Below are positions 1 to 64,000 of a stretch of 64,000 nt of DNA, piece by piece; within the stretch, counting starts at the first letter, position 1; each line of letters begins with the position of its first letter. The notes below the pieces were generated by a model, which saw only the letters and a list, made by a program, of their open reading frames with translations, had not been told where the DNA came from and ran no database searches. This stretch comes from Oceanisphaera avium (lineage in GTDB: Bacteria > Pseudomonadota > Gammaproteobacteria > Enterobacterales > Aeromonadaceae): contig NZ_CP021376.1 in the NCBI RefSeq assembly GCF_002157875.1, positions 186,001 to 250,000 of the forward strand, in the 5' to 3' direction. The translations under genes were made by a program, and so were the position numbers.

Positions 1-704
1 AAAAAACCATCGGCATAGGCGGCAAGCTGTTTTACTTGGCCATGATCATAAATGCCGGACTCAGAGATAACGATGCGATCGGCTGGGAACAGCGTTGATA
101 AGCGCTGGGTGCGAGCAAGATCTATGGTTAAATCACGCAAGTCTCGATTATTAATGCCAATCACTTTGGCATTCAGTGCAATGGCGCGCGCCACTTCCTC
201 TTCGCAGATCACTTCCGTCAGCACGCCCATATTAAGTGACTCAGCCACGGCATTGAGTGCCTTATATTCTTCATCACTTAATACCGACAGCATCAGTAAT
301 ATGGCATCGGCTTGATAAAGGCGCGCGAGCTTAATTTGATAGGCATCGATAATAAAATCTTTGCAGATCACAGGCTGAGTAACTTGGTTGCGTACTTGAG
401 TAACGAAGTCGAATTGCCCTTGAAAGTACTTTTCATCGGTTAACACTGAAATTGCCGAGGCGTGACGACCATAGACTTGGGCGATGGCGTCTAAGTCAAA
501 GTGTTCACGAATTAAGCCCTTAGAGGGCGAGGCTTTCTTACACTCTAAAATAAAGGCTGGGCTTTTGGCCTTAAGCGCCGCCACAAACGGGCGATCACTG
601 GGGATTAACTTAGCTTCAAAGCTAGTTAGGGGCTGGCTGGCTTTTCGTGCCTCAACCCAAATCTTTTTATCGGCAACAATTTTGCCTAATACGGTACTTA
701 ACAT
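1..704 (-). CDS. trpC: Indole-3-glycerol phosphate synthase TrpC (N-terminal part, runs off window)
   Basis: Tryptophan biosynthesis enzyme that closes the indole ring of carboxyphenylaminodeoxyribulose phosphate. About 234 codons are visible. The reverse-strand translation starts [14 protein letters not shown] and carries the phosphate/catalytic segment [10 protein letters not shown] at about residues 54-63, then ICKDFIID and a VIGINNRDL strand typical of the TIM barrel. The ATG at 702-704 overlaps the trpGD stop (698-700), so translation is probably coupled to trpGD. In gammaproteobacteria this domain is usually fused to TrpF; whether that holds here cannot be seen, because the C-terminus lies left of base 1. 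Confidence 0.93.
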
Positions 705-2299
705 TGACTCAACTCCGCCAGTTTATGGGCCACATCCATGGCTTTGCCCGATTTTAACACAGTCAGCACTTGGGCTACGGCTTCTTTTAAGGTCTCGGCC
801 TTGCCGCTCATCACCAATAAAGGCGCCACATTAAGCGCAATGACATTTTGTTGTGCCGGTGTGCCTCTGCCTTGTAACAGCTCAAGGGTAATGGCTTTGT
901 TTTCGCTGGGCTCACCGCCGGCAATGGCACTAATGTCATAGCGCTCAAGGCCGAGCTCTTCGGGGGTAATAATGTACTCGCTAATTTCACCGTCTAAAAT
1001 TTCCGCCACCGAAGTGGGGCCATGTACGGCAATTTCATCTAAACCACTGCCATGCACTACCATGCCGCGCTTTAGCCCCATGGCTAATAAAGTATCGGCA
1101 ATGGGGCGCACCAGCGCTTCAGAATACACACCCAACAGCATAAAGTCTGGGCGGGCGGGGTTAATTAAAGGCCCGAGCACATTAAAAATGGTACGGGTTT
1201 TTAGAGCCTTGCGCACCGGCTGGGCGTGGCGAATACCGCCATGATAATTGGGCGCGAATAAAAAGCAGACGTTAGTTTCATCGAGGCAACGCCGAGCTTG
1301 CTCAGCGCTCATATTAAGATCAATGCCTAACTGCTCTAATAAATCTGAAGAGCCCGACTTAGAAGACACGCCACGGTTACCGTGCTTGGCCACTTTAATG
1401 CCGCAGGCAGCGGCCACGAGTGCGGAGGTAGTGGAGACGTTAATAGTATTCATGCCATCGCCACCGGTGCCCACAATATCGCAAAAGGCATAGTCTGGGC
1501 GCGGGAAGGGCGAGGCTGCATCTAAAAGGGCTTGGGCAGCGCCGGCGATTTCATCGGGCGTTTCGCCTTTCATTTTTAGCACAGTTAACAAGGAGGCCAT
1601 GGTCATTTGATCCATGTCACCGCTGAGTAGCTCGCTAAATAAGCCATGAGACTGAGCGCGGCTAATGTGCTCACCACGAAACAGTTGGTCCATGGCTTTG
1701 CCTTCTGGCGCGCTTAAGAATGCCAAGCTTTGGGCTAGCAGCTGTTCGCCTTCGGTAGTCATAATCGACTCAGGATGAAACTGAAAACCCAACACTCGCT
1801 TGGCTGTATCTTGCACCGCCATGGTCATGCCTTGGTAGTCGGCAATCACGCTTAAGCTGCTAGGAATATGCGTGCCCACTAAGGAATGATAACGGGCCAC
1901 CGGCAAGGGATTGGATAAATGAGCAAACACGCCTTGGCCGTTATGGCTAATCGCTGAGCTTTTACCGTGTTTAATTTCACCGGCACTTTCCACCACGCCC
2001 CCATAGTGCTCAACTAAGGCTTGGTGGCCTAAGCAAATTCCTAGAATAGGAAAGCGGCCGAGGCTGCTGGCAATCAATGCTGGCATATTACCGGCAAGGC
2101 TTGGAATGCCAGGCCCAGGGGAGAGCACTAAAATTGGGCGCTCATCGGCTTGTTCTGCTTGCTCCATGGCAGCCAGTATTTGAGCGACGGGAATGGTATT
2201 GCGATAAATTTTAACGTTCGCGCCTAAGCTTCTAAATTGATCTACCAAGTTGTAGGTAAAAGAGTCGTAGTTATCGAGTAAGAAAATGGTATTAGTCAT
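698..2299 (-). CDS. trpGD: Bifunctional anthranilate synthase glutaminase / anthranilate phosphoribosyltransferase (TrpGD)
   Basis: A 533-residue fusion like that of E. coli. Residues 1-195 are the class I glutamine amidotransferase that supplies ammonia to Trp[13 protein letters not shown] at the N-terminus, nucleophile Cys in GICLGHQAL at about 84, and the His/Glu pair in FQFHPES near 174. Residues 210-530 are the phosphoribosyltransferase, with the glycine-rich [14 protein letters not shown] loop. Start ATG at 2297-2299 overlaps the trpE stop by 8 bp, and its own stop overlaps trpC. It is the middle gene of trpE-trpGD-trpC and is under the upstream attenuator. Confidence 0.96.
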
Positions 2300-3848
2300 G
2301 GCTCACCTCCGCCAATGTGCTGCCGTGAGCCAGTGCAATGGCGTTAAGTACTGCTGCCGCCTTGTTGCGGGTTTCATCTGCTTCGGCTTGCGGATCTGAG
2401 TCATAGACCACTCCCGCCCCCGCTTGTACATGGGCCACGCCATTGGCGACGAACGCAGAGCGAATCACAATACAGGTATCCATATCGCCATTGCCGTTCA
2501 CATAGCCCACGGCACCGCCATAGCTGCCACGGCGCTCTTGCTCTGTGTCTCTGATCAACTGACTGGCGCGAATTTTGGGGGCACCGGTGAGCGTGCCCAT
2601 GTTCATGCAGGCTTGATACCCGTGCAGCGCATCCAGATCCGCACGCAAAGTACCTACGACCCGCGACACTAAGTGCATCACATGGCTGTAGCGATCCACA
2701 CTGAGTAGGTCTTTCACATAGCGACTGCCTGGCTCACTGATGCGTGCAATGTCGTTTCGCGCTAAGTCCACCAGCATTAAATGCTCGGCGGTTTCTTTAG
2801 CGTCTTGGCGCAGCTCTAATTCAATGCGTCCATCGAGATCTAAGTTAATGCTGCCATCTTTATTTAAGCCGCGCTTGCGAGTACCGGCGATGGGGTACAT
2901 TTCTACTTGGCGAGAGGCATGATCAAATTTCACTGAGCTTTCGGGGCTGGCACCAAATAGCGTAAAATCTTGATCGTTTACATAAAACAAATAGGGACTG
3001 GGATTAGTTTGCTTAAGCTTGCGATAAGCGGCCAAGGGGCGCGGGCAAGGTAGGCTAAAGCTGCGCGAAGGTACCACTTGGAAAATATCGCCATCTTTAA
3101 TGTGCTCTTTTAGATTAAGCACATCTTGTTTAAATTCAGCATCGCTTTTAGAGGCACTAATCTTACCGTGCAACTGGGTATCGGCGCCCGGCTGGGGATG
3201 GCGCTTGGCACACGCTTTGGCCAAGGTATCAAGGCGTACTTGTAAGCGGGGCTGTTCAGCTCTATCAAATACGCAAGCCGAAAGTTGGGCGCTTTCTTGT
3301 TTATGATCTAAGGTGATTAAGGTTTCAGCTAAATAAAAGCAAAAATCAGGGCACGCATTAATCCCAGGTGCTACCGCGCTTAGCTCTTCAAATGAAGCAA
3401 TTAAGTCATAGGCGAAGGTGCCGGCCATAAAGAGGTGCTGCTGGCCTAAGTCGGCATGAAAGCGCGTTAAAATCAGGCGCAGTGTTTCTAGTACCGACGG
3501 CGCTTTTAAGCGATTGTCTTCATCCAAGGTGTCGTCGGCGGGGGTAAAGGTTACCTGTAATTGATTGCCGTCGGCGGAGCGTTTGCCATTTAACGCCTGT
3601 TCGATTAGATCGAGTGCCGGTACGCCATTGGCATTTAAGGCACTAAGGGTCACGGTGCGACCTTGGCAGACCAAACGCACACAGGCGTCAAGCATTAATA
3701 GGCTTTGAGTACCGGCTTTAGTATCAATTTCTGCGGACTCTAACAGCATGCTGTTATCGCCACTTTGGCTGAGTGCGGCAAACAATGCCAGCGGGTCATC
3801 GTTATAGGGGGCATCTTGTAATAAGACGTGGAGCGAACCATGCGCCAT
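2292..3848 (-). CDS. trpE: Anthranilate synthase component I TrpE
   Basis: Chorismate-utilising large subunit, 518 residues, the usual length. It converts chorismate plus ammonia from TrpG to anthranilate, the first committed step to tryptophan. The N-terminal region has LLLESAEI-like residues (LESAEID, about 36-42), where TrpE binds feedback tryptophan. The C-terminal chorismate-binding part has [29 protein letters not shown] and [18 protein letters not shown] lies just before the ATG at 3848. It is the first structural gene after the leader and attenuator. Confidence 0.97.
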
Positions 3849-3865
3849 GGGGTATTCCTTATGAG

Positions 3866-4003
3866 TTAATCACGGTCATCAGGGATTTGTCTGATCACCT
3901 GGCTGGCAATGTCTTCATCTATGATGGTAACGAATGCCGTTTTGATGGGCGTGTGCTGAGTTATGGGCTGCCATCGCCAAAATTTAAGCTGCTTAGGTTT
4001 CAT
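3866..4003 (-). CDS. Possible small ORF (45 aa) between trp attenuator and trpE
   Basis: A 45-codon ORF beginning MKPKQLKFWRWQPI and ending IPDDRD, preceded by AAGGTGA four bases before its ATG. It lies wholly downstream of the attenuator terminator and 17 bp upstream of trpE. Two Trp codons (FWRW) sit early in it. It is not the classical leader peptide, which is at 4101-4166. No family recognised. It may be a translated spacer or second leader ORF, or a chance ORF. A longer in-frame extension up to 4087 crosses the terminator hairpin and is unlikely. Confidence 0.4.
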   Translation of the reverse strand: MKPKQLKFWRWQPITQHTPIKTAFVTIIDEDIASQVIRQIPDDRD

Positions 4004-4026
4004 CGCGTCACCTTTTACTGGATAAT

Positions 4027-4054
4027 AAAAAAGCCCGCACGGGGGCGGGCTTTT
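4027..4054 (-). terminator. trp attenuator terminator
   Basis: On the reverse strand GCCCGC (4050-4045) pairs with GCGGGC (4038-4033) around a 6-nt loop. It is flanked by AAAA before and a run of six T after (4032-4027). It lies between the Trp-rich leader ORF and trpE, the position of a ribosome-mediated transcription attenuator. Confidence 0.9.
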
Positions 4055-4100
4055 ATGTTCGCTGAGATTTTGAGACGAAAACAGCAAATCACACCCGCAA

Positions 4101-4166
4101 TTAAGGCGTGTGCCACCACCAAGTAATGCCTTGTTGAAAAGACGGTGTGGGTATTTGCTGAACCAT
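4101..4166 (-). CDS. trpL: trp operon leader peptide TrpL
   Basis: A 21-codon ORF on the reverse strand: ATG GTT CAG ... ATT ACT TGG TGG TGG CAC ACG CCT TAA, translating as MVQQ...GITWWWHTP. Three consecutive Trp codons near the end, a GAAGAG Shine-Dalgarno-like stretch before the ATG, and a terminator hairpin 47 bp downstream make this a classical attenuation leader. Ribosome stalling at WWW when charged tRNA-Trp is scarce should favour the antiterminator and expression of trpE-trpGD-trpC. It is easily missed because of its length. Confidence 0.92.
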   Translation of the reverse strand: MVQQIPTPSFQQGITWWWHTP

Positions 4167-4188
4167 GTTGCTCTTCTCAGTAAACTAA

Positions 4189-4228
4189 AACTGTATACAG
4201 TTAAACGATATTAGGGGTATTAAGTCAA
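4189..4228 (-). promoter_or_regulatory. Candidate trp promoter with 14-bp palindromic operator
   Basis: Reading the reverse strand, TTGACT (4228-4223), 17-bp spacer and TTTAAC (4205-4200) form a plausible promoter for trpL. A perfect 14-bp palindrome AACTGTATACAGTT (4189-4202) overlaps the -10 and the start region, the place occupied by the TrpR operator in E. coli. It lacks the CTAG half-sites of the E. coli operator, so TrpR binding is only an inference. It could also affect the divergent rnm gene. Confidence 0.55.
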
Positions 4229-4250
4229 CCCTGAGGATAGGATTATTTTC

Positions 4251-5075
4251 ATGCGCATCGATTTGCACAGTCATTCCACCGCTTCCGATGGTCAATTAAC
4301 GCCCACCGAGTTGATGGCGCGCGCCGCTGAAAAAGAGGTGGATGTGTTAGCGCTTACCGATCACGACACCCTAGGCGGTTTGGCAGAAGCGAGTGCAGCG
4401 GCTAAGTTACATGGCGTGCGTTTAATTAATGGTGTGGAAATATCTTGTTTATGGCAAGCGCTAGAAGTGCATGTAGTCGGGCTTAATATCGCCACCGACC
4501 ACGAAGCGCTAAATCACTTGTTAATAGCGCAACAAGCTAGGCGCGAGCGGCGCGCCAAGCTTATGGCTACGCGCTTAGAAAAAGCAAAATTTCCCGGTGC
4601 CTATGAAGGCGCGCGGGCGTTAGCCGGGGAGGCGCCCATTACGCGCACCCACATGGCTAAATGGTTATTGAGCCAAGGTGCAGCTGAGTCTATACCTAAG
4701 GTGTTTAAAAAATATATTAGCCGCGGTAATACCGGCTATGCGCCGCCCGATTGGTGCTCGCTGGAAGAGGCCATTGGCGCTATTCACCAAGCGGGCGGCG
4801 TGACGGTGTTAGCTCATCCCACTCGCTATGACTTATCTAATAAGTGGGTGCGAAAAATGATTATCGCTTTTGCCGAAGCTGGCGGAGATGCCATGGAGGT
4901 GTCTATGGCTCAGCAAAGCCCGCAAGAGCGCGCCACCTTAGGTGAGTGGAGTAAAGAATATAATTTAGCGGCGTCTGTGGGCTCGGATTTTCATTTTCCG
5001 AGTCAATGGCGAGAGCTGGGACGCCAGCTCTGGTTACCTAAAGAAGCGACGCCCGTGTGGACACGTTTTATCTAA
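4251..5075 (+). CDS. rnm: PHP-domain exoribonuclease (RNase AM / YciV, formerly TrpH)
   Basis: A 274-residue PHP-family metallo-phosphoesterase. The metal-binding motif MRIDLHSHSTASDG begins the protein; LALTDHDTL, VEISCLW, VLAHPTRYD and GSDFHFPS supply further His/Asp ligands. The E. coli homologue is a 5'-3' exoribonuclease that trims 5' ends of small RNAs and rRNA. It is divergent from trpL, as yciV is in E. coli, and is followed by yciO 18 bp downstream. An SD-like AGGATAGGA precedes the ATG. Confidence 0.92.
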   Translation: MRIDLHSHSTASDGQLTPTELMARAAEKEVDVLALTDHDTLGGLAEASAAAKLHGVRLINGVEISCLWQALEVHVVGLNIATDHEALNHLLIAQQARRERRAKLMATRLEKAKFPGAYEGARALAGEAPITRTHMAKWLLSQGAAESIPKVFKKYISRGNTGYAPPDWCSLEEAIGAIHQAGGVTVLAHPTRYDLSNKWVRKMIIAFAEAGGDAMEVSMAQQSPQERATLGEWSKEYNLAASVGSDFHFPSQWRELGRQLWLPKEATPVWTRFI

Positions 5076-5093
5076 ATCATTCCGGGAGGAATC

Positions 5094-5714
5094 ATGAGTC
5101 AATATTTTGAATTGCACGCCGAAAACCCGCAGCCACGTCTGATCAATCAGGCGGTGGCCATTATACGCCAAGGCGGCGTGCTGGTTTATCCCACCGACTC
5201 TGGCTATGCCATTGGCTGTTTGGTGGGTGATAAAAACGCCATGGAGCGTATTTGTCGTATTCGTAAGCTAGAAAAAGATCATAACTTTACCTTAGTGTGT
5301 CGAGATCTCTCTGAGTTGTCTTTTTACGCACGCGTCGATAATGGCGCCTTTAGGTTAATGAAAAATAATACCCCAGGTGCGTATACCTTTATTTTGCGTG
5401 CTACTAAAGAAGTCCCTAAGCGCTTGCAAAACCCAAAGCGAAAAACCATTGGCCTGCGAGTACCTAATAACCCCATTACTTTGGCGTTATTAGAAGCGCT
5501 TGGTGAGCCATTAATGTCGGGCAGTTTAATTATGCCTAACGAAACAGAAGCAGAATACGATCCGCAAACCATTCGTGAGTTGCTAGAAAAACAAGTCGAC
5601 TTAATTATTGATGGCGGTGTACTCGACTCTAAACCCACCACTGTTATTGAGCTCTATGACGATACCCCTGTGATTGCCCGCGCTGGCGCTGGCGACACCA
5701 CTCCTTTTGAATAA
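5094..5714 (+). CDS. yciO: YciO/YrdC/Sua5-family protein YciO
   Basis: A 206-residue member of the YrdC-like fold that binds nucleotide and RNA. It starts [16 protein letters not shown] and has [11 protein letters not shown] at about 33-43, the KxR-type segment [13 protein letters not shown], and GLRVPNNPI. YrdC/Sua5 relatives make threonylcarbamoyl-AMP for tRNA t6A; YciO itself has a poorly defined role. SD GGGAGGA lies 5 bp before the ATG. It sits between rnm and rluB as in enterobacteria. Confidence 0.9.
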
Positions 5715-5736
5715 GTCTGTTGGTAAAAGTGAAAAT

Positions 5737-6669
5737 ATGACTGAAAAATTACAAAAAGTGCTAGCGCGAGCCGGTAAAGGCTCGCGCCGTGAAATTGAAG
5801 CGCTGATTAGCCAAGGACGAGTGAGTGTCGATGGCAAGGTGGCCGCGCTTGGCGATCGAGTGACGGGTAAAGAGCAAATTCGCTTAGATGGCCATCAGGT
5901 AGAAACCCAAGCGCAGGCCGATGTTTTGTGCCGGGTGTTGGTCTATCACAAGCCAGAAGGCGAAATGAGTACTCGCAAAGATCCCGAAGGCCGGCCCACG
6001 GTCTTTGATCGCTTGCCCAAGTTACAAGGGGCACGTTGGGTGTCGGTAGGGCGCTTAGATGTGAATACCTCAGGCTTATTGCTGTTTACCACCGATGGCG
6101 AGCTCGCTAATCGCTTGATGCACCCGCGTCATGAAATTGATCGTGAGTATGCGGTGCGTGTGTTTGGTGAAGTGGATGAAGCCATGCTGCAGCGCTTGCG
6201 CAAAGGGGTCTTGCTAGAAGATGGTATGGGTCGCTTTGATACCATTAAATACAGCGGTGGTGAGGGCATGAACCATTGGTTTCATGTGACCCTTAAAGAA
6301 GGTCGTAACCGTGAAGTACGCCGCATGTGGGAGTCTCAAGGCATGCAGGTGAGCCGCTTAATTCGGGTGCGCTATGGCAAGATTGAGTTGCAGCGCAACT
6401 TACCACGGGGCGGCTGGGCAGAAATGCCATTGGATCAGCTAAATTATTTGCGCACTCAAGTGGGCTTAGCCCCGGAAGTAGAAAGCAAAGTGGATGTGGA
6501 TGCGCCTAAGCGCTATAAGCAAGTCGCGCAAATTCGCAAAGCTGTGCGCCGCCATAACTCGCGCACTAAAGCCGGTGGAGCTAGCACAGGCCCAAGTGCC
6601 GCTGCCAAGAAAAAGCCCGCCGCTGGGCGGGCGCGCAACCCACGCCAAAAGCAAAAAACGCGGATTTAA
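5737..6669 (+). CDS. rluB: 23S rRNA pseudouridine(2605) synthase RluB
   Basis: A 310-residue RsuA-family pseudouridine synthase. It has an N-terminal S4 RNA-binding domain ([18 protein letters not shown]), the catalytic Asp in [14 protein letters not shown], and [14 protein letters not shown]. The C-terminal 60 or so residues are a basic Lys/Arg/Ala-rich tail ([13 protein letters not shown]), as often seen in RluB. An in-frame extension starting at 5674 overlaps yciO and lacks homology; I chose the ATG at 5737, whose product begins [11 protein letters not shown] strong terminator follows. Confidence 0.93.
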
Positions 6670-6712
6670 ATAAAAAACTAGCGCTAAGCTCTCAGCTAAG
6701 TAAAAAAAACCT

Positions 6713-6747
6713 AAAGCACCGAGTCTACTCAGACTCGGTGCTTTTTT
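6713..6747 (+). terminator. Rho-independent terminator after rluB
   Basis: A 13-bp perfect stem AAAGCACCGAGTC / GACTCGGTGCTTT with loop TACTCA, followed by a T run, 44 bp after the rluB stop. Confidence 0.92.
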
Positions 6748-6990
6748 GTGCTTGAAAGACTAATAACTGCAACGCTTGGCAACGAAACCCACTAAACCTA
6801 TGCGAGGCAGGTCGGCGAAGTCCTGTTAGCTAAAGAGCACAGGCTACAAGATCTAGATTTGTAGTGAGCCCGCCTCTGCAGCGAAGAGAGCTTCGGCACG
6901 GTTTTATGTTGTGGTTTAGCGCAGCGCTGATTTATGTCTAACGCAAGGCGGGTAACGGAAAGCGTACCGCTGTCTTTTACAGGAAATTCA
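6748..6990. other. Non-coding spacer, nothing recognised
   Basis: Together with the flanking terminators this makes a gap of about 370 bp between rluB and the convergent ligase gene. It contains no ORF with a start and SD, no tRNA and no promoter I trust. Short GC-rich snatches such as GCGCAGCGC are present without an extended fold. Confidence 0.5.
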
Positions 6991-7028
6991 AATAATCAGC
7001 ACCCAGCCTAGGCTGGGTGCTGATTATT
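6991..7028. terminator. Perfect 38-bp palindrome, bidirectional terminator-like
   Basis: An 18-bp arm AATAATCAGCACCCAGCC and its exact reverse complement are separated by TA. It lies 12 bp beyond the stop of the reverse-strand ligase gene. The AT ends give A/T-rich tails on both strands, so it most likely ends transcription of the ligase operon and may also stop read-through from rluB. Confidence 0.75.
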
Positions 7029-7039
7029 ACTTCTAACTG

Positions 7040-8053
7040 CTAACTGTCTTGGGGTAAAGGCGGTTCAATTTTCATCGATAGTTGCACTTCGGCGGCAAAC
7101 TCACGACGAGAAAAGGCCACCCGCTCTTCGGCACTAAAAGTAGCATGGCGGCCAAGCTTTTCAATTTTTTGCAGCCGTGGCACTAAGCCCGCGCCATTGG
7201 CAGTTTGAATAGCCAACCCTGGGCGAGCGTTAAGCTCCAGTAACATAGGGCCTTTAAACTTATCTAATACCATGTCGGTGCCAATATAGCCTAAGCCTGA
7301 CATTTCATAGCAAGACGCGGATAAGCTTAAAATCTGCTCCCAGTTCGGTACTTTTAGCTCCAGTAAATCGCGTCCCGTGTCGGGATGATAGCGAATGGGC
7401 AAATTGTATTGCACGGCGCGAATGGCTTTGCCGCTATTAATATCCAGCCCCACACCTACCGCCCCTTGGTGGAGGTTGGCTTTACCGTCGGAAGCTTCGG
7501 TAGATAAGCGCATCATCGCCATCACCGGAAAGCCCTTAAACACAATGACTCGAGTGTCGGGTACGCCTTCATAAGAAAAGCCATCAAACACATCATCAAA
7601 GTTAATCAGTGCTTCAATTAAGGCCACATCGGGTTTACCGCCTAAAGAGAATAAGCCGGCCAAAATATTAGACACATGACGCTCGAGATCGTTGATGCTT
7701 TCTGGCTTACCGCTTGGTTTAAGGAAATTGGTGCCATCTTGACTAACGATAACCACAATGCCTTTACCGCCAGAGCCTTTGGCCGGTTTAATACAAAAAC
7801 CTGGCCAGTCTTTAATTTTCTCTAATAAGCCCGCTACTTGGTGTTGGTATTCAATCACTCCAATTAAGTCTGGCACCGTCACCTGCGCATCTAGGGCAAT
7901 GCGCTTGGTTTCTAATTTATCATCTACCAAGGGGTAGAGACGGCGCGGATTATAGCGGCTGATATAGGAAATATTACGCTGGTTCATGCCCATAATACCC
8001 ATGTCGCCCAGCGCAAACGGAGAAGCATACTTGGCAAGCCAGCGTTTAATCAT
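7040..8053 (-). CDS. RimK-like alpha-L-glutamate ligase family protein (ATP-grasp)
   Basis: About 337 residues from the ATG at 8053 (MIKRWLAKYASPFALG), which has GAGG 10 bp upstream and overlaps the upstream stop by 8 bp; the product of an in-frame start at 8080 begins MNTIPRTKS. The nucleotide-binding segment FCIKPAKGSGGKGIVVI and the metal-binding ELNARPGLAIQ near residues 275-285 mark an ATP-grasp amidoligase. The family ligates amino acids, often glutamate, to an amine or peptide. It forms a three-gene unit with the transglutaminase-like membrane protein and retropepsin-like lipoprotein upstream. The substrate is unknown. Confidence 0.85.
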   Translation of the reverse strand: MIKRWLAKYASPFALGDMGIMGMNQRNISYISRYNPRRLYPLVDDKLETKRIALDAQVTVPDLIGVIEYQHQVAGLLEKIKDWPGFCIKPAKGSGGKGIVVIVSQDGTNFLKPSGKPESINDLERHVSNILAGLFSLGGKPDVALIEALINFDDVFDGFSYEGVPDTRVIVFKGFPVMAMMRLSTEASDGKANLHQGAVGVGLDINSGKAIRAVQYNLPIRYHPDTGRDLLELKVPNWEQILSLSASCYEMSGLGYIGTDMVLDKFKGPMLLELNARPGLAIQTANGAGLVPRLQKIEKLGRHATFSAEERVAFSRREFAAEVQLSMKIEPPLPQDS

Positions 8054-9575
8054 GCTTTTTGTCCTCGGTATTGTATTCATCTACCAAAGGTTTAAAGCGC
8101 TTGAGCTCGGTTAAGCGATAGCCGGTGTAGTTACCTAATAGTAATACTACGGCCATAACGATTAGCTGCAGGCCTAAGAAGTTAAAGGTAATGTGGCGCA
8201 CCACTTCACTGTTCATGGCTAAAAAGGCCATCACTGCCACTATGAGTGAGCCGCCCCCTTGTTTAACTACTTCTTTAGGACCTTCTTCTTCCCAAAGAAT
8301 AGACATGCGCTCTATGGTCCATGCCAAGATAATCATAGGGAAGAAGGTGATCTTCATACCCTCGGTTAAGCCGAGTTGATAGGCAATAATGCTAAAGAAG
8401 CCAATAATGCCGATCACCATGATGATCACCGCCGATATTCGCGCCACTAACAGTAAATTTAGGTGTGAAAGGTAGGAGCGCAGTATTAAGCCGGTGCCGA
8501 CAATAATTAAAAAGCCCACCAGACCGGTAATCAAACTAGTTTGAATAAAGGCCATGGCAATCAGTACTGGCATAAAGGTGCCTGAGGTTTTCACGCCAAT
8601 AATAATGCGCAAAAATACCACCACTAATACGCCAATCGGCACTAATAAAATGCCTTTAAATAATGCCTGCTCTTCTAGAGGCAGGTTATAGAGTGAGACG
8701 TTAATCCAATGGGGTTGATCAAACTTTTTAGCCAACGCCACATTCACCGGTTGCTCTTGTTCTAGCATGGTGAAGGTGACGCGAGAGTTACTGCCACCCA
8801 CTAAGTCCAGCACCGGCGAAGAATGATACTCCCATAATAAGAGCTGCTCAGCCGTGCCTTGTTCACCGGTTTGTGGGTTAAAAATTTCGTATTGCTCGCC
8901 TTCATAAACTTGCACTAAGTTAATGAGCGGCTGGCGACGGCGACCATCTTCAAGCTTTAACCCTTGTAGCATACGGGCAGGCACGGCGGCGCGGTGCAAC
9001 ATTTCCAGCAATAGCGGCCCTGGCGCTTGATACTGCGCCAATAACACGGCGTTTTGGCCACGGTTGTTGAGCTCTTTTAACAGCTCCCGAGTTAAGGTTA
9101 TGCCATCTGCCGAGCGCTCTTGCGCATGAGATAACACTTGGTCCATCGCAGTGGCGTAGGGCTCGGGGACCTCAGTGGTTTTAATACGCGGCACGTCCGT
9201 GGGCAGCGGCGCTTTTGCAAAGGGATCATGCATCATGTCCACTTTGTAGTAGAGCTCTTGAGGGCCGGAAGCATTGCGAATGGTCCACTCGGCGCGGCTG
9301 CTGCCTTTGGCTTCTACAAACGATAAGCCATAGCCTGGAGAGGCAGCAGACTCATTCATCAGCGTAAAGCCTGGCTGGCTGCCAGGAATGGCTAGCGAGG
9401 CCTTAATGGGTTTGCCTTTAGCTTCAAATTCTACCTTGGCTTCAATAGACCAAATTTGGCGTTTTTCACCGGGTAACCAAGGCACTTCATAGACAAAGTG
9501 ACGATACAGCATTAATGCCAGGCCGATTAAAAACAGCGCGGCAACGATCAGATAAAAGGGTTTACGAGAATACAT
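8046..9575 (-). CDS. Inactive transglutaminase fused to seven-helix membrane domain
   Basis: A 509-residue protein: an N-terminal membrane helix (about 8-28), a periplasmic region (30-310) with a transglutaminase-like fold that appears to lack a Cys-His-Asp triad, and about seven hydrophobic helices from residue 315 (GILLVPIGVLVVVFLRIII onward). This matches the Transglut_i_TM plus 7TM_transglut family, nearly always next to a RimK-like ligase and a retropepsin-like protein. Its stop overlaps the ligase ATG, and the lipoprotein gene ends 7 bp upstream. It probably couples a periplasmic peptide signal or substrate to the cytoplasmic ligase; that is inference. Confidence 0.85.
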   Translation of the reverse strand: MYSRKPFYLIVAALFLIGLALMLYRHFVYEVPWLPGEKRQIWSIEAKVEFEAKGKPIKASLAIPGSQPGFTLMNESAASPGYGLSFVEAKGSSRAEWTIRNASGPQELYYKVDMMHDPFAKAPLPTDVPRIKTTEVPEPYATAMDQVLSHAQERSADGITLTRELLKELNNRGQNAVLLAQYQAPGPLLLEMLHRAAVPARMLQGLKLEDGRRRQPLINLVQVYEGEQYEIFNPQTGEQGTAEQLLLWEYHSSPVLDLVGGSNSRVTFTMLEQEQPVNVALAKKFDQPHWINVSLYNLPLEEQALFKGILLVPIGVLVVVFLRIIIGVKTSGTFMPVLIAMAFIQTSLITGLVGFLIIVGTGLILRSYLSHLNLLLVARISAVIIMVIGIIGFFSIIAYQLGLTEGMKITFFPMIILAWTIERMSILWEEEGPKEVVKQGGGSLIVAVMAFLAMNSEVVRHITFNFLGLQLIVMAVVLLLGNYTGYRLTELKRFKPLVDEYNTEDKKHD

Positions 9576-9582
9576 AATTTAC

Positions 9583-10356
9583 TTACTCGCTTTTAACAGG
9601 AGTGGGACGTGAAGGCTTGCCTTGCACGTTTTGGCGAGCAATATCCACCACGGCAATGTCTTTTAAGAACTCGCGGCCTAACAGCACTGAGTAGGTCATT
9701 TGGCTACGGTCAGTGAGGGTAAATTCGGTTTTTTCAGTAAAGCTACCAATGCGCATAGTGAGCTCTACCACAGGGCGGCGATCGGCATCATCGGCAGAAG
9801 CTTGGCGGATCCGCACATAGCGCACCAGCGGCGTTTCTACTTGTAGCTTTTCATCTACACCTTCGTGCGCCATGTTAAAGCTCACCCAAGGTTTACCATC
9901 ACGCTCAAACACAGTGATATCTTGCGCACTTAATGATGAGGTAGTAGCACCGGTATCAATACGAGCGGCAAAGTCATCGTTTACAATATCCAACCACACT
10001 TGTTCGGTTTCACCCACCACTAACTTACCGTCTAGGGTTTCTTCTTTATTGCGCTGCTGAGACTCTTTTTCTGCGCTGGGTGTAGGTTGGGGGGCGACTA
10101 CGGGGCGATTAATCTGTTTTTTCAAGTTTCTAATATCCTGTTGCAATGCAGACATAAAGGCATGGTGATTATTGCTTAGCTGTTGATTATGCTCTGACAT
10201 ATTGGCTAAGAGCCGAGTTTCAAGACCGGACAGTCCGGCCTTGAGTTCGGGCTCAGTGATAGGTTGAGGCTGAGGTTGTGCGTCCACCGGAGAAGTCTGG
10301 CTAACACACGCCGTTAGCAACAGGGGGATAAGTAGGGATGCCGCAACTTTATTCAT
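9583..10356 (-). CDS. RimB-like retropepsin-fold lipoprotein (annotated as ATP-dependent zinc protease family)
   Basis: A 257-residue protein from the ATG at 10356 ([17 protein letters not shown]), a lipoprotein signal with lipobox LLTAC. A coiled, Gln/Glu-rich stretch (about 30-100) precedes a retropepsin-like domain with [14 protein letters not shown] near residue 133 and [15 protein letters not shown] near 235. The single DTG suggests a homodimeric aspartic peptidase. The family name ATP-dependent zinc protease is historical. The start overlaps the cmoB stop by 8 bp with SD GAGG. It is co-oriented with the transglutaminase-like and ligase genes. Confidence 0.82.
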
Positions 10357-11356
10357 AGGAAGCCTCTTGGTGATGTTGGGGGTCAAAGGGTTTATTGGCG
10401 ATGATAATGGTGCGTTTAGGTGCCGGATAACCCTCTATAGTTTTGCTGGCATCTTCTGGATCTAAAAAGTCTGCCAACGATTCATTACGCATCCAATCGG
10501 TGCGTCTTTGTTCGCCTAATTGAGTGGTGTTTTCATCCACTATTTTAATATTTTCAAAGCCACATTTTTGTAGCCAACCGACTAAGGCTTGAGAGCTTGG
10601 AATAAACCAGACGTTGCGCATTTTGGCATAGCGCTCACCGGGCACTAATACTTGCTGATCATCGCCATCGATCACTAAGGTTTCTAATACCAGTTCTCCG
10701 CCGTCACACAGTTGGGCTTTTAACTGCAATAAATGATCGATAGGGGATTTTCGGTGATAGAGCACGCCCATGGAAAATACCGTATCAAAGGCGCGCAGTT
10801 CCGGTAATTCTTCAATACCTAGTGGCAATAGCTGTATGCCTTTATAGCCATTAGTGAAATGCTTAATGGCTTCAAATTGACATAAAAACAGGGGTGAAGG
10901 ATCTATGCCTACCGCCATCTTGGCACCCGCACCGCGCATGCGCCACAGGTGATAACCACTACCACAGCCTACATCTAGCACATATCGGTGTTTTAGCGGG
11001 CTAATATGAGGAAGCAGCCGTTGCCATTTCCAATCAGAACGCCACTCGGTATCTATGTGTACGCCATGGACTTCAAAGGGCCCTTTGCGCCACGGATGAA
11101 ACTGATCCAATAAGCTGGTTATCTTTTTTTGCTCGCCCAAGCTTATCTCGCCTGGGCGTCCAATGCTGACGCTATCAAGCAGTTCAATACGCTCGGTGGG
11201 TAAATAGGGCAGCTTATGCAAAGCCCGCACCCAGCGCGCTAAGTCGCCATGTAAGTGGCTTTTTTGCCAATCATGGAGCTGAGCGGGCAAAACATGTAGC
11301 CAGTGCGCGAGCCGACACTTGGCAATTTGTTGGTAAAAGTCACTAAAATCAATCAT
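10349..11356 (-). CDS. cmoB: tRNA U34 carboxymethyltransferase CmoB
   Basis: A 335-residue enzyme that transfers the carboxymethyl group of carboxy-SAM to 5-hydroxyuridine-34 of tRNAs, making cmo5U. Visible features: N-terminal [36 protein letters not shown] before the methyltransferase core, SAM-site motif [14 protein letters not shown] near 125, and [11 protein letters not shown]. It lies 62 bp after cmoA on the same strand. The tRNA-Val(UAC) copies in this window are expected substrates of this modification. Confidence 0.95.
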
Positions 11357-11418
11357 GAAAGCTAACCATTTATCTTAAATTCGCAGACTACACCGAATAC
11401 ACTACGCAAATAGCGTAG

Positions 11419-12192
<774 letters not shown>

Positions 12193-12377
12193 TTAATGGT
12201 CGTCATTGTAAAAGAAGCGTTGTGGCTTGTCTTGCTGAACCTAAGTGAAAATAGCGCAATTTAGCGGTTGTTTTTATTAAAATTACTTGAGTTGAATTAA
12301 TCATTAGCGTGGCAAATTAAAAATTGCTGGGATTTTAGGCAACGCCCATGCCATCAGGGATAGCGCGGCTTTAAAAG

Positions 12378-12401
12378 ATTTTTTATTAAGCAATAAAAAT
12401 C
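12378..12401 (-). terminator. Weak AT-rich hairpin downstream of DUF72 gene
   Basis: GATTTTTTATT pairs imperfectly with AATAAAAATC around a short loop, 11 bp beyond the DUF72 gene stop on the reverse strand. It could be a weak terminator; stability is doubtful. Confidence 0.35.
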
Positions 12402-12411
12402 ATCTTAACGT

Positions 12412-13257
12412 TTAAAATAATTGTCCTTGAGGACTAGGTGCTTGGCCAGGAAAAGGCGGCAATGGATGATTAAGCGCTGCGGCAATCTGTGCCGCCAACT
12501 GCGGCGAGAATTCAATATCGGCAGTATGCACAAACACATACACCGACTTACCCTCTTTAAGCCAATCTTGAATACGGGCTAGCCAAGGTTGCCAAAAAGG
12601 AAAATTATAATCAGGGACGGGGTGGCCAATAAAACGCACTAGCGGAGAGTGGCCGGTACTAATGATATGCACCGGCACCTGCGGCTTTTTTTGCTGCGCA
12701 TCCGCTAATGCTGCGCTGGTGGGCGGGCAGGAAAATACCGGCCTTGAGTCCATGATAATACGATTAACTTTATGCTCTATTAACAAGCGATTAAGGGCGC
12801 GCTCCGCTTCTTGCTTAGCAAAAAAGGCAGGATGGCGCACTTCAACGCCATATTCTAAGTCGCTGGGCAGTGCCCTAAGTAGTTGTGCTAAGCCCGCTAA
12901 CTGCTCAGGGCCACAAGCGGCGGGAAGTTGTAGCATCAGCATGCCCAGCTTTTCACGAAGCGGCGCAAGCTGCTCTATAAAGGAGAGGGCGGGGGTAATA
13001 TTATCTGCTAATTGCCCCTGATGACTCACAGTGGCGGGGAATTTAAAGGTAAAGCGAAAATTGGCAGGCGTTTGCGCGTCCCAGCGCAATAAACTGGCCG
13101 TGTCAGGCACGCCATAAAAGCTAGTGTTACCCTCTACGGCATTAAACACCTTGGCGTAGTCGAGTAAATACTCGGTGTTTTTACGATGACTGCTTATTAA
13201 TTGCCCGGGCCAAGTAGGATGAGACCACTGACTTAAGCCAATATATAACGACGACAT
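12412..13257 (-). CDS. yecE: DUF72 family protein (YecE-like)
   Basis: About 281 residues from the ATG at 13257 (MSSLYIGLSQWSHPTW), chosen because AAGGA lies 5 bp upstream; two more in-frame start codons lie up to 15 bp further out. DUF72 proteins have a TIM-barrel-like fold and no firmly established reaction. Visible family signatures: YAKVFNAVEGNTSFYGVP, FRFTFKFPATVSHQ, LQLPAACGPEQ and YVFVHTADI. It stands alone between cmoA and the divergent MATE gene. Confidence 0.85.
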   Translation of the reverse strand: MSSLYIGLSQWSHPTWPGQLISSHRKNTEYLLDYAKVFNAVEGNTSFYGVPDTASLLRWDAQTPANFRFTFKFPATVSHQGQLADNITPALSFIEQLAPLREKLGMLMLQLPAACGPEQLAGLAQLLRALPSDLEYGVEVRHPAFFAKQEAERALNRLLIEHKVNRIIMDSRPVFSCPPTSAALADAQQKKPQVPVHIISTGHSPLVRFIGHPVPDYNFPFWQPWLARIQDWLKEGKSVYVFVHTADIEFSPQLAAQIAAALNHPLPPFPGQAPSPQGQLF

Positions 13258-13411
13258 AGACATCCTTAACAACCGCCAAGCTAAATTAAGGGAGTAAAGA
13301 TATTTTTGCTAAGCGCTGCGTGCTCAGCACGGCGCTTTAAGAGCATCACATAAAGCAGTAATGAGTGCTACCATAGGCGGCCATTTCTAGCAGTCGTAGC
13401 CCGCAATCGTT

Positions 13412-14785
13412 ATGTCACTCGCCTCCCATAAAGTCCAACAGCCCTATTTAGCTGACCAGTCATTGCCGCGTGCTTTATTTAGCATGACTTGGCCGATGCT
13501 GTTTGGCGTGGTGGCGCTAATGAGCTTTCAGCTAGTCGATAGTGTATTTATTAGTATGTTGGGCATGGAGCCTTTAGCGGCACTGGGCTTTACCTTGCCT
13601 ATGCAGCAATTATTGGTGGGCGTACAAATTGGAATTGGTATTGCTTCCACAGCCTTGATTTCTCGCGCCTTGGGGGCGGGAGAAACCTCACGCGCGACCC
13701 AACTGGCCGGCTTAGTGGTGCTTACAGGATGTTGTGTTTCTTTGTTGTTATGTGTCGTTATTGGTGTATGGCGCGTCCCGCTGCTTACTGCTTTAGGTGC
13801 CAACGCACAGTTGTTGCCCTATACCGAGTCTTACTGGTGGCCGTGGTTAACCAGTGCTTGGTTGGGGGCGTTCTTATATTTTGCCAGCAGCATTGCTAGA
13901 GCCAATGGCGATACGCGCTTGCCGGGGCTGATGATGGTGATCACTAGCCTAGTGAATATGCTGCTTGATCCGCTGTTTATTTTTACCTTTGGTTGGGGTT
14001 TACCTGGTGCCGCTTATGCCACTATCGTGGCCTGCTTAATTGGCTCGGCCATTATGTATTCACGTATTTTAAAGCGCCATTGGCTGGACTTTACGCTCAG
14101 CCAATGGCCCATTAAGCAGGCGCTGGCGCAAATATTTAATACCAGCGTGCCGGCCATGCTTAGCCAGTTGATGCCGGGACTGGCCTCCTTATTGGCCACT
14201 CGCTTAGTGGCAGGCTTTGGCGGAGCAGCCATTGCGGCGTGGACGCTGGGTAGTCGTTTAGAGTTATTCTCTATTGTGATTGTACTGGCGCTGACCATGG
14301 CGCTACCGCCTATGGTAGGGCGTTTATTGGGCTCTCAACAACTGACCCGCGTTCACAGCTTAGTGCTCACGGCGGTGCGCTTTGTTATTGGTTTGCAAGT
14401 TATTATCGCCTTAGTTTGGATAATGAGCCGCAGCTGGCTGGCCCCTTGGCTGGCGCCAGATCTTGATAGTGAACGCTATCTTATGAGCTATATGCTGTGG
14501 GTGCCGGTGAGTTATGCCGCACTAGGGGTGTGCATGTTAATGGTCTCGGTGTGTAATGCGCTGGGATTGCCGATGCGCGCAGTATGGATTTCGATATTGC
14601 GCTTGTTCGTCTGTTATCTCCCCGCTCTTTGGCTGGGTGCTACTTTAGCTGGCATGAGCGGCTTATATATAGGGGTGTTGCTGGGTAATGTGGCGGCGGG
14701 ACTGATGTCATGGCAATGTTATCAACGGGGTTTAAGCCAACTTAACCACAGCGTTGGGCTAAATAAGTGTATTCCCGAGTTATAA
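13412..14785 (+). CDS. MATE family multidrug exporter
   Basis: A 457-residue integral membrane protein with about 12 hydrophobic helices, two homologous halves and the MATE-like segments SMTWPMLFGVVALMSFQLVD and RANGDTRLPGLMM. Such proteins export cationic drugs or metabolites using Na+ or H+ gradients. The Shine-Dalgarno is weak (CAATCGTT precedes the ATG). No adjacent regulator is present. The substrate cannot be told from sequence. Confidence 0.9.
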   Translation: MSLASHKVQQPYLADQSLPRALFSMTWPMLFGVVALMSFQLVDSVFISMLGMEPLAALGFTLPMQQLLVGVQIGIGIASTALISRALGAGETSRATQLAGLVVLTGCCVSLLLCVVIGVWRVPLLTALGANAQLLPYTESYWWPWLTSAWLGAFLYFASSIARANGDTRLPGLMMVITSLVNMLLDPLFIFTFGWGLPGAAYATIVACLIGSAIMYSRILKRHWLDFTLSQWPIKQALAQIFNTSVPAMLSQLMPGLASLLATRLVAGFGGAAIAAWTLGSRLELFSIVIVLALTMALPPMVGRLLGSQQLTRVHSLVLTAVRFVIGLQVIIALVWIMSRSWLAPWLAPDLDSERYLMSYMLWVPVSYAALGVCMLMVSVCNALGLPMRAVWISILRLFVCYLPALWLGATLAGMSGLYIGVLLGNVAAGLMSWQCYQRGLSQLNHSVGLNKCIPEL

Positions 14786-14831
14786 AAAAGCGGTATTATC
14801 TTTATGCCAACATACTTATGTACAGCAAGAG

Positions 14832-14892
14832 CTGGTTTTCTGCTGAGATTTTAAAAAGCGAGATACCGGAGCAAGCCCGATAAGACGGTAGG
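14832..14892. repeat. Intergenic repeat, copy 1
   Basis: About 60 bp beginning CTGGTTTTCTGCTGAGATTT and ending ATAAGACGGTAG. It matches copy 2 (14938-14998) at all but a few positions, including AAAAAGCGAGATACCGGAGC. Its internal ACCGGAGCAAGCCCGGT-like inverted segment suggests a folded RNA or a dispersed intergenic repeat. Confidence 0.8.
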
Positions 14893-14937
14893 AGGTGGTG
14901 TTTATCTTTATACCGTCATCCTGATGCACATCAGGAT

Positions 14938-14998
14938 CTGGTTTTTCTGCTGAGATTTTAAAAAGCGAGATACCGGAGCAAGCCCGGTAAGACGGCAG
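14938..14998. repeat. Intergenic repeat, copy 2
   Basis: Second copy of the 60-bp unit, starting CTGGTTTTTCTGCTGAG and ending GTAAGACGGCAG. It is preceded by the inverted pair ATCCTGATG / CATCAGGAT (about 14918-14936). It differs from copy 1 by one T and a few substitutions. Confidence 0.8.
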
Positions 14999-15130
14999 AA
15001 GGAGAGAGCCAAGCCTCTTTCCTATGGTAAAAATAACTCTGGCGCTAGATTTTAGTGTTTGTTTTGAGCTTACCCCGCTCCTTTTAGCTTAGCGTTGGGT
15101 GCTGGGCGCTGAGTGCTGGCCTTTAAGATT

Positions 15131-15159
15131 TTACCAAGCTTGCCGCTTTCCCTTATACT
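15131..15159 (+). promoter_or_regulatory. Candidate aspS promoter
   Basis: TTACCA (15131-15136), 17-bp spacer, TATACT (15154-15159), followed by a GCGCGC discriminator. It lies 69 bp upstream of the aspS ATG. Confidence 0.6.
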
Positions 15160-15227
15160 AGCGCGCTATATCATCAGAAATTCATGCGGTGCGCTTAAAT
15201 GTGCACCACAAACAATAGGAAAACTCC

Positions 15228-17030
15228 ATGCGCACTCATTATTGCGGGCACGTTGACGCAGCTTTGGTCGGCCAGAGCGTGACTCTTAGCGGCTGGGTAA
15301 ATCGCCGTCGTGATTTAGGCGGTTTGATTTTTATCGATATGCGCGACCGCGAAGGGGTAGTGCAGGTGTTTTTCGATCCAGATAAGGCTGAAGCTTACGA
15401 ATTAGCCTCTACTTTACGTGCCGAGTTTTGTATTCAAATGACTGGCATAGTGCGTGCTCGACCCGAGTCTCAAGTAAATAAAGACATGGCGACCGGTGCC
15501 ATTGAAATTTTTGCTCATGAGCTGACTATTATTAACCGTGCCGAAGCCTTGCCGCTGGATTTTAATCAAAATAACTCAGAAGAGCAGCGCCTTAAATATC
15601 GTTATTTAGACTTGCGCCGGCCTGAGCAAGCCAAGTATTTAATGACGCGCGCTAAGGTGTCGAGCTTAGTGCGCCGCTTTATGGATGAACACGGCTTTTT
15701 AGATATAGAAACGCCGATGTTAACTAAAGCGACACCAGAGGGAGCACGAGATTACTTGGTGCCCAGTCGCGTGCATAAAGGCTATTTTTATGCCTTGCCG
15801 CAATCGCCGCAGTTATTTAAACAGTTATTAATGATGAGTGGCTTTGATCGCTACTATCAAATTGTAAAGTGCTTTCGTGATGAAGACTTGCGCGCCGACC
15901 GCCAGCCTGAATTTACTCAAATTGATGTTGAAACCTCCTTTATGAGCGCCGAGCAAGTGCGCGACATTATGGAGCAGTTAGTGACCGGCTTATGGAAAGA
16001 AGTACTAGGCGTAGACTTAGGTACTTTCCCTATTATGAGCTTTGAAGAAGCGATGCGTCGTTTTGGCTCTGACAAGCCAGACTTGCGCATTGCTACTGAG
16101 TTAGTGGATATTGCCGACTTAGTGAAAGACATAGACTTTCAAGTGTTTGCCGGTCCGGCTAACGATGCTAAAGGGCGAGTGGCAGCACTTAAAGTGCCCG
16201 GTGGCGCGGCTTTGTCGCGTAAGCAAATTGATGAATATGGTAAGTTTGTCACTATTTATGGTGCCAAAGGCTTGGCATGGATGAAGGTCAATGATGCAGC
16301 TCAAGGTCTTGAGGGCGTGCAATCGCCGATTGCTAAGTTCTTAAACGCCGATATCGTGAGCGAATTATTAGCGCGCACCGATGCCCAAGATGGTGATGCT
16401 ATTTTCTTTGGCGCCGACTCAGCAAAAATTGTAAGCGATGCCATGGGTGCACTGCGCTTAAAACTGGGTAAAGATTTAGACTTATTTGAAGATAGCTGGC
16501 GCCCATTGTGGGTGGTGGATTTTCCCATGTTTGAACAAGAAGCCGGGGACGATCGTCTCTACGCCATGCACCACCCCTTTACTGCCCCTAAAGAATTAAA
16601 TGCCGAACAATTAAGCGCCGCGCCTCTTAGCGCGTTAGCCAACGCCTATGACATGGTCATTAACGGCTACGAAGTGGGCGGTGGCTCGGTACGTATTCAT
16701 CACAGCGAGATGCAGCAAACCGTGTTCCGCTTACTGGGTATTAATGCCAACGAGCAACAAGAAAAATTTGGCTTCTTGCTTGAAGCTCTAAAGTACGGTA
16801 CGCCGCCTCATGCTGGCTTAGCCTTTGGTTTAGATCGCTTAGTGATGCTGTTAACGGGTACCGATAATATTCGTGATGTGATTGCCTTTCCCAAAACGAC
16901 CACCGCCTCTTGTTTGTTAACCGATGCGCCTAGTCTTGCTAATCCCGACTCCTTAACTGAGTTGGCGCTAAAAGTGCAGTTGCCGCTAAAAACCGAAGAA
17001 GCTAACGATAGCGATAAGGCAAACCACTAG
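15228..17030 (+). CDS. aspS: Aspartyl-tRNA synthetase
   Basis: A 600-residue class IIb synthetase charging tRNA-Asp. It has an N-terminal OB fold anticodon-binding domain ([20 protein letters not shown]), motif 2 [18 protein letters not shown] near 217-234, a bacterial insertion (GAD) domain about 300-420, and motif 3 [12 protein letters not shown] near 533. Length and domain order are those of bacterial AspS. SD AGGAAA lies before the ATG. nudB starts 2 bp after its stop, so the two are probably co-transcribed. Confidence 0.97.
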
Positions 17031-17032
17031 TT

Positions 17033-17470
17033 ATGGCCTATAAGCACCCAGAGTCGGTGTTGGTATTGATCCACACCGATAGTCACGTCTTGCTGTTGCA
17101 ACGCTTAGATAATCCTGACTTTTGGCAGTCGGTGACCGGTAGCCTAGAAGTGGGTGAAACTCGCTGGCAAGCCGCCGTTCGTGAATTAGTTGAAGAAACT
17201 GGGTTGCAAGTGGGCATAGATGGTGAGCTGTCTGAAACTGGGCGGCGGGTGCGCTTTGAAATTTATCCACGCTGGCGGCATCGTTATCGCCCCGGCGTGA
17301 CTCATAACTGGGAATATGAGTTTTATTTTCGTCTACCCCATCAACAAGCGGTAACGCTTAGTGAGCATCAGGCTCAATGTTGGCAGCCCTTAGCTCAGGC
17401 GCGAGAGCAAGCCAGCTCTTGGACCAATAAGTTGGCTATCGAGCGGCTAATCCAAGCTCAGTTAGACTAA
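17033..17470 (+). CDS. nudB: Dihydroneopterin triphosphate diphosphatase NudB
   Basis: A 145-residue Nudix hydrolase. The Nudix box runs from GSLEVGETRWQAAVREL into VEETGL, at about residues 37-59. In E. coli the enzyme removes pyrophosphate from dihydroneopterin triphosphate in folate synthesis. The order aspS-nudB-yebC-ruvC matches E. coli. Its start directly abuts the aspS stop, suggesting translational coupling. Confidence 0.92.
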   Translation: MAYKHPESVLVLIHTDSHVLLLQRLDNPDFWQSVTGSLEVGETRWQAAVRELVEETGLQVGIDGELSETGRRVRFEIYPRWRHRYRPGVTHNWEYEFYFRLPHQQAVTLSEHQAQCWQPLAQAREQASSWTNKLAIERLIQAQLD

Positions 17471-17535
17471 ATAATTTTTATGCTACATAAGCTAAGCCGG
17501 TAACAGGGGGCTTAGCCCATTAAGGGAGAAATCTG

Positions 17536-18276
17536 ATGGCAGGTCATAGTAAATGGTCGAATATCAAACACCGCAAAGCGGCAAAAGATGCCCAGCGCGG
17601 TAAAATCTTCACTAAATTAATTCGTGAGCTCACTACAGCTGCGCGCGAGGGTGGCTCAGATGCCAGCACTAACCCTCGCTTGCGGGCAGCCATTGATAAA
17701 GCGCTGTCTAATAATATGACCCGCGATACGGTCGATCGCGCCGTAAAACGTGGCGCCGGTGAGCAAGACGGTGCAGCATTAGAAACCGTCATTTATGAAG
17801 GATATGGGCCTGCTGGTACCGCTGTGATGGTGGAGTGCATGACCGATAACCGTAACCGCACCGTGGCTGAAGTGCGCCATGCGTTTTCTAAAAATGGCGG
17901 CAACTTAGGCACCGATGGCTCGGTGGCCTATTTGTTTGAGAAAAAAGGCGTCATTAGCTATCAAGATCTCGATGAAGATACGGTAATGGAAGCCGCCCTG
18001 GAAGCGGGCGCCGATGATGTAGAAGTGAATGACGATGGCTCTATTGATGTTTACACCCAGTGGGAAGCCTTTGGCCAAGTAAAAGATGCGCTCGATGCAG
18101 CGGGATTAGAAGCGGTGAATGCCGAAGTGACCATGATCCCTACTACCAGTGCTCCACTGGATGAAGACACGGCACCTAAGTTTATGAAACTAGTAGATAT
18201 GCTAGAAGACGCCGATGATGTGCAAGAGGTGTATCACAACGCCGATATTTCCGACGAGTTGGCCGCCTTGCTGTAA
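17536..18276 (+). CDS. yebC: YebC/PmpR family transcriptional regulator
   Basis: A 246-residue YebC family protein starting [19 protein letters not shown], with [18 protein letters not shown] and the acidic C-terminal [17 protein letters not shown]. Members bind DNA as regulators, and some paralogues are linked to translation of proline-rich stretches. SD AAGGGAGAA precedes the ATG. It lies between nudB and ruvC as in enterobacteria. Confidence 0.95.
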
Positions 18277-18300
18277 GTTTGAGCTGAGCCTGAAGTTAGC

Positions 18301-18358
18301 AGCCAGAAAGGCTAAGCGAGAAGCTCGCTTGCATGAGTTTTTTTACTTTTTTCTGGCT
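18301..18358. repeat. Nested hairpin between yebC and ruvC
   Basis: Outer arms AGCCAGAA (18301-18308) and TTCTGGCT (18351-18358) enclose an inner AAGCGAG / CTCGCTT hairpin and a T-rich stretch. It could act as a terminator after yebC or as an RNA processing site. Confidence 0.5.
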
Positions 18359-18400
18359 GTTCGCCGATGGCTTAACGCTTAACGCTTATCGCTTTAACTC

Positions 18401-18922
18401 ATGGCCATTATCTTAGGCATAGATCCGGGCTCACGGATCACCGGCTACGGTGTCGTTCGCCAAGAGGGCAATAAAATGACCTATCTTGGCTCGGGCTGCA
18501 TTCGTATGACAGATACTGAACTGGCACCGCGGCTAAAGAAAATTTATGACGGTGTCAGTGAGATTATTTTGCAATTTCAACCGGACTTATTCGCTATAGA
18601 GCAAGTCTTTATGGCGAAAAACCCTGACTCTGCTTTAAAGCTTGGCCAAGCGCGAGGTGCCGCCATTGTGGCTGCGGCCAATGCGGGGCTCACAGTCGCG
18701 GAATATTCAGCGCGCCAAATTAAGCAAGCGGTAGTAGGACAAGGCGGGGCGGCCAAAGCTCAAGTACAACACATGGTGGTGCGGATCTTAAGCTTACCGG
18801 GGACTCCTCAAGAAGATGCCGCTGATGGCTTAGCAGTGGCCTTGTGTCATGGTCATACTTATCAAAGTTTGATCAGCATGGCGGGTCACGTTAAAAGTAC
18901 GGTGCGCGGCAGGCTACGCTGA
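18401..18922 (+). CDS. ruvC: Holliday junction endonuclease RuvC
   Basis: A 173-residue resolvase that nicks four-way junctions symmetrically. The catalytic acids are visible: Asp7 in [14 protein letters not shown], Glu in FAIEQVFM (near 67), and the C-terminal [13 protein letters not shown] pair. It works with the RuvAB branch-migration motor encoded downstream. A 156-bp spacer with short CGTACG palindromes separates it from ruvA. No strong SD is visible before the ATG. Confidence 0.96.
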
Positions 18923-19078
18923 ACACAGCGCCGTACGTGCTACGCCGTACGTTTAGGGCAGACAAGGATGTTTATCTTTCACTTACGGCTTGCAGCGTAA
19001 GGCATCTAGCTTTGTTTACTGGATATTCATCCAGTTATTGATTATTCTTCGGCCATTACCAAGTGTGAGGAGAAGGGT

Positions 19079-19684
19079 GTGATTGGTCGCTTAAAAGGCA
19101 TCATTGTTGAAAAACAAGCGCCTGAGATCTTAATTGATATTAACGGCGTGGGTTATGAAGTGACCTTGCCCATGAGTTGTTTTTACGACTTACCTAAGGT
19201 AGGCGAGAGCGCTACTGTGCTTATTCACTTTGTGGTACGTGAAGATGCACAGCTATTATTTGGTTTTAATACTAAGACCGAGCGTGCCTTATTTCGTGAG
19301 TTAATTAAAACCAATGGTGTGGGCCCTAAGCTGGCGCTCGGTATTATGTCGGGTATGACCGCCGACGAATTTATTTATCATATTGATCAAGGCGATATAA
19401 AAGCCTTAGTGAAATTGCCTGGAGTGGGTAAAAAAACCGCCGAGCGCTTGATTGTAGAAATGCGCGATCGCCTTAAAAACTTTGGTGGCTATGATCTCTT
19501 TAATCCTGCACCCGACACCGTAACTCAAGCTGGCCAAATAGATGGCGCAAAAAATGAAGCCATTGCTGCCTTGCAGGCCTTGGGTTATAAGCCTGCTGCC
19601 GCTGAAGCCATGATCCTTAAGATTGCCAAGCCCGAGCTCGACGTGGAGCAGTTGATCCGCGAAGCGCTCCGTAATCAGGTATAA
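19079..19684 (+). CDS. ruvA: Holliday junction branch migration protein RuvA
   Basis: A 201-residue protein that binds the junction as a tetramer and loads RuvB. It has an N-terminal OB domain ([20 protein letters not shown]), a helix-hairpin-helix region ([19 protein letters not shown] and [16 protein letters not shown]), and a C-terminal UBA-like RuvB-binding domain ([16 protein letters not shown]). The start is GTG, preceded by GAGGAGAAGG. ruvB begins 2 bp after its stop. Confidence 0.96.
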
Positions 19685-19686
19685 GC

Positions 19687-20721
19687 ATGATAGAAGCCGA
19701 CCGTTTTATTGATCCCGCCCCGCTTGTGGAAGAAGAGTTAGTGGATCGCGCCATTCGCCCACGCAGTCTTTCTGAGTATCGAGGGCAAGATCATGTGCGC
19801 AGCCAAATGGAAATTTTTATTGAAGCGGCACGCCGTCGAGAAGAAGCGCTCGATCACTTATTGATCTTTGGCCCACCGGGTTTAGGTAAAACTACCTTGG
19901 CAAATATAGTGGCGCTGGAGATGGGGGTGAGCATTAAAACCACCTCGGGGCCAGTGCTAGAAAAAGCCGGTGATTTGGCGGCCATGCTTACCAATTTAGA
20001 GGCCGGCGATGTCTTGTTTATTGATGAGATCCACCGCTTAAGTCCGGTTGTGGAAGAAATTCTGTATCCCGCGATGGAAGATTATCAGCTCGATATTATG
20101 ATAGGTGAGGGGCCAGCGGCGCGCTCTATTAAATTAGAGCTACCGCCTTTTACCCTAGTGGGTGCCACCACTCGCGCCGGCTCACTTACTTCACCGCTGC
20201 GCGATCGGTTTGGCATAGTACAACGACTGGAGTTTTATCAAGTGGCCGATTTGGCCCACATTGTAAGTCGTAGCGCTAATAAGCTTGGCTTAGTCATTGA
20301 TGATGACGGCGCTTATGAAATGGCACGTCGGGCGCGCGGAACACCGCGTATTGCTAATCGCTTATTGCGCCGCGTACGTGACTTTGCCGAAGTTAAAGGC
20401 AGTGGCGAGATTAATGTCGATATTGCCGCTCAAGCGCTCGATATGCTGGATGTAGATAAACAAGGCTTCGATTATATGGATCGTAAGCTGTTAATCGCAC
20501 TGCTTGATAAATTTATGGGCGGCCCGGTGGGCTTAGATAACTTAGCCGCTGCCATTGGGGAAGAAAAAGAAACCATTGAGGATGTCATAGAGCCATTTTT
20601 GATCCAACAAGGTTTCTTACAGCGCACTCCTCGTGGGCGCATGGCGACCCCGCGTGCTTATTTACACTTTGGCTTTGAATTACCTGAAGGGCGCTTGGCA
20701 GCGCCGCCCTTACCCCGCTAA
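19687..20721 (+). CDS. ruvB: Holliday junction branch migration ATPase RuvB
   Basis: A 344-residue AAA+ motor. Walker A is [13 protein letters not shown] (about 60-72), Walker [11 protein letters not shown] (about 112-121), sensor 1 [18 protein letters not shown] with the arginine finger, and a C-terminal winged helix. It forms hexameric rings that pump DNA through the RuvA-bound junction. A large inverted repeat lies 12 bp after the stop. Confidence 0.97.
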
Positions 20722-20733
20722 CCGACCCACCTT

Positions 20734-20785
20734 GTACGCCTTACGTTAAATAAAATAAGCTTTCTGCTGTTAACGTAAGGCGTAC
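20734..20785. repeat. Inverted repeat after ruvB
   Basis: A 16-bp arm GTACGCCTTACGTTAA (20734-20749) and its exact reverse complement (20770-20785) flank a 20-bp AT-rich centre. It is likely a transcription-ending or REP-like hairpin. Related CGTACG and CTTACG/CGTAAG pieces occur in the ruvC-ruvA gap. Confidence 0.75.
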
Positions 20786-20900
20786 TGCCTAAAGTGTACC
20801 CTGCCGAGAATTGTCGTCGTTCTTGTTGCTTGTCTTCTCACCTAAATTTCTGTCAGGTATAGTAACTTATCCTTTTTGGCCCCACATGGCTGAACGAATC

Positions 20901-21311
20901 ATGTCTAATACAGTCTTTACTTGGCCGGTGCGTATTTATTACGAAGATACGGATGCCGGTGGTATTGTTTATAATGCTAATTATTTGAAATATATGGAAA
21001 GAGCGCGTACCGAATGGTTACGCGCGCTCGATATAGAGCAAGACACCTTACTTGCCCAAGGCGTAGCATTTGTGGTGCGTAAGGTGGAACTGGATATGTT
21101 AAAGCCAGCACGCTTTAATGATGCACTAACCGTCACCGTGACGGTGAAAAAGCTTAAACGTGCCTCTATTGTGTTTGAGCAAGAAATTCTGGATGATGCG
21201 GGCCTTTCTCTGGTGCGGGGAACCGTGCTGATTGCATGTGTTCAAATTGCTCAAATGAAACCCTTTGCCATTCCTGAGCCGCTGATGGGAGTAATATCAG
21301 GTGCATGCTGA
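20901..21311 (+). CDS. ybgC: Tol-Pal-associated acyl-CoA thioesterase YbgC
   Basis: A 136-residue hotdog-fold thioesterase. The ATG at 20901 gives [20 protein letters not shown], matching family length; an in-frame start 90 bp upstream adds a hydrophobic non-homologous tail. The catalytic Asp lies in [17 protein letters not shown], near 17. The family hydrolyses short or acyl-CoA thioesters and is linked to phospholipid synthesis enzymes. It is the first gene of ybgC-tolQRAB-pal-cpoB and overlaps tolQ by 11 bp. Confidence 0.93.
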
Positions 21312-21981
21312 AATATCGTTTTTAGGTCTGTTTTTACAGGCCAGCTTATTAGTTAAATTTGTCATGCTGTTGTTGCTTGGCATGTCGGTATTATCGTGGG
21401 CGATGATCTTTAATCGCCGCAAAATATTGACCACTGCTCAGCAAGACTCAGTGAGCTTTGAAGATAAATTTTGGTCAGGCTCAGACTTAAGTCGGCTTTA
21501 TCATGAAAGTAATGCTCGCCGCGATGACTTAGCAGGCATGGAGCAAATATTTTATGCCGGCTTTAAAGAGTTTATTCGCTTACAAAAACAAGGTCGTTCT
21601 CAAGAGAGCTTGTTAGATGGCACTTATCGCACCATGCGAGTGGCGTTATCGCGAGAAGTAGACCGGCTAGAAACCAACTTATCAATGCTGGCTACCATTG
21701 GCTCTATCAGCCCCTATATCGGCTTGTTTGGTACTGTGTGGGGCATAATGAATGCGTTTATTGCGCTGGCTGAAGTGCAACAAGCCACGCTCTCTATGGT
21801 GGCCCCAGGGATTGCGGAAGCCTTAATCGCCACTGCACTGGGCTTATTTGCTGCTATACCGGCGGTTATTGCCTATAACCGTTTTAGTTATCAAGTTGAG
21901 CGTCAAGAGAATCATCTGGCCAATTTTATGGATGAGTTTTCCACTATCTTAAACCGCCAAGTGGCGGCAGGTAAGGCATGA
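21301..21981 (+). CDS. tolQ: Tol-Pal system proton-motor subunit TolQ
   Basis: A 226-residue inner-membrane protein of the ExbB/MotA family. It has three hydrophobic helices: near 12-32 ([20 protein letters not shown]), about 135-155 and about 165-190, with the [17 protein letters not shown] signature. With TolR it forms a PMF-driven motor that energises TolA. GTG start at 21301 inside ybgC; overlaps tolR by 4 bp. Confidence 0.95.
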
Positions 21982-22406
21982 TGCAAGGATATAAACGCAG
22001 ACGACGTAAGAGTGTTGCCGAAATAAACGTAGTGCCCTACATAGACGTTATGTTGGTGCTATTAATTATTTTTATGGCCACCGCGCCCATTATCACCCAA
22101 GGGGTGAATGTGGACTTACCTCAAGCTGAAGCAGAAATGATGCCCGAGGACAGTGATAAGCCCTTGGTAGCCTCGGTGGATGCAGATGGCGTTTATTATT
22201 TGGATATTGGCGACAATAACAATCAAGCCATGGACTTGTTAGCCTTGGCTGACATGGTCATGAGCCAACTGCAGATCACGCCTAAATCCCCAGTGGTGGT
22301 AAAAGGCGACGCTCAGGTGCCCTATGACGCTGTAATCAAATTAATGGCAACCTTAAAAGCGGCCGGTGTACCCAGTGTGGGTTTGATGACGCAGCCGGAG
22401 TCATAA
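21978..22406 (+). CDS. tolR: Tol-Pal system protein TolR
   Basis: A 142-residue ExbD/TolR family protein. A basic N-terminus ([14 protein letters not shown]) is followed by a single membrane helix, [18 protein letters not shown], carrying the conserved proton-path Asp, then a periplasmic domain. Partner of TolQ. It overlaps the tolQ stop; two consecutive ATGs (21978, 21981) could serve as start. Confidence 0.94.
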
Positions 22407-22413
22407 AGCGGTG

Positions 22414-23577
22414 ATGACTCAGCAAGGCGGTATTAAAAAAGCCATTATTATTTCATTTGCACTGCATGTGATAGTGGGTTTGGTGTTGTTGGTGGGCTTG
22501 GACTTTAAAGCACCGCAGCGACCCTCACAGCCCGCCTCCATTATTGAAGCCACTATGATTGACAGTGGCATGATGGCTCAGCAGGCCAAACAGTTAGAAG
22601 CGATGCGCGCCGAGCGTGCCCAAAACCAAGCCGCGGAAGCGGCGGCACAAGCTAAGGCCGAAGCTCAAGCCGCTGCACAGGCGAAAGCGCAGGCAGAGGC
22701 GGAAAAAGCCGCGCAAGAACAAGCGGTCGCAGCAGCTAAGTCGGCTGCTCAAGCAGAACAACAAAAAATAGCCGAGCAGCGACAAGCCGCTCAAGAAAAG
22801 CAAGCTGCTGAAGAAAAAGCGGCGGCACAGGCAAAAGCGGCCGCCGAAGCGAAGGCGGCACAAGCGAAAGCCGATGAAGCTAAAGCATTAGCGGCAAAAA
22901 AACTGGCTGAAGAAAAGGCAGCAGCTGAGGCCAAAGCACAAGCAGAAGCGAAAGCTAAGGTAGAAGCCGAGGCCAAAGCCAAAGCCGCGGCCGATGCGAA
23001 AGCTAAAGCAGAGGCTGAGGCTAAAGCCAAGGCGGCTGATGCGAAAGCTAAGGCAGAAGCTGAGGCTAAGGCCAAAGCGGCGGCTGATGCGAAAGCTAAG
23101 GCAGACGCCGAGGCTAAGGCCAAAGCGGCGGCTGATGCGAAAGCTAAGGCAGACGCCGAGGCTAAAGCCAAAGCGGCGGCCGATGCGAAAGCCAAAGCAG
23201 AGGCTCAAGCGAAGAAAGCCGCCAGTGATCAAGCACTCAAAGACCTAGAAGCTATGATGGGAGATGACTTGGGTAAGAGCAGCGCACCTGTTGCTCCTTC
23301 TCAAGGTGAGATTGATCAAGCCAGAGCCATGATCCAGCAAGCGGTTGAACGCCACTTTCAAGTGAGTTCCACCATGCAAGGCAAACAATGTGTGGTTAAT
23401 GTGCGCTTAGCCGCCGATGGCTTAGTGTTACAAGTGGGTGAGGGCAGTGGCGATAGGGCCGTATGTCAGGCAGGCATTGTGGCAATTCGTAAAGCCAGCC
23501 CCTTGCCGATGCCCAAAAACGCTGAACTCATTAAGCAAATACAGAACTTAAACTTAACTCTGAAACCGAGGCTATAG
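22414..23577 (+). CDS. tolA: Tol-Pal system protein TolA
   Basis: About 387 residues. An N-terminal membrane helix (about 9-29) is followed by a very long Ala/Lys/Glu-rich helical domain (about 55-275) that spans the periplasm, and a C-terminal globular domain III (about 290-387) with the Cys pair in [10 protein letters not shown] and DRAVCQAG. It bridges the TolQR motor to Pal/TolB. GTG 22411 directly precedes the ATG used here. The helical domain contains near-perfect 48-bp tandem units. Confidence 0.93.
22975..23215 (+). repeat. 48-bp tandem repeats inside tolA
   Basis: Units encoding the 16-residue pattern [16 protein letters not shown] (D/E variable) recur about five times with few nucleotide changes, for example GCGGCTGATGCGAAAGCTAA recurring at 48-bp spacing. 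The copy number of such repeats can vary between strains by slippage. Confidence 0.8.
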
Positions 23578-24878
23578 TGATGAGAAAACGATGGATGTGG
23601 TTATGGATACCGCTGTTATTGTTAACGGCACAGGCTAATGCAGCCTTTGATATTGAGATAACAGGCGGCACCGACAGTGCTCGCCCGGTAGCCGTCGTAC
23701 CCTTTAAGTGGACGGGCGGCGGACAAATGCCTCAAGACTTAGCCGAGGTGGTGGCTAATGACTTTAGAAACAGTGGTATGTTTCGTCCACTCGATCGCAA
23801 TCGCTTGCCGCAAAATGTGGCCAGTGCGAATGAATTAGATCCTAACCTATGGCGTGCTCACCAAGTGGATGCGGTCATGGTAGGCACCATAGAGCCGGCG
23901 GGTAATAATCAATATCGCATTAGCTTTGAGTTAGCCGATGTGTTGGGTCAAGACGGCGCTGAGCTTATGGAAAGTCGCACCGCCACTGTACCCGCTAACC
24001 AATTACGCCAATATGCGCATCGCATGGCGGATATTGCCTTTGAAAAACTCACCGGCATTAAAGGGGCGTTTTTAACTCGCATTGCTTATGTGAATGTTCA
24101 GCATGGGGCTGACTTTCCGTATCAGCTAAAAATTGCCGACTACGATGGTTTTAATGAGCAGTTATTACTGCGCTCTCGCGAGCCGTTAATGTCACCTGCT
24201 TGGTCACCTGATGGCCGCAAATTGGCGTATGTGTCTTTTGAAAATAAGAAAGCTGAAATTGTGGTACAAGATATTTATAGCCAGCAGCGCCAAGTAGTGA
24301 GTTCTGAGCGGGGCATTAATGGTGCGCCCCAGTTTTCACCGGATGGCAGCAAATTAGCCTTGGTATTATCTCGTGATGGCCAGCCAGAAGTGTATGTGCT
24401 CAATTTAGCGAATAAACAATATAAGCGTATTACTAATAACCGCAGTATCGATACCGAGCCCACCTGGGCGGCCGATGGTCAGTCTATTTACTTTGTGTCT
24501 GAGCGCGGTGGTAAACCACAAGTTTACCAAGCCAATGTGAACTCCGGTGATACTCGCCGCGTTACCTTTCAAGGTGACACTAATTTAGGCCCACGTGTTA
24601 CGGGCGATGGCAAAAGCTTAGTGCTAGTTAGCCGCGCACAAGGGAAATACCGTATTGCTCGTCAAGATTTGGATGGAGGACAGTTGCAAGTGTTAACCGA
24701 AACACAACTCGATGAGTCGCCCAGCCCAGCTCCAAACGGCACTATGATTATCTATAGTACCACCTATCAAGGCCGCCAAGTGCTGTCTTTGGTGTCTATG
24801 GATGGTCGCTTTAAGGCCAGGCTTCCAGCACGAAATGGTGATGTTCGTGCACCGGCATGGTCACCGTACCTTAACTAA
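23577..24878 (+). CDS. tolB: Tol-Pal system beta-propeller protein TolB
   Basis: A 433-residue periplasmic protein. The signal peptide is [22 protein letters not shown]. The N-terminal domain reaches about residue 160, then a six-bladed propeller with repeated [26 protein letters not shown] and WSPDG-like WD40 blades. It binds Pal and the TolA C-terminus. GTG 23577 overlaps the tolA stop by one base; ATG 23580 is the alternative start. Confidence 0.96.
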
Positions 24879-24905
24879 ACTAAAAACAAACGAAAGGAAA
24901 TCAAA

Positions 24906-25439
24906 ATGCAAATGAAGAAATTGCTGCAGAGTCTGGCCATTGCCCTGCCGATGTTAACGCTTGCCGCATGTAGCTCCACTTCTGACTCAGACGGTGTGGG
25001 TGGCATGGATGACAGCTATCAAGAAGGGGGTAGCGGTATCCAAACGGGTGGCATGCAAAATGGCGGCGCTATGTCTGCTGAAGAGCAAATGCGTGAGCAG
25101 TATGAGCAATTACGTCGTGAAAATGTCATCTACTTTGAATTTGACCAAGACGAAGTGAGCGGCCATTATGCGCAAGTACTAGAAGCACACGCTAATTACT
25201 TGCGTGCTAACTCATCTGTGAGTATTTTAGTGGAAGGCCATGCAGATGAGCGTGGCACACCAGAATACAACATTGCTTTAGGTGAGCGTCGTGCTAAAGC
25301 AGTGACCAGTTACTTGCAGAGCTTAGGTGTGAGCGGTGCTCAGTTGGCTATCGTTAGCTACGGTGAAGAAAAGCCAGTGGATGCCTCACATACCGAGTCT
25401 GCGTTCTCTAAGAACCGTCGTGCGGTTCTGGTTTATTAA
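24906..25439 (+). CDS. pal: Peptidoglycan-associated lipoprotein Pal
   Basis: A 177-residue outer-membrane lipoprotein with signal peptide and lipobox LTLAAC (Cys about 22), a Gly/Met-rich linker and an OmpA-like peptidoglycan-binding domain with YFEFDQDEV and [20 protein letters not shown]. It anchors the outer membrane to the wall and is retained at the septum by Tol. Strong SD AAAGGAAA. cpoB follows 15 bp later. Confidence 0.96.
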
Positions 25440-25454
25440 GGTTTAATTACTTTT

Positions 25455-26249
25455 ATGACCTATAAATTAGCGGCCATAGTGATGGCCGCTGTTTTATCCA
25501 CCGCCTGCTTGGCGCAAGCGCCAGTAGGCAGTGTGGGTGGCAGCGGCTCTGTAAATGAACGATTAGCAGAATTAGAGCGGGCTTTTAATGCTCGTAGCCA
25601 ATCTCAAATAACCCAACACAATCAGCTTAACTCGCTACAGCGAGAAGTTAACGAGCTGCGCGGTAATCTAGAAGAGCAAGGTCATCGGCTTGAGCAAGTA
25701 ATTGATCGCCAGCGCGATATTTTATTACAGCTTCAAGACTTGGCAGACAGTGCGCAAAAGCGTACTGCTGAGCCTGAAAAAAAAACCAGCCAGACTAAAA
25801 CTCAGGCCGCACCCGAGCAAGCCGCTCCTGAGCAAGCTAAGGCGCAAGACAGTGAAAGCTCCATTACCAGCCATGGTAATGAGCAGGCCGCTTACGATCA
25901 CGCAGTGAATTTAGTGTTACAAGATAAAGACTATGCGGCGGCCATTCCGGCGTTTGCCCGATTTATTACCCAATATCCAGAGTCGAACTATGTTCCTAAC
26001 TCTCATTATTGGTTAGGGCAGCTACTATTTGCCCAAAAGCGTTACGATCAAGCTAAGTCGCAGTTTGCTCGGGTAGTAGAAGCGTATCCACAGTCCACAA
26101 AGCGCGCCGAGTCGTTATTAAAGCTTGGGCTGATTGCCCAGCAACAAAATGATAATGCCAAAGCAAAATTATATTTAGAACAAGTATTAAGTGAGTATGG
26201 CAGTAGTAGCTCCGCAGGCTCCGCTAAGCAAGCTTTAGAAAAGTTATAG
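25455..26249 (+). CDS. cpoB: Cell division coordinator CpoB
   Basis: A 264-residue periplasmic protein, formerly YbgF. The signal peptide ends near ACLAQA, followed by a coiled-coil trimerisation region (VNERLAELERAFNARSQSQ to about 95), a Gln/Lys/Pro-rich linker and tetratricopeptide repeats (from YDHAVNLVLQDKDYAAAIPA). It coordinates Tol function with peptidoglycan synthesis by PBP1B-LpoB. Last gene of the tol-pal operon. Confidence 0.93.
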   Translation: MTYKLAAIVMAAVLSTACLAQAPVGSVGGSGSVNERLAELERAFNARSQSQITQHNQLNSLQREVNELRGNLEEQGHRLEQVIDRQRDILLQLQDLADSAQKRTAEPEKKTSQTKTQAAPEQAAPEQAKAQDSESSITSHGNEQAAYDHAVNLVLQDKDYAAAIPAFARFITQYPESNYVPNSHYWLGQLLFAQKRYDQAKSQFARVVEAYPQSTKRAESLLKLGLIAQQQNDNAKAKLYLEQVLSEYGSSSSAGSAKQALEKL

Positions 26250-26322
26250 CGCCTATTTAGCGAAGTTTGGCAGTAGTAGTGCTCACTCCTTAAGCAAACA
26301 GTATTAAATGATGATTTAGCGG

Positions 26323-26350
26323 TTGCACCGAAAAATAAAATCCGTAATAT
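26323..26350 (+). promoter_or_regulatory. Promoter of the tRNA-Lys/Val array
   Basis: TTGCAC, 16-bp spacer, TAATAT at 26345-26350, followed by a GC-rich AGGCCGCCG discriminator typical of stringently controlled stable-RNA promoters. It lies 61 bp upstream of the first tRNA. Confidence 0.7.
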
Positions 26351-26411
26351 AGGCCGCCGTTGGCAGGGGAGCTTTATAAGTGTACTTGCTGGCTAAAAAG
26401 TAACAAAAATT

Positions 26412-26487
26412 GGGGCATTAGCTCAGTTGGTAGAGCAGTTGACTTTTAATCAATTGGTCGCAGGTTCGAATCCCGCATGCCCCACCA
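26412..26487 (+). tRNA. tRNA-Lys (anticodon UUU), copy 1
   Basis: A 76-nt cloverleaf with acceptor GGGGCAT/ATGCCCC, anticodon loop CTTTTAA, T loop TTCGAAT and encoded CCA. First gene of the array after cpoB, the same neighbourhood as E. coli lysT. Confidence 0.98.
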
Positions 26488-26504
26488 GATTTAAGATAGT
26501 CCCA

Positions 26505-26580
26505 GGGTGATTAGCTCAGCTGGGAGAGCACCTCCCTTACAAGGAGGGGGTCACTGGTTCGAGCCCAGTATCACCCACCA
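26505..26580 (+). tRNA. tRNA-Val (anticodon UAC), copy 1
   Basis: 76 nt, acceptor GGGTGAT/ATCACCC, anticodon loop CTTACAA, encoded CCA. A likely target of CmoAB modification at U34. Confidence 0.98.
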
Positions 26581-26632
26581 AATTAAATAAAGTTAGGGTT
26601 TAGCCAACTGCGAAACGTTAACTGAAATCCCA

Positions 26633-26708
26633 GGGTGATTAGCTCAGCTGGGAGAGCACCTCCCTTACAAGGAGGGGGTCACTGGTTCGAGCCCAGTATC
26701 ACCCACCA
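26633..26708 (+). tRNA. tRNA-Val (anticodon UAC), copy 2
   Basis: Identical to copy 1 and exactly 128 bp after it. The spacer with AAAGTTAGGGTTTAGCC also recurs, marking a duplicated unit. Confidence 0.98.
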
Positions 26709-26760
26709 AATTAAGTAAAGTTAGGGTTTAGCCCACCGCGAAACGCTAACTGAAAGCCCA

Positions 26761-26836
26761 GGGTGATTAGCTCAGCTGGGAGAGCACCTCCCTTACAAGG
26801 AGGGGGTCACTGGTTCGAGCCCAGTATCACCCACCA
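26761..26836 (+). tRNA. tRNA-Val (anticodon UAC), copy 3
   Basis: Identical to the other Val copies and 128 bp after copy 2, the last member of the 128-bp units. Confidence 0.98.
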
Positions 26837-26865
26837 TATTTAGTAGTAAGTAATACCGATTTATC

Positions 26866-26941
26866 GGGGCATTAGCTCAGTTGGTAGAGCAGTTGACTTT
26901 TAATCAATTGGTCGCAGGTTCGAATCCCGCATGCCCCACCA
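26866..26941 (+). tRNA. tRNA-Lys (anticodon UUU), copy 2
   Basis: Identical to Lys copy 1. First Lys of the 198-bp Lys-Val repeat series. Confidence 0.98.
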
Positions 26942-26958
26942 GATTTAAGACAGTCCCA

Positions 26959-27034
26959 GGGTGATTAGCTCAGCTGGGAGAGCACCTCCCTTACAAGGAG
27001 GGGGTCACTGGTTCGAGCCCAGTATCACCCACCA
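26959..27034 (+). tRNA. tRNA-Val (anticodon UAC), copy 4
   Basis: Identical to other Val copies. It is 17 bp after its Lys partner, the same spacing as the first Lys-Val pair. Confidence 0.98.
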
Positions 27035-27063
27035 TATTTAGTAGTAAGTAATACCGATTTATC

Positions 27064-27139
27064 GGGGCATTAGCTCAGTTGGTAGAGCAGTTGACTTTTA
27101 ATCAATTGGTCGCAGGTTCGAATCCCGCATGCCCCACCA
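27064..27139 (+). tRNA. tRNA-Lys (anticodon UUU), copy 3
   Basis: Identical Lys copy, exactly 198 bp after Lys copy 2. Confidence 0.98.
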
Positions 27140-27156
27140 GATTTAAGATAGTCCCA

Positions 27157-27232
27157 GGGTGATTAGCTCAGCTGGGAGAGCACCTCCCTTACAAGGAGGG
27201 GGTCACTGGTTCGAGCCCAGTATCACCCACCA
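27157..27232 (+). tRNA. tRNA-Val (anticodon UAC), copy 5
   Basis: Identical Val copy, exactly 198 bp after Val copy 4. Confidence 0.98.
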
Positions 27233-27261
27233 TATTTAGCAGTAAGCAATACCGATTTATC

Positions 27262-27337
27262 GGGGCATTAGCTCAGTTGGTAGAGCAGTTGACTTTTAAT
27301 CAATTGGTCGCAGGTTCGAATCCCGCATGCCCCACCA
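27262..27337 (+). tRNA. tRNA-Lys (anticodon UUU), copy 4
   Basis: Identical Lys copy, 198 bp after Lys copy 3. Confidence 0.98.
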
Positions 27338-27354
27338 GATTTAAGACAGTCCCA

Positions 27355-27430
27355 GGGTGATTAGCTCAGCTGGGAGAGCACCTCCCTTACAAGGAGGGGG
27401 TCACTGGTTCGAGCCCAGTATCACCCACCA
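27355..27430 (+). tRNA. tRNA-Val (anticodon UAC), copy 6
   Basis: Identical Val copy, 198 bp after Val copy 5. Confidence 0.98.
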
Positions 27431-27459
27431 TATTTAGCAGTAAATAATACCGATTTATC

Positions 27460-27535
27460 GGGGCATTAGCTCAGTTGGTAGAGCAGTTGACTTTTAATCA
27501 ATTGGTCGCAGGTTCGAATCCCGCATGCCCCACCA
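27460..27535 (+). tRNA. tRNA-Lys (anticodon UUU), copy 5
   Basis: Last tRNA of the array, 198 bp after Lys copy 4. The next gene is nadA, as in E. coli. No clear terminator hairpin follows. Confidence 0.98.
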
Positions 27536-27659
27536 TCCCCTTATTACTCCTCCCCATCTTGCAATTTATTTTCCAAAACCATTTCATCCCCCTGTATGTA
27601 TTAAAAATTAGCAAAATGGTGCTTGTTCCCTGCCAACTTATGCTTAATGGTCACAAGAT

Positions 27660-27688
27660 TTGGGTTACTTGGTCAGTAGCGTTATAAT
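27660..27688 (+). promoter_or_regulatory. Candidate nadA promoter
   Basis: TTGGGT, 17-bp spacer and a perfect TATAAT (27683-27688) lie 42 bp before the nadA ATG. Confidence 0.65.
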
Positions 27689-27729
27689 GCTGGCTCTTGA
27701 GCAATCCGGATGGAACACGGGAACTTGTT

Positions 27730-28791
27730 ATGACTGAAGCTGTTGATATTTACGAATTTGATTATCCATTTCCCGCCAAGCCGGCTGCGCTGACGGTTGA
27801 TCAGCAGCGGGAATTGACAGCAGAAATTAAAGAACTGCTTATTGCGCGTAATGCGGTATTAGTAGCGCATTATTATACAGATCCTATTATTCAAGCACTT
27901 GCCGAAGAAACCGGAGGTTGTGTTTCCGACTCTTTAGAGATGGCGCGCTTTGGTAAAGAGCATAGCGCTAAAACGCTGATCGTGGCCGGGGTGCGCTTTA
28001 TGGGCGAAACCTCTAAGATCTTAAGTCCTGAAAAAACCGTGCTGATGCCTACTCTTGAAGCTGAGTGCTCGCTAGATTTGGGCTGCCCGGCAGATGAGTT
28101 TACTGAATTTTGTGATAATCACCCTGATCATACGGTGGTGGTGTACGCCAATACCTCGGCCGCCGTTAAAGCGCGCGCCGACTGGGTGGTGACCTCTAGC
28201 ATAGCGCTAGAAATTGTTGAGCACTTAGACAGCGAAGGCCACAAAATTATTTGGGCGCCCGATCGCCATTTAGGTGCCTACATTGAAAAAGAAACCGGTA
28301 CCGAAATGCTCCGTTGGCAAGCGGCTTGCATTGTGCACGATGAGTTTCGAGCTAAAGCGCTAAAAGAGCTTAAGGCACAATATCCCGAAGCGGCGGTATT
28401 AGTCCACCCAGAGTCTCCGGCGTCGGTCATTGCGCTGGCCGATGCGGTAGGCTCTACCAGTCAGTTGATTAAAGCGGCGCAAAGCTTACCTAATAACAAA
28501 CTGATTGTGGCCACCGATCAGGGTATCTTCTACAAGATGCAACAAGCCTGCCCTGATAAAGAGCTAGTGGCTGCCCCCACTGGGGGAAATGGTGGGACCT
28601 GTCGAAGCTGTGCTAATTGCCCGTGGATGGCGATGAATGGCTTAGAGTCGATTCGTGATGCGCTGCGCGATGGCGGCAGCAGTCATGAAATTCACGTTGA
28701 TGAAGCCACGCGTATTAAAGCCATGATCCCACTGGAGCGCATGCTTAACTTTGCCGCACAGCTGCGCCTAAAAGTGCAGAGCAATATATAG
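27730..28791 (+). CDS. nadA: Quinolinate synthase NadA
   Basis: A 353-residue [4Fe-4S] enzyme condensing iminoaspartate with dihydroxyacetone phosphate to quinolinate in NAD synthesis. ATG 27730 ([15 protein letters not shown]) was preferred over an in-frame TTG at 27697. Seen: [40 protein letters not shown], cluster-region Cys in [11 protein letters not shown] and in CRSCANCPW. It follows the tRNA array as in E. coli and ends in a strong terminator. Confidence 0.95.
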
Positions 28792-28853
28792 CACTTTGCT
28801 AAGGAGCGCTGCTGCTTGGTATCAGCTAAATAACCTAGCTGGCCAATAACGTT

Positions 28854-28890
28854 AAAAAACCGGCGTCGAGTGCTCTCACGCCGGTTTTTT
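28854..28890 (+). terminator. Terminator after nadA
   Basis: AAAAAACCGGCGT / ACGCCGGTTTTTT stem with an 11-nt loop and a six-T tract. Confidence 0.92.
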
Positions 28891-28927
28891 AGTGGCTGCT
28901 CGCCGTAAATAATATTCAAATGACGCT

Positions 28928-28945
28928 AATTCATAAAACTGTCAC
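28928..28945 (+). promoter_or_regulatory. Pho box upstream of phoB
   Basis: AATTCAT-AAAA-CTGTCAC: the second half matches the PhoB-binding heptamer CTGTCAC exactly and the first half keeps TCAT. A weaker pair (TGGTCAT / AAGTCAG) follows at about 28961-28978. It indicates autoregulation of phoBR by phosphate starvation. Confidence 0.7.
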
Positions 28946-28993
28946 ACTGATTGCTAATAATGGTCATACACAAGTCAGATTAAGGATAGTGAG

Positions 28994-29683
28994 ATGACGC
29001 GAAAAATTCTCGTGGTAGAAGATGAAGTCGCCATTCGTGATATGTTGTGTTTGATGTTAGAACAAAAAGGCTTTATCCCTGAGCCCGCAGGCGATTACCA
29101 GCAAGCGCTGAGTCTGCTTACAGAGCCCTACCCTGAGCTTATTTTATTAGATTGGATGCTACCTGGTGGCAGCGGCATCAAGTTAATTAAGCAGCTGAAA
29201 GAAAATGAGCATACTCGCCACATACCGATTGTGATGTTGACCGCGCGCGCCGAAGAAGAAGATAAAATAAAAGGCCTAGATGTGGGCGCCGATGATTACA
29301 TTACCAAACCCTTTTCCGTAAAAGAGCTGACTTCGCGTTTAAATGCGGTATTACGCCGCGTGGCGCCCACGGCCGTTGACGACATTATCGAAGTACAAGG
29401 ACTGAAGTTAGATCCGGTGAGTCATAGAGTCAGTGCTCATGATCAACAACTTGAGTTAGGCCCTACCGAGTTTCGATTACTCCATTTTTTTATGACGCAC
29501 CCCGAGCGAGTTTATAGCCGCGAGCAGTTATTAAATAATGTGTGGGGCACCAATGTCTATGTGGAAGACAGAACCGTAGATGTGCACATTAGACGCCTGC
29601 GCAAAGCCATTTCTCACTCGCAGCACCATTTGTTTATTCAAACGGTGCGCGGCGCCGGTTATCGTTTTTCCACTCGCCTTTGA
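28994..29683 (+). CDS. phoB: Phosphate regulon response regulator PhoB
   Basis: A 229-residue OmpR-family regulator. The receiver domain has acidic VVEDE at 7-11, phospho-acceptor Asp in [13 protein letters not shown] (near 53) and Lys in [11 protein letters not shown]. The C-terminal winged helix has [11 protein letters not shown] and [12 protein letters not shown]. It activates promoters with Pho boxes, three of which occur in this window. SD AAGGATAG. phoR follows 13 bp after its stop. Confidence 0.97.
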
Positions 29684-29696
29684 GGCTAAGCTAACT

Positions 29697-31010
29697 ATGC
29701 AGTTACATGAGTCCAGTCGTGGTTTATGGGCGCGGTTAGTCTTTTTTTATGGCGCTTTCTTGGTGCTGAGCTTAGTGATAGAAAGAGTGGCGCTGGGGCT
29801 GTTGTGTGCCACAGTGCTACATTTGTTATGGCACTATCGCTTTCAACACAAATTAAAAGTGTGGCTATGGCGAGACCGCAGCTTAATTCCGCCTCATGGC
29901 AAGGGCAGTTGGGAGTCTATTTTTAACGGGCTTTATCGACAGCAACAACGCCAGCGCGCCCGCCGTCGTGAATTAGCACGCCTTATCCGCCGTTTTCGCC
30001 AAGGCGCAGAAGCGCTACCCGATGCCGCCGTGGTAATTGGCCACGATGGCAATATTATTTGGTGCAATAAGCTTGCCCAGCAATTACTGGGCTTTCGCTG
30101 GCCAGATGACGCTGGCCAGCATATTGGCAACTTGATCCGCGCGCCTTTATTTATCGCCTATATGGAGCGCGGAGAGTTTCAAGAGCCATTGGAGCTTAGT
30201 GCGCCGCAACGCGAACAAACGCTGCTTGAGTTTCGAGTGATGGATTATATTGAAGACCAGCTGTTATTAGTGGTGCGCGATATCACTCGTTTGCGCAGCC
30301 TTGAGCAAATGCGTAAAAATTTTGTAGCCAATGTGTCCCATGAATTACGCACTCCGCTAACGGTGCTCAAGGGCTATCTGGAATTATTAGAAGAACCTCC
30401 AGCAACTGACATGTGGCAAAAGACGCAGGCTGTAATGTTAGAGCAAACGCTACGCATGGAAGCACTGGTGCAACAGTTAATGACACTGAGCCGCATTGAA
30501 GCATCAAGCCCTGAAGATGCGCAGCAAGTGGTGGATGTGCCTAGTATGCTTTCTATGCTGGAGCATGAGGCGCATGCCTTAAGTGGTGAAAAAAAGCATG
30601 ATGTTTATTTTGAAGTAGATGACCAATTACAGGTGTTGGGGTGTGCTGAGCAGCTGCGCAGTATTGTATCTAATTTGGTTTATAACGCCATTCGCCATAC
30701 CGCCCACGGTTGTGCCATTAAGGTGCAATGGTGCCGGGTAGGGCAACAGGCTTACTTTGCGGTTATTGACAAGGGTGAGGGGATACCGGCGGCGCATTTA
30801 GCTCGCCTCACTGAGCGTTTTTATCGCGTGGATAAAGCGCGCAGTCGCCAAACCGGCGGTTCGGGGTTGGGCTTGGCCATCGTTAAGCACGCACTGGCCC
30901 ACCATGAATCTCAATTAACGATGACTAGCGAGCCCAATAAAGGCAGCTGCTTTAGTTTTATGTTACCTGAGCACCGAGTGTTTAAGCCCAAGCGTGATCT
31001 GTTTGAGTAA
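29697..31010 (+). CDS. phoR: Phosphate regulon sensor histidine kinase PhoR
   Basis: A 437-residue membrane kinase/phosphatase. Two N-terminal hydrophobic helices (about 12-45), a PAS-like domain (LPDAAVVIGHDGNIIWCN near 105), H box VANVSHELRTPLTVLKGYL, N box VSNLVYNAIRHTA, and G boxes DKGEGIPAAHL and GGSGLGLAIVKHAL. ATG 29697 was preferred over an earlier in-frame start inside phoB. It should respond to Pst transport activity through PhoU. Confidence 0.95.
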   Translation: MQLHESSRGLWARLVFFYGAFLVLSLVIERVALGLLCATVLHLLWHYRFQHKLKVWLWRDRSLIPPHGKGSWESIFNGLYRQQQRQRARRRELARLIRRFRQGAEALPDAAVVIGHDGNIIWCNKLAQQLLGFRWPDDAGQHIGNLIRAPLFIAYMERGEFQEPLELSAPQREQTLLEFRVMDYIEDQLLLVVRDITRLRSLEQMRKNFVANVSHELRTPLTVLKGYLELLEEPPATDMWQKTQAVMLEQTLRMEALVQQLMTLSRIEASSPEDAQQVVDVPSMLSMLEHEAHALSGEKKHDVYFEVDDQLQVLGCAEQLRSIVSNLVYNAIRHTAHGCAIKVQWCRVGQQAYFAVIDKGEGIPAAHLARLTERFYRVDKARSRQTGGSGLGLAIVKHALAHHESQLTMTSEPNKGSCFSFMLPEHRVFKPKRDLFE

Positions 31011-31071
31011 GTAGCAATTATTTGCTTAGTCACACTAATTAATGGCTAGTTTAAAGTGATCTTTCATCGGT

Positions 31072-31100
31072 TGGTCACGATTATTTCATCTGTCTGTCAT
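31072..31100 (+). promoter_or_regulatory. Triple Pho-box array upstream of pstS
   Basis: Three PhoB half-sites at an exact 11-bp period: TGGTCAC (31072), ATTTCAT (31083) and CTGTCAT (31094), each separated by 4 bp. This is the tandem arrangement that PhoB dimers occupy. Confidence 0.85.
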
Positions 31101-31155
31101 CTAAGCCGGTGATACTGGCCTTATCTAAATGGAAGCGACTCAGATGGAGAAAGTG

Positions 31156-32124
31156 ATGAAAGGCAATACCTTAGTAATGGCGCTGGGTTTAACGGCGATG
31201 CTGGCTTCAGCGTCGACACTGGCAAGCCAAGACCGCTTAGCTGACTATGAGAAAGTGGGGGGCATTTCTGGGAATTTATCGTCGGTGGGCTCAGACACCT
31301 TAGCCAATATGGCCACGCTATGGGGCGAGGCGTTCACCCGTTATTACCCTAACGTAAATATTCAAATTCAAGCGGCCGGCTCCTCTACCGCCCCCGCCGC
31401 ACTTACCGAAGGTACGGCGCAATTTGGCCCCATGAGTCGCGCCATGAAAAGTAACGAAATTGAAGCCTTTGAAAAGCGCTATGGCTATAAACCCACGCCG
31501 GTGCGCGTGGCCATTGATGCGCTAGCGGTGTTTGTGCACAAAGATAACCCGATTGAAGGTTTAAGTTTGGATCAAGTAGACGCTATTTTTTCTAGTACTC
31601 TGGCTTGTGGCCGCTCAGAAAAAATTACTCAATGGGGTAAGACGGGCTTAACGGGTAACTGGAGCCAGCGTGATATTCAGCTCTATGGTCGTAATTCGGT
31701 GTCTGGTACTTATGGTTACTTTAAAGATCAGGCGCTGTGTAAAGGTGATTTTAAAAATAATGTCAACGAGCAACCTGGCTCTGCTTCTGTGGTGCAGTCG
31801 GTGTCGTCTTCATTAAACGCCATTGGTTACTCGGGCTTAGGTTATAGCACTTCGAGTGTACGAGCCGTCCCGTTAGCGAAGGTTGGCTCAACAGACTATA
31901 TCGCGGCTAATTCAGAAAATGCCATTAGCGGTGATTATCCTTTATCGCGCTTTTTATATGTCTATGTCAATAAGCACCCTAATAAGCCATTAGGGCCAAT
32001 GGAAGCCGAATTCGTTAAGTTAATGCTCTCTCAACAAGGCCAAGACATAGTGAGTCAAGATGGTTATGTCTCAGTGCCCGCCAGTGTGGCCGCCACTGAT
32101 TTGAAAAAGTTAGGATTAGAGTAG
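31156..32124 (+). CDS. pstS: Phosphate ABC transporter substrate-binding protein PstS
   Basis: About 322 residues. ATG 31156 gives a clean signal peptide ([20 protein letters not shown], cleaved near TLA-S) and has GGAG 6 bp upstream; ATGs at 31129 and 31144 are in frame upstream. Phosphate-binding segments: [41 protein letters not shown] and [11 protein letters not shown]. It is separated from pstC by a terminator and its own Pho box, fitting a high PstS to membrane-component ratio. Confidence 0.93.
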
Positions 32125-32152
32125 GCCTTGTATTAACTCAACCTTACCTTCT

Positions 32153-32182
32153 GCCTCGAGCTGCATACTCGGGGCTTTTTTA
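32153..32182 (+). terminator. Terminator between pstS and pstC
   Basis: GCCTCGAG / CTCGGGGC stem (one G-T pair) with a 7-nt loop followed by TTTTTT. Confidence 0.85.
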
Positions 32183-32212
32183 TGTCTGAATGAGCAGGGC
32201 AATGTTTTGCCT

Positions 32213-32230
32213 TTGTCACAAAGTTGTCAT
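32213..32230 (+). promoter_or_regulatory. Pho box upstream of pstC
   Basis: TTGTCAC-AAAG-TTGTCAT, two strong PhoB half-sites. A -10-like TATTATAG follows near 32241-32250. It gives pstC-pstA-pstB-phoU its own phosphate-responsive promoter. Confidence 0.85.
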
Positions 32231-32276
32231 CTGGAGCCTTTATTATAGGCGCACTGGATATTTATTGAGGTGAACC

Positions 32277-34514
32277 ATGTCAACAGCGAGCAAACAAGCC
32301 CTCACCTTAGCGGGTAATCGTAAGCGTTGGCTAACCGATCGAATAGCACAAATTGGCGTCACTGCCGGTGGTATTTTGGTATTGGTCATGCTGTTGCTGA
32401 TCTTCTTTTATTTACTCTATGTGGTTAAACCTATCTTCGATAGTGCCCGCGTTGAACCGGGCCACGAATTTAGCCTACAGCTTAATGCTGGCGATGACGT
32501 AGGTAAGACGCTGCTGTTAGGAGTAGAGGAACAAAACGAGCTGGTGTATCGCTTTAGTGACAGCGGTGACGTGAGCTTTTACTCTTTGCCTGAGCAAGGT
32601 AAGCGAATTTATGACTTTAAACTCGATGAGCCAGTTAGTATCAGTGCTCGCAGCCTGAGTCAAAATATGGTGGCCTATGGCATTGCGGGGGGCGCGATTA
32701 AGGTATTAGCGCCCACATTTAATGTTAGCTACCCTGAAAATACGCGCGTTATTCAACCTGAGGTAGCTTTTCCGTTTGGCCAAGCGCCGTTAGTGGTAGA
32801 TAAACAGCAGCGCACCCTCGCTCAGCTAAGCATCGCCGCTAAGGAAAACGACTTAGCAGTGGCAGCCATCACCGAATCTGGCGCAGGTGTGTTGACCCGC
32901 TTTAGCGCTAAACAAAACTTGATGACGGGCGAGCTAACCTTGAGCTCTACTCAAGTACAGCTCTCAGGCTTACCCACTGACGTGGAACAGTTATTGCTAA
33001 CGCCTAATTTGCGCTTCTTATTTGCGCGCAGCGCCAATGAGGTGTGGGTGTATGATGTGCGCAATATCAATAAGGTAGTGCTGCGCAACGTGCTCACCAT
33101 GAATGCACCCGGCGCTAATATTACCTCGCTTAGCTTATTATCTGGTGGTCATTCCCTATTAGTGGCCAACGATAACGGCATCATATCTCAGTGGTTTGAA
33201 GTGGCGCGCGCGGGTAAGCGTGAATTTACTTTTATTCGTGATTTTGCCACTGACGGTGCGGTCGCTAATATCACCTCAGAGGTCAATCGTAAGGGCTTTG
33301 TTACCACCTCCAGTAGCGGTAATTTAGATATATTTCATACCACAGGCGGTGTGCGATTATTTTCTGCCCCCCTAGCGAAAGGCGAGGTATCGGCACTTGC
33401 CATATCGCCGCGTAATTCCCTATTGCTGCTACAAAACAAAGATAAAATATCTACTTTCTATGTTGAAAACGAACACCCCGAAGTCACCATGAAAGCGCTC
33501 TGGACTAAGGTGTGGTATGAGGGATATTCCGAGCCGCAATATGTGTGGCAGTCTACCTCGGGTAGCAGTGATTTTGAGTCAAAATTAAGCTTAATTCCTA
33601 TCTCCTTTGGCACGCTTAAAGCCGCTTTTTATGCGCTGTTATTTGCTATTCCCATTGCCATCGCCGGCGCCGTTTATACCGCTTACTTTATGTCTCCAGG
33701 ACTTAGAAAGGTAATAAAGCCCACGGTGGAAATTATGGAAGCACTGCCGACGGTGATTTTAGGCTTTTTAGCTGGACTATGGCTGGCGCCATTAATTGAA
33801 AGCCATTTGCCTGGCATGGTGCTTTTACTAGTGCTGCTGCCGATGTCGATGCTATTGATGGCCTTTGGTTGGCAGCTTTTACCGGCCTATTTGCGCAATC
33901 GGGTACCCGAAGGCTGGCAGGCTATTTTATTACTGCCGCTGGTGGTGTTGGTAGGTTGGTTGTCATTTGCGCTGAGTCCTTGGCTTGAAACCTGGTTATT
34001 TAATGGCAATGCCCGCGGCTTTTTAACCAATGAACTGGGCATTGGCTTTGATCAGCGCAATTCTTTGGTGGTAGGCATTGCCATGGGCTTTGCGGTGATC
34101 CCCACTATCTTCTCCATTGCCGAAGATGCGGTATTTTCAGTGCCGCGCCATCTTTCTCATGGCTCCTTAGCCTTAGGTGCCACTACGTGGCAAACCTTAA
34201 CCCGAGTGGTGATGCTCACCGCTAGCCCTGGAATTTTCTCGGCGGTGATGATGGGGCTGGGCCGAGCAGTCGGTGAAACTATGATAGTGCTGATGGCCAC
34301 AGGAAATACTCCGGTGATGGACTTAAGCATCTTTAGTGGTATGCGTACCTTAGCCGCTAATATTGCGGTGGAAATGCCGGAGGCAGAAGTCAATAGCTCC
34401 CATTATCGGGTGCTATTTTTAGCCGCATTCTTGCTTTTTGTTTTCACCTTCTTATTTAACACGGTTGCCGAGTTTGTTCGCCAGCGACTGCGTGACAAAT
34501 ACAGTTCAATGTAG
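32277..34514 (+). CDS. pstC: Phosphate ABC transporter permease PstC (long form)
   Basis: A 745-residue permease, more than twice the E. coli PstC length. One membrane helix (about 25-50) precedes a large extracytoplasmic region (about 55-430) with beta-propeller-like repeats (LLSGGHSLLVANDNG, ISPRNSLLLL), then the ABC permease core with about six helices and the EAA loop ALGATTWQTLTRVVMLTASP. Long PstC forms occur in Vibrio- and Pseudomonas-type bacteria. SD GAGGTGA. pstA starts 10 bp after the stop. Confidence 0.92.
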   Translation: MSTASKQALTLAGNRKRWLTDRIAQIGVTAGGILVLVMLLLIFFYLLYVVKPIFDSARVEPGHEFSLQLNAGDDVGKTLLLGVEEQNELVYRFSDSGDVSFYSLPEQGKRIYDFKLDEPVSISARSLSQNMVAYGIAGGAIKVLAPTFNVSYPENTRVIQPEVAFPFGQAPLVVDKQQRTLAQLSIAAKENDLAVAAITESGAGVLTRFSAKQNLMTGELTLSSTQVQLSGLPTDVEQLLLTPNLRFLFARSANEVWVYDVRNINKVVLRNVLTMNAPGANITSLSLLSGGHSLLVANDNGIISQWFEVARAGKREFTFIRDFATDGAVANITSEVNRKGFVTTSSSGNLDIFHTTGGVRLFSAPLAKGEVSALAISPRNSLLLLQNKDKISTFYVENEHPEVTMKALWTKVWYEGYSEPQYVWQSTSGSSDFESKLSLIPISFGTLKAAFYALLFAIPIAIAGAVYTAYFMSPGLRKVIKPTVEIMEALPTVILGFLAGLWLAPLIESHLPGMVLLLVLLPMSMLLMAFGWQLLPAYLRNRVPEGWQAILLLPLVVLVGWLSFALSPWLETWLFNGNARGFLTNELGIGFDQRNSLVVGIAMGFAVIPTIFSIAEDAVFSVPRHLSHGSLALGATTWQTLTRVVMLTASPGIFSAVMMGLGRAVGETMIVLMATGNTPVMDLSIFSGMRTLAANIAVEMPEAEVNSSHYRVLFLAAFLLFVFTFLFNTVAEFVRQRLRDKYSSM

Positions 34515-34524
34515 AGGCAACTTA

Positions 34525-36174
34525 ATGAATAAATGGTTTAAGTCTGGCACGCCTTGGATTTGGATGACCGGCGGGGCCGTCAGTATTAGCTTGGTGGCAG
34601 TATTAGGATTATTACTGCTAATAGGTTGGCGCGGTTTAACCTTTTTCTGGCCACACAGTATCTATGAATGGCAGGTAAGCACCCCACAAGGTGAGCAATA
34701 TAGAGTGATTGGTGAAATTCATGACTGCGAGCAAGTGCCAGTAGCTCAACTGCGCGGTGCCGGTTTAGCGCTTGAAGATGTAAATAGCGAAACGCTGAAT
34801 CGTTATTTAATTAAAACTGGTAATCGTGAATTTGTGCCACTCGATTTTCGCTGGTTATTAGAAACCAACATTCTAGCACGTCAACAACCCACTAATTTAG
34901 TGGTATTGGAGCGTGCTACCCACGGTAATTTTTATGGGGTGGTAGAGCAAATACAGCAAGCAGATACCGTATTAGATGGCGATGTGCGTGAGCAATTAAA
35001 AGCTCGAATAGCGCGGGTACGCACGCTTAATAGTGAGATTAAGTCGCTGCAAAATGGCGAGATTGGCACCATTAACTATCAACTAGAAAAACTACGCCTT
35101 AAACAGCGCCGCTTAGAGCTAGATGGACAGATAAGTGAGGCGACGCTGGCTGATATCCATGCCCAAGAGCGCCAATTAAGAGCCGATTATCAGGTGTTGG
35201 AAAAACAGCTCTTTGCGCTGCGAGAGCAGGCCGCAAGGGACAGCGTGGTAGTGCGTGATATGCGCGGCGAACCGGTTACTATCTCATTGGGCAATGTGCT
35301 AGATGCCACTTGGCCCAATGACATGAGTCTGTTGGCCAAAACAGGGCATTGGTTTTTACAAATCGGTAAATTTGTCAGTGGTGAACCCCGAGAGGCGAAT
35401 ACCGAGGGCGGCGTATTTCCTGCTATTTTCGGTACTGTGTTTATGGTGATCTTAATGGCGATTATTGTCACGCCACTAGGAGTAGTAGCAGCGATTTATC
35501 TGCATGAATACGCAGGGAAAAATAATCTCACTAAGATGATCCGCATTGCGGTGATTAACTTAGCAGGCGTGCCCTCCATTGTGTATGGTGTATTTGGCTT
35601 GGGCTTTTTCGTGTACATGGTAGGGGGCTCAATAGATCAGTTGTTTTATCCTGAATCACTCCCTACGCCCACCTTTGGCTCGCCCGGTGTTTTATGGTCG
35701 GCGCTCACTTTGGCCATTTTGACCTTGCCGGTGGTGATTGTTTCTACCGAAGAAGGCTTAGCGCGCATTCCAAGTGCAGTACGCCAAGGCTCACTGGCGT
35801 TAGGGGCCACGAAAGCTGAAACGCTGTGGCGGATTGTTATTCCTATGGCGAGCCCAGCCATTATGACGGGGCTTATTTTAGCCATCGCCCGCGCTGCCGG
35901 TGAAGTGGCGCCTTTAATGTTGGTGGGGGTGGTGAAATTGGCACCCAGCTTACCTGTGGACGCTAACTTTCCGTATTTACATTTAGAGCGAAAATTTATG
36001 CACTTGGGCTTTCATATTTATGACGTGGGTTTTCAAAGTCCTAACGTAGAGGCGGCACGGCCGCTCGTGTATGCCACCTCTTTTTTATTGGTGACGGTGA
36101 TCATAGGCTTAAATTTAACCGCCATCGGTATTCGTAATCATCTTCGGGAAAAATTTCGCGCACTCGATCAATAA
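34525..36174 (+). CDS. pstA: Phosphate ABC transporter permease PstA (long form)
   Basis: A 549-residue permease. ATG 34525 with GAGG upstream was chosen; an earlier in-frame start lies inside pstC. N-terminal helix (about 14-38), then a periplasmic insertion of about 230 residues with a coiled-coil (LEKLRLKQRRLELDGQISEA), then the PstA core with the EAA loop ALGATKAETLWRIVIPMASP. Pairs with the long PstC. Confidence 0.92.
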   Translation: MNKWFKSGTPWIWMTGGAVSISLVAVLGLLLLIGWRGLTFFWPHSIYEWQVSTPQGEQYRVIGEIHDCEQVPVAQLRGAGLALEDVNSETLNRYLIKTGNREFVPLDFRWLLETNILARQQPTNLVVLERATHGNFYGVVEQIQQADTVLDGDVREQLKARIARVRTLNSEIKSLQNGEIGTINYQLEKLRLKQRRLELDGQISEATLADIHAQERQLRADYQVLEKQLFALREQAARDSVVVRDMRGEPVTISLGNVLDATWPNDMSLLAKTGHWFLQIGKFVSGEPREANTEGGVFPAIFGTVFMVILMAIIVTPLGVVAAIYLHEYAGKNNLTKMIRIAVINLAGVPSIVYGVFGLGFFVYMVGGSIDQLFYPESLPTPTFGSPGVLWSALTLAILTLPVVIVSTEEGLARIPSAVRQGSLALGATKAETLWRIVIPMASPAIMTGLILAIARAAGEVAPLMLVGVVKLAPSLPVDANFPYLHLERKFMHLGFHIYDVGFQSPNVEAARPLVYATSFLLVTVIIGLNLTAIGIRNHLREKFRALDQ

Positions 36175-36229
36175 ACGTCTCAGTGTCTCTAGTTATTGGT
36201 GAATTTAACGAACAGTTTAAGGTAGTCAG

Positions 36230-37048
36230 ATGATGAAGTTAGCCATGAGTCACAATACCGCTCAAACACTGGATCCGCAGCAATTAACGGCTGAGCAAAC
36301 GGCGCTGCAAATTCGTGAGCTTAATTTATTTTATGGCGCTAAACAGGCGCTATTTAATGTAGACATGAATATTGCTAAAGGCCAAGTCACGGCTTTTATT
36401 GGGCCCTCGGGATGTGGTAAGTCGTCGTTACTGCGCTGTATTAATCGCATGAATGATTTAGTAGAAAACTGTCGAATTGAAGGTGAAATTCGCTTACAAG
36501 AGCACAATATTTATGCAAAAGGTGTGGATGTAGCGGCACTACGTCGCCAAGTAGGTATGGTATTTCAGCGGCCTAACCCGTTTCCCAAGTCCATTTATGA
36601 AAATGTGGTGTATGGCCTGCGTCTGCAAGGCATTAACGATAGACGCCGCCTCGATGACGCTGTAGAGCGCTCACTACGAGCGGCTGCGTTGTGGGATGAA
36701 GCGAAAGACCGCTTGCAAGAAAATGCCTTTGGCTTATCAGGCGGGCAACAACAGCGACTAGTGATAGCGCGCGCCATTGCCATTGAGCCCGAAGTCTTAT
36801 TACTCGATGAGCCCACTTCGGCCCTAGATCCTATTTCTACATTAGTGATTGAGGAGCTGATTAATACCCTAAAGCAACAATTTAGTGTGGTGATCGTTAC
36901 CCATAATATGCAGCAAGCGGCACGGGTATCGGATCACACCGCCTTTATGTACATGGGCGAGCTGATTGAATATACCGACACCAACACCTTGTTTACCACA
37001 CCAAGTCAGAAAAAAACCGAAGATTACATTACCGGCCGCTACGGTTAA
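36230..37048 (+). CDS. pstB: Phosphate ABC transporter ATPase PstB
   Basis: A 272-residue ABC ATPase. Walker [12 protein letters not shown] (about 63-73), Q loop [16 protein letters not shown], signature LSGGQQQRL, Walker [14 protein letters not shown], His switch [12 protein letters not shown]. ATGs at 36230, 36233 and 36245 are possible starts. phoU follows 8 bp later. Confidence 0.96.
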
Positions 37049-37056
37049 GGATACCT

Positions 37057-37764
37057 ATGAATAATCTTAATTTAAAAAAGCATATTTCTGGCCAGTTTAA
37101 TACTGAGCTAGAAGAGGTTGTTAATCAGGTGCTGGTCATGGGTGGTTTAGTAGAGCAGCAGTTAATTGATGCCATTAGTGCCATTCATACTCAAGACTTA
37201 GATTTAGCACGCCTAATTGTGACAAAAGATCAGCAAGTGAATCTGCTTGAAGTCGACATAGATGAAGACTGCACCCGTATTATTGCTAAGCGCCAACCGG
37301 CAGCGTCGGACTTACGCTTGGTATTAGCCATTATTAAGACCATTACCGACTTAGAGCGTATTGGCGATGTGGCAAAACGCATTGGCATGATGGTGATAGA
37401 TAATGCTAATAAGAAACAGCCACCTTTAGTGTCGATGGAGAATATGGGACTGCGCACCGTAAAAATGCTACATGAGGTGTTGGATGCCTTTGCCCGCATG
37501 GATGTAGTAGCGGCCATTGAAGTGCATAAAGAAGATGCCAAAGTGGATCGCGAGTACGAGTCTATTATTCGTGAGCTAATGACCTTTATGATGGAAGATC
37601 CGCGCTCCATCCCCCAAGTATTAAATGTATTGTGGTGTGCCCGCTCCTTAGAGCGGGTGGGTGATCGAGTGCAAAATATTGCCGAATACATTATTTATTT
37701 CGTTAAAGGAAAAGATGTACGCCACCGCAGTGATGAAGATATTTACACTCTTTTAGACTCTTAA
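37057..37764 (+). CDS. phoU: Phosphate signalling regulator PhoU
   Basis: A 235-residue all-helical protein with two PhoU three-helix repeats, including the metal-site segments [20 protein letters not shown] and [19 protein letters not shown]. It links PstB transport state to PhoR, suppressing PhoB phosphorylation in phosphate excess. SD AAGGATAC. Ends in a bidirectional terminator facing rdgC. Confidence 0.96.
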
Positions 37765-37830
37765 GCTTTAGTCATATCACAAAGAGAGTCCTTTGTACCT
37801 TCTTTTGAGAAGTGATTAAAGTGAAGGCTA

Positions 37831-37866
37831 AAAAAAACGGCATCAAGCACCAGCTTTGCCGTTTTT
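37831..37866. terminator. Bidirectional terminator between phoU and rdgC
   Basis: AAAAACGGCA / TGCCGTTTTT stem with a 14-nt loop, A/T tracts on both sides, between convergent genes. Confidence 0.85.
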
Positions 37867-37880
37867 CTAAGTCAATAAAA

Positions 37881-38789
37881 TTAGCGCTGTTCTTCGCCCC
37901 CTAAGGCGGCGATAAGATCGGGAATAAAACGCGATAATTCACCGGTAACTAAGGCAAAATCGGCATCAAAGCGGGCGACGGCGTCTTCACTGGTGACATC
38001 GTCGTTTTCTTCGCGCAACTCTTCTGAGAATTTTAAGCGTTTAATACTCATATCATCGCTTAAAATAAAGCTCACCGTTTCTGCCCAATTAAGGGCTAAC
38101 TTAGTCACCAGTTTATCGGCTTCTAAATGCACCTTAATTTCTTCACTTAATAAGTCATGCTGCTTGGCGCGAATAATACCGCCATGCTCTAGTGCCGAGC
38201 GCAGCTCTACTTCATCTTCTAGAGCAAAGCCGGCCGGTGCCGTGCCATCTTTTAGCCACTCGGTCAGGGTGAGCTCAGGTGGCGTAGTCATGGCTAAGGG
38301 GACGACGGGCAGTGAGCCAATGCTTTTGCGTAATAAAGCCAATAAGTCTTCGGCGCGTTTCGCCGAGCTAGCATCCACGGCAATAAAACCATCTTGAGGA
38401 TTGATCCAGGCAAATGTTTGTTGAAAACGGCTAAAGGCGCGGGGTAATAAGTCGACAATAATCTCTTCTTTAATGGCGTCTTTTTCTTTCTTTTTTAGCG
38501 CGCGGCCTTGTTCAAGCTCAATGGTTTCTACTTTTTCAGCCACCATGTCATTGATGACTGAGCCTGGTAGCATCTTATCTTCTTTTTTCGCACACAATAA
38601 AATTTGCTCACCGGCAACGTGAGTAATGGCCTGGCCTTGTTTACCCAAAGGCGCTACCCAACCAAATTTAGACTGCTCTTGGCTACCACAAGGGGTAAAG
38701 GGCAGGGCTTCGAGCTGCTTTTCCAGATCTTCCACTGACACATCAAACGGGCGGGTAAAACGATAAATCTGCAGGTTCTTAAACCACAT
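37881..38789 (-). CDS. rdgC: Recombination-associated protein RdgC
   Basis: A 302-residue ring-forming DNA-binding protein that can limit RecA filament formation. ATG 38789 gives MWFKNLQIYRFTRPFDV, the family N-terminus, with GAGG 7 bp upstream; the in-frame start at 38822 is unsupported. Also seen: PCGSQEQSKFGWVAPLG and LPRAFSRFQQTFAWIN. Convergent with phoU, no operon partners. Confidence 0.95.
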   Translation of the reverse strand: MWFKNLQIYRFTRPFDVSVEDLEKQLEALPFTPCGSQEQSKFGWVAPLGKQGQAITHVAGEQILLCAKKEDKMLPGSVINDMVAEKVETIELEQGRALKKKEKDAIKEEIIVDLLPRAFSRFQQTFAWINPQDGFIAVDASSAKRAEDLLALLRKSIGSLPVVPLAMTTPPELTLTEWLKDGTAPAGFALEDEVELRSALEHGGIIRAKQHDLLSEEIKVHLEADKLVTKLALNWAETVSFILSDDMSIKRLKFSEELREENDDVTSEDAVARFDADFALVTGELSRFIPDLIAALGGEEQR

Positions 38790-38978
38790 AGCATCCTCGA
38801 TAGCGAGCCACAAAAAAGGCATTGTACTGCAAACTGGCTTTGTGATCAGGCAGTCATTATCAAAGAGCCGTGACTGATCTGGCTCACAGTGCCTAATAAA
38901 ATGCCGCGCCGACTCCTAGATGATAGATACACTCATTTAACTTAGTCTCCACCCTTATTCTTCCACTGGAGTGCTTTG

Positions 38979-39416
38979 ATGATACGAGCTGCTAGGCCAA
39001 CAGATGAGCAAGCCATTCATGACATTTGGTTATTAGCTTCTTTGCAAGCGCACGACTTTATTCCTGCGGCTTTTTGGTGGCAGCAACAAGAAGCGCTGCG
39101 CGCGCGTTATTTACCCGAGGCAGAAATTTGGCTATGGGATCAAGCAGGAGATATACAGGGCTTTGTCGCGTTACTTGATGATTATGTGGCGGCCTTGTTC
39201 GTGCGCCCCGATTGCCAACAACAAGGGATAGGCCGCCAGTTGTTGAACAACGTAAAAAATAAACGCCGCCAATTATTAATGCGTGTTTATTGTGAAAACG
39301 ACATTGCGATGAATTTTTATTTAAGCCAAGGCTTTACGGTCGTAAAAGAAGAAATAGATACCGCCAGTGGCCAGCCGATATTATTTTTAAGATACCTTCC
39401 TGCTAACAGCCATTAA
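38979..39416 (+). CDS. GNAT family N-acetyltransferase
   Basis: About 145 residues, single GNAT domain. Acetyl-CoA loop VRPDCQQQGIGRQLLNNVK (about 76-94) follows the VAALFV strand; C-terminal CENDIAMNFYLSQGFTVVKEE is the usual GNAT helix and strand. It resembles YiaC/YjaB-type protein or small-molecule acetylases. SD GGAG lies 7 bp before the ATG. The substrate is not identifiable. Confidence 0.85.
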   Translation: MIRAARPTDEQAIHDIWLLASLQAHDFIPAAFWWQQQEALRARYLPEAEIWLWDQAGDIQGFVALLDDYVAALFVRPDCQQQGIGRQLLNNVKNKRRQLLMRVYCENDIAMNFYLSQGFTVVKEEIDTASGQPILFLRYLPANSH

Positions 39417-39692
39417 GGCTGGGTCATCTCCTGTCCTTAATAATGCTTATTTTTCGTCTTTTGCATTTTGCTATTTAAGTGCGTGTTATGCGTGGCATTT
39501 TGGCTGAATAAAAAGCGCTAATTCAAAGGCTTTCTTATTCATAAATCGGTCATTTAGTAGCTAAATCAAGCCAAAATCGGCGAAAAAACGAAGAAATAGT
39601 AGAAAATGACTCTATGATGTCTTTTTTATTAATTATAAGTGTGGCTATATAGAGACTATGTTTAGACGCACTAATTCGTGGCAGGAGTCGAT

Positions 39693-40154
39693 ATGGAAAT
39701 TAGAAAAATCCGCAGTGGCGAAGCGGGCAGTATTTGGCGTTTGCTCCACGATACCGTGCACCGCATCAATGACGCGGATTATAGTCAAGATGAGCTTGTA
39801 GTATGGGCACCCGATGAATATGACGCGCCCCATTGGGTGAGTCGTTTTATTCGCACTCATCCAATAGTAGCGACCGAGGGGCGGGCCTTATTAGGGTTTG
39901 CCGAGTTAGCTGAAGACGGTCGCATCGACTTATTCTACGTTCATCATGCACACCAAGGGCAAGGGGTAGGGCGCGCCTTAATGCAGCGTCTTAAGGCCGA
40001 AGCGGGTGCTCGTGGCTTAAAGCGACTCTATTGCGAAGCCAGTATTACCGCTAAGCCCTTTTTTGAGCGAATGGGCTTTACCTTTGTTGAGCAAAAAGAG
40101 TTAGCGCGCAAGGGTGAGCGAGTGCAGGTGTTATTAATGGAAAGTCGAGTTTAA
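39693..40154 (+). CDS. GNAT family N-acetyltransferase
   Basis: A 153-residue single-domain GNAT protein starting MEIRKIRSGEAGSIWRLLHD. CoA-binding motif VHHAHQGQGVGRALMQRL (about 91-108) and CEASITAKPFFERMGFTFV. SD GGAG before the ATG at 39693. It is the last core gene before the tRNA attachment site; unrelated in close sequence to the preceding GNAT gene. Confidence 0.85.
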   Translation: MEIRKIRSGEAGSIWRLLHDTVHRINDADYSQDELVVWAPDEYDAPHWVSRFIRTHPIVATEGRALLGFAELAEDGRIDLFYVHHAHQGQGVGRALMQRLKAEAGARGLKRLYCEASITAKPFFERMGFTFVEQKELARKGERVQVLLMESRV

Positions 40155-40251
40155 GAGGGTGCTGTATGACCCACTCATATCGCAAGGCAGTCTAGACTCT
40201 GCGGTCGATGAGCATTGAGATTATAAAAACAAACGCCAGAAAAAAGACGGC

Positions 40252-40281
40252 AAAAAGCCACTTCTTAGAAGTGGCTTTTTT
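40252..40281. terminator. Terminator of the disrupted tRNA-Pro gene
   Basis: AAAAAGCCACTTC / GAAGTGGCTTTTTT with loop TTA. It lies directly 3' of the tRNA fragment (reverse strand) and may also stop the forward GNAT transcript. Confidence 0.88.
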
Positions 40282-40285
40282 GATT

Positions 40286-40330
40286 TGGTCGGCGTGAGAG
40301 GATTCGAACCTCCGACCCCTAACACCCCAT
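40286..40330 (-). pseudogene. 3' half of tRNA-Pro(GGG): element attachment site (att)
   Basis: On the reverse strand this reads ATGGGGTGTTAGGGGTCGG, T arm GGAGGTTCGAATCCTCT, acceptor CACGCCG and ACCA. It fits the 3' half of a proline tRNA from the GGG anticodon loop to CCA. The 5' half (acceptor CGGCGTG) is not upstream; sequence diverges at the anticodon loop. With an integrase 180 bp away, this is best read as the host-side remnant left by integration; the intact tRNA gene should be at the far end. Confidence 0.82.
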
Positions 40331-40344
40331 AAGGGTTGGGTAGT

Positions 40345-40380
40345 GTCTATCTTAGTCTATTACTGTCTCTCATTGTCTAC
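40345..40380. repeat. 10-bp-phased GTCTAY repeats beside att
   Basis: GTCTAT, GTCTAT, GTCTCT and GTCTAC begin at 40345, 40355, 40365 and 40375, exactly one helical turn apart; another GTCTAC is at 40438. Probably arm-type integrase or excisionase binding sites. Confidence 0.65.
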
Positions 40381-40467
40381 GAGTTTTTTGTAAGCTTTTG
40401 TAATACAATGTTTTATTGTTATCCCTCTTCCATTCCCGTCTACAGATGTTTATTATTAGCCACGTCC

Positions 40468-40489
40468 AATTCACTACCAATTCACTACC
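40468..40489. repeat. Tandem AATTCACTACC repeat before integrase
   Basis: Two abutting copies of AATTCACTACC, 22 bp upstream of the integrase ATG. Likely a regulatory or recombination-protein site. Confidence 0.7.
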
Positions 40490-40511
40490 AGGATCTAGGT
40501 GGTTATAATTT

Positions 40512-41834
40512 ATGGCTAATATCACTGATAAATCATTACGAGCAAAAGCAACTTCCAAAAGCCAGTGGCTACGTGAGTCGATGATCTGGGGCCATGGTTC
40601 TCTTCTTGCAAGAATAACTCCTGCCGGTGAGAGACTCTTCTATTTTGAGTATACCAACTCCAACAAAAAAAGAGTGACACTGCCTATTGGTACATTTGGA
40701 GCTAAAGAAGGCCTGATTAGTTTGGCGGTTGCCAGGCAGAAAGCCATGCAGTTGGCATCGTTACACAAAGAGGGGTACGTCGACCTAAAAGAGCACCTTG
40801 AGCAGGAAGAGCAGCTTCAAGCTATTGCTCGAGAGTCACAACTTGCTAAAGATAGGGCAGAGCGAGCTGCTGTAGAGGCTCAAGTTACGGTACGTGAGCT
40901 ATTCGAGCACTGGGCTCAGGTTGTTTTAGTTAATCGTAAAGATGGTGGCGCAGAAATACGTCGGATGTTTAATAAGGATGTGCTGCCTATCATCGGCGAC
41001 ATATATGTTGCTGACGTGAAAAAGGGCCATATCACCTTAGTAACCGATAAACTTCTTGCTCGGCAAGTAAACAATACTGCTAAGAGAGCTTTGGCATTAA
41101 TGCGGCAAATGTTTAGGTTTGCGGTTGATCGAGATATTATTGAGCACGATCCCACCGCTAGTCTTCGTAAAGCGAGTATTGGCGGCAAGACGGTAGAGCG
41201 AGACCGTATATTAAGTGAAGATGAGATCCAGCTCTTAGCTATGAAGCTACCCAAAGCTAACCTATTACTGACTTCTCAGATTGCAGTCTGGCTTAGCTTA
41301 TCTACTTGCTGCCGGATAGGGGAGTTACTATCAGCGAAGTGGAAGCATCTAGACTTTGATAAGGGTATCTGGACCATCCCTCCGGAGAATAGTAAAAACG
41401 GTAAGCTGCACACCGTTTATTTGTCAGAATTCAGTAAGCAGAAGTTTCTAGAGTTAAAGCGCATCAATGGCGACTTTGTTTACTGCTATCCAAACCGTGC
41501 TGGTGATAACCATATCTGCACTAAGACGGTGACTAGGCAGTTAAGTGATAGACAAAAACAAGGTGAGCAGGAAGCTTATTCCAATCGTAGTAAGCATAAA
41601 GAAGCCTTGGTGCTATCACATGGCGGCAAGTGGACACCGCACGATCTAAGGCGTACAGGTGCGACTCTAATGACCGCTTTAGGGGTATTACCTGAAGTAG
41701 CAGAGCGCTGCCTTAACCATACGGATGACAACAAAGTTAGACGCATTTACCAGCGCTACAGCTACCAAGACGAGATGGCTGATGCCTGGCGTTTGCTGGG
41801 TGAGCATATTAGTAAATTAACTTCTATAAATTAA
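40512..41834 (+). CDS. int: Tyrosine integrase (P4-like, DUF4102 type)
   Basis: A 440-residue recombinase. N-terminal arm-binding DUF4102-like domain (about 20-90: LARITPAGERLFYFEY, KRVTLPIGTFG), core-binding SAM-like domain (about 120-210), catalytic domain with CCRIGELLSAKW (Arg I near 269), HDLRRTGATLM (His/Arg near 376-379), NHTDDNKVRRIYQRYSY with the presumed nucleophile Tyr near 414-419. It sits beside the tRNA-Pro fragment and reads into the element, so it is the element's own integrase. The catalytic Tyr cannot be fixed among the three nearby tyrosines. Confidence 0.93.
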   Translation: MANITDKSLRAKATSKSQWLRESMIWGHGSLLARITPAGERLFYFEYTNSNKKRVTLPIGTFGAKEGLISLAVARQKAMQLASLHKEGYVDLKEHLEQEEQLQAIARESQLAKDRAERAAVEAQVTVRELFEHWAQVVLVNRKDGGAEIRRMFNKDVLPIIGDIYVADVKKGHITLVTDKLLARQVNNTAKRALALMRQMFRFAVDRDIIEHDPTASLRKASIGGKTVERDRILSEDEIQLLAMKLPKANLLLTSQIAVWLSLSTCCRIGELLSAKWKHLDFDKGIWTIPPENSKNGKLHTVYLSEFSKQKFLELKRINGDFVYCYPNRAGDNHICTKTVTRQLSDRQKQGEQEAYSNRSKHKEALVLSHGGKWTPHDLRRTGATLMTALGVLPEVAERCLNHTDDNKVRRIYQRYSYQDEMADAWRLLGEHISKLTSIN

Positions 41835-42193
41835 ATTTAAGTAGCGAGAGATATTGTAATAAATAGTTTTTTTTTGACAATGACTTAGTAGTTGATTAAG
41901 TAGTGTGGCTATCAAGTGCCTAGGTTTCAGAAACCAAGGGTGGTTTATAGTTGCAGTGGTGGTTATGAATAAACAAAATAACTTATGTGAGTTTTTAATT
42001 AGACTAACATGGTAATCTGGACGCGAGGCGTTTTTATAAAAACATGATGGTTGCTTGGTTTTTACTTTATAAGGTAGCGTTTTAATTAATAATAAAAAAA
42101 TCTGATGCGAGGTTGTAATCTTAATGTCTGGTTTTTGTAAGGTGGATAGATGCAAGGTAATTGCCATCTCGCATCTGTCTTTATCCATTCATT
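41835..42193. other. AT-rich non-coding spacer after integrase
   Basis: About 360 bp of AT-rich sequence with a T9 tract and TTGACA near 41873-41882 but no convincing -10. No supported ORF, RNA or repeat. Composition differs from the core genome to the left. Confidence 0.5.
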
Positions 42194-43111
42194 TTATTTT
42201 TTATTGAAAAATTTATTGTACTCACTCCTTATTGCCCACTCTAACACCTTCTTCATTGTCACCTCTTTTTTGTCCATAAGCTCACCCAGCATATGTTTAG
42301 ACTCTTTGCTAATATATGTATTAATTAGCTTGTTATTTTTGTTATCCATTCTAAGTTTTTTTTGTCGCCAGGCACCTTTCATTTTTAGTAGAAATAGTTC
42401 TTTTTTACTATCTTCTACATCCCACAGGGCAATAAAAGAAAATACAGAGTGAAATTTAAGATAGTTATTTAAAGGTCGAATGAAATCTAAAGATAAGTCG
42501 TTGTCAGCAATATAGTTCCATGACCACTCTACACATACAGTGTCGTCTTCATTAATGAAATTTAGCTTTTTTAAAAAACAAGCACCATTAGTTATTAATT
42601 CTTTTATGCTTTCTATTATCTGTCGCTTTTCACTCAGTTGGTAATTGCAAAAGTCCATGAAGTACACGATGAAATTAAATGCTTCCTCATGAGTAGTTGG
42701 GTTATCCGTTATATTTAGAAAACTGTACTGATCATTAACGCCAATTATATCAATCATATTATTATTGTTGGCTTTAAGTTTAGAGTATCTTCTAATGAAG
42801 GCCCATGCAATGAAGCAGTTTTTATCGCTCCCATTAAGCCATTCAATGGCGCTATCATTTAAGAAGTTTTTCTTTATATCGGAACGCATTGTTGTTACTA
42901 AACCATCAGCCTCCTTGCTAGTTTTGCATCTTTTTATTAGTGCGCTGTTGATTGCTTTGCAATGAGTATTAACCCCATGTGAATGTTCATAGTTAATCTC
43001 AAATCCCTTTTCTTGTAAGTAGTTAATGTACAACCTGCAAAGCCTAACGCTATCAGTGATAACAGGATTATTAAGAACTATACCATCTACATTAAGCTCT
43101 GGTCTTGCCAT
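42194..43111 (-). CDS. Unknown element protein with ribbon-helix-helix-like C-terminus
   Basis: A 305-residue protein from an AT-rich gene, SD AGAGG 6 bp before the ATG. No family recognised. Mostly helical, Lys/Asn-rich, with WSWNYIADNDLSLDF in the middle. The last 45 residues (NKLINTYISKESKHMLGEL then KKEVTMKKVLEWAIRSEY) look like a ribbon-helix-helix DNA-binding unit: a short strand followed by two helices. Position beside the integrase and opposite orientation suggest an element regulator or recombination accessory; this is inference. Confidence 0.65.
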   Translation of the reverse strand: MARPELNVDGIVLNNPVITDSVRLCRLYINYLQEKGFEINYEHSHGVNTHCKAINSALIKRCKTSKEADGLVTTMRSDIKKNFLNDSAIEWLNGSDKNCFIAWAFIRRYSKLKANNNNMIDIIGVNDQYSFLNITDNPTTHEEAFNFIVYFMDFCNYQLSEKRQIIESIKELITNGACFLKKLNFINEDDTVCVEWSWNYIADNDLSLDFIRPLNNYLKFHSVFSFIALWDVEDSKKELFLLKMKGAWRQKKLRMDNKNNKLINTYISKESKHMLGELMDKKEVTMKKVLEWAIRSEYNKFFNKK

Positions 43112-43602
43112 GCCAACCTCTGTGCACTACGTAACAGTACGGTAACTATACCATAGTAAAATTAGATAAAACCTTCTTCATCTCATATTTATACACAAGT
43201 GTTCATGTTATGTTCCTAAAGTTGCTTTGAACTTATGGGGCTACGTGAACCTGGTTTTTTCATAATAAAATAGCAAGGAATGGACTTTGTATCTTTTCCT
43301 ATAACCATAGCTAGCCACCATGCTCACCTTCTCGACTCATTAATGCCTAAAGTCATGCAGTACTCACTATCTACTTCTACTAGTAACTTTACTGGTCTAA
43401 CTCCAGAGTGAAATACCCATCTTAAATTCACTGCAAACCAGATGCAGCCTGCCTTTCTCTATCTCTCTCCCTGTCTGTTTAATTAATATATAGAGCTATC
43501 TATAAGCAGTAGTATCAGTAAGTCATCAATCAAAACAATAATAGATATTATTTATTACCAAGAGATACCTCTTATGAGAGCAACCACATAAGAGACCGAG
43601 TA
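43112..43602. other. Non-coding region upstream of replication-type gene
   Basis: About 490 bp between divergent element genes. It should contain both promoters and, if the next gene is a replication initiator, possibly its origin. I see a polypyrimidine stretch CTTTCTCTATCTCTCTCCCT (about 43454-43473) and AT-rich flanks, but no iterons I can support. Confidence 0.45.
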
Positions 43603-44253
43603 ATGACTACATATAGTAAACGTAAATGTGTTAGTAAGAGGCGGTATAAGAAGAGCTACAAGAACAAGATAAAAGTAACTTTGGATAGAGCCTTAAGCGA
43701 GCATCCTAGAACCTTTTCTATAAGGTTCGATTTGAGGTTTCCCAAACCGGTCACAGATGAAGATAGTAAGAAAGTAATTTGGTATCAAATTAATAATGAT
43801 AGAGGTGTCATTTCTAGATTCTTTGATTCTTTTAAAGAGATGGTGAAAGCTGATATGAATAAAAGAATTAAGTCGGGGGTGAGGGTTCATAAAACTTCTG
43901 TTAGATATGTGTGGGCAAGAGAAAAAGATACTTCAGTTAATGTTCATTATCATGTTCATGTTTTTGTGAATAAAGATACTTACTTTAAGTTTGTAAGCTC
44001 TAAAGAAAACAAACCTGTATTGCGTTCTCTTGCTATAAGAGCATGGGCAAGTGCTTTGGGTATAGAGCCTGACATTGCTGTTCCTTTAGTTTACGTTCCT
44101 GATAATTCAACGTGCTCCCTAAATAAAAATGAGCTAGCCCATATCTTTGAAGAGCAATACAACACGCTTCTTAACAGGATTTACTATCTAGCTAAAGAAG
44201 AGACTAAGTACACCGAAGACGGTGGGCGTTCTTTTGGCTGTAGCTCGAAGTAA
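43603..44253 (+). CDS. Gp2/YagK-YfjJ family replication-type protein
   Basis: A 216-residue basic protein (SKRRYKKSYKNKIKVTLD at the N-terminus). The central NVHYHVHVFVNKDTYF has the His-hydrophobic-His pattern of HUH replication initiators, with candidate Tyr in LLNRIYYLAKEETKY near 195. The overall pattern resembles the inovirus Gp2 / YagK-YfjJ C-terminal family of P4-like elements. It may nick or initiate replication of the excised element. The gene is AT-rich and lies just before alpA. The family call comes from pattern recognition only. Confidence 0.62.
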   Translation: MTTYSKRKCVSKRRYKKSYKNKIKVTLDRALSEHPRTFSIRFDLRFPKPVTDEDSKKVIWYQINNDRGVISRFFDSFKEMVKADMNKRIKSGVRVHKTSVRYVWAREKDTSVNVHYHVHVFVNKDTYFKFVSSKENKPVLRSLAIRAWASALGIEPDIAVPLVYVPDNSTCSLNKNELAHIFEEQYNTLLNRIYYLAKEETKYTEDGGRSFGCSSK

Positions 44254-44292
44254 ACATTTTCAAGTGAAACTTATTGATTAAGGCATGAGCAG

Positions 44293-44481
44293 ATGAGACT
44301 AATTAAAATTAAAGAAGTAATGGACTGTACTGGTTTGGCTCGCTCTACTATTTACAAATACATTGCAAGTGAGACGTTTCCTAAGCCGGTATGTTTAGGT
44401 TCTCGTGCTGTGGCTTGGGTAGAAGATGAGATACACGACTGGATACTTGAGAAAATAGAATCTCGTGATAATGTACATTAA
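44293..44481 (+). CDS. alpA: AlpA family transcriptional regulator
   Basis: A 62-residue MerR-like helix-turn-helix protein: LIKIKEVMDCTGLARSTIYK then FPKPVCLGSRAVAWVEDEI. AlpA proteins of P4-like elements activate integrase or act as excision factors. It lies just downstream of the Gp2-like gene. Confidence 0.88.
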   Translation: MRLIKIKEVMDCTGLARSTIYKYIASETFPKPVCLGSRAVAWVEDEIHDWILEKIESRDNVH

Positions 44482-44632
44482 GCCTATTAAGAAAGTTAGT
44501 TAAAGCCGTCGTTAAAACAACGCTCACTTCAATAAATTTCAGATATATATCATCTCTTGATACAGGCTGAGCATGGTTATTGCCAGCCTTCACTTCCCTC
44601 TGTCTAATACAGATGTATCAGGAGTAATTGCT

Positions 44633-45586
44633 GTGTCTCACTTAATTGAATCTATGGCTTATATGGGGCAAACGCCTTGGCATGGCCTAGGAAACCAACT
44701 AACGAGTAAACAACCATTATCAGTCTGGCTTAAAGAAGCAGGCGGGGACTGGTCTATTAAACAAGGTGATGTGATGATTAATATCACTGAAGAAGGTTAG
44801 TATTTACGCAACCATGATAGCGCTCAAGCGTTGTGTCGCTCACATACCTTAGCGCCGCTCTCGGTTGTGTCTAATCGGTACAAAGTAGTGTAGCCAAAAG
44901 AGATGCTGCACTTTTACAAAGACTTGGTAGAAGTAGGAGACTTCGAATTAGAAGCGGCAGGCGTATTGAAAGGAGGTAAGAAGCTCTGGGCGCTCGCTAA
45001 GACAGGCCAGAGCATGATGCTGAAGGGAAATGATAATGTGTAAGGGTATCTACTGCTAGCAACCAGCTGTGACTGTACCCTATGTACAACGGCTCAGTTC
45101 ACCTCTGTACGAGTGGTGTGTAACAACACACTAAGAATTGCTGTCAATAATAAAACAGGAGCTATCAAAGTGCCACACTCTACTGTGTTTGACCCTAAGC
45201 AAGTAAAAGAGGCATTGGGGTTAAGCTTGTCTAGTTGGGACGACTTCATACATGACATCAAAGAACTTTCTAAGCGGCCTGTAAGCCCCGAAGAGGCCCA
45301 TCGCTTCTTTGCTGAGGTGTTGGACGACCCTTGCATGAAACAGACTGATCTCACGCCCTCTAAGCCGATGAGACAGTTGCTGCAGTTGTATCACGGCGCA
45401 GGCTTAGGCTCAGAACTCGCATCCAGTAAAAATACCGCCTGGGGACTCGTAAATTCAATGACTGAGTTCGTGGACCATCACCGCCGAGCTCGCAACCAAG
45501 ACTATCGTCTTGATTCTGCCTGGTTTGGCAACGGAGCCCACCTTAAGCAGAAAGCCTTTAGTCAGGCTCTTACCTTACTTAACTAA
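44633..45586 (+). pseudogene. DUF932 (phage/plasmid-like) protein, broken by three in-frame stops
   Basis: One continuous frame of 318 codons, the normal DUF932 length, interrupted by TAG at 44798, TAG at 44891 and TAA at 45041. The frame is otherwise intact: MAYMGQTPWHGLGNQL, HTLAPLSVVSNRYKVV-stop-PKEM, FTSVRVVCNNTLRIAVN and LTPSKPMRQLLQLYHG all match the family pattern. SD AGGAG precedes a GTG start at 44633. No indels, so decay is by substitution; the second stop is probably a CAG to TAG change. DUF932 genes usually travel with the exonuclease gene found next. Confidence 0.88.
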
Positions 45587-45610
45587 CCCTTACCAACAAA
45601 CATATCAAAG

Positions 45611-45642
45611 AGCCCTGCTGGTTTACGCCAGCAGGGCTTTTA
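45611..45642 (+). terminator. Terminator after DUF932 pseudogene
   Basis: AGCCCTGCTGG / CCAGCAGGGCT stem, 6-nt loop, followed by TTTTA. Confidence 0.9.
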
Positions 45643-45661
45643 TGCGTCTAGGAGATTCATC

Positions 45662-46624
45662 ATGAAAATACGTTACGGTAATGCCTTTCGTCTCGCTGAT
45701 ACGAAAGCTCTCACACATGAACAATGGCTGAAGATACGCCAATCCGGTATCGCATCTTCTGATGCCGCCGTTGCATTGGGATTATCTCGTTATAAAAGTC
45801 CGCTATCGCTGTGGCTAGAGAAGACAGAGCGTCATCCTGCCGCTGACCTGTCCGATAACGAGGCAGTATTCTGGGGCTCAACTCTAGAACCGGTGCTGGC
45901 TTATGTATACGCAAAGCGCACAGGACTAAAGGTACGCAGAGTTAATGCGGTGCTTCAACACTCCGAACATCCTTTTATGCTGGCTAACTTGGATCGCGAG
46001 GTATTAGGTCATGCAGATGGGATAGGTACCCTAGAAATAAAGACGGCAGGTTATCACTCAGCTCAACATTGGGAAGAAGGCATTCCCCTAGCTTATCAAT
46101 GCCAAGTGCTACACCAGTTAGCCGTAACAGGTCACGCCTGGGCTGATGTAGCCGTTCTAATTGCTGGCCAAGACTTTCGTATTTATCGTGTAACACGAGA
46201 CGAAGATAAGATTGCCGATCTTATTGCTCGTGAGCGCGCATTCTGGCAACACGTGACTAATGACACACAACCAGAGCCTGATGGCTCCGAAGACGCTGCA
46301 AAGGCCTTACAGGCGCTTTATCCCACCGATGATAGCCAAACCCTAGATTTATCTGACTCATCTGAAATGAATACTCTGTTTGATCATTTTCTTAACGCTC
46401 GCCAACAGAAAGAAGAGGCTGAAGCCCGTGAGTCTCAACTCAAGCAACAGCTGCAAGCTTCTCTTGGCCCAGCTAGCACCGCTGTTTTTCAAGAAGGGAA
46501 AGTCAGCTGGAAGAAAACAAAAGATCGAGTCATGCCTGATGTAGAAAAACTTACGACTCAGCATCCTGAGTGGCTACAGCAATGCAGTAAAACCATTCCT
46601 GGTAGTCGTCGCTTTATGGTGTAA
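45662..46624 (+). CDS. YqaJ-family viral recombinase / lambda-type exonuclease
   Basis: A 320-residue nuclease of the PD-(D/E)XK YqaJ family. IASSDAAVALGLSRYKSPLSL (first 20 residues cited in part), the Glu of STLEPVLAYVYA, catalytic DREVLGHADG and GTLEIKTAGYH (about 118-128). A coiled-coil Gln/Glu-rich C-terminal segment follows. Such exonucleases pair with single-strand annealing proteins in element recombination; no RecT/Bet-like partner is visible here. SD TAGGAG before the ATG. Confidence 0.87.
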   Translation: MKIRYGNAFRLADTKALTHEQWLKIRQSGIASSDAAVALGLSRYKSPLSLWLEKTERHPAADLSDNEAVFWGSTLEPVLAYVYAKRTGLKVRRVNAVLQHSEHPFMLANLDREVLGHADGIGTLEIKTAGYHSAQHWEEGIPLAYQCQVLHQLAVTGHAWADVAVLIAGQDFRIYRVTRDEDKIADLIARERAFWQHVTNDTQPEPDGSEDAAKALQALYPTDDSQTLDLSDSSEMNTLFDHFLNARQQKEEAEARESQLKQQLQASLGPASTAVFQEGKVSWKKTKDRVMPDVEKLTTQHPEWLQQCSKTIPGSRRFMV

Positions 46625-46641
46625 ACCCAAAGGAGTTCATC

Positions 46642-47538
46642 ATGATCAAAGGCCTCGCTATTACTCCGCCCATTATTGGCCGGATCAGTATCGGTAAAAT
46701 GATCAGTAAAAATGATAAGTGGCTACCGGAGAAAGATGACAGCTTCACCCTCACCACTCAGATCCAAAATCGTAATGGTTGGATGCTGCACCCTTTGCAC
46801 CAACAGTATTCTGAAAGCGCTGCCAATGGGAAGATCCGTGCTATTCCGGCCCAGGTTATGTTTAACGACAGTGATTTAAACTTGCGTGCGGAATACAGCG
46901 CCTTCGACCGCAGCACTGGCCGTCCACTTTGTGTTGGTAATGGAGAAATAGCTAAGCGCGTCTGCGAACAGGGAATAGAGGAGGTGGCTTGCCCGAGTCC
47001 AGAACGTTGCCGCTTTGCTTACGAGCAAGGCTGCAAACTCTACGGCCGACTAAACGTGCAAATTGAAGGTCAGAACGATGAGTTAGGAAGTTTTATCTTT
47101 CGAACCACTGGCTACAACTCAGTACGGACCCTTTACGCCAGACTGCGTTATTTCGAAGCTGTGAGTGCCGGTGCTACTCGACACCTGCCATTGTTACTTA
47201 AGCTAAGGGCCAAAAGTACCACACAGTCTTATCGAACCCCTGTGTACTACGTTGATCTGACCCTGCGGGACGAAGAGACACTGATCAGTGCAGTACGCAA
47301 CGCTCAACTCGAGGCTGAAAATTACCGTCAAGCTGGCGTTGATAGTGAAAGCTTAGAAAAGACTGCACGACTGTTACTGCAAAATGGACAGTTTGAAGAC
47401 AGCGCCGAAGAAGTGCCGTTGCTACTGGAAGAGTTCTATCCCGCGACAGACAGTAACGAAGAAGACACGGCTACCTTTCCACCCCCATACGTACCGCCAG
47501 CTTTAGTGACAAGCTTGGGCAATCACATTAAACACTAA
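46642..47538 (+). CDS. Gp3-like / recombination-directionality-factor-like protein
   Basis: A 298-residue protein starting MIKGLAITPPIIGRISIGKM. The GRISIG N-terminus and a four-Cys segment (CPSPERCRFAYEQGCKLYG near 112-130) match the Gp3-like family variously called recombination directionality factor or hydrolase/metal-binding protein in integrative elements. The C-terminal third is acidic with a Pro-rich end. Strong SD AAAGGAG. It is co-directional with the YqaJ gene 17 bp upstream. A role in recombination is inferred from family and neighbours. Confidence 0.65.
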   Translation: MIKGLAITPPIIGRISIGKMISKNDKWLPEKDDSFTLTTQIQNRNGWMLHPLHQQYSESAANGKIRAIPAQVMFNDSDLNLRAEYSAFDRSTGRPLCVGNGEIAKRVCEQGIEEVACPSPERCRFAYEQGCKLYGRLNVQIEGQNDELGSFIFRTTGYNSVRTLYARLRYFEAVSAGATRHLPLLLKLRAKSTTQSYRTPVYYVDLTLRDEETLISAVRNAQLEAENYRQAGVDSESLEKTARLLLQNGQFEDSAEEVPLLLEEFYPATDSNEEDTATFPPPYVPPALVTSLGNHIKH

Positions 47539-47541
47539 TTC

Positions 47542-47565
47542 AAAGGCCTCTAGCAGGCCTTTTTG
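47542..47565 (+). terminator. Short terminator after Gp3-like gene
   Basis: AAAGGCCT / AGGCCTTT hairpin with a 5-nt loop and a T tract. Confidence 0.8.
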
Positions 47566-47592
47566 CTATCTGCCATTTAAGGATTGTTAAAT

Positions 47593-48117
47593 ATGAATAC
47601 AGGCACCCATCTTATTTCGTACCGATTTGGTTATAGCCATCACGGGCTTTACGTAGGAGATAACCAAGTGATCCACTATGCAGGCTCTTTGTCAGGTGAA
47701 GAAACCGGCAGAATAGAGCTAAGCACACTAGAAGATTTTACCCAAGGCAATGGCTTTCATATCAAACACCATCCAGTTCGTTATTACGATGATCATGAAA
47801 GCGTAGACAGAGCTTATGCCAGGCTGGGGGAAGAGAATTATCACGTATTACTAAATAACTGCGAACACTTTGTTATTTGGTGTATTCAGGGCTTTTCCTA
47901 CAGCCATCAAGTCACCCGAGCCATCAATTCGGGTATGTCACTTCAGAGGCTGATTGCTGGCGCGCCAACTACCGCTCAAAAATTACCATCACCATTTCTA
48001 ATAGGTCAGCAATTACCTCTATCCAGTCATATGTTGCAAGGCACATCAGTCACGATTGTCGACACACTAATTAATTACGGAATCAACCAGCTATTCCGCT
48101 GGCTAAAGCATAGATAG
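47593..48117 (+). CDS. LRAT/NlpC-P60-related thiol acyltransferase-like protein
   Basis: A 174-residue protein with the lecithin retinol acyltransferase (LRAT) fold signature: catalytic His in YSHHGLYVGD (about 16-17), a second His in QVIHYAG, and NCEHF with nucleophile Cys90. The C-terminal 75 residues are less conserved and end in a weakly amphipathic stretch. Family enzymes use the Cys as acyltransferase, hydrolase or peptidase. ATG 47593 chosen, SD AAGGA 9 bp upstream. It lies between the recombination genes and radC; its role there is unknown. Confidence 0.8.
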   Translation: MNTGTHLISYRFGYSHHGLYVGDNQVIHYAGSLSGEETGRIELSTLEDFTQGNGFHIKHHPVRYYDDHESVDRAYARLGEENYHVLLNNCEHFVIWCIQGFSYSHQVTRAINSGMSLQRLIAGAPTTAQKLPSPFLIGQQLPLSSHMLQGTSVTIVDTLINYGINQLFRWLKHR

Positions 48118-48167
48118 ATAGTGGCTGGCACTCGCTCTATACAACTTAATTTAATAGGAGATCTAAT

Positions 48168-48665
48168 ATGCGCTACCACAAACTAAAATCAGGTGAGCTA
48201 CCTGGTACCTATGTCGTGCAAGAAGCAGTGACTGAAGCAGATATCTTACTAATGGCACAACAGCTATCCAGAAAACGTTTAGCCAAGGGCCGTAAAATTG
48301 AGCGTCCCGAGATCGTATTTGAATATTTACAAACGTTACTACAAAGCTACGAGTATGAAGTTTTCGCTGCGATATTTCTTGATAACCAACATCGAATCCT
48401 AGGTTTTGAGGAGTTGTTTAAAGGCACCATAGATGCGGCTAGCGTCTACCCACGTGAAGTAGTAAAAAGAGCACTACAACTGAATGCTGCTGCTCTGATC
48501 TTCGTGCATAATCATCCATCTGGCGATCCTGAACCCAGCAGAGCCGATATCGCTATCACTCTGCGTCTACGCGATGCGCTCAACACGGTCGATATCCGTA
48601 CCTTGGATCATGTGGTCCTAGGGTTAGAAGGCTGTGTGTCACTGGCCGGAAGAGGGGAGATATAA
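48168..48665 (+). CDS. radC: RadC-like JAB domain protein
   Basis: A 165-residue RadC/DUF2466 protein carrying the JAMM metal motif HNHPSGDPEPSRAD (about 119-132) after a helical start. The reading EVVKRALQLNAAALIFVHNH is typical. Common on genomic islands of gammaproteobacteria; function unproven. It lacks the helix-hairpin-helix domain of chromosomal RadC (about 220 residues), so it is the short island form. SD AGGAG before the ATG. Confidence 0.92.
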   Translation: MRYHKLKSGELPGTYVVQEAVTEADILLMAQQLSRKRLAKGRKIERPEIVFEYLQTLLQSYEYEVFAAIFLDNQHRILGFEELFKGTIDAASVYPREVVKRALQLNAAALIFVHNHPSGDPEPSRADIAITLRLRDALNTVDIRTLDHVVLGLEGCVSLAGRGEI

Positions 48666-48667
48666 AA

Positions 48668-48918
48668 ATGTCAGATTACAATGGCTGGCGCAACTGGGAA
48701 ACCTGGAATCTTTATAACTGGCTTTCTAATGAGGAAAGTTCTTGGGGTATTGGGAACAAGCTGCAAGGTATGAAGATACAGATACATTGGCAGGCTCTTT
48801 ACGCGACGCTATGGAACAGCCGATAGACTTAATGGTTCATGGCTGGCACCGGGATCTAGTAACTAATAGTTCAGCGCGTGTTGATTGGGAGCAGTTGGCC
48901 AAAGCACTTAAAGAGTAA
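48668..48918 (+). pseudogene. Small NWETWN-motif island protein, frameshifted
   Basis: An ATG directly after radC, with GGGGAG upstream, opens a frame MSDYNGWRNWETWNLYNWLS that continues to about NKLQ near 48767. From there the next frame continues coherently (YEDTDTLAGSLRDAMEQP ... WEQLAKALKE) to a TAA at 48916-48918. The total is 251 nt, not a multiple of three, so one base is lost or two gained. Short proteins with this opening commonly follow radC on mobile islands. Confidence 0.7.
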
Positions 48919-48966
48919 AAAGACGGGCCTATCATTTGGTAGGCCCTCTGGTCAGTAGCTAGATGT

Positions 48967-49368
48967 TTAACCTGCGCACTCGCCTTCCCATTCTTCAATC
49001 ATGTCATAACGTACAACAGCGTCTTGGCCAACTTCATCACGATACGCTTCTATTTTTTTATCTAAGCATGCGTCCGCACCGCCGTCGTTACACTCGCCTT
49101 CCCATTCTTCAATCATGTCGTGACGCACGATAGCGTCTGGACCAACTTCGTCACGATACGCATCTATTTTTTTATCTAAGCATGCGTCCGCAACGCCACC
49201 GTTACATTCACCTTCCCACTCTTCAAGCATGTCATAACGGACAACAGCTTCTTGACCCACTTCCGCACGGTAGGCGTTTACCTTATCTTCGACGCACGCA
49301 TCTACATTAGCCATGGCATTCGATGTGAGAAAAAACAGCGTCATAGCTAGTAGTGATTTTAACTTCAT
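48967..49368 (-). CDS. Secreted protein of three 38-residue Cys-paired repeats, unknown function
   Basis: A 133-residue protein with an evident Sec signal peptide (MKLKSLLAMTLFFLTSNAMA, cleaved after about residue 20). The rest is three near-identical units starting DACVEDKVNAYRAEVG, DACLDKKIDAYRDEVG and DACLDKKIEAYRDEVG. Each contains VVRYDM or IVRHDM and ends EEWEGEC, so every unit has one Cys at each end and is strongly acidic. Disulfide-closed helical hairpins are a reasonable guess. No family recognised. SD AAGAGAAC before the ATG. It lies alone on the reverse strand between radC-type genes and the TAC module. Confidence 0.8.
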   Translation of the reverse strand: MKLKSLLAMTLFFLTSNAMANVDACVEDKVNAYRAEVGQEAVVRYDMLEEWEGECNGGVADACLDKKIDAYRDEVGPDAIVRHDMIEEWEGECNDGGADACLDKKIEAYRDEVGQDAVVRYDMIEEWEGECAG

Positions 49369-49483
49369 TTTTTGTTCTCTTTTATTAAGTAGTTGTTATA
49401 GAGCCTATCGCCGGAAAGTGGAGGCAGTAAATCAGTTTCATCTCTGCGTTCTAGGTTTAGGCTGTAACTCTGTTCCCTATTGC

Positions 49484-49545
49484 TCCAACTGTTTAAAAGC
49501 AATCATGGCTCGCTTGTTAAGAGCCGCGTAAGTGGTTCCAGCTTG
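49484..49545 (-). pseudogene. Fragment of an MqsA-like antitoxin gene
   Basis: About 60 bp, including AATCATGGCTCGCTTGTTAA, repeat the sequence at about 50844-50905 inside the intact antitoxin gene, same orientation, with scattered mismatches. It has no start or remaining domain, so it is a leftover of a duplicated or replaced antitoxin gene. Confidence 0.7.
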
Positions 49546-49571
49546 TACGCGAACGGCTAAGTGCATAGGCC

Positions 49572-49778
49572 TTATTTTTTTGCATCATGGCCTTCAGCGT
49601 CATGCTGCTCAACATCGACTTTACTCATGCTCTGTGCTTTAGCAATCAGTTTGCGTTCTTCTTCAATGGCGGCTTGTGCAACCTTAGTAAAAAACTCACT
49701 TTTTTTCTGATCAGATGCATTGCGCATAAAGTTACTAAAGGCTGATAATTTAATTTTTTCACGTTTAGAGGCGTTCAT
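49572..49778 (-). CDS. Small basic hypothetical protein
   Basis: A 68-residue protein (MNASKREKIKLSAFSNFMRN...) with a perfect-looking SD AAGGAAAG 3 bp before the ATG. Two predicted helices, Lys/Ala/Glu-rich, with a His/Asp/Glu-rich tail (EQHDAEGHDAKK). No family recognised. Sits between the antitoxin fragment and the TAC module. Confidence 0.55.
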   Translation of the reverse strand: MNASKREKIKLSAFSNFMRNASDQKKSEFFTKVAQAAIEEERKLIAKAQSMSKVDVEQHDAEGHDAKK

Positions 49779-50061
49779 AGCTTTCCTTCTGCCTTAAGTC
49801 GGGGAGACTTCTAGCGGTTAACGGTTGTATTTTTTAGCTGAGCAAAGCTCTACAGATGGGAGTTAAAAAGCTCAATTATGAATGCTCTCAACTAATAGCT
49901 AAGCTGATAACGTCTGAAGCTGATGTTATACCGATTTACATCTTGAGTCAGATAGTCGTCAATTTAGATGGAGAATGAGGTAGTAGGGGAGGGAAATATC
50001 ATTTAGTTACATTTTTGGTGCTGTAAAGCCTGACCTATGAGCAATAGGCCAAGCTTATTCA

Positions 50062-50520
50062 TCACTGCTTACTAAACTGTACCGTAGGCAGTACTACTCT
50101 TGGCAAGCGTAAACGTTCGCATTGGGAGCTTAAAAATTCACGCCAATACGGCCACACATGGAAACTGGCGTTTTTTAATGCAAACTCATCAATCGCATCT
50201 TGCTCAAGTTCAGCAGTTAACTGATATTCAGCAATGAAGTCAGCTTCAATATGAGCTTTGATATCTGATTCTTCACTGTCTATTTGGCTGACCCATCGAG
50301 TACCCATGCGAACATAAATACGTACCAGCTGACCATCGTCATTTATCTGAACAAGCTCACTACGGTGTACCACATGCATTTGTTGCACTAGCAAAGAATC
50401 AAGCTCAGTCGACTTTGGGTCAAAGCCTTCGGCACAATGGGCTTTGCTGGACTTTAGATACACATCTTGGATTACCAAGCCGTCAATGGCCTGTTGTAGC
50501 TTTTCACTTACCTTAGCCAT
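50062..50520 (-). CDS. SecB-like chaperone of a toxin-antitoxin-chaperone module
   Basis: A 152-residue SecB-fold protein; the C-terminal half has ADFIAEYQLTAELEQDAIDE and then NASFHVWPYWREFLSSQCER followed by LRLPRVVLPTVQF, the SecB-like signature. In TAC modules such a chaperone binds the antitoxin's C-terminal extension, protecting it from proteolysis and aggregation. ATG 50520 with GAGG upstream overlaps the antitoxin stop. The order toxin, antitoxin, SecB and the overlapping coding support the TAC assignment. A general export role is unlikely given the island context. Confidence 0.88.
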   Translation of the reverse strand: MAKVSEKLQQAIDGLVIQDVYLKSSKAHCAEGFDPKSTELDSLLVQQMHVVHRSELVQINDDGQLVRIYVRMGTRWVSQIDSEESDIKAHIEADFIAEYQLTAELEQDAIDEFALKNASFHVWPYWREFLSSQCERLRLPRVVLPTVQFSKQ

Positions 50521-51040
50521 AACAGGCCTCACGTTCGAGCTCGTGCGATTTAATTACCTTAGTCTTACGCTTATGCGCACTAAAATTCACCACGGCGACG
50601 TTTTCCCAGTTAACCTCGATTTTACGAGCAACTCCAACCTTCGCTAGCAGTTTGTCTAACGCTGCCGGCATCTCGGCCGCTAGGCGTAGTAATTTGTCCA
50701 TTGCATCAGACTGCATCACATCGTCAGCTTCATACTTTGAAAAAGCCACTGGACCGCCGCCAAACACTTTGGCTGCATCGACTTGATTTAAACCCCAGTG
50801 TTTACGTAGTTCTTTTACCTCTGCACCGGTAAGTAAGCCTTGCACCTGTTTTTTAAATGCAATCATGGCTCGCTTGTTAAAGCGCGCTTCAACGGTTCCT
50901 GCTTGTTCACTGCCGCAGTAGTCACACTCAGCATAACGGCTTTCAATTTGGCCTTGTTGGCCTAGATGCTCAACAGTCACAAACTCACTGTGAGCGTGTA
51001 ACTGCCCCATTTCACAAATTGGACAAGTTTGATTATTCAT
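50513..51040 (-). CDS. MqsA-family antitoxin with chaperone-addiction tail
   Basis: About 175 residues. N-terminal zinc-binding CPIC ... CDYCG (about 5-45) followed by an HTH domain (TGAEVKELRKHWGLNQVDAA and KVFGGGPVAFSKYEADDVMQ), the MqsA arrangement. E. coli MqsA is 131 residues; the additional C-terminal 40 or so, ending KVIKSHELEREACYG, correspond in position to the ChAD extension through which SecB-like chaperones control TAC antitoxins. Represses its own operon by inference. ATG 51040 chosen, GAGG upstream; GTG 51043 is the alternative. Confidence 0.88.
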   Translation of the reverse strand: MNNQTCPICEMGQLHAHSEFVTVEHLGQQGQIESRYAECDYCGSEQAGTVEARFNKRAMIAFKKQVQGLLTGAEVKELRKHWGLNQVDAAKVFGGGPVAFSKYEADDVMQSDAMDKLLRLAAEMPAALDKLLAKVGVARKIEVNWENVAVVNFSAHKRKTKVIKSHELEREACYG

Positions 51041-51052
51041 CACACATCCTCA

Positions 51053-51490
51053 TCACGACAAATGGCAAGAAACCAATAGCAGAAGCTTACCGGTCTTGCC
51101 TATCGCAAATTTTACATAATATTCAATACGCATCTCTTTATGCGCGTGTTCTACCCACTCATCACGAAGCAAGCGGTAACCATCACAAGCCGCCCAAGAC
51201 CTAGCACTATCTGTTTGGCCCACTAAGCACCATTCTGATTTTAAGTATTTGCCCGTGTTCAAAGCGGTATCAACTAGCTGCCTTACGTCCGCAATATCAA
51301 ACCCCATTACTTGAACATCTTTCCGGCACTTTGTTGTGACTAGCTTAGTGCTTTCGTCTCCAAGATCGAGTAAGGCCAGTACATCTCTTGGCAGGTAAAG
51401 CGGGCCATCTTGGATGTAAATTCGACCACCCTGCACGTTGGTAGGGGGCTGACCTTGGTAGGCACTTACGTTGATTGTATTATTTACCAT
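51053..51490 (-). CDS. Toxin of the TAC module (MqsR-like position)
   Basis: About 145 residues from the ATG at 51490; a TTG at 51508 extends it in frame. Segments: QDGPLYLPRDVLALLDLGD, GFDIADVRQLVDTALNTGKY, SARSWAACDGYRLLRDEW, RIEYYVKFAIGKTGKLLLL. The conserved KFAIG and ACDGYRLLR patterns fit the toxin-position protein of MqsA-linked loci, but it is only distantly like E. coli MqsR (98 residues). An mRNA-interferase activity is inferred from the neighbours. It ends 12 bp before the antitoxin start. Confidence 0.75.
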   Translation of the reverse strand: MVNNTINVSAYQGQPPTNVQGGRIYIQDGPLYLPRDVLALLDLGDESTKLVTTKCRKDVQVMGFDIADVRQLVDTALNTGKYLKSEWCLVGQTDSARSWAACDGYRLLRDEWVEHAHKEMRIEYYVKFAIGKTGKLLLLVSCHLS

Positions 51491-51498
51491 TATGGTAA
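51484..51498. promoter_or_regulatory. Palindromic operator over toxin start
   Basis: TTACCATTATGGTAA, a perfect 7-bp inverted repeat with one central base, covers the toxin ATG (cat 51488-51490). This is the likely binding site for the MqsA-type antitoxin for autoregulation. Confidence 0.6.
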
Positions 51499-51647
51499 GA
51501 TTATCCAATTTTTATTGATTTCAATCCAGTATCAGAGAGCCTAACAAAGCCTCCACCCGAAACCTAGCCTAATACATTGACACAGCTAGCCACTAGCATA
51601 AACTGCACTTAAATGTACTTTTTCGACAAAACAAGAGTCTGTTCGTC

Positions 51648-51848
51648 ATGAGTGATGAAGTGTTAACCATCAAAGAAGTGGCTGAATACCTAAAAGTGAA
51701 TGAGCGTACTATTTATCGGCTTGCAGCCAGTGGCGAATTGCCGGGCTTTCGGGTTGGTAATGCGTGGCGTTTTAAAAAATCTGACCTGGAAGAATGGATT
51801 AGCTCACAGGCAGCCCAAAGTAAAGGAACAGGTAATGGTAATAACTGA
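51648..51848 (+). CDS. Excisionase-type HTH protein, first gene of the defence operon
   Basis: A 66-residue HTH_17/MerR-like protein: VLTIKEVAEYLKVNERTIYR then FRVGNAWRFKKSDLEEWI. Its stop overlaps the helicase start (ATG 51835) by 14 bp, so the two are coupled. Small HTH proteins of this kind are often upstream of restriction or helicase genes as regulators. About the same class as alpA above but different in sequence. Confidence 0.85.
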   Translation: MSDEVLTIKEVAEYLKVNERTIYRLAASGELPGFRVGNAWRFKKSDLEEWISSQAAQSKGTGNGNN

Positions 51849-54729
51849 TTATCAAGCCAAGTACTTCGCGCAAGAGTTAACCATTCGTCATGCTGAAAAC
51901 GGCGTTGATAAGCTGTCGCAATCACTTTTCGATGCGAGTGTCGATCTCAATCCACATCAAATTCATGCCGCTCTTTTTGCTTTAAACAACCCGTTAAGCA
52001 AAGGGGTTGTGTTAGCTGATGAAGTTGGGTTGGGTAAAACCATTGAAGCTGGCCTTGTACTGTCACAGTACTGGGCAGAGCGTAAACGCCAAATTCTAAT
52101 CATCTGTCCGGCCTCATTACGACGTCAGTGGGCACAAGAACTAGGTGAGAAGTTTAATCTGCCGACGCAAATTTTAGACGCAAAAACTTGGCGCACCAGC
52201 ATCAATAATGGGCAAGGAAATCCGCTCGCCAACCAGTGCATTTCTATTATGTCCTATCACTATGCGGCGCGTATGGAAACACAGCTAATGTTGGAGCCAT
52301 GGGACATTGTGGTTATCGACGAAGCACACAAGTTGCGTAATGCGCACCGTAGTAGCAACAGAATGGGTCAAACTTTACGCCGAGCTTTGGAAGGCAGTAA
52401 AAAGTTATTACTCACCGCCACACCGTTACAAAATTCACTGATGGAGTTGTATGGTTTATCAACCATAATCGACGACCAAATTTTTGGTGATGAAAGAAGC
52501 TTCAAACAACAATTTGTAAACAACGAAAGTGCACTAGGGCATTTAAAGAAACGACTTACCGGGTTTATTCAGCGTACTTTGCGAAAGGATGTACTCGAAT
52601 ACGTCCGTTATACCCAACGCCAAACACTCACCATACCGTTTAAACCTTCAAGTGCTGAAATGGCGCTTTACGAGGGCATTAGTGCCTTGTTGGAAAAAGA
52701 AGAAAGCTATGCGCTGCCTAAAAGCCAGCGTCATTTAACAGGGTTAATACTTAGAAAGCTGCTAGCGTCTAGCTCTCACGCTGTACTCAATACACTCGAA
52801 ACGATTAAACGCCGACTAGTTGACCTTAAAGTGCAAACAAAATCCGACCTCGATCTAATCAGTGAGCTTGTTGAAAGTGATGATTTAGGAGAAGAGTACA
52901 GCGAGTATGTTGAAGAAACACAAAGCAATACCCCTGAGAGTGACATTGACTTTGAGTTACTCAATGCTGAGATAGCCGAGCTTGAGCATTATATCGAGCA
53001 GGCTAAATCCATCACCACCGACAGTAAAACCCAAGCCTTGCTAACAGCGCTTAATCAGGGGTTTGCCAAAATGGAGGAGATGGGTGCATCACGTAAAGTC
53101 ATTATTTTTACTGAGTCTAAGCGCACGCAAGAATACCTAGCTCGTTTCCTCGAAGCGAATGGCTTTGCTGATAAATTAGTCACCTTTAATGGCAGCAACA
53201 ACCATCCAGAAGCAACCAAAGTTTATCAGCAGTGGTTAGCTGAAAACCAAGGTAGTGATAAGGTTAGTGGTTCACCGCAAATTGACCGCCGTACCGCCCT
53301 AATTGATTACTTCCGCCATCATGCCGAAGTTATGATCGCAACCGAAGCGGCTGCAGAAGGAGTTAACTTACAGTTCTGTTCGTTACTGATTAACTATGAC
53401 TTGCCATGGAACCCACAACGGGTAGAGCAACGCATTGGCCGTTGTCATCGCTATGGGCAGCAATTCGATGTTGTAGTGATTAACTTTCTTAACGAGGAAA
53501 ACAAAGCCGATCAGCGCGTTTTAGAGTTACTGACTGAAAAATTTCATCTGTTCGATGGCGTGTTTGGTGCATCGGACGATGTGCTAGGCAGTATTGAATC
53601 TGGCATTGATTTTGAAAAACGCATCCAAAATATATACGAGACTTGTCGGCAACCGGCAGAAATAGAAGCAGCTTTTGATCAGCTACAAAAAGAGCTAGAA
53701 GCCGACATTAACCAAAAAGTGCGCGAGACCCAGCAGCTCCTGCTGGAAAATTTCGATGAAGATATTCACGACTTACTGAAAATTCAGCTTGATGCCGCGC
53801 AGCAACGCCTCGATAAAGTAGGCCGCTGGTTCTGGCAACTCAGTACCCATGAGCTTGCTGCTATCGCAGATATCAACCCAAGCAACCATAGCTTTACGCT
53901 TAATCAAAGTATCAATCAGGCTCCTGCAGGTTGCTACCAACTTGTACGCCGAGGACAACAAAGGGCCAGCAATGAAAATGGCAAATTAGCCAATGCCCAC
54001 GTTTACCGTATCACCCACCCATTAGGAGAATGGGTGATCAGCAACGCGCTTCAACGTGAATTACCTATTGCCAGCGTAATTTTTGATTACAGCAACCACC
54101 AAACAAAAATCAGTATGCTAGAACCCTTAGTGGGTTCGTCAGGTGTACTAAGCTTACAAAAATTCAGTGTCGAATCATTGGGGCGTAGCGAAGACCATTT
54201 ATTGTTCGTTGCGCAAGACGAGCATGGCAACCAGCTACCAAGTGAAGTAGTGCAAAAGCTGATGCAGCTCAGTACCTGTGTGCAAAGTGAAGTCAGTGAG
54301 CAAGAACTTGCCGCCTTATATCCGAGCTATCAAAATGCGCTACAGCAAGCGTTACAGCAATCGAGGCTTGGCATCGAAAAGCAAGTCAACGATCGCAATC
54401 TTAGCTTCTTCGAACAAGAGGTTAACAAGTTAGATTCTTGGGCAGACGATTTAAAAGAAGGGCTTGAACAATCTATAAAAGAGCTCGATAAGCAAATCAA
54501 ACAAGTGCGCCGTGAAGCAAAAATTGCCCCCACACTTGAAGAAAAGCTCGCTCTGCAAAAGCAGCAGCGCCAATTAGAAAGTCAGCGTAATAAAAGCCGT
54601 CGTGAATTGTTTGATAAACAAGACGAAGTAGATGAAAAGCGCGAACAGCTTATTGAAAGCTTAGAAGGCAAACTGAATAAAAAAACCAGCCAACAGACCC
54701 TATTTACCATTGGGTGGAGGGTTCAATGA
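51835..54729 (+). CDS. SNF2/RapA-like helicase, defence-associated
   Basis: A 964-residue SF2 helicase. RecA domain 1: LADEVGLGKTIEAG (Walker A about 61-69), DEAH near 162, LTATPLQNSL. Domain 2: ATEAAAEGVNLQFCSLL (about 502-518), RVEQRIGRCHRYGQ (about 525-540). The C-terminal 300 residues are a coiled-coil Gln/Glu/Lys-rich region (LEEKLALQKQQRQLESQRNK). The overall layout is like RapA or the DrmD class. The stop overlaps a following small ORF by ATGA. ATG 51835 preceded by AAGGA. A Mod/Res pair lies downstream, so it probably works with modification or restriction. Confidence 0.9.
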   Translation: MVITDYQAKYFAQELTIRHAENGVDKLSQSLFDASVDLNPHQIHAALFALNNPLSKGVVLADEVGLGKTIEAGLVLSQYWAERKRQILIICPASLRRQWAQELGEKFNLPTQILDAKTWRTSINNGQGNPLANQCISIMSYHYAARMETQLMLEPWDIVVIDEAHKLRNAHRSSNRMGQTLRRALEGSKKLLLTATPLQNSLMELYGLSTIIDDQIFGDERSFKQQFVNNESALGHLKKRLTGFIQRTLRKDVLEYVRYTQRQTLTIPFKPSSAEMALYEGISALLEKEESYALPKSQRHLTGLILRKLLASSSHAVLNTLETIKRRLVDLKVQTKSDLDLISELVESDDLGEEYSEYVEETQSNTPESDIDFELLNAEIAELEHYIEQAKSITTDSKTQALLTALNQGFAKMEEMGASRKVIIFTESKRTQEYLARFLEANGFADKLVTFNGSNNHPEATKVYQQWLAENQGSDKVSGSPQIDRRTALIDYFRHHAEVMIATEAAAEGVNLQFCSLLINYDLPWNPQRVEQRIGRCHRYGQQFDVVVINFLNEENKADQRVLELLTEKFHLFDGVFGASDDVLGSIESGIDFEKRIQNIYETCRQPAEIEAAFDQLQKELEADINQKVRETQQLLLENFDEDIHDLLKIQLDAAQQRLDKVGRWFWQLSTHELAAIADINPSNHSFTLNQSINQAPAGCYQLVRRGQQRASNENGKLANAHVYRITHPLGEWVISNALQRELPIASVIFDYSNHQTKISMLEPLVGSSGVLSLQKFSVESLGRSEDHLLFVAQDEHGNQLPSEVVQKLMQLSTCVQSEVSEQELAALYPSYQNALQQALQQSRLGIEKQVNDRNLSFFEQEVNKLDSWADDLKEGLEQSIKELDKQIKQVRREAKIAPTLEEKLALQKQQRQLESQRNKSRRELFDKQDEVDEKREQLIESLEGKLNKKTSQQTLFTIGWRVQ

Positions 54730-54890
54730 TGACAATCAATTTCAACACCAGCATTGACTTTTTTCAGTTTGGGGCTATGATCACTGCAACAACACCCCTC
54801 CCGCTACCCGTCAGATCAGCGCCCTGTGAGGGGTTACTCGTTTCTGGGGCCTGCAAAACACTATTTCCTGCTGTATTGGTGGTCAAATGA
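54726..54890 (+). CDS. Possible 54-residue ORF linking helicase and Abi gene
   Basis: ATG 54726 overlaps the helicase stop in ATGA, and its TGA (54888-54890) overlaps the Abi ATG in the same manner. The product ([20 protein letters not shown]..., ending LFPAVLVVK) has no recognised family. The two 4-base overlaps are the main support; the composition is hydrophobic. It may be a genuine coupling peptide or a chance frame in a 158-bp spacer. Confidence 0.4.
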
Positions 54891-55816
54891 GCCGCAAATC
54901 GCCCCCTAAAGTCGCGTTTACCAAACCACCTACAAGCTTTACCGAGCAAGTCCGCTTGCTCCAACAACGTGGCCTAGTGATCAGTGATGTCCCTAAAGCC
55001 GAGTTTTATCTCGCACAGCTGAACTACTATCGTTTTGCGGCTTATTGTTTGCCCTATGAGCAAGATCACGCCAGCCATACCTTTATAGCTGGCACTCAGT
55101 TTGAGCAAATTCTAAACCTATACGTGTTTGACCGTGAACTACGTTTGTTAGTGCTAGACGCCATCGAACGTTTTGAAGTATCACTGCGCACCCAAATCGC
55201 GTATCAGTTGAGCCAAAAATACCAAACGGCGCATCCTCATTTAAAGCCAGAACTCTTTGGTGATTTATTAGAGTATGCCAGCAGTCTTGGTAAGCTCACA
55301 AGTGAGGTAAAGCGCAGTCGCGAGGAGTTTATTAAACACCTGACGCAAAAGTACCAAGAACCACTACCACCTATTTGGACTTGTGTTGAATTGTTAACCA
55401 TGGGGCAGCTTTCTCGTTGGTATAGCAATATAAAGCTGCGTGCCGACCGCCAAGTAATAAGCAAAAGCTACGGACTAGATGAAAAAACCATTACCTCATT
55501 CTGTGAACATTTGTCGCTAGTGCGCAATGTAAGTGCCCATCATTCTAGGCTGTGGAACCGTGACTTTACCAAAACCACTATAATACCACGCAATGGCGAA
55601 CCAGCACTGATTCAAAGCTTGCAGAATCTGCCCGATAGCGACCGGCGTTTACGAAAAATTTATAACACCTTGGTGATGTTGGGCTACCTCATGGATGTGA
55701 TCAGTGGTGAACACCATTGGAAGCAACGTCTCATTCAATTGATTAATCATCATCAAATAGACATTGGCCGCATGGGCTTTCCTGCCGACTGGCAAGCGCG
55801 GCCAATTTGGCAATAA
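54887..55816 (+). CDS. Abi_2 family (AbiD/AbiF-like) protein
   Basis: A 309-residue Abi_2 protein. The signature stretch is [20 protein letters not shown] followed by [25 protein letters not shown]-type RNVSAH (R213 to H218) lies in [16 protein letters not shown], giving the RxxxxH of RNase-like HEPN proteins. Abi_2 members trigger abortive infection, probably through RNA cleavage. Starts 158 bp after the helicase, overlapping the small ORF; ends 17 bp before AIPR translation. Confidence 0.88.
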
Positions 55817-55833
55817 AAATAAGGACAACTCAC

Positions 55834-57672
55834 TTGGCAGCATTACAAGCACAATTTATTGTCCCATTAAAAGACTTGCTTCAGCAGCGTTTTGTGCCGC
55901 ATTTACCGTCATTGCTTGGGCAAGGTGGAAGGGAAGATAAACCTAAAAAACAAATTTCTAGGGCTTTTAGTGCTTTCGTACTTCAGCAAAAATTCGATTT
56001 AGACGTAGTGACTGCGGCAAAAGCCGTGGTGGACGACTATGCAGATTATGGTATCGATGCCATCTATTATCACGAAGCTGATCAAACTCTATATTTGGTT
56101 CAGTCAAAAATGAAGGAAGATGCGCAATTCCAATTGGGCGAAGCGCAGGCATTTATTGAAGGCGTAAAATTACTTTTAAACAAGCAATTTCAACGTTTTA
56201 ATCAAAATGTACAAAACCTTCAAACAGAAATAGAAGCCGCATTAGATGAGTGCGAACACATTCAATTGCTTGTCGCATACACAGGTAATGGCATTACTAT
56301 TCAGGCTCAAAACTACCTGAAGCCAGCGATACAAGAGCTGATTGAAGAAGGTGAAGAGCAAATCGCACCAGATTATCAAGAGTACACCGCTACCGAAGTT
56401 GAACAGGCACTTCGCAGTGAACATGCGGTCGATGCTGTAAACGAGCGTGTCGCGGTTTACAAATTTCGCGTGCAAGAGCAACCGCGAAAAGTGGTGTTTG
56501 GTATCGCTAAGTTAACCGACCTTATAGCATTGCACACCACCTACGACCGTAAACTTTACGAAAAAAACATTCGCTACTTTATTGGTGCTGGCAGACGAGG
56601 GGTGAACAAGGCTATTAAAGATACGCTTTTACATGAGCCGGAGAACTTTATTTATCTTAATAACGGCATCACTCTGATTGGTAACACAGTCAAGCCAAAA
56701 GGCAATATTAGAGGGCACACAGGCAGCAAGCATGTTGCAGTCGATGGCCTATCAGTCGTTAATGGCGCACAAACTATTGCCAGTGCTGCGCAGTTTATGC
56801 GTGAAAATCCAGAGGCCGATATTAGCCAAGCCCAAGTGATGGTAACTATTATCAACACGGGTAACGACGCTTTTCACAAGCAAGTAACCAAAGCGCGTAA
56901 CTTACAAAATCCAGTCGATTTAGGCAATTTTGCTGCGCTGGATGATACCCAAGAACGCTTGCGCCAAGAGATCAAAATGTTCGGTGTCGAATATCTCTAC
57001 CGCCCACAACAAACCCCAGCAGCGGGTATTCGCAGTATCACTATCGACACCTTGGCAAAAGCGTTAGCCTGTATGCAAGTTGATGTACGCATGCCTTATC
57101 AGCTAAAAGTAGAGCCAAGCAAATTTACTAACCAAGAAAGCACAGAATACCAAGCCATTTTTAGTGCAGATTTACAGGGTGCCGTCGCCATTAACGCAGT
57201 GAACTGTTGCTTGGCGATACAAGGCTTATGCACTGCCGCGGAGCGCAGTAATCCAAGCCCCGAAAAACTGATCTATCGCCATTTTACTTACTGCATAACC
57301 ACGCTATTAATGGCGCAGTTTAAAGGCGCTATTACTGCCCCCGAGATTACTGAACAAACAGAATTTAAAGGGTTAATTAGTCGCGCCTTTGATGAACTTC
57401 GTCAGCAATTTTTTGATAGTTTTACAGTATTAGCATTAGGCAGTGCGCCGCACGCGTATTTCAAACGCCTTGGCGATACCGCACTCTTAATGAAAACGGT
57501 GTGGATAAATCATTTAAACTTGGCAGAGCACCCTGCTGTGATAGCAAAACAAGAGCGCCTTCAGGCGAACGACCCACACAACCAGAATTTATTCAGTTAT
57601 TTAGCTGAACAAGCACAACGCCGGCAAGGGAAAAACGCACAAGCTGCTAATCGGCAAACACAACCAGCGTAG
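55834..57672 (+). CDS. AIPR family (abortive infection phage resistance) protein
   Basis: About 612 residues. The AIPR domain is marked by YADYGIDAIYYHEADQTLYL then VQSKMKEDAQF, an endonuclease-like strand pair (GIDA ... VQSK), and FIYLNNGITLIGN, VDGLSVVNGAQTIASAA, TKARNLQNPVDLGNFAALD. I prefer TTG 55834, which has AAGGA about 8 bp upstream and gives MAALQAQFIVPLKD; another TTG at 55807 overlaps the Abi gene. AIPR proteins occur in restriction-linked defence loci; the GID/QxK pair suggests nuclease activity, inferred. Confidence 0.85.
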   Translation: MAALQAQFIVPLKDLLQQRFVPHLPSLLGQGGREDKPKKQISRAFSAFVLQQKFDLDVVTAAKAVVDDYADYGIDAIYYHEADQTLYLVQSKMKEDAQFQLGEAQAFIEGVKLLLNKQFQRFNQNVQNLQTEIEAALDECEHIQLLVAYTGNGITIQAQNYLKPAIQELIEEGEEQIAPDYQEYTATEVEQALRSEHAVDAVNERVAVYKFRVQEQPRKVVFGIAKLTDLIALHTTYDRKLYEKNIRYFIGAGRRGVNKAIKDTLLHEPENFIYLNNGITLIGNTVKPKGNIRGHTGSKHVAVDGLSVVNGAQTIASAAQFMRENPEADISQAQVMVTIINTGNDAFHKQVTKARNLQNPVDLGNFAALDDTQERLRQEIKMFGVEYLYRPQQTPAAGIRSITIDTLAKALACMQVDVRMPYQLKVEPSKFTNQESTEYQAIFSADLQGAVAINAVNCCLAIQGLCTAAERSNPSPEKLIYRHFTYCITTLLMAQFKGAITAPEITEQTEFKGLISRAFDELRQQFFDSFTVLALGSAPHAYFKRLGDTALLMKTVWINHLNLAEHPAVIAKQERLQANDPHNQNLFSYLAEQAQRRQGKNAQAANRQTQPA

Positions 57673-57724
57673 CGTGTATAACAAATAAGCTAAGTAATGA
57701 ACACAAAATAAGAGCACAGAAATT

Positions 57725-59380
57725 ATGAGCAAAACCAAATTAGAACTGACCTGGATAGGCAAAAACGAGCGTAAAAAGCTAGAGCCGCGCATTTTATTGG
57801 AAGACCCTAGTAAGTCTTACCATGCAAGCCAAAAAGTCACCGATAACGATATTTTTGATAATAAGCTGATTTTTGGCGATAACTTATTGGCGTTGAAGGC
57901 GTTAGAGCAAGAGTATGCAGGGCAAGTGAAATGTATTTTTATCGATCCTCCGTATAACACTGGCAGCGCTTTTGAACACTACGACGATGGTATTGAGCAT
58001 TCGGTCTGGCTTTCCCTTATGAGTGAACGCTTGAGACTACTGCAAAGACTTTTAAGGCAAGACGGGATCATCTTTATTCAAATAGATGATCGAGAGCATG
58101 CGTATTTAAAAGTTTTATGTGACGAGATTTTCGAAAGAAGGAACTTTATAACATCAGTGACTGTTCAAATGAGTCATTTGAGTGGTGTAAAAATGAGCCA
58201 CGTAGAGAAAAATATCCCTAAGATCAAGGAGCATATACTTGTATATTCGAACTCCCCAGATTTTAAGTTTAATAAAGTCTTCGTTAAAGCTGACTGGGAT
58301 TCAACATTTTCACGTTATCGCAGTTTTCTATCTTGTGAGCCCTCGGAACCAATTGAAACTTGGACTGTAGAACCTTTAGGTGCTGTGATCAAAAGTAAGA
58401 ATTTGTCAGGTGACTCACTAGAGAAGTTTTTATTAAAAAATGCGCATCGTATTTTCAGGACTGCGAGGAACCGTTCCGAAGTATTTATGACTTTACCGAA
58501 AGATGAACAATTTAGAGCTATTAAAACCTCATCAGGATTAGATAAGTATGCATATAAGGGGGAAGAGGTTTTATTTTGCTCTGAAAAGTTAGTCGATATT
58601 GATGGTGAAAATGTACCAGCTAAACCATTAGGTGATATTTGGCTCGATATAGGTATCAACAATTTGCATAACGAAGGCTCTGTGGATTTTAGGAACGGAA
58701 AAAAACCAGAGAAGCTAGTAAAGCGTTGCATAGACCTGAGCACAAATCCTGGCGATCTTGTGCTTGATTCTTTCGGTGGCTCAGGCACAACAGGTGCAGT
58801 TGCACACAAGATGGGACGTCGCTGGATTATGGTTGAATTGGGCGAACATTGTCATACCCATATCATTCCGCGTTTACAAAAAGTCATAGATGGCGAAGAA
58901 CAAGGCGGCATTTCTAAAGCCGTTAACTGGCAAGGTGGTGGTGGCTTCCGTTATTACAAACTTGCTCCCTCGTTGATTGTTAAAGATAAGTTTGGCTTGG
59001 AAGTGATCAACAAAGAGTACAACCCAGAAATGCTTGCTGAAGCCGTTTGTAAATTGGAAGGCTTTACCTATGCGCCATCGGTAGTTGATTGGTGGGATCA
59101 TGGTTACTCAACCGAAACTGACCATATTTACGTTACCACGCAAAGCTTGTCGGTCGAAAAACTAGAAGCATTGTCTGAAGAAGTAGGCAGTGACCGAACC
59201 TTATTGGTGATGTGTGGCGCATTTCGCTGTGAAGTGAGTCGCTTTGCCAATTTAACTCTGAAAAAACTACCTAAAGCTATCTTAGATAAGTGCCAATTTG
59301 GCCAGGACGATTATTCGTTAAATGTGGCCAATTTAACGGATGATGCTTCTGACGAGAGCGACGCACAGCAAGATGATTAA
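57725..59380 (+). CDS. mod: Type III-like DNA methyltransferase (Mod)
   Basis: A 551-residue beta-class N6-adenine methyltransferase. Motif IV FIDPPYNTG (DPPY at 74-77) comes before motif I DSFGGSGTTG (about 348-357), the type III order. Between them residues 130-310 form the probable target-recognition domain, where base composition turns clearly AT-rich (58130-58660), as in exchangeable TRDs. The C-terminus (about 400-551) is a further domain with an acidic end. Followed 20 bp later by the Res-like gene. Recognition sequence unknown. Confidence 0.92.
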   Translation: MSKTKLELTWIGKNERKKLEPRILLEDPSKSYHASQKVTDNDIFDNKLIFGDNLLALKALEQEYAGQVKCIFIDPPYNTGSAFEHYDDGIEHSVWLSLMSERLRLLQRLLRQDGIIFIQIDDREHAYLKVLCDEIFERRNFITSVTVQMSHLSGVKMSHVEKNIPKIKEHILVYSNSPDFKFNKVFVKADWDSTFSRYRSFLSCEPSEPIETWTVEPLGAVIKSKNLSGDSLEKFLLKNAHRIFRTARNRSEVFMTLPKDEQFRAIKTSSGLDKYAYKGEEVLFCSEKLVDIDGENVPAKPLGDIWLDIGINNLHNEGSVDFRNGKKPEKLVKRCIDLSTNPGDLVLDSFGGSGTTGAVAHKMGRRWIMVELGEHCHTHIIPRLQKVIDGEEQGGISKAVNWQGGGGFRYYKLAPSLIVKDKFGLEVINKEYNPEMLAEAVCKLEGFTYAPSVVDWWDHGYSTETDHIYVTTQSLSVEKLEALSEEVGSDRTLLVMCGAFRCEVSRFANLTLKKLPKAILDKCQFGQDDYSLNVANLTDDASDESDAQQDD

Positions 59381-59400
59381 CGGTTAAAAGGATAATTATA

Positions 59401-62139
59401 ATGACCATGGATTTATCAAGCCTAAAACCTGAACAGTTACGCGCCATTAATAACGTAATTGGCCGTTTAAGTTTGCGCCAGCCGCAGCAAGACTCGCTAC
59501 GTGCTTTGGCAGTGGCGATTAGCGCCTCAGAGCATAAACTGCTTAATCCAAAACGCGATGTACCAGAATTATTAGAAACCCTAAAAACGCAGTTCCCTAA
59601 GCTCAGTGATTTTGAGCGTGACTTTCCATCACTCTGTTTTGCCTTGGCAACGGGTGTAGGTAAAACTCGTTTGATGGGCGCATTTATTACCTATTTGTAT
59701 CAGGTGCACGGCATTCGTAATTATTTTGTGTTGGCACCTAATCTAACCATTTATGAAAAATTGATTAGTGATTTCTCACCAGCTTCGCCTAAATATGTGT
59801 TAAAAGGCATTACCGATTTTGTGCTGGCACCGCCAGAAGTGATCACCGGTGATAACTATGAAAGCCGTGGCGCACAGATACAAAGTGACCTATTCGGCTC
59901 AGTGCGTATTAATGTATTCAACATCGCCAAAATTAATACCGAAGTGCGTGGTGGCAAAGCCCCGCGTATTAAGCGTTTAGCGGAAACCCTAGGCGAGAGT
60001 TACTTTGAGTATTTATCGAACTTACCTGATTTAGTGCTATTAATGGACGAATCGCACCGCTACCGTGCCGATGCCGGTATGCGTGCGCTCAATGAGCTCA
60101 ACCCCTTGTTTGCTTTAGAGCTAACGGCAACGCCATTTACAGAGTCAAGCCGCGGTCCGGTACACTTTAAAAACGTGGTGATTGATTATCCTCTAGCCTG
60201 CGCTATGGATGATGGTTTTGTAAAAGAGCCTGCGGTAGTGACTCAGCGTAACTTTGATGCCAGCCAGTATGACAAAGATGAGCTCGAAACCATTAAGTTA
60301 ATGGATGGTATTCGTCTACATGAGCAAACCAAGGTGGATTTAACCACTTATGCACACGAAAACGATGCGAAGTTGGTTAAGCCCTTTATGTTGGTGATTG
60401 CCCGTGATACCACCCATGCCGCAGAGCTGCTAACTAAGCTTGAAAGTGTATTTGAAGGGCGCTACCGCGGCAAAGTGATTCAGGTTGATAGTAGCAAAAA
60501 AGAAGAAGAAACCATTCAGGCACTGCTAAACGTTGAGCATGTGGATGAGCCCACCGAGATTGTGATCCACGTAAACATGCTTAAAGAAGGGTGGGACGTA
60601 ACTAACCTGTACACCATCGTACCGCTGCGTGCCGCCAACGCTAGAACTCTAATTGAACAGTCGATTGGCCGTGGTTTACGTTTACCTTATGGCAAACGTA
60701 CTGGTGTGGAAGCTGTCGACACACTAAGTATTGTCGCCCATGATAAATTCCAGGAAATTGTTGATGAGGCCAACGATCCAAACAATCCACTGCGCCTGAA
60801 AACGCGAGTATTAGATCGCCCAGAAGATGATGTAACCAAACAAAGTGTGCAGATTAAATCGAATCTAGAGCAGCAACTTACTGGCTCAGGTATTACTGCG
60901 ACCGGCGCCGATGGCACTCGTGTGGTACAAGCGTCTAAAGCGACTTACACCACGCAAAATCAACAAACCGTTGCCCGCGCCGCCCTGGATGTCATCAAGC
61001 AATATCAAAGCCGACCAAGTGATGCGCCAACCAGTAGAGCTTTGTTAAATAACGAAGTGAAAGCTCAGATTACTGAGCAGGTTAAAGCTCAGCTAACCCA
61101 AGAACAGCACAAATTGTTTACCAATGAGTCTGTAGATATTGCTGCAATTGTTGAGCAAGTGACGCAGCTAACGGTAGATAACACCATCGATATTCCACGG
61201 ATTATCGTATCGCCATCGGGCGAAGTATGCACAGGCTATCATCCGTTTGATTTGGATATTGCCGCCATTAAAGGCTTAAGGCCAATGGACCGCACTCTCA
61301 TACAACAAAGTTTACAAGACAATCACCAAACCATTCGTGGCGAAGGGGATTCGGGCAACAACGAGCCGGTGAAGCAGAACTACATTTTGAAAAAACTGTT
61401 CGATTACGACGATATTCCTTACGACGAGCAAGCTGAGCTTTTGTTTGATCTAGCTACTCAAGCAGTCAATACACTGGCGGCTGAAAACGAGGAAGATGTG
61501 GTTGAGGACATTCTGCAAAACCAAAGTGATGCTATTGCGAAGTTAATTCATGCGCAACTAAACAACCACTTCTTTGAAGAAGCAACCGAGTACGTCGTCG
61601 ATGTACGTAGTGGCTTTAGCACCCTACGTGAATGTGCCTATACCATAGCCCAAGATCAGCCGGTGCAAAATTACCGTGATACCGTACGCGATGTCAGTCG
61701 CATCAAACAAATGCTCTTTGGCGGTTTTAGCCGTTGTTTATACCCGCTGCAAAAGTTTGACTCAGACACTGAACGCCGTTTTGCGGTGATCTTGGAGCGT
61801 GATTGCGAGAAGTGGTTTAAGCCTGCCAAAGGCCAATTCAAGATGTACTACAAACGCGGTAGTGAGCACCCTGAGTACGTACCGGACTTTGTGGTCGAAA
61901 CCGCAGACTATGTTTTGATGATTGAAACCAAAAGTACACAACATCAGAACCAAGATGGCAGTTGGAGTGAAGAAGTAACAGAAAAATCGCGCAGCGGTGT
62001 GAAGTGGTGTAATCAAGCCAGTGAATACCTAGCCCAATACGACGGTAAGCCTTGGAAGTACTTATTGATCCCGCATGATGCTGTGAAAGAAGCCAACTCG
62101 TTGGATTATTTTGTACAGCAGTTTACTCAAGCGGATTAA
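59401..62139 (+). CDS. res: Type III restriction helicase-nuclease (Res)
   Basis: A 912-residue SF2 translocase. Walker A LATGVGKTRLM (about 81-91), DESH (216-219), LTATPFTESS, helicase C EGWDVTNLYTIVPLRA and IEQSIGRGLRLP. C-terminal nuclease: EYVPDFV (P828, D829) then VLMIETKS (E842, K844), the PD-D/E-X-K arrangement. All expected motifs are present, so it looks intact and active. With Mod it would restrict DNA carrying unmodified sites. A terminator-like hairpin ends the operon. Confidence 0.93.
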   Translation: MTMDLSSLKPEQLRAINNVIGRLSLRQPQQDSLRALAVAISASEHKLLNPKRDVPELLETLKTQFPKLSDFERDFPSLCFALATGVGKTRLMGAFITYLYQVHGIRNYFVLAPNLTIYEKLISDFSPASPKYVLKGITDFVLAPPEVITGDNYESRGAQIQSDLFGSVRINVFNIAKINTEVRGGKAPRIKRLAETLGESYFEYLSNLPDLVLLMDESHRYRADAGMRALNELNPLFALELTATPFTESSRGPVHFKNVVIDYPLACAMDDGFVKEPAVVTQRNFDASQYDKDELETIKLMDGIRLHEQTKVDLTTYAHENDAKLVKPFMLVIARDTTHAAELLTKLESVFEGRYRGKVIQVDSSKKEEETIQALLNVEHVDEPTEIVIHVNMLKEGWDVTNLYTIVPLRAANARTLIEQSIGRGLRLPYGKRTGVEAVDTLSIVAHDKFQEIVDEANDPNNPLRLKTRVLDRPEDDVTKQSVQIKSNLEQQLTGSGITATGADGTRVVQASKATYTTQNQQTVARAALDVIKQYQSRPSDAPTSRALLNNEVKAQITEQVKAQLTQEQHKLFTNESVDIAAIVEQVTQLTVDNTIDIPRIIVSPSGEVCTGYHPFDLDIAAIKGLRPMDRTLIQQSLQDNHQTIRGEGDSGNNEPVKQNYILKKLFDYDDIPYDEQAELLFDLATQAVNTLAAENEEDVVEDILQNQSDAIAKLIHAQLNNHFFEEATEYVVDVRSGFSTLRECAYTIAQDQPVQNYRDTVRDVSRIKQMLFGGFSRCLYPLQKFDSDTERRFAVILERDCEKWFKPAKGQFKMYYKRGSEHPEYVPDFVVETADYVLMIETKSTQHQNQDGSWSEEVTEKSRSGVKWCNQASEYLAQYDGKPWKYLLIPHDAVKEANSLDYFVQQFTQAD

Positions 62140-62163
62140 ACTACAGTTATATTGGTAATGTAG

Positions 62164-62210
62164 GCTCGGCAGTTTAACAACACTAATTCGTTAAACTGCT
62201 GAGCTTTATT
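62164..62210. terminator. Bidirectional hairpin between res and darG
   Basis: GCTCGGCAGTTTAAC (62164-62178) pairs with GTTAAACTGCTGAGC (62190-62204) with one mismatch, followed by TTTATTT. It sits between convergent genes. Confidence 0.8.
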
Positions 62211-62237
62211 TAAATTATTTTTAAAAAACACTGATTT

Positions 62238-63275
62238 TTATGTTATCCATCCTTTATTACTTAGTACTTTTACAGCAAGTGAGATTTGACGAGGGGTAAA
62301 TTGCCGTTTGCGCTCATTCCAAGCATAAGTGTGATTCATAACATCATCTATGGAGCTCACTGGATGGTTTTTCATTACCCAGTGGACCGTTGCAAGCAAC
62401 TCTAAGCCGAATGGAGATTCAAAGCCTTCAACTAACTCGGCTACCTTATCAAAGCGTGCGCTTGTTTCAGGAGAACGCTCCAAAAAATCAGAAGCTTGTT
62501 TGGTAGCTCCTTCTATTAGCATCAATTGTTTAGCTGGTGCATCACCACCATCGGCATAGCCGGATACAAAGTGCCCCTCGATCACATTTAAAACATGGCG
62601 TAGATTTTCTGCATAAGGTCCATAAGGTGCCTGCTTGTACCTTAAACGTAACGGCTCACCCGCTTCTTGCATAAAATACATCAACTTATGCACTTCCAGC
62701 AGGGTAACAAATGGGTCAAGTAAACCTCCAAGGTAGCGTCGCATCAACTCTACTAAAGCCGCACGACCAGCAGTCATCTTTGGTACCTCACGCTTATGGA
62801 CCATTTTTTCTGCACTTGGAGCACCTATCGGTTCGTAAATTGTGATATCAACGTCAGTAAGTGAGCACAAAGCGACTTCTATTCGAGCCTTAACCTCTGA
62901 CCACTCTAGACCACCTAAGCCGCTACCAAGTGGAGGGATGGCAATAGATGAAAGATTGTAATGGCGAATAGTTTCTACTAGTGCTTGAAGGCCCGTTTCT
63001 ATGTCTTCTATTCGACTATTACTACGCCAATGGCGCTTGGTTGGGAAGTTGATTATGTAGCGTGGGTTAGTTAACTGACCACTATCAAATACAAACATTT
63101 TACCAGGTAGCACTTCGTCTCGTTTGCAGGCAGCAGCATAGGCTTTAAAATTATCAGGAAAAGCATTTTTAAACTGAAGTGCCAAGCCACGCCCCATGAT
63201 TCCAACACAGTTTACAGTGTTGATAAGTGCATCGGCATCTGATTGAAAAATATCACCTTTTTTATATTTAATCAT
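62238..63275 (-). CDS. darG: DarG: macro domain antitoxin / DNA ADP-ribosylglycohydrolase
   Basis: About 345 residues from ATG 63275, preceded by TGAGGAGG; an in-frame start at 63293 is unlikely. Macro domain (about 1-150): INTVNCVGIMGRGLALQFK, IINFPTKRHW, PPLGSGLGGLEW. A C-terminal domain (about 165-345: LMRRYLGGLLDPFVTLLEVH, YKQAPYGPYAENLRHVLN) matches the DarG region that sequesters DarT. It reverses DarT's ADP-ribose marks on thymidine. The gene begins 14 bp after the DarT stop. Confidence 0.93.
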   Translation of the reverse strand: MIKYKKGDIFQSDADALINTVNCVGIMGRGLALQFKNAFPDNFKAYAAACKRDEVLPGKMFVFDSGQLTNPRYIINFPTKRHWRSNSRIEDIETGLQALVETIRHYNLSSIAIPPLGSGLGGLEWSEVKARIEVALCSLTDVDITIYEPIGAPSAEKMVHKREVPKMTAGRAALVELMRRYLGGLLDPFVTLLEVHKLMYFMQEAGEPLRLRYKQAPYGPYAENLRHVLNVIEGHFVSGYADGGDAPAKQLMLIEGATKQASDFLERSPETSARFDKVAELVEGFESPFGLELLATVHWVMKNHPVSSIDDVMNHTYAWNERKRQFTPRQISLAVKVLSNKGWIT

Positions 63276-63289
63276 ACTTTCAAACCTCC

Positions 63290-63949
63290 TCAATAATACC
63301 AGTCAGTTTTAATTTCAACTTTAGACTGATGCCCGCCAGCTGCCAGCGCTTGCAACACTTGTTGTTGAACGGCATGAGATTGTACGCCAATACGTTCGAT
63401 CAGTTGCCATGGGAAGCTTTTTTCCATTAAGAATTCAGCTTGCTTTCCCTCTTTAACTCTTGCCGCTACTCCATTCCCACTCCAGCGATGAGTTTGTATC
63501 GCTTCCCAGTTCAGCTCATTTAATTGCGCTACGCTAGCTCGGTCTTCGAAGTAGTAGGCCCCTGCATTTGATAATGTAAAAGCCCAACGAGTATTGTGAT
63601 TTTCAGCCCAATCAATAGCGTCGTATAAATCAGCTTCAAGGTGAATTATTGGCTCCTGCCCACTGCGGTAGCTAAGTTCAGAGTGATTACTTTGGTAGAG
63701 TAGATAAAGCATTATGGATCTTGGGCAAAAGTAAAATGGTACGCAGCCACCCACATAGAGATCAGGATAATTAGTCAACGTTAAGTCATTCAACCGGCGT
63801 TGTTTGATGCTGCTCATACCTATGTTGGTTCCACTTGGAGCAAGGCTAGTGATTGTTGCATCACACCATAAGTACTGATCAGCAAGGATCGAGCATAAGC
63901 GATCAATGTGCACGATATGATATATTTTTGGCCTATGCGGTACAGTCAC
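63290..63949 (-). CDS. darT: DarT: DNA ADP-ribosyltransferase toxin
   Basis: A 219-residue DUF4433/DarT enzyme that ADP-ribosylates single-stranded DNA thymidine with NAD+. Visible segments: IYHIVHIDRLCSILADQYLW, GCVPFYFCPRSIMLYLLY, and catalytic KQAEFLMEKSFPW (Glu172) near the C-terminus. GTG start at 63949 with GAGG upstream. Toxin first, antitoxin second on the reverse strand. The upstream promoter is in the last 51 bp of the window. Confidence 0.92.
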   Translation of the reverse strand: MTVPHRPKIYHIVHIDRLCSILADQYLWCDATITSLAPSGTNIGMSSIKQRRLNDLTLTNYPDLYVGGCVPFYFCPRSIMLYLLYQSNHSELSYRSGQEPIIHLEADLYDAIDWAENHNTRWAFTLSNAGAYYFEDRASVAQLNELNWEAIQTHRWSGNGVAARVKEGKQAEFLMEKSFPWQLIERIGVQSHAVQQQVLQALAAGGHQSKVEIKTDWYY

Positions 63950-64000
63950 GCCTACCTCTACTATGAATTATGCATTACTTGCAGTCTGAGCTTAGCTAGC

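What the first reader, a model, noticed from the sequence alone, without database searches (positions are those of the whole stretch)
51648..62139. Six-gene helicase-Abi-AIPR-Mod-Res operon, a candidate composite defence system
A small HTH gene, SNF2-type helicase, Abi_2/HEPN protein, AIPR protein, type III Mod and type III Res lie on one strand with short gaps or overlaps (14-bp overlap HTH/helicase, 4-bp ATGA overlaps around 54726-54890, 17-bp and 20-bp gaps). All genes look full length with intact motifs (GLGKT, DEAH, RNVSAH, DPPY, FGGSGTT, PD...ETK). I do not recognise this exact combination as a named system. Mod-Res alone is a complete type III system; adding a RapA-like helicase, HEPN and AIPR suggests layered restriction plus abortive infection.
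Basis: partly seen in the sequence, partly recalled or inferred. Interest (0 to 1): 0.86.

Follow-up and report, generated by a model that had tools for sequence, protein, structure and literature searches.

The report
Restriction operon with swappable effector slot
A mobile bacterial antivirus operon joins a DNA-methylating and DNA-cutting enzyme pair with a DNA motor and an exchangeable set of likely suicide genes, and a group of viruses carries a shortened copy of the methylating enzyme of its E. coli counterpart, probably as an escape tool.

Summary
The six-gene operon is real, intact and recurrent. The same order (HTH, SNF2, Abi_2, AIPR, Mod, Res) occurs in E. coli chromosomes at about 87.5% DNA identity (19 of 25 listed rows; 29 of 5,426 genomes match), with dN/dS of 0.03-0.16. 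It is not a fixed six-gene system. The frequent core is a RapA-like SNF2 motor plus type III Mod and Res: of 109 helicase loci, 80 have a linked Mod and 62 are complete; 39 of the 62 carry extra genes, mostly of defence or toxin families, 23 none. No library or paper that I searched names the whole. The "gene" at 54726-54890 is probably a hairpin RNA with its own promoter, found upstream of other Abi_2 genes too: a candidate RNA antitoxin. And 87 phage records carry the E. coli operon's Mod; the copy aligned keeps the recognition domain and lacks about 127 C-terminal residues, the end that in EcoP15I contacts Res: a probable captured counter-defence. Function is untested. Verdict: new variant of a known kind.

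The parts
40285..40330 (.). left 46-bp direct repeat (copy of the 3' end of tRNA-Pro ggg); the right copy lies at 67154-67199 outside the window
   Evidence: exact repeat, island length 26,915 bp; tRNA-Pro at the right copy
40512..41834 (+). tyrosine-recombinase-like integrase of the island (named by reading the sequence; not scanned)
   Evidence: ORF; sits just inside the left repeat
51648..51848 (+). small HTH_17 protein, probable regulator; NCBIfam MAD1-like
   Evidence: PF12728 E 2.2e-21; NF047737 82.7 bits against cut-off 80
51835..54729 (+). RapA-like SNF2 translocase (DrmD-related), 964 aa
54754..54781 (+). sigma-70-like promoter TTGACT-16-TATGAT of the putative RNA
   Evidence: like pairs of hexamers upstream of the hairpin in all 7 other loci scanned there (L031, L024, L033, L035, L039, L161, L162); none in the stretches of L124, L159 and L160 scanned; no chance expectation was computed
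54787..54850 (+). putative abiF-like RNA antitoxin; hairpin 54794-54834
   Evidence: 96.4% of cells paired, 3 pairs changed on both sides in 10 distinct sequences; found upstream of stand-alone Abi genes
54887..55816 (+). Abi_2 / AbiD HEPN protein, predicted RNase toxin
   Evidence: PF07751 E 7.8e-53; AbiD model 247 bits; RNVSAH at 213
55834..57672 (+). AIPR family protein (AbiU model) with a predicted PD-(D/E)XK nuclease domain at its N-terminus
   Evidence: PF10592 E 1.1e-36; AbiU model 124.8 bits; invariant D84, Q99, K101 (numbered from 55807) in 38 sequences; fold like the FokI, MspJI and AspBHI nuclease parts
57725..59380 (+). type III modification subunit (beta-class N6-adenine methyltransferase) with a diverged target recognition domain
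   Evidence: MTase_III 708 bits; EcoP15I Mod hit; 19-52% identity to the E. coli Mod over its residues 101-350 against 76-98% outside
59401..62139 (+). type III restriction subunit (SF2 motor plus PD-(D/E)XK-like C-terminus)
   Evidence: REase_III 627 bits; EcoP15I Res hit; motifs

Best explanation
A composite defence operon on a mobile island. Core: a type III restriction-modification pair (Mod methylates host DNA at a site set by its recognition domain; Mod-Res cuts unmethylated DNA) served by a RapA-like SNF2 translocase that probably strips or moves proteins on the target DNA. The slot between SNF2 and Mod holds back-up effectors, here an Abi_2 HEPN RNase held in check by a short hairpin RNA made from its own promoter, and AIPR, a predicted DNA nuclease. 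If restriction fails, for example because a phage shuts off host transcription and the RNA decays, Abi_2 is freed and stops the cell. Shown here: anatomy, co-inheritance, slot exchange, conservation and pairing of the hairpin, phage copies of the E. coli Mod. Inferred: every activity, the RNA's antitoxin role, the trigger, and what SNF2 does.
For: SNF2 and Res co-occur in 13 genomes against 1.25 expected in 369 genomes of the class (Fisher p 2.7e-13). 62 complete SNF2-Mod-Res loci, 39 with cargo. The operon as a unit in E. coli and on plasmids without AIPR; purifying selection. Abi_2 hairpin with changes on both sides of pairs, seen upstream of stand-alone Abi genes; published precedent for RNA-neutralised AbiF (PMC12373285: abstract, section 7 and passages). 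AIPR nuclease-like fold and invariant residues. Recognition-domain divergence amid conserved neighbours. 87 phage records with the E. coli Mod.
Confidence: 0.6

Rival explanations
1. Carrier only: SNF2-Mod-Res is one defence unit, and Abi_2 with its RNA and AIPR are independent defence or addiction modules that use the operon's transcription and mobility without any mechanistic link.
For: The Abi_2-RNA pair stands alone in Salinimonas and Teredinibacter; cargo swaps freely and 23 of 62 complete loci are empty; AIPR is lost or shortened in several lineages.
Against: Same order and near-equal dS for SNF2, Abi_2 and AIPR (0.58, 0.54, 0.59) point to long joint inheritance; cargo is mostly of effector type and sits inside the operon.
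Confidence: 0.28
2. SNF2 turns the pair into a BREX- or DISARM-like exclusion system in which Mod marks self and SNF2 with Res blocks DNA without classical type III cutting.
For: By sequence the helicase is closest to DrmD and also scores to BREX helicase models; its fold is RapA-like.
Against: Res keeps motor and nuclease motifs; 7 of 19 class genomes with Mod and Res lack this SNF2.
Confidence: 0.1
3. A divergent member of a named system (MADS, DISARM or Hma).
For: NCBI labels the HTH MAD1; the SNF2 scores to DrmD and HmaA models.
Against: DrmD cut-off not reached; no DrmB, DUF499 ATPase or m5C methyltransferase among the matches shown.
Confidence: 0.04

Closest known systems
Type III restriction-modification (EcoP15I, EcoP1I)
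   Same: Mod with recognition domain between motifs IV and I; Res with SF2 motor and C-terminal nuclease motif; adjacent genes
   Different: extra SNF2 motor, HTH gene and effector slot in the operon; Res is only distantly related to EcoP15I Res (29 bits)
DISARM (DrmD)
   Same: DrmD-like SNF2 helicase beside a DNA methyltransferase
   Different: helicase below the DrmD cut-off; no DrmB match shown; Mod-Res pair instead
Hma / DUF499 BREX-related systems and PADLOC's HEC modules
   Same: SNF2 helicase, methyltransferase and third ATPase, with other defence genes embedded; HEC-01 and HEC-03 modules recur in the slot here
   Different: no DUF499 ATPase; type III N6 Mod and Res; helicase far closer to DrmD than to HmaA (699 against 191 bits)
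AbiF with RNA antitoxin RCd22 (RF03085; PMC12373285)
   Same: Abi_2 HEPN gene preceded by promoter and hairpin RNA
   Different: hairpin not recognised by Rfam; one hairpin seen, not two; embedded in an R-M operon
AIPR / AbiU linked to R-M (PMC2292703, PMC3506569)
   Same: AIPR gene in a type III R-M operon
   Different: specific SNF2-Mod-Res core; predicted PD-(D/E)XK domain, whereas PMC3506569 writes of an N-terminal HEPN domain in AIPR

Membership tests
Type III restriction-modification | beta-class N6-adenine Mod with recognition domain between motif IV and motif I | tested here: met
   DPPY at 74, FGGSGTT at 350, diverged segment between; MTase_III 708 bits
Type III restriction-modification | adjacent Res with SF2 motor and PD-(D/E)XK nuclease | tested here: met
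   REase_III 627 bits; GVGKT, DESH, PDFVV...ETK; EcoP15I Res 29 bits
Type III restriction-modification | methylation of one strand and ATP-dependent cutting | not testable with these tools
   needs methylome and enzymology
DISARM | DrmD at its curated cut-off | tested here: not met
   NF038318 700.7 of 950; NF038317 302.9 of 610
DISARM | DrmA helicase and DrmB (components recalled) | tested here: not met
   no DrmB match in the rows shown and the DrmA model hits only the SNF2 gene, at 151 bits; for SNF2 and Mod only 25 of 45 and 25 of 62 rows were shown, the other operon proteins in full
Hma / BR | HmaB m5C methyltransferase and HmaC DUF499 ATPase (PMC8565338, PMC12839542) | tested here: not met
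   the operon's proteins are N6_N4_Mtase and ResIII; no DUF499 match
MADS | MAD1 HTH | tested here: met
   NF047737 82.7 against 80, a narrow pass of a small domain
MADS | remaining mad genes (number and order recalled, no paper read) | tested here: inconclusive
   no other mad model in the rows shown for the operon; only 25 of 45 and 25 of 62 rows shown for SNF2 and Mod
abiF RNA-antitoxin system | Abi_2 protein with HEPN R-X4-H | tested here: met
   PF07751 E 7.8e-53; RNVSAH
abiF RNA-antitoxin system | abiF RNA motif RF03085 upstream | tested here: not met
   no match up to E 1 in the window operon; none at gathering in 7 loci; another paired hairpin is present
abiF RNA-antitoxin system | RNA neutralises the toxin | not testable with these tools
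   needs expression tests
AIPR (PF10592) | AIPR domain above the gathering score | tested here: met
   127.6 against 25 bits
PD-(D/E)XK nucleases (AIPR N-terminus) | core fold with D and (E/Q)-X-K | tested here: inconclusive

The most novel reading that the evidence does not exclude
A general carrier immunity platform: SNF2-Mod-Res senses foreign DNA, or its own defeat by phage methyltransferases and anti-restriction, and licenses whatever effector sits in the slot. In this version the effector is a HEPN RNase guarded by a hairpin RNA plus a DNA nuclease. rV5-like phages answered the E. coli version by taking Mod with its recognition domain and dropping the region that would dock Res.
Probability: 0.3. 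Interest if true: 0.82.

Novelty: new variant of a known kind. Interest (0 to 1): 0.64.

Why it matters
It describes a widespread SNF2-Mod-Res core whose slot samples many effector families, so annotating each gene apart (type III R-M, AbiD, AbiU, HEC-01, IetAS, LmuB) hides one architecture. It offers a direct test of the old idea that restriction and suicide are coupled (PMC3506569): natural versions with both Abi genes, one, or none share closely related cores. The phage Mod is a natural clue to which phages meet the E. coli version and how they may escape it, and the Abi_2 hairpin suggests that RNA-antitoxin HEPN toxins sit inside R-M operons.

Tried and rejected
Named-system readings (DISARM, Hma, MADS) were rejected as filing, for want of components or scores. 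PADLOC's HEC names first suggested that this is Hma; PMC8565338 and PMC12839542 (passages) showed Hma to be a different trio. Passages of RptR (PMC12255303), YprA/ARMADA (PMC12458937), P4 hotspots (PMC9122126) and the NLP paper (PMC9523054) gave no match to this arrangement. PMC8594841 (12 of 31 places shown) gave nothing on the phage Mod. Not-in-print statements rest on the listings, an open-licence library only.

The 54-codon frame at 54726-54890 as a protein was rejected: no Pfam, PADLOC or NCBIfam match (as the 58-aa ORF from 54714), and the window's frame is broken by stops in L024 and L035 while the hairpin stays. The frame is open in close relative L031, so this is not proof.

One viral-contig scan with the Abi_2 protein (close relatives only) gave no relative. 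Foldseek for the whole AIPR model had no significant match; the nuclease reading rests. Single-sequence RNA folds were not better than shuffles (z 1.60, 1.13, 0.58).

The Rfam miRNA hit at 62152-62209 (E 0.17) is taken as a plain inverted repeat, probably a terminator.

The phage Mod was first thought catalytically broken because DPPY was missing; the E. coli and Salmonella Mods have DPPF too, so that idea was dropped.

Full report
OBSERVATION. The six genes are there, on one strand, open and with their motifs. Pfam: HTH_17, SNF2-rel_dom plus Helicase_C, Abi_2, AIPR, N6_N4_Mtase, ResIII. PADLOC: mad1, DrmD (699 bits), AbiD, AbiU, MTase_III (708), REase_III (627). NCBIfam: MAD1 just above its cut-off, DrmD well below it.

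SETTING. The operon lies on a 26,915-bp island between exact 46-bp repeats of the 3' end of tRNA-Pro(ggg), 40285-40330 and 67154-67199, with an integrase-like gene just inside the left repeat and DarT-DarG on the opposite strand next to Res.

THE SAME OPERON ELSEWHERE. Megablast of 51500-63990 matched 29 of 5,426 E. coli genomes. Of 25 rows listed, 19 show AIPR among the features, 5 cover 68% and have a hypothetical protein in its place (in L032 a 206-aa AIPR piece), and 1 covers 53% and lacks it (L033); 4 rows were not shown (L031, L032, L033, L151, L152 read). In the 25 rows the match runs from window base 51666 or 51753, inside the HTH gene, to 62139, the Res stop, so the operon travels without the window's flanks. 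L032, L151 and L152 lie beside tRNA-Sec; no tRNA-Sec is in the stretches read around L031 and L033. Fifteen Salmonella plasmid records match over 53%; the two read, L024 and L025, lack AIPR and have an Abi_2 split into two frames. Against L031, amino-acid identity is SNF2 96, Abi_2 94, AIPR 92, Res 95, HTH 77%. Mod, in 50-residue blocks of the E. coli protein, is 86-98% over the first 100 residues, 19-52% over 101-350 and 76-94% after. dN/dS: SNF2 0.040, Abi_2 0.059, AIPR 0.072, Mod 0.155, Res 0.028; dS 0.58, 0.54, 0.59, 1.77, 0.92. So the five large genes are kept under selection, and the recognition region of Mod appears to have been exchanged. A Methyloprofundus bin contig (L040; SNF2 97% over the 493 residues present) and Nitrincola tapanii (L035; SNF2 73%) have the same gene order from SNF2 on.

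CORE AND SLOT. In 369 genomes of the class, SNF2 (E 1e-100 or better) is in 22, Mod (1e-40) in 24, Res (1e-60) in 21; SNF2 with Res 13 against 1.25 expected, p 2.7e-13; Mod with Res 19, of which 12 have SNF2 and 7 do not. So SNF2 is a frequent but not universal partner. AIPR (E 1e-15) is in 4 of 369, the own genome included. Among the best 120 helicase relatives and the 118 of 120 AIPR relatives with a contig length, 16 contig lengths are shared against a mean of 0.34 (maximum 3) after offsetting. I then read 109 helicase loci from genome contigs, plasmids, E. coli and the class sample. Dropped beforehand: copies of the window's own locus (L001, L002, L135) and short AIPR loci (L136-L138), the short versions L003-L023 (refetched longer), and the duplicates L025, L032, L033, L151, L152. 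Of the 109, 80 have a linked Mod, 62 Mod and Res, 29 no Mod (21 of these cut by a contig or locus end). The loci were chosen by similarity to the SNF2, so this is a survey of its relatives, not of all type III systems. Of 62 complete loci 23 have no extra gene of 100 aa or more and 39 have. In 34 of the 39 at least one extra gene falls into a family of PADLOC or a toxin, nuclease or Schlafen family of Pfam. Labels come from Pfam/PADLOC scans of one representative each spread by phmmer at E 1e-8: AIPR 10, Abi_2 6, HEC-01-like ATPase 5, LmuB-like SMC 5, RhuM 5, DUF4276 4, Schlafen-AlbA and zeta toxin 2 each, and single SIR2, PD-T4-6 kinase, IetAS, GmrSD, NsnA, NsnB, HEC-03, BRO-N, KilA-N and a further SMC/AAA case. 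Fic, HipA, PtuA and an AAA_13 protein (PDC-S06; PrrC/RloC-like by recall) occur in loci where no Res was linked. Four loci have only unknown cargo and one a sigma-70-like gene. Abi_2 plus AIPR together is in 4 of 62, three of them close relatives (window, L031, L040).

THE HAIRPIN. Between SNF2 and Abi_2 lies TTGACT-16-TATGAT and then ACCCCTC-C-CGCT...AGCG...GAGGGGT. The element recurs upstream of Abi_2 in L031, L024, L033, L035, L040, L039 and, more loosely, L124, and upstream of stand-alone Abi genes on Salinimonas and Teredinibacter plasmids (tblastn 42% and 60% to the window's Abi_2). Over 10 distinct sequences 96.4% of cells pair (no shuffle of 500 reaches it; slid versions 36-56%); 3 pairs show changes on both sides (7 of 500 shuffles reach 3), but the number of further pair types is ordinary (220 of 500). 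The alignment is small, the structure came from its own members, and all four changed cells come from L039 and L124. AbiF of C. difficile is toxic and neutralised by a hairpin RNA from just upstream (PMC12373285: abstract, section 7 and passages). I infer the same role here; Rfam does not recognise it as RF03085.

PHAGE COPIES OF MOD. The E. coli operon's Mod matches 87 of 50,697 phage records at 90-99% DNA identity; in the 60 rows shown the match ends at base 1321-1333 of 1707. The five phages read (JES2013, slur16, FV3, slur12, V5) are Vequintavirus; 13 of the 87 records are labelled Campylobacter phages. JES2013 Mod (441 aa) is 95.7% identical to the E. coli Mod, with 94-100% per 50-residue block across the recognition region, and ends where the E. 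coli protein runs on for about 127 residues. Back-searched, it matches 23 of 5,426 E. coli genomes over 80% or more of its length, at 94.3-94.4% in the 23 rows listed, and 97 in any part. In EcoP15I the Mod CTD, its last 106 residues, contacts Res (so does the MTase domain), while the other domains make the stand-alone methyltransferase dimer (PMC4490356, passages). That the missing phage end corresponds to this CTD is judged by position; I did not align them. So the phage copy looks like a methylase without its docking part; the direction of transfer cannot be told. The window's Mod has another recognition domain and about 52-53% identity to the rV5-like copies in the rows shown.

MECHANISM AND NOVELTY. 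The best reading is given above at 0.6. Coupling between restriction and the Abi genes is inferred; the carrier-only rival stands at 0.28. Abi genes in R-M operons and the immunity-suicide idea are in print (PMC2292703, PMC3506569, PMC3710099; passages). The phrase Hma-embedded candidate occurs in PMC12988326 (search listing only); that PADLOC's HEC stands for it is recalled. I found no paper or model for the SNF2-Mod-Res core with its slot (searches; models). I file it as a new variant of a known kind.

Noticed in passing
window 62238-63949, - strand: DarG-DarT pair (NCBIfam 475 and 232 bits), convergent with Res; a second defence module on the same island, apart from the operon.
   Followed up: partly
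L034:2986-4311 and 87 phage records: Phages (Vequintavirus in the five read) carry the E. coli operon's Mod at 90-99% DNA identity; the copy aligned keeps the recognition domain and lacks the C-terminal 127 residues.
   Followed up: partly
L159:5001-5057 and L160:3501-3567: Copies of the Abi_2 hairpin in E. coli E14 (beside a restriction helicase gene) and on a Vibrio cidicii plasmid where tblastn found no Abi_2 in the stretch read; the two share flanking sequence. Orphan antitoxins or relics, unexplained.
   Followed up: partly
E. coli records L031, L032, L033, L151, L152: RefSeq names the HTH of this operon mads1/MAD1 although the operon does not look like MADS; in the window the model passes by 2.7 bits.
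   Followed up: partly
L124:13530-13658: A related Abi_2 gene has a hairpin with a changed stem running into seven T, like an intrinsic terminator, which would fit attenuation before the toxin gene.
   Followed up: partly
window 26412-27535: Array of 11 tRNA genes for Lys (ttt) and Val (tac), largely alternating.
   Followed up: no
window 48967-49368, - strand: 133-aa protein with a signal-like start, made of three near-identical repeats (by eye).
   Followed up: no
window 62152-62209: Inverted repeat between Res and DarG, scored weakly as a miRNA family by Rfam; probably a shared terminator.
   Followed up: no
L140, L141, L145, L146, L150: Of 8 bacterial loci read with Mod and Res but no SNF2 in the stretch, 5 have a gene of 756-780 aa upstream of Mod, the size of the LmuB-like SMC ATPase of the slot: the same cargo may join Mod-Res without SNF2. 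(L150 belongs to a genome with SNF2 on another contig.)
   Followed up: no
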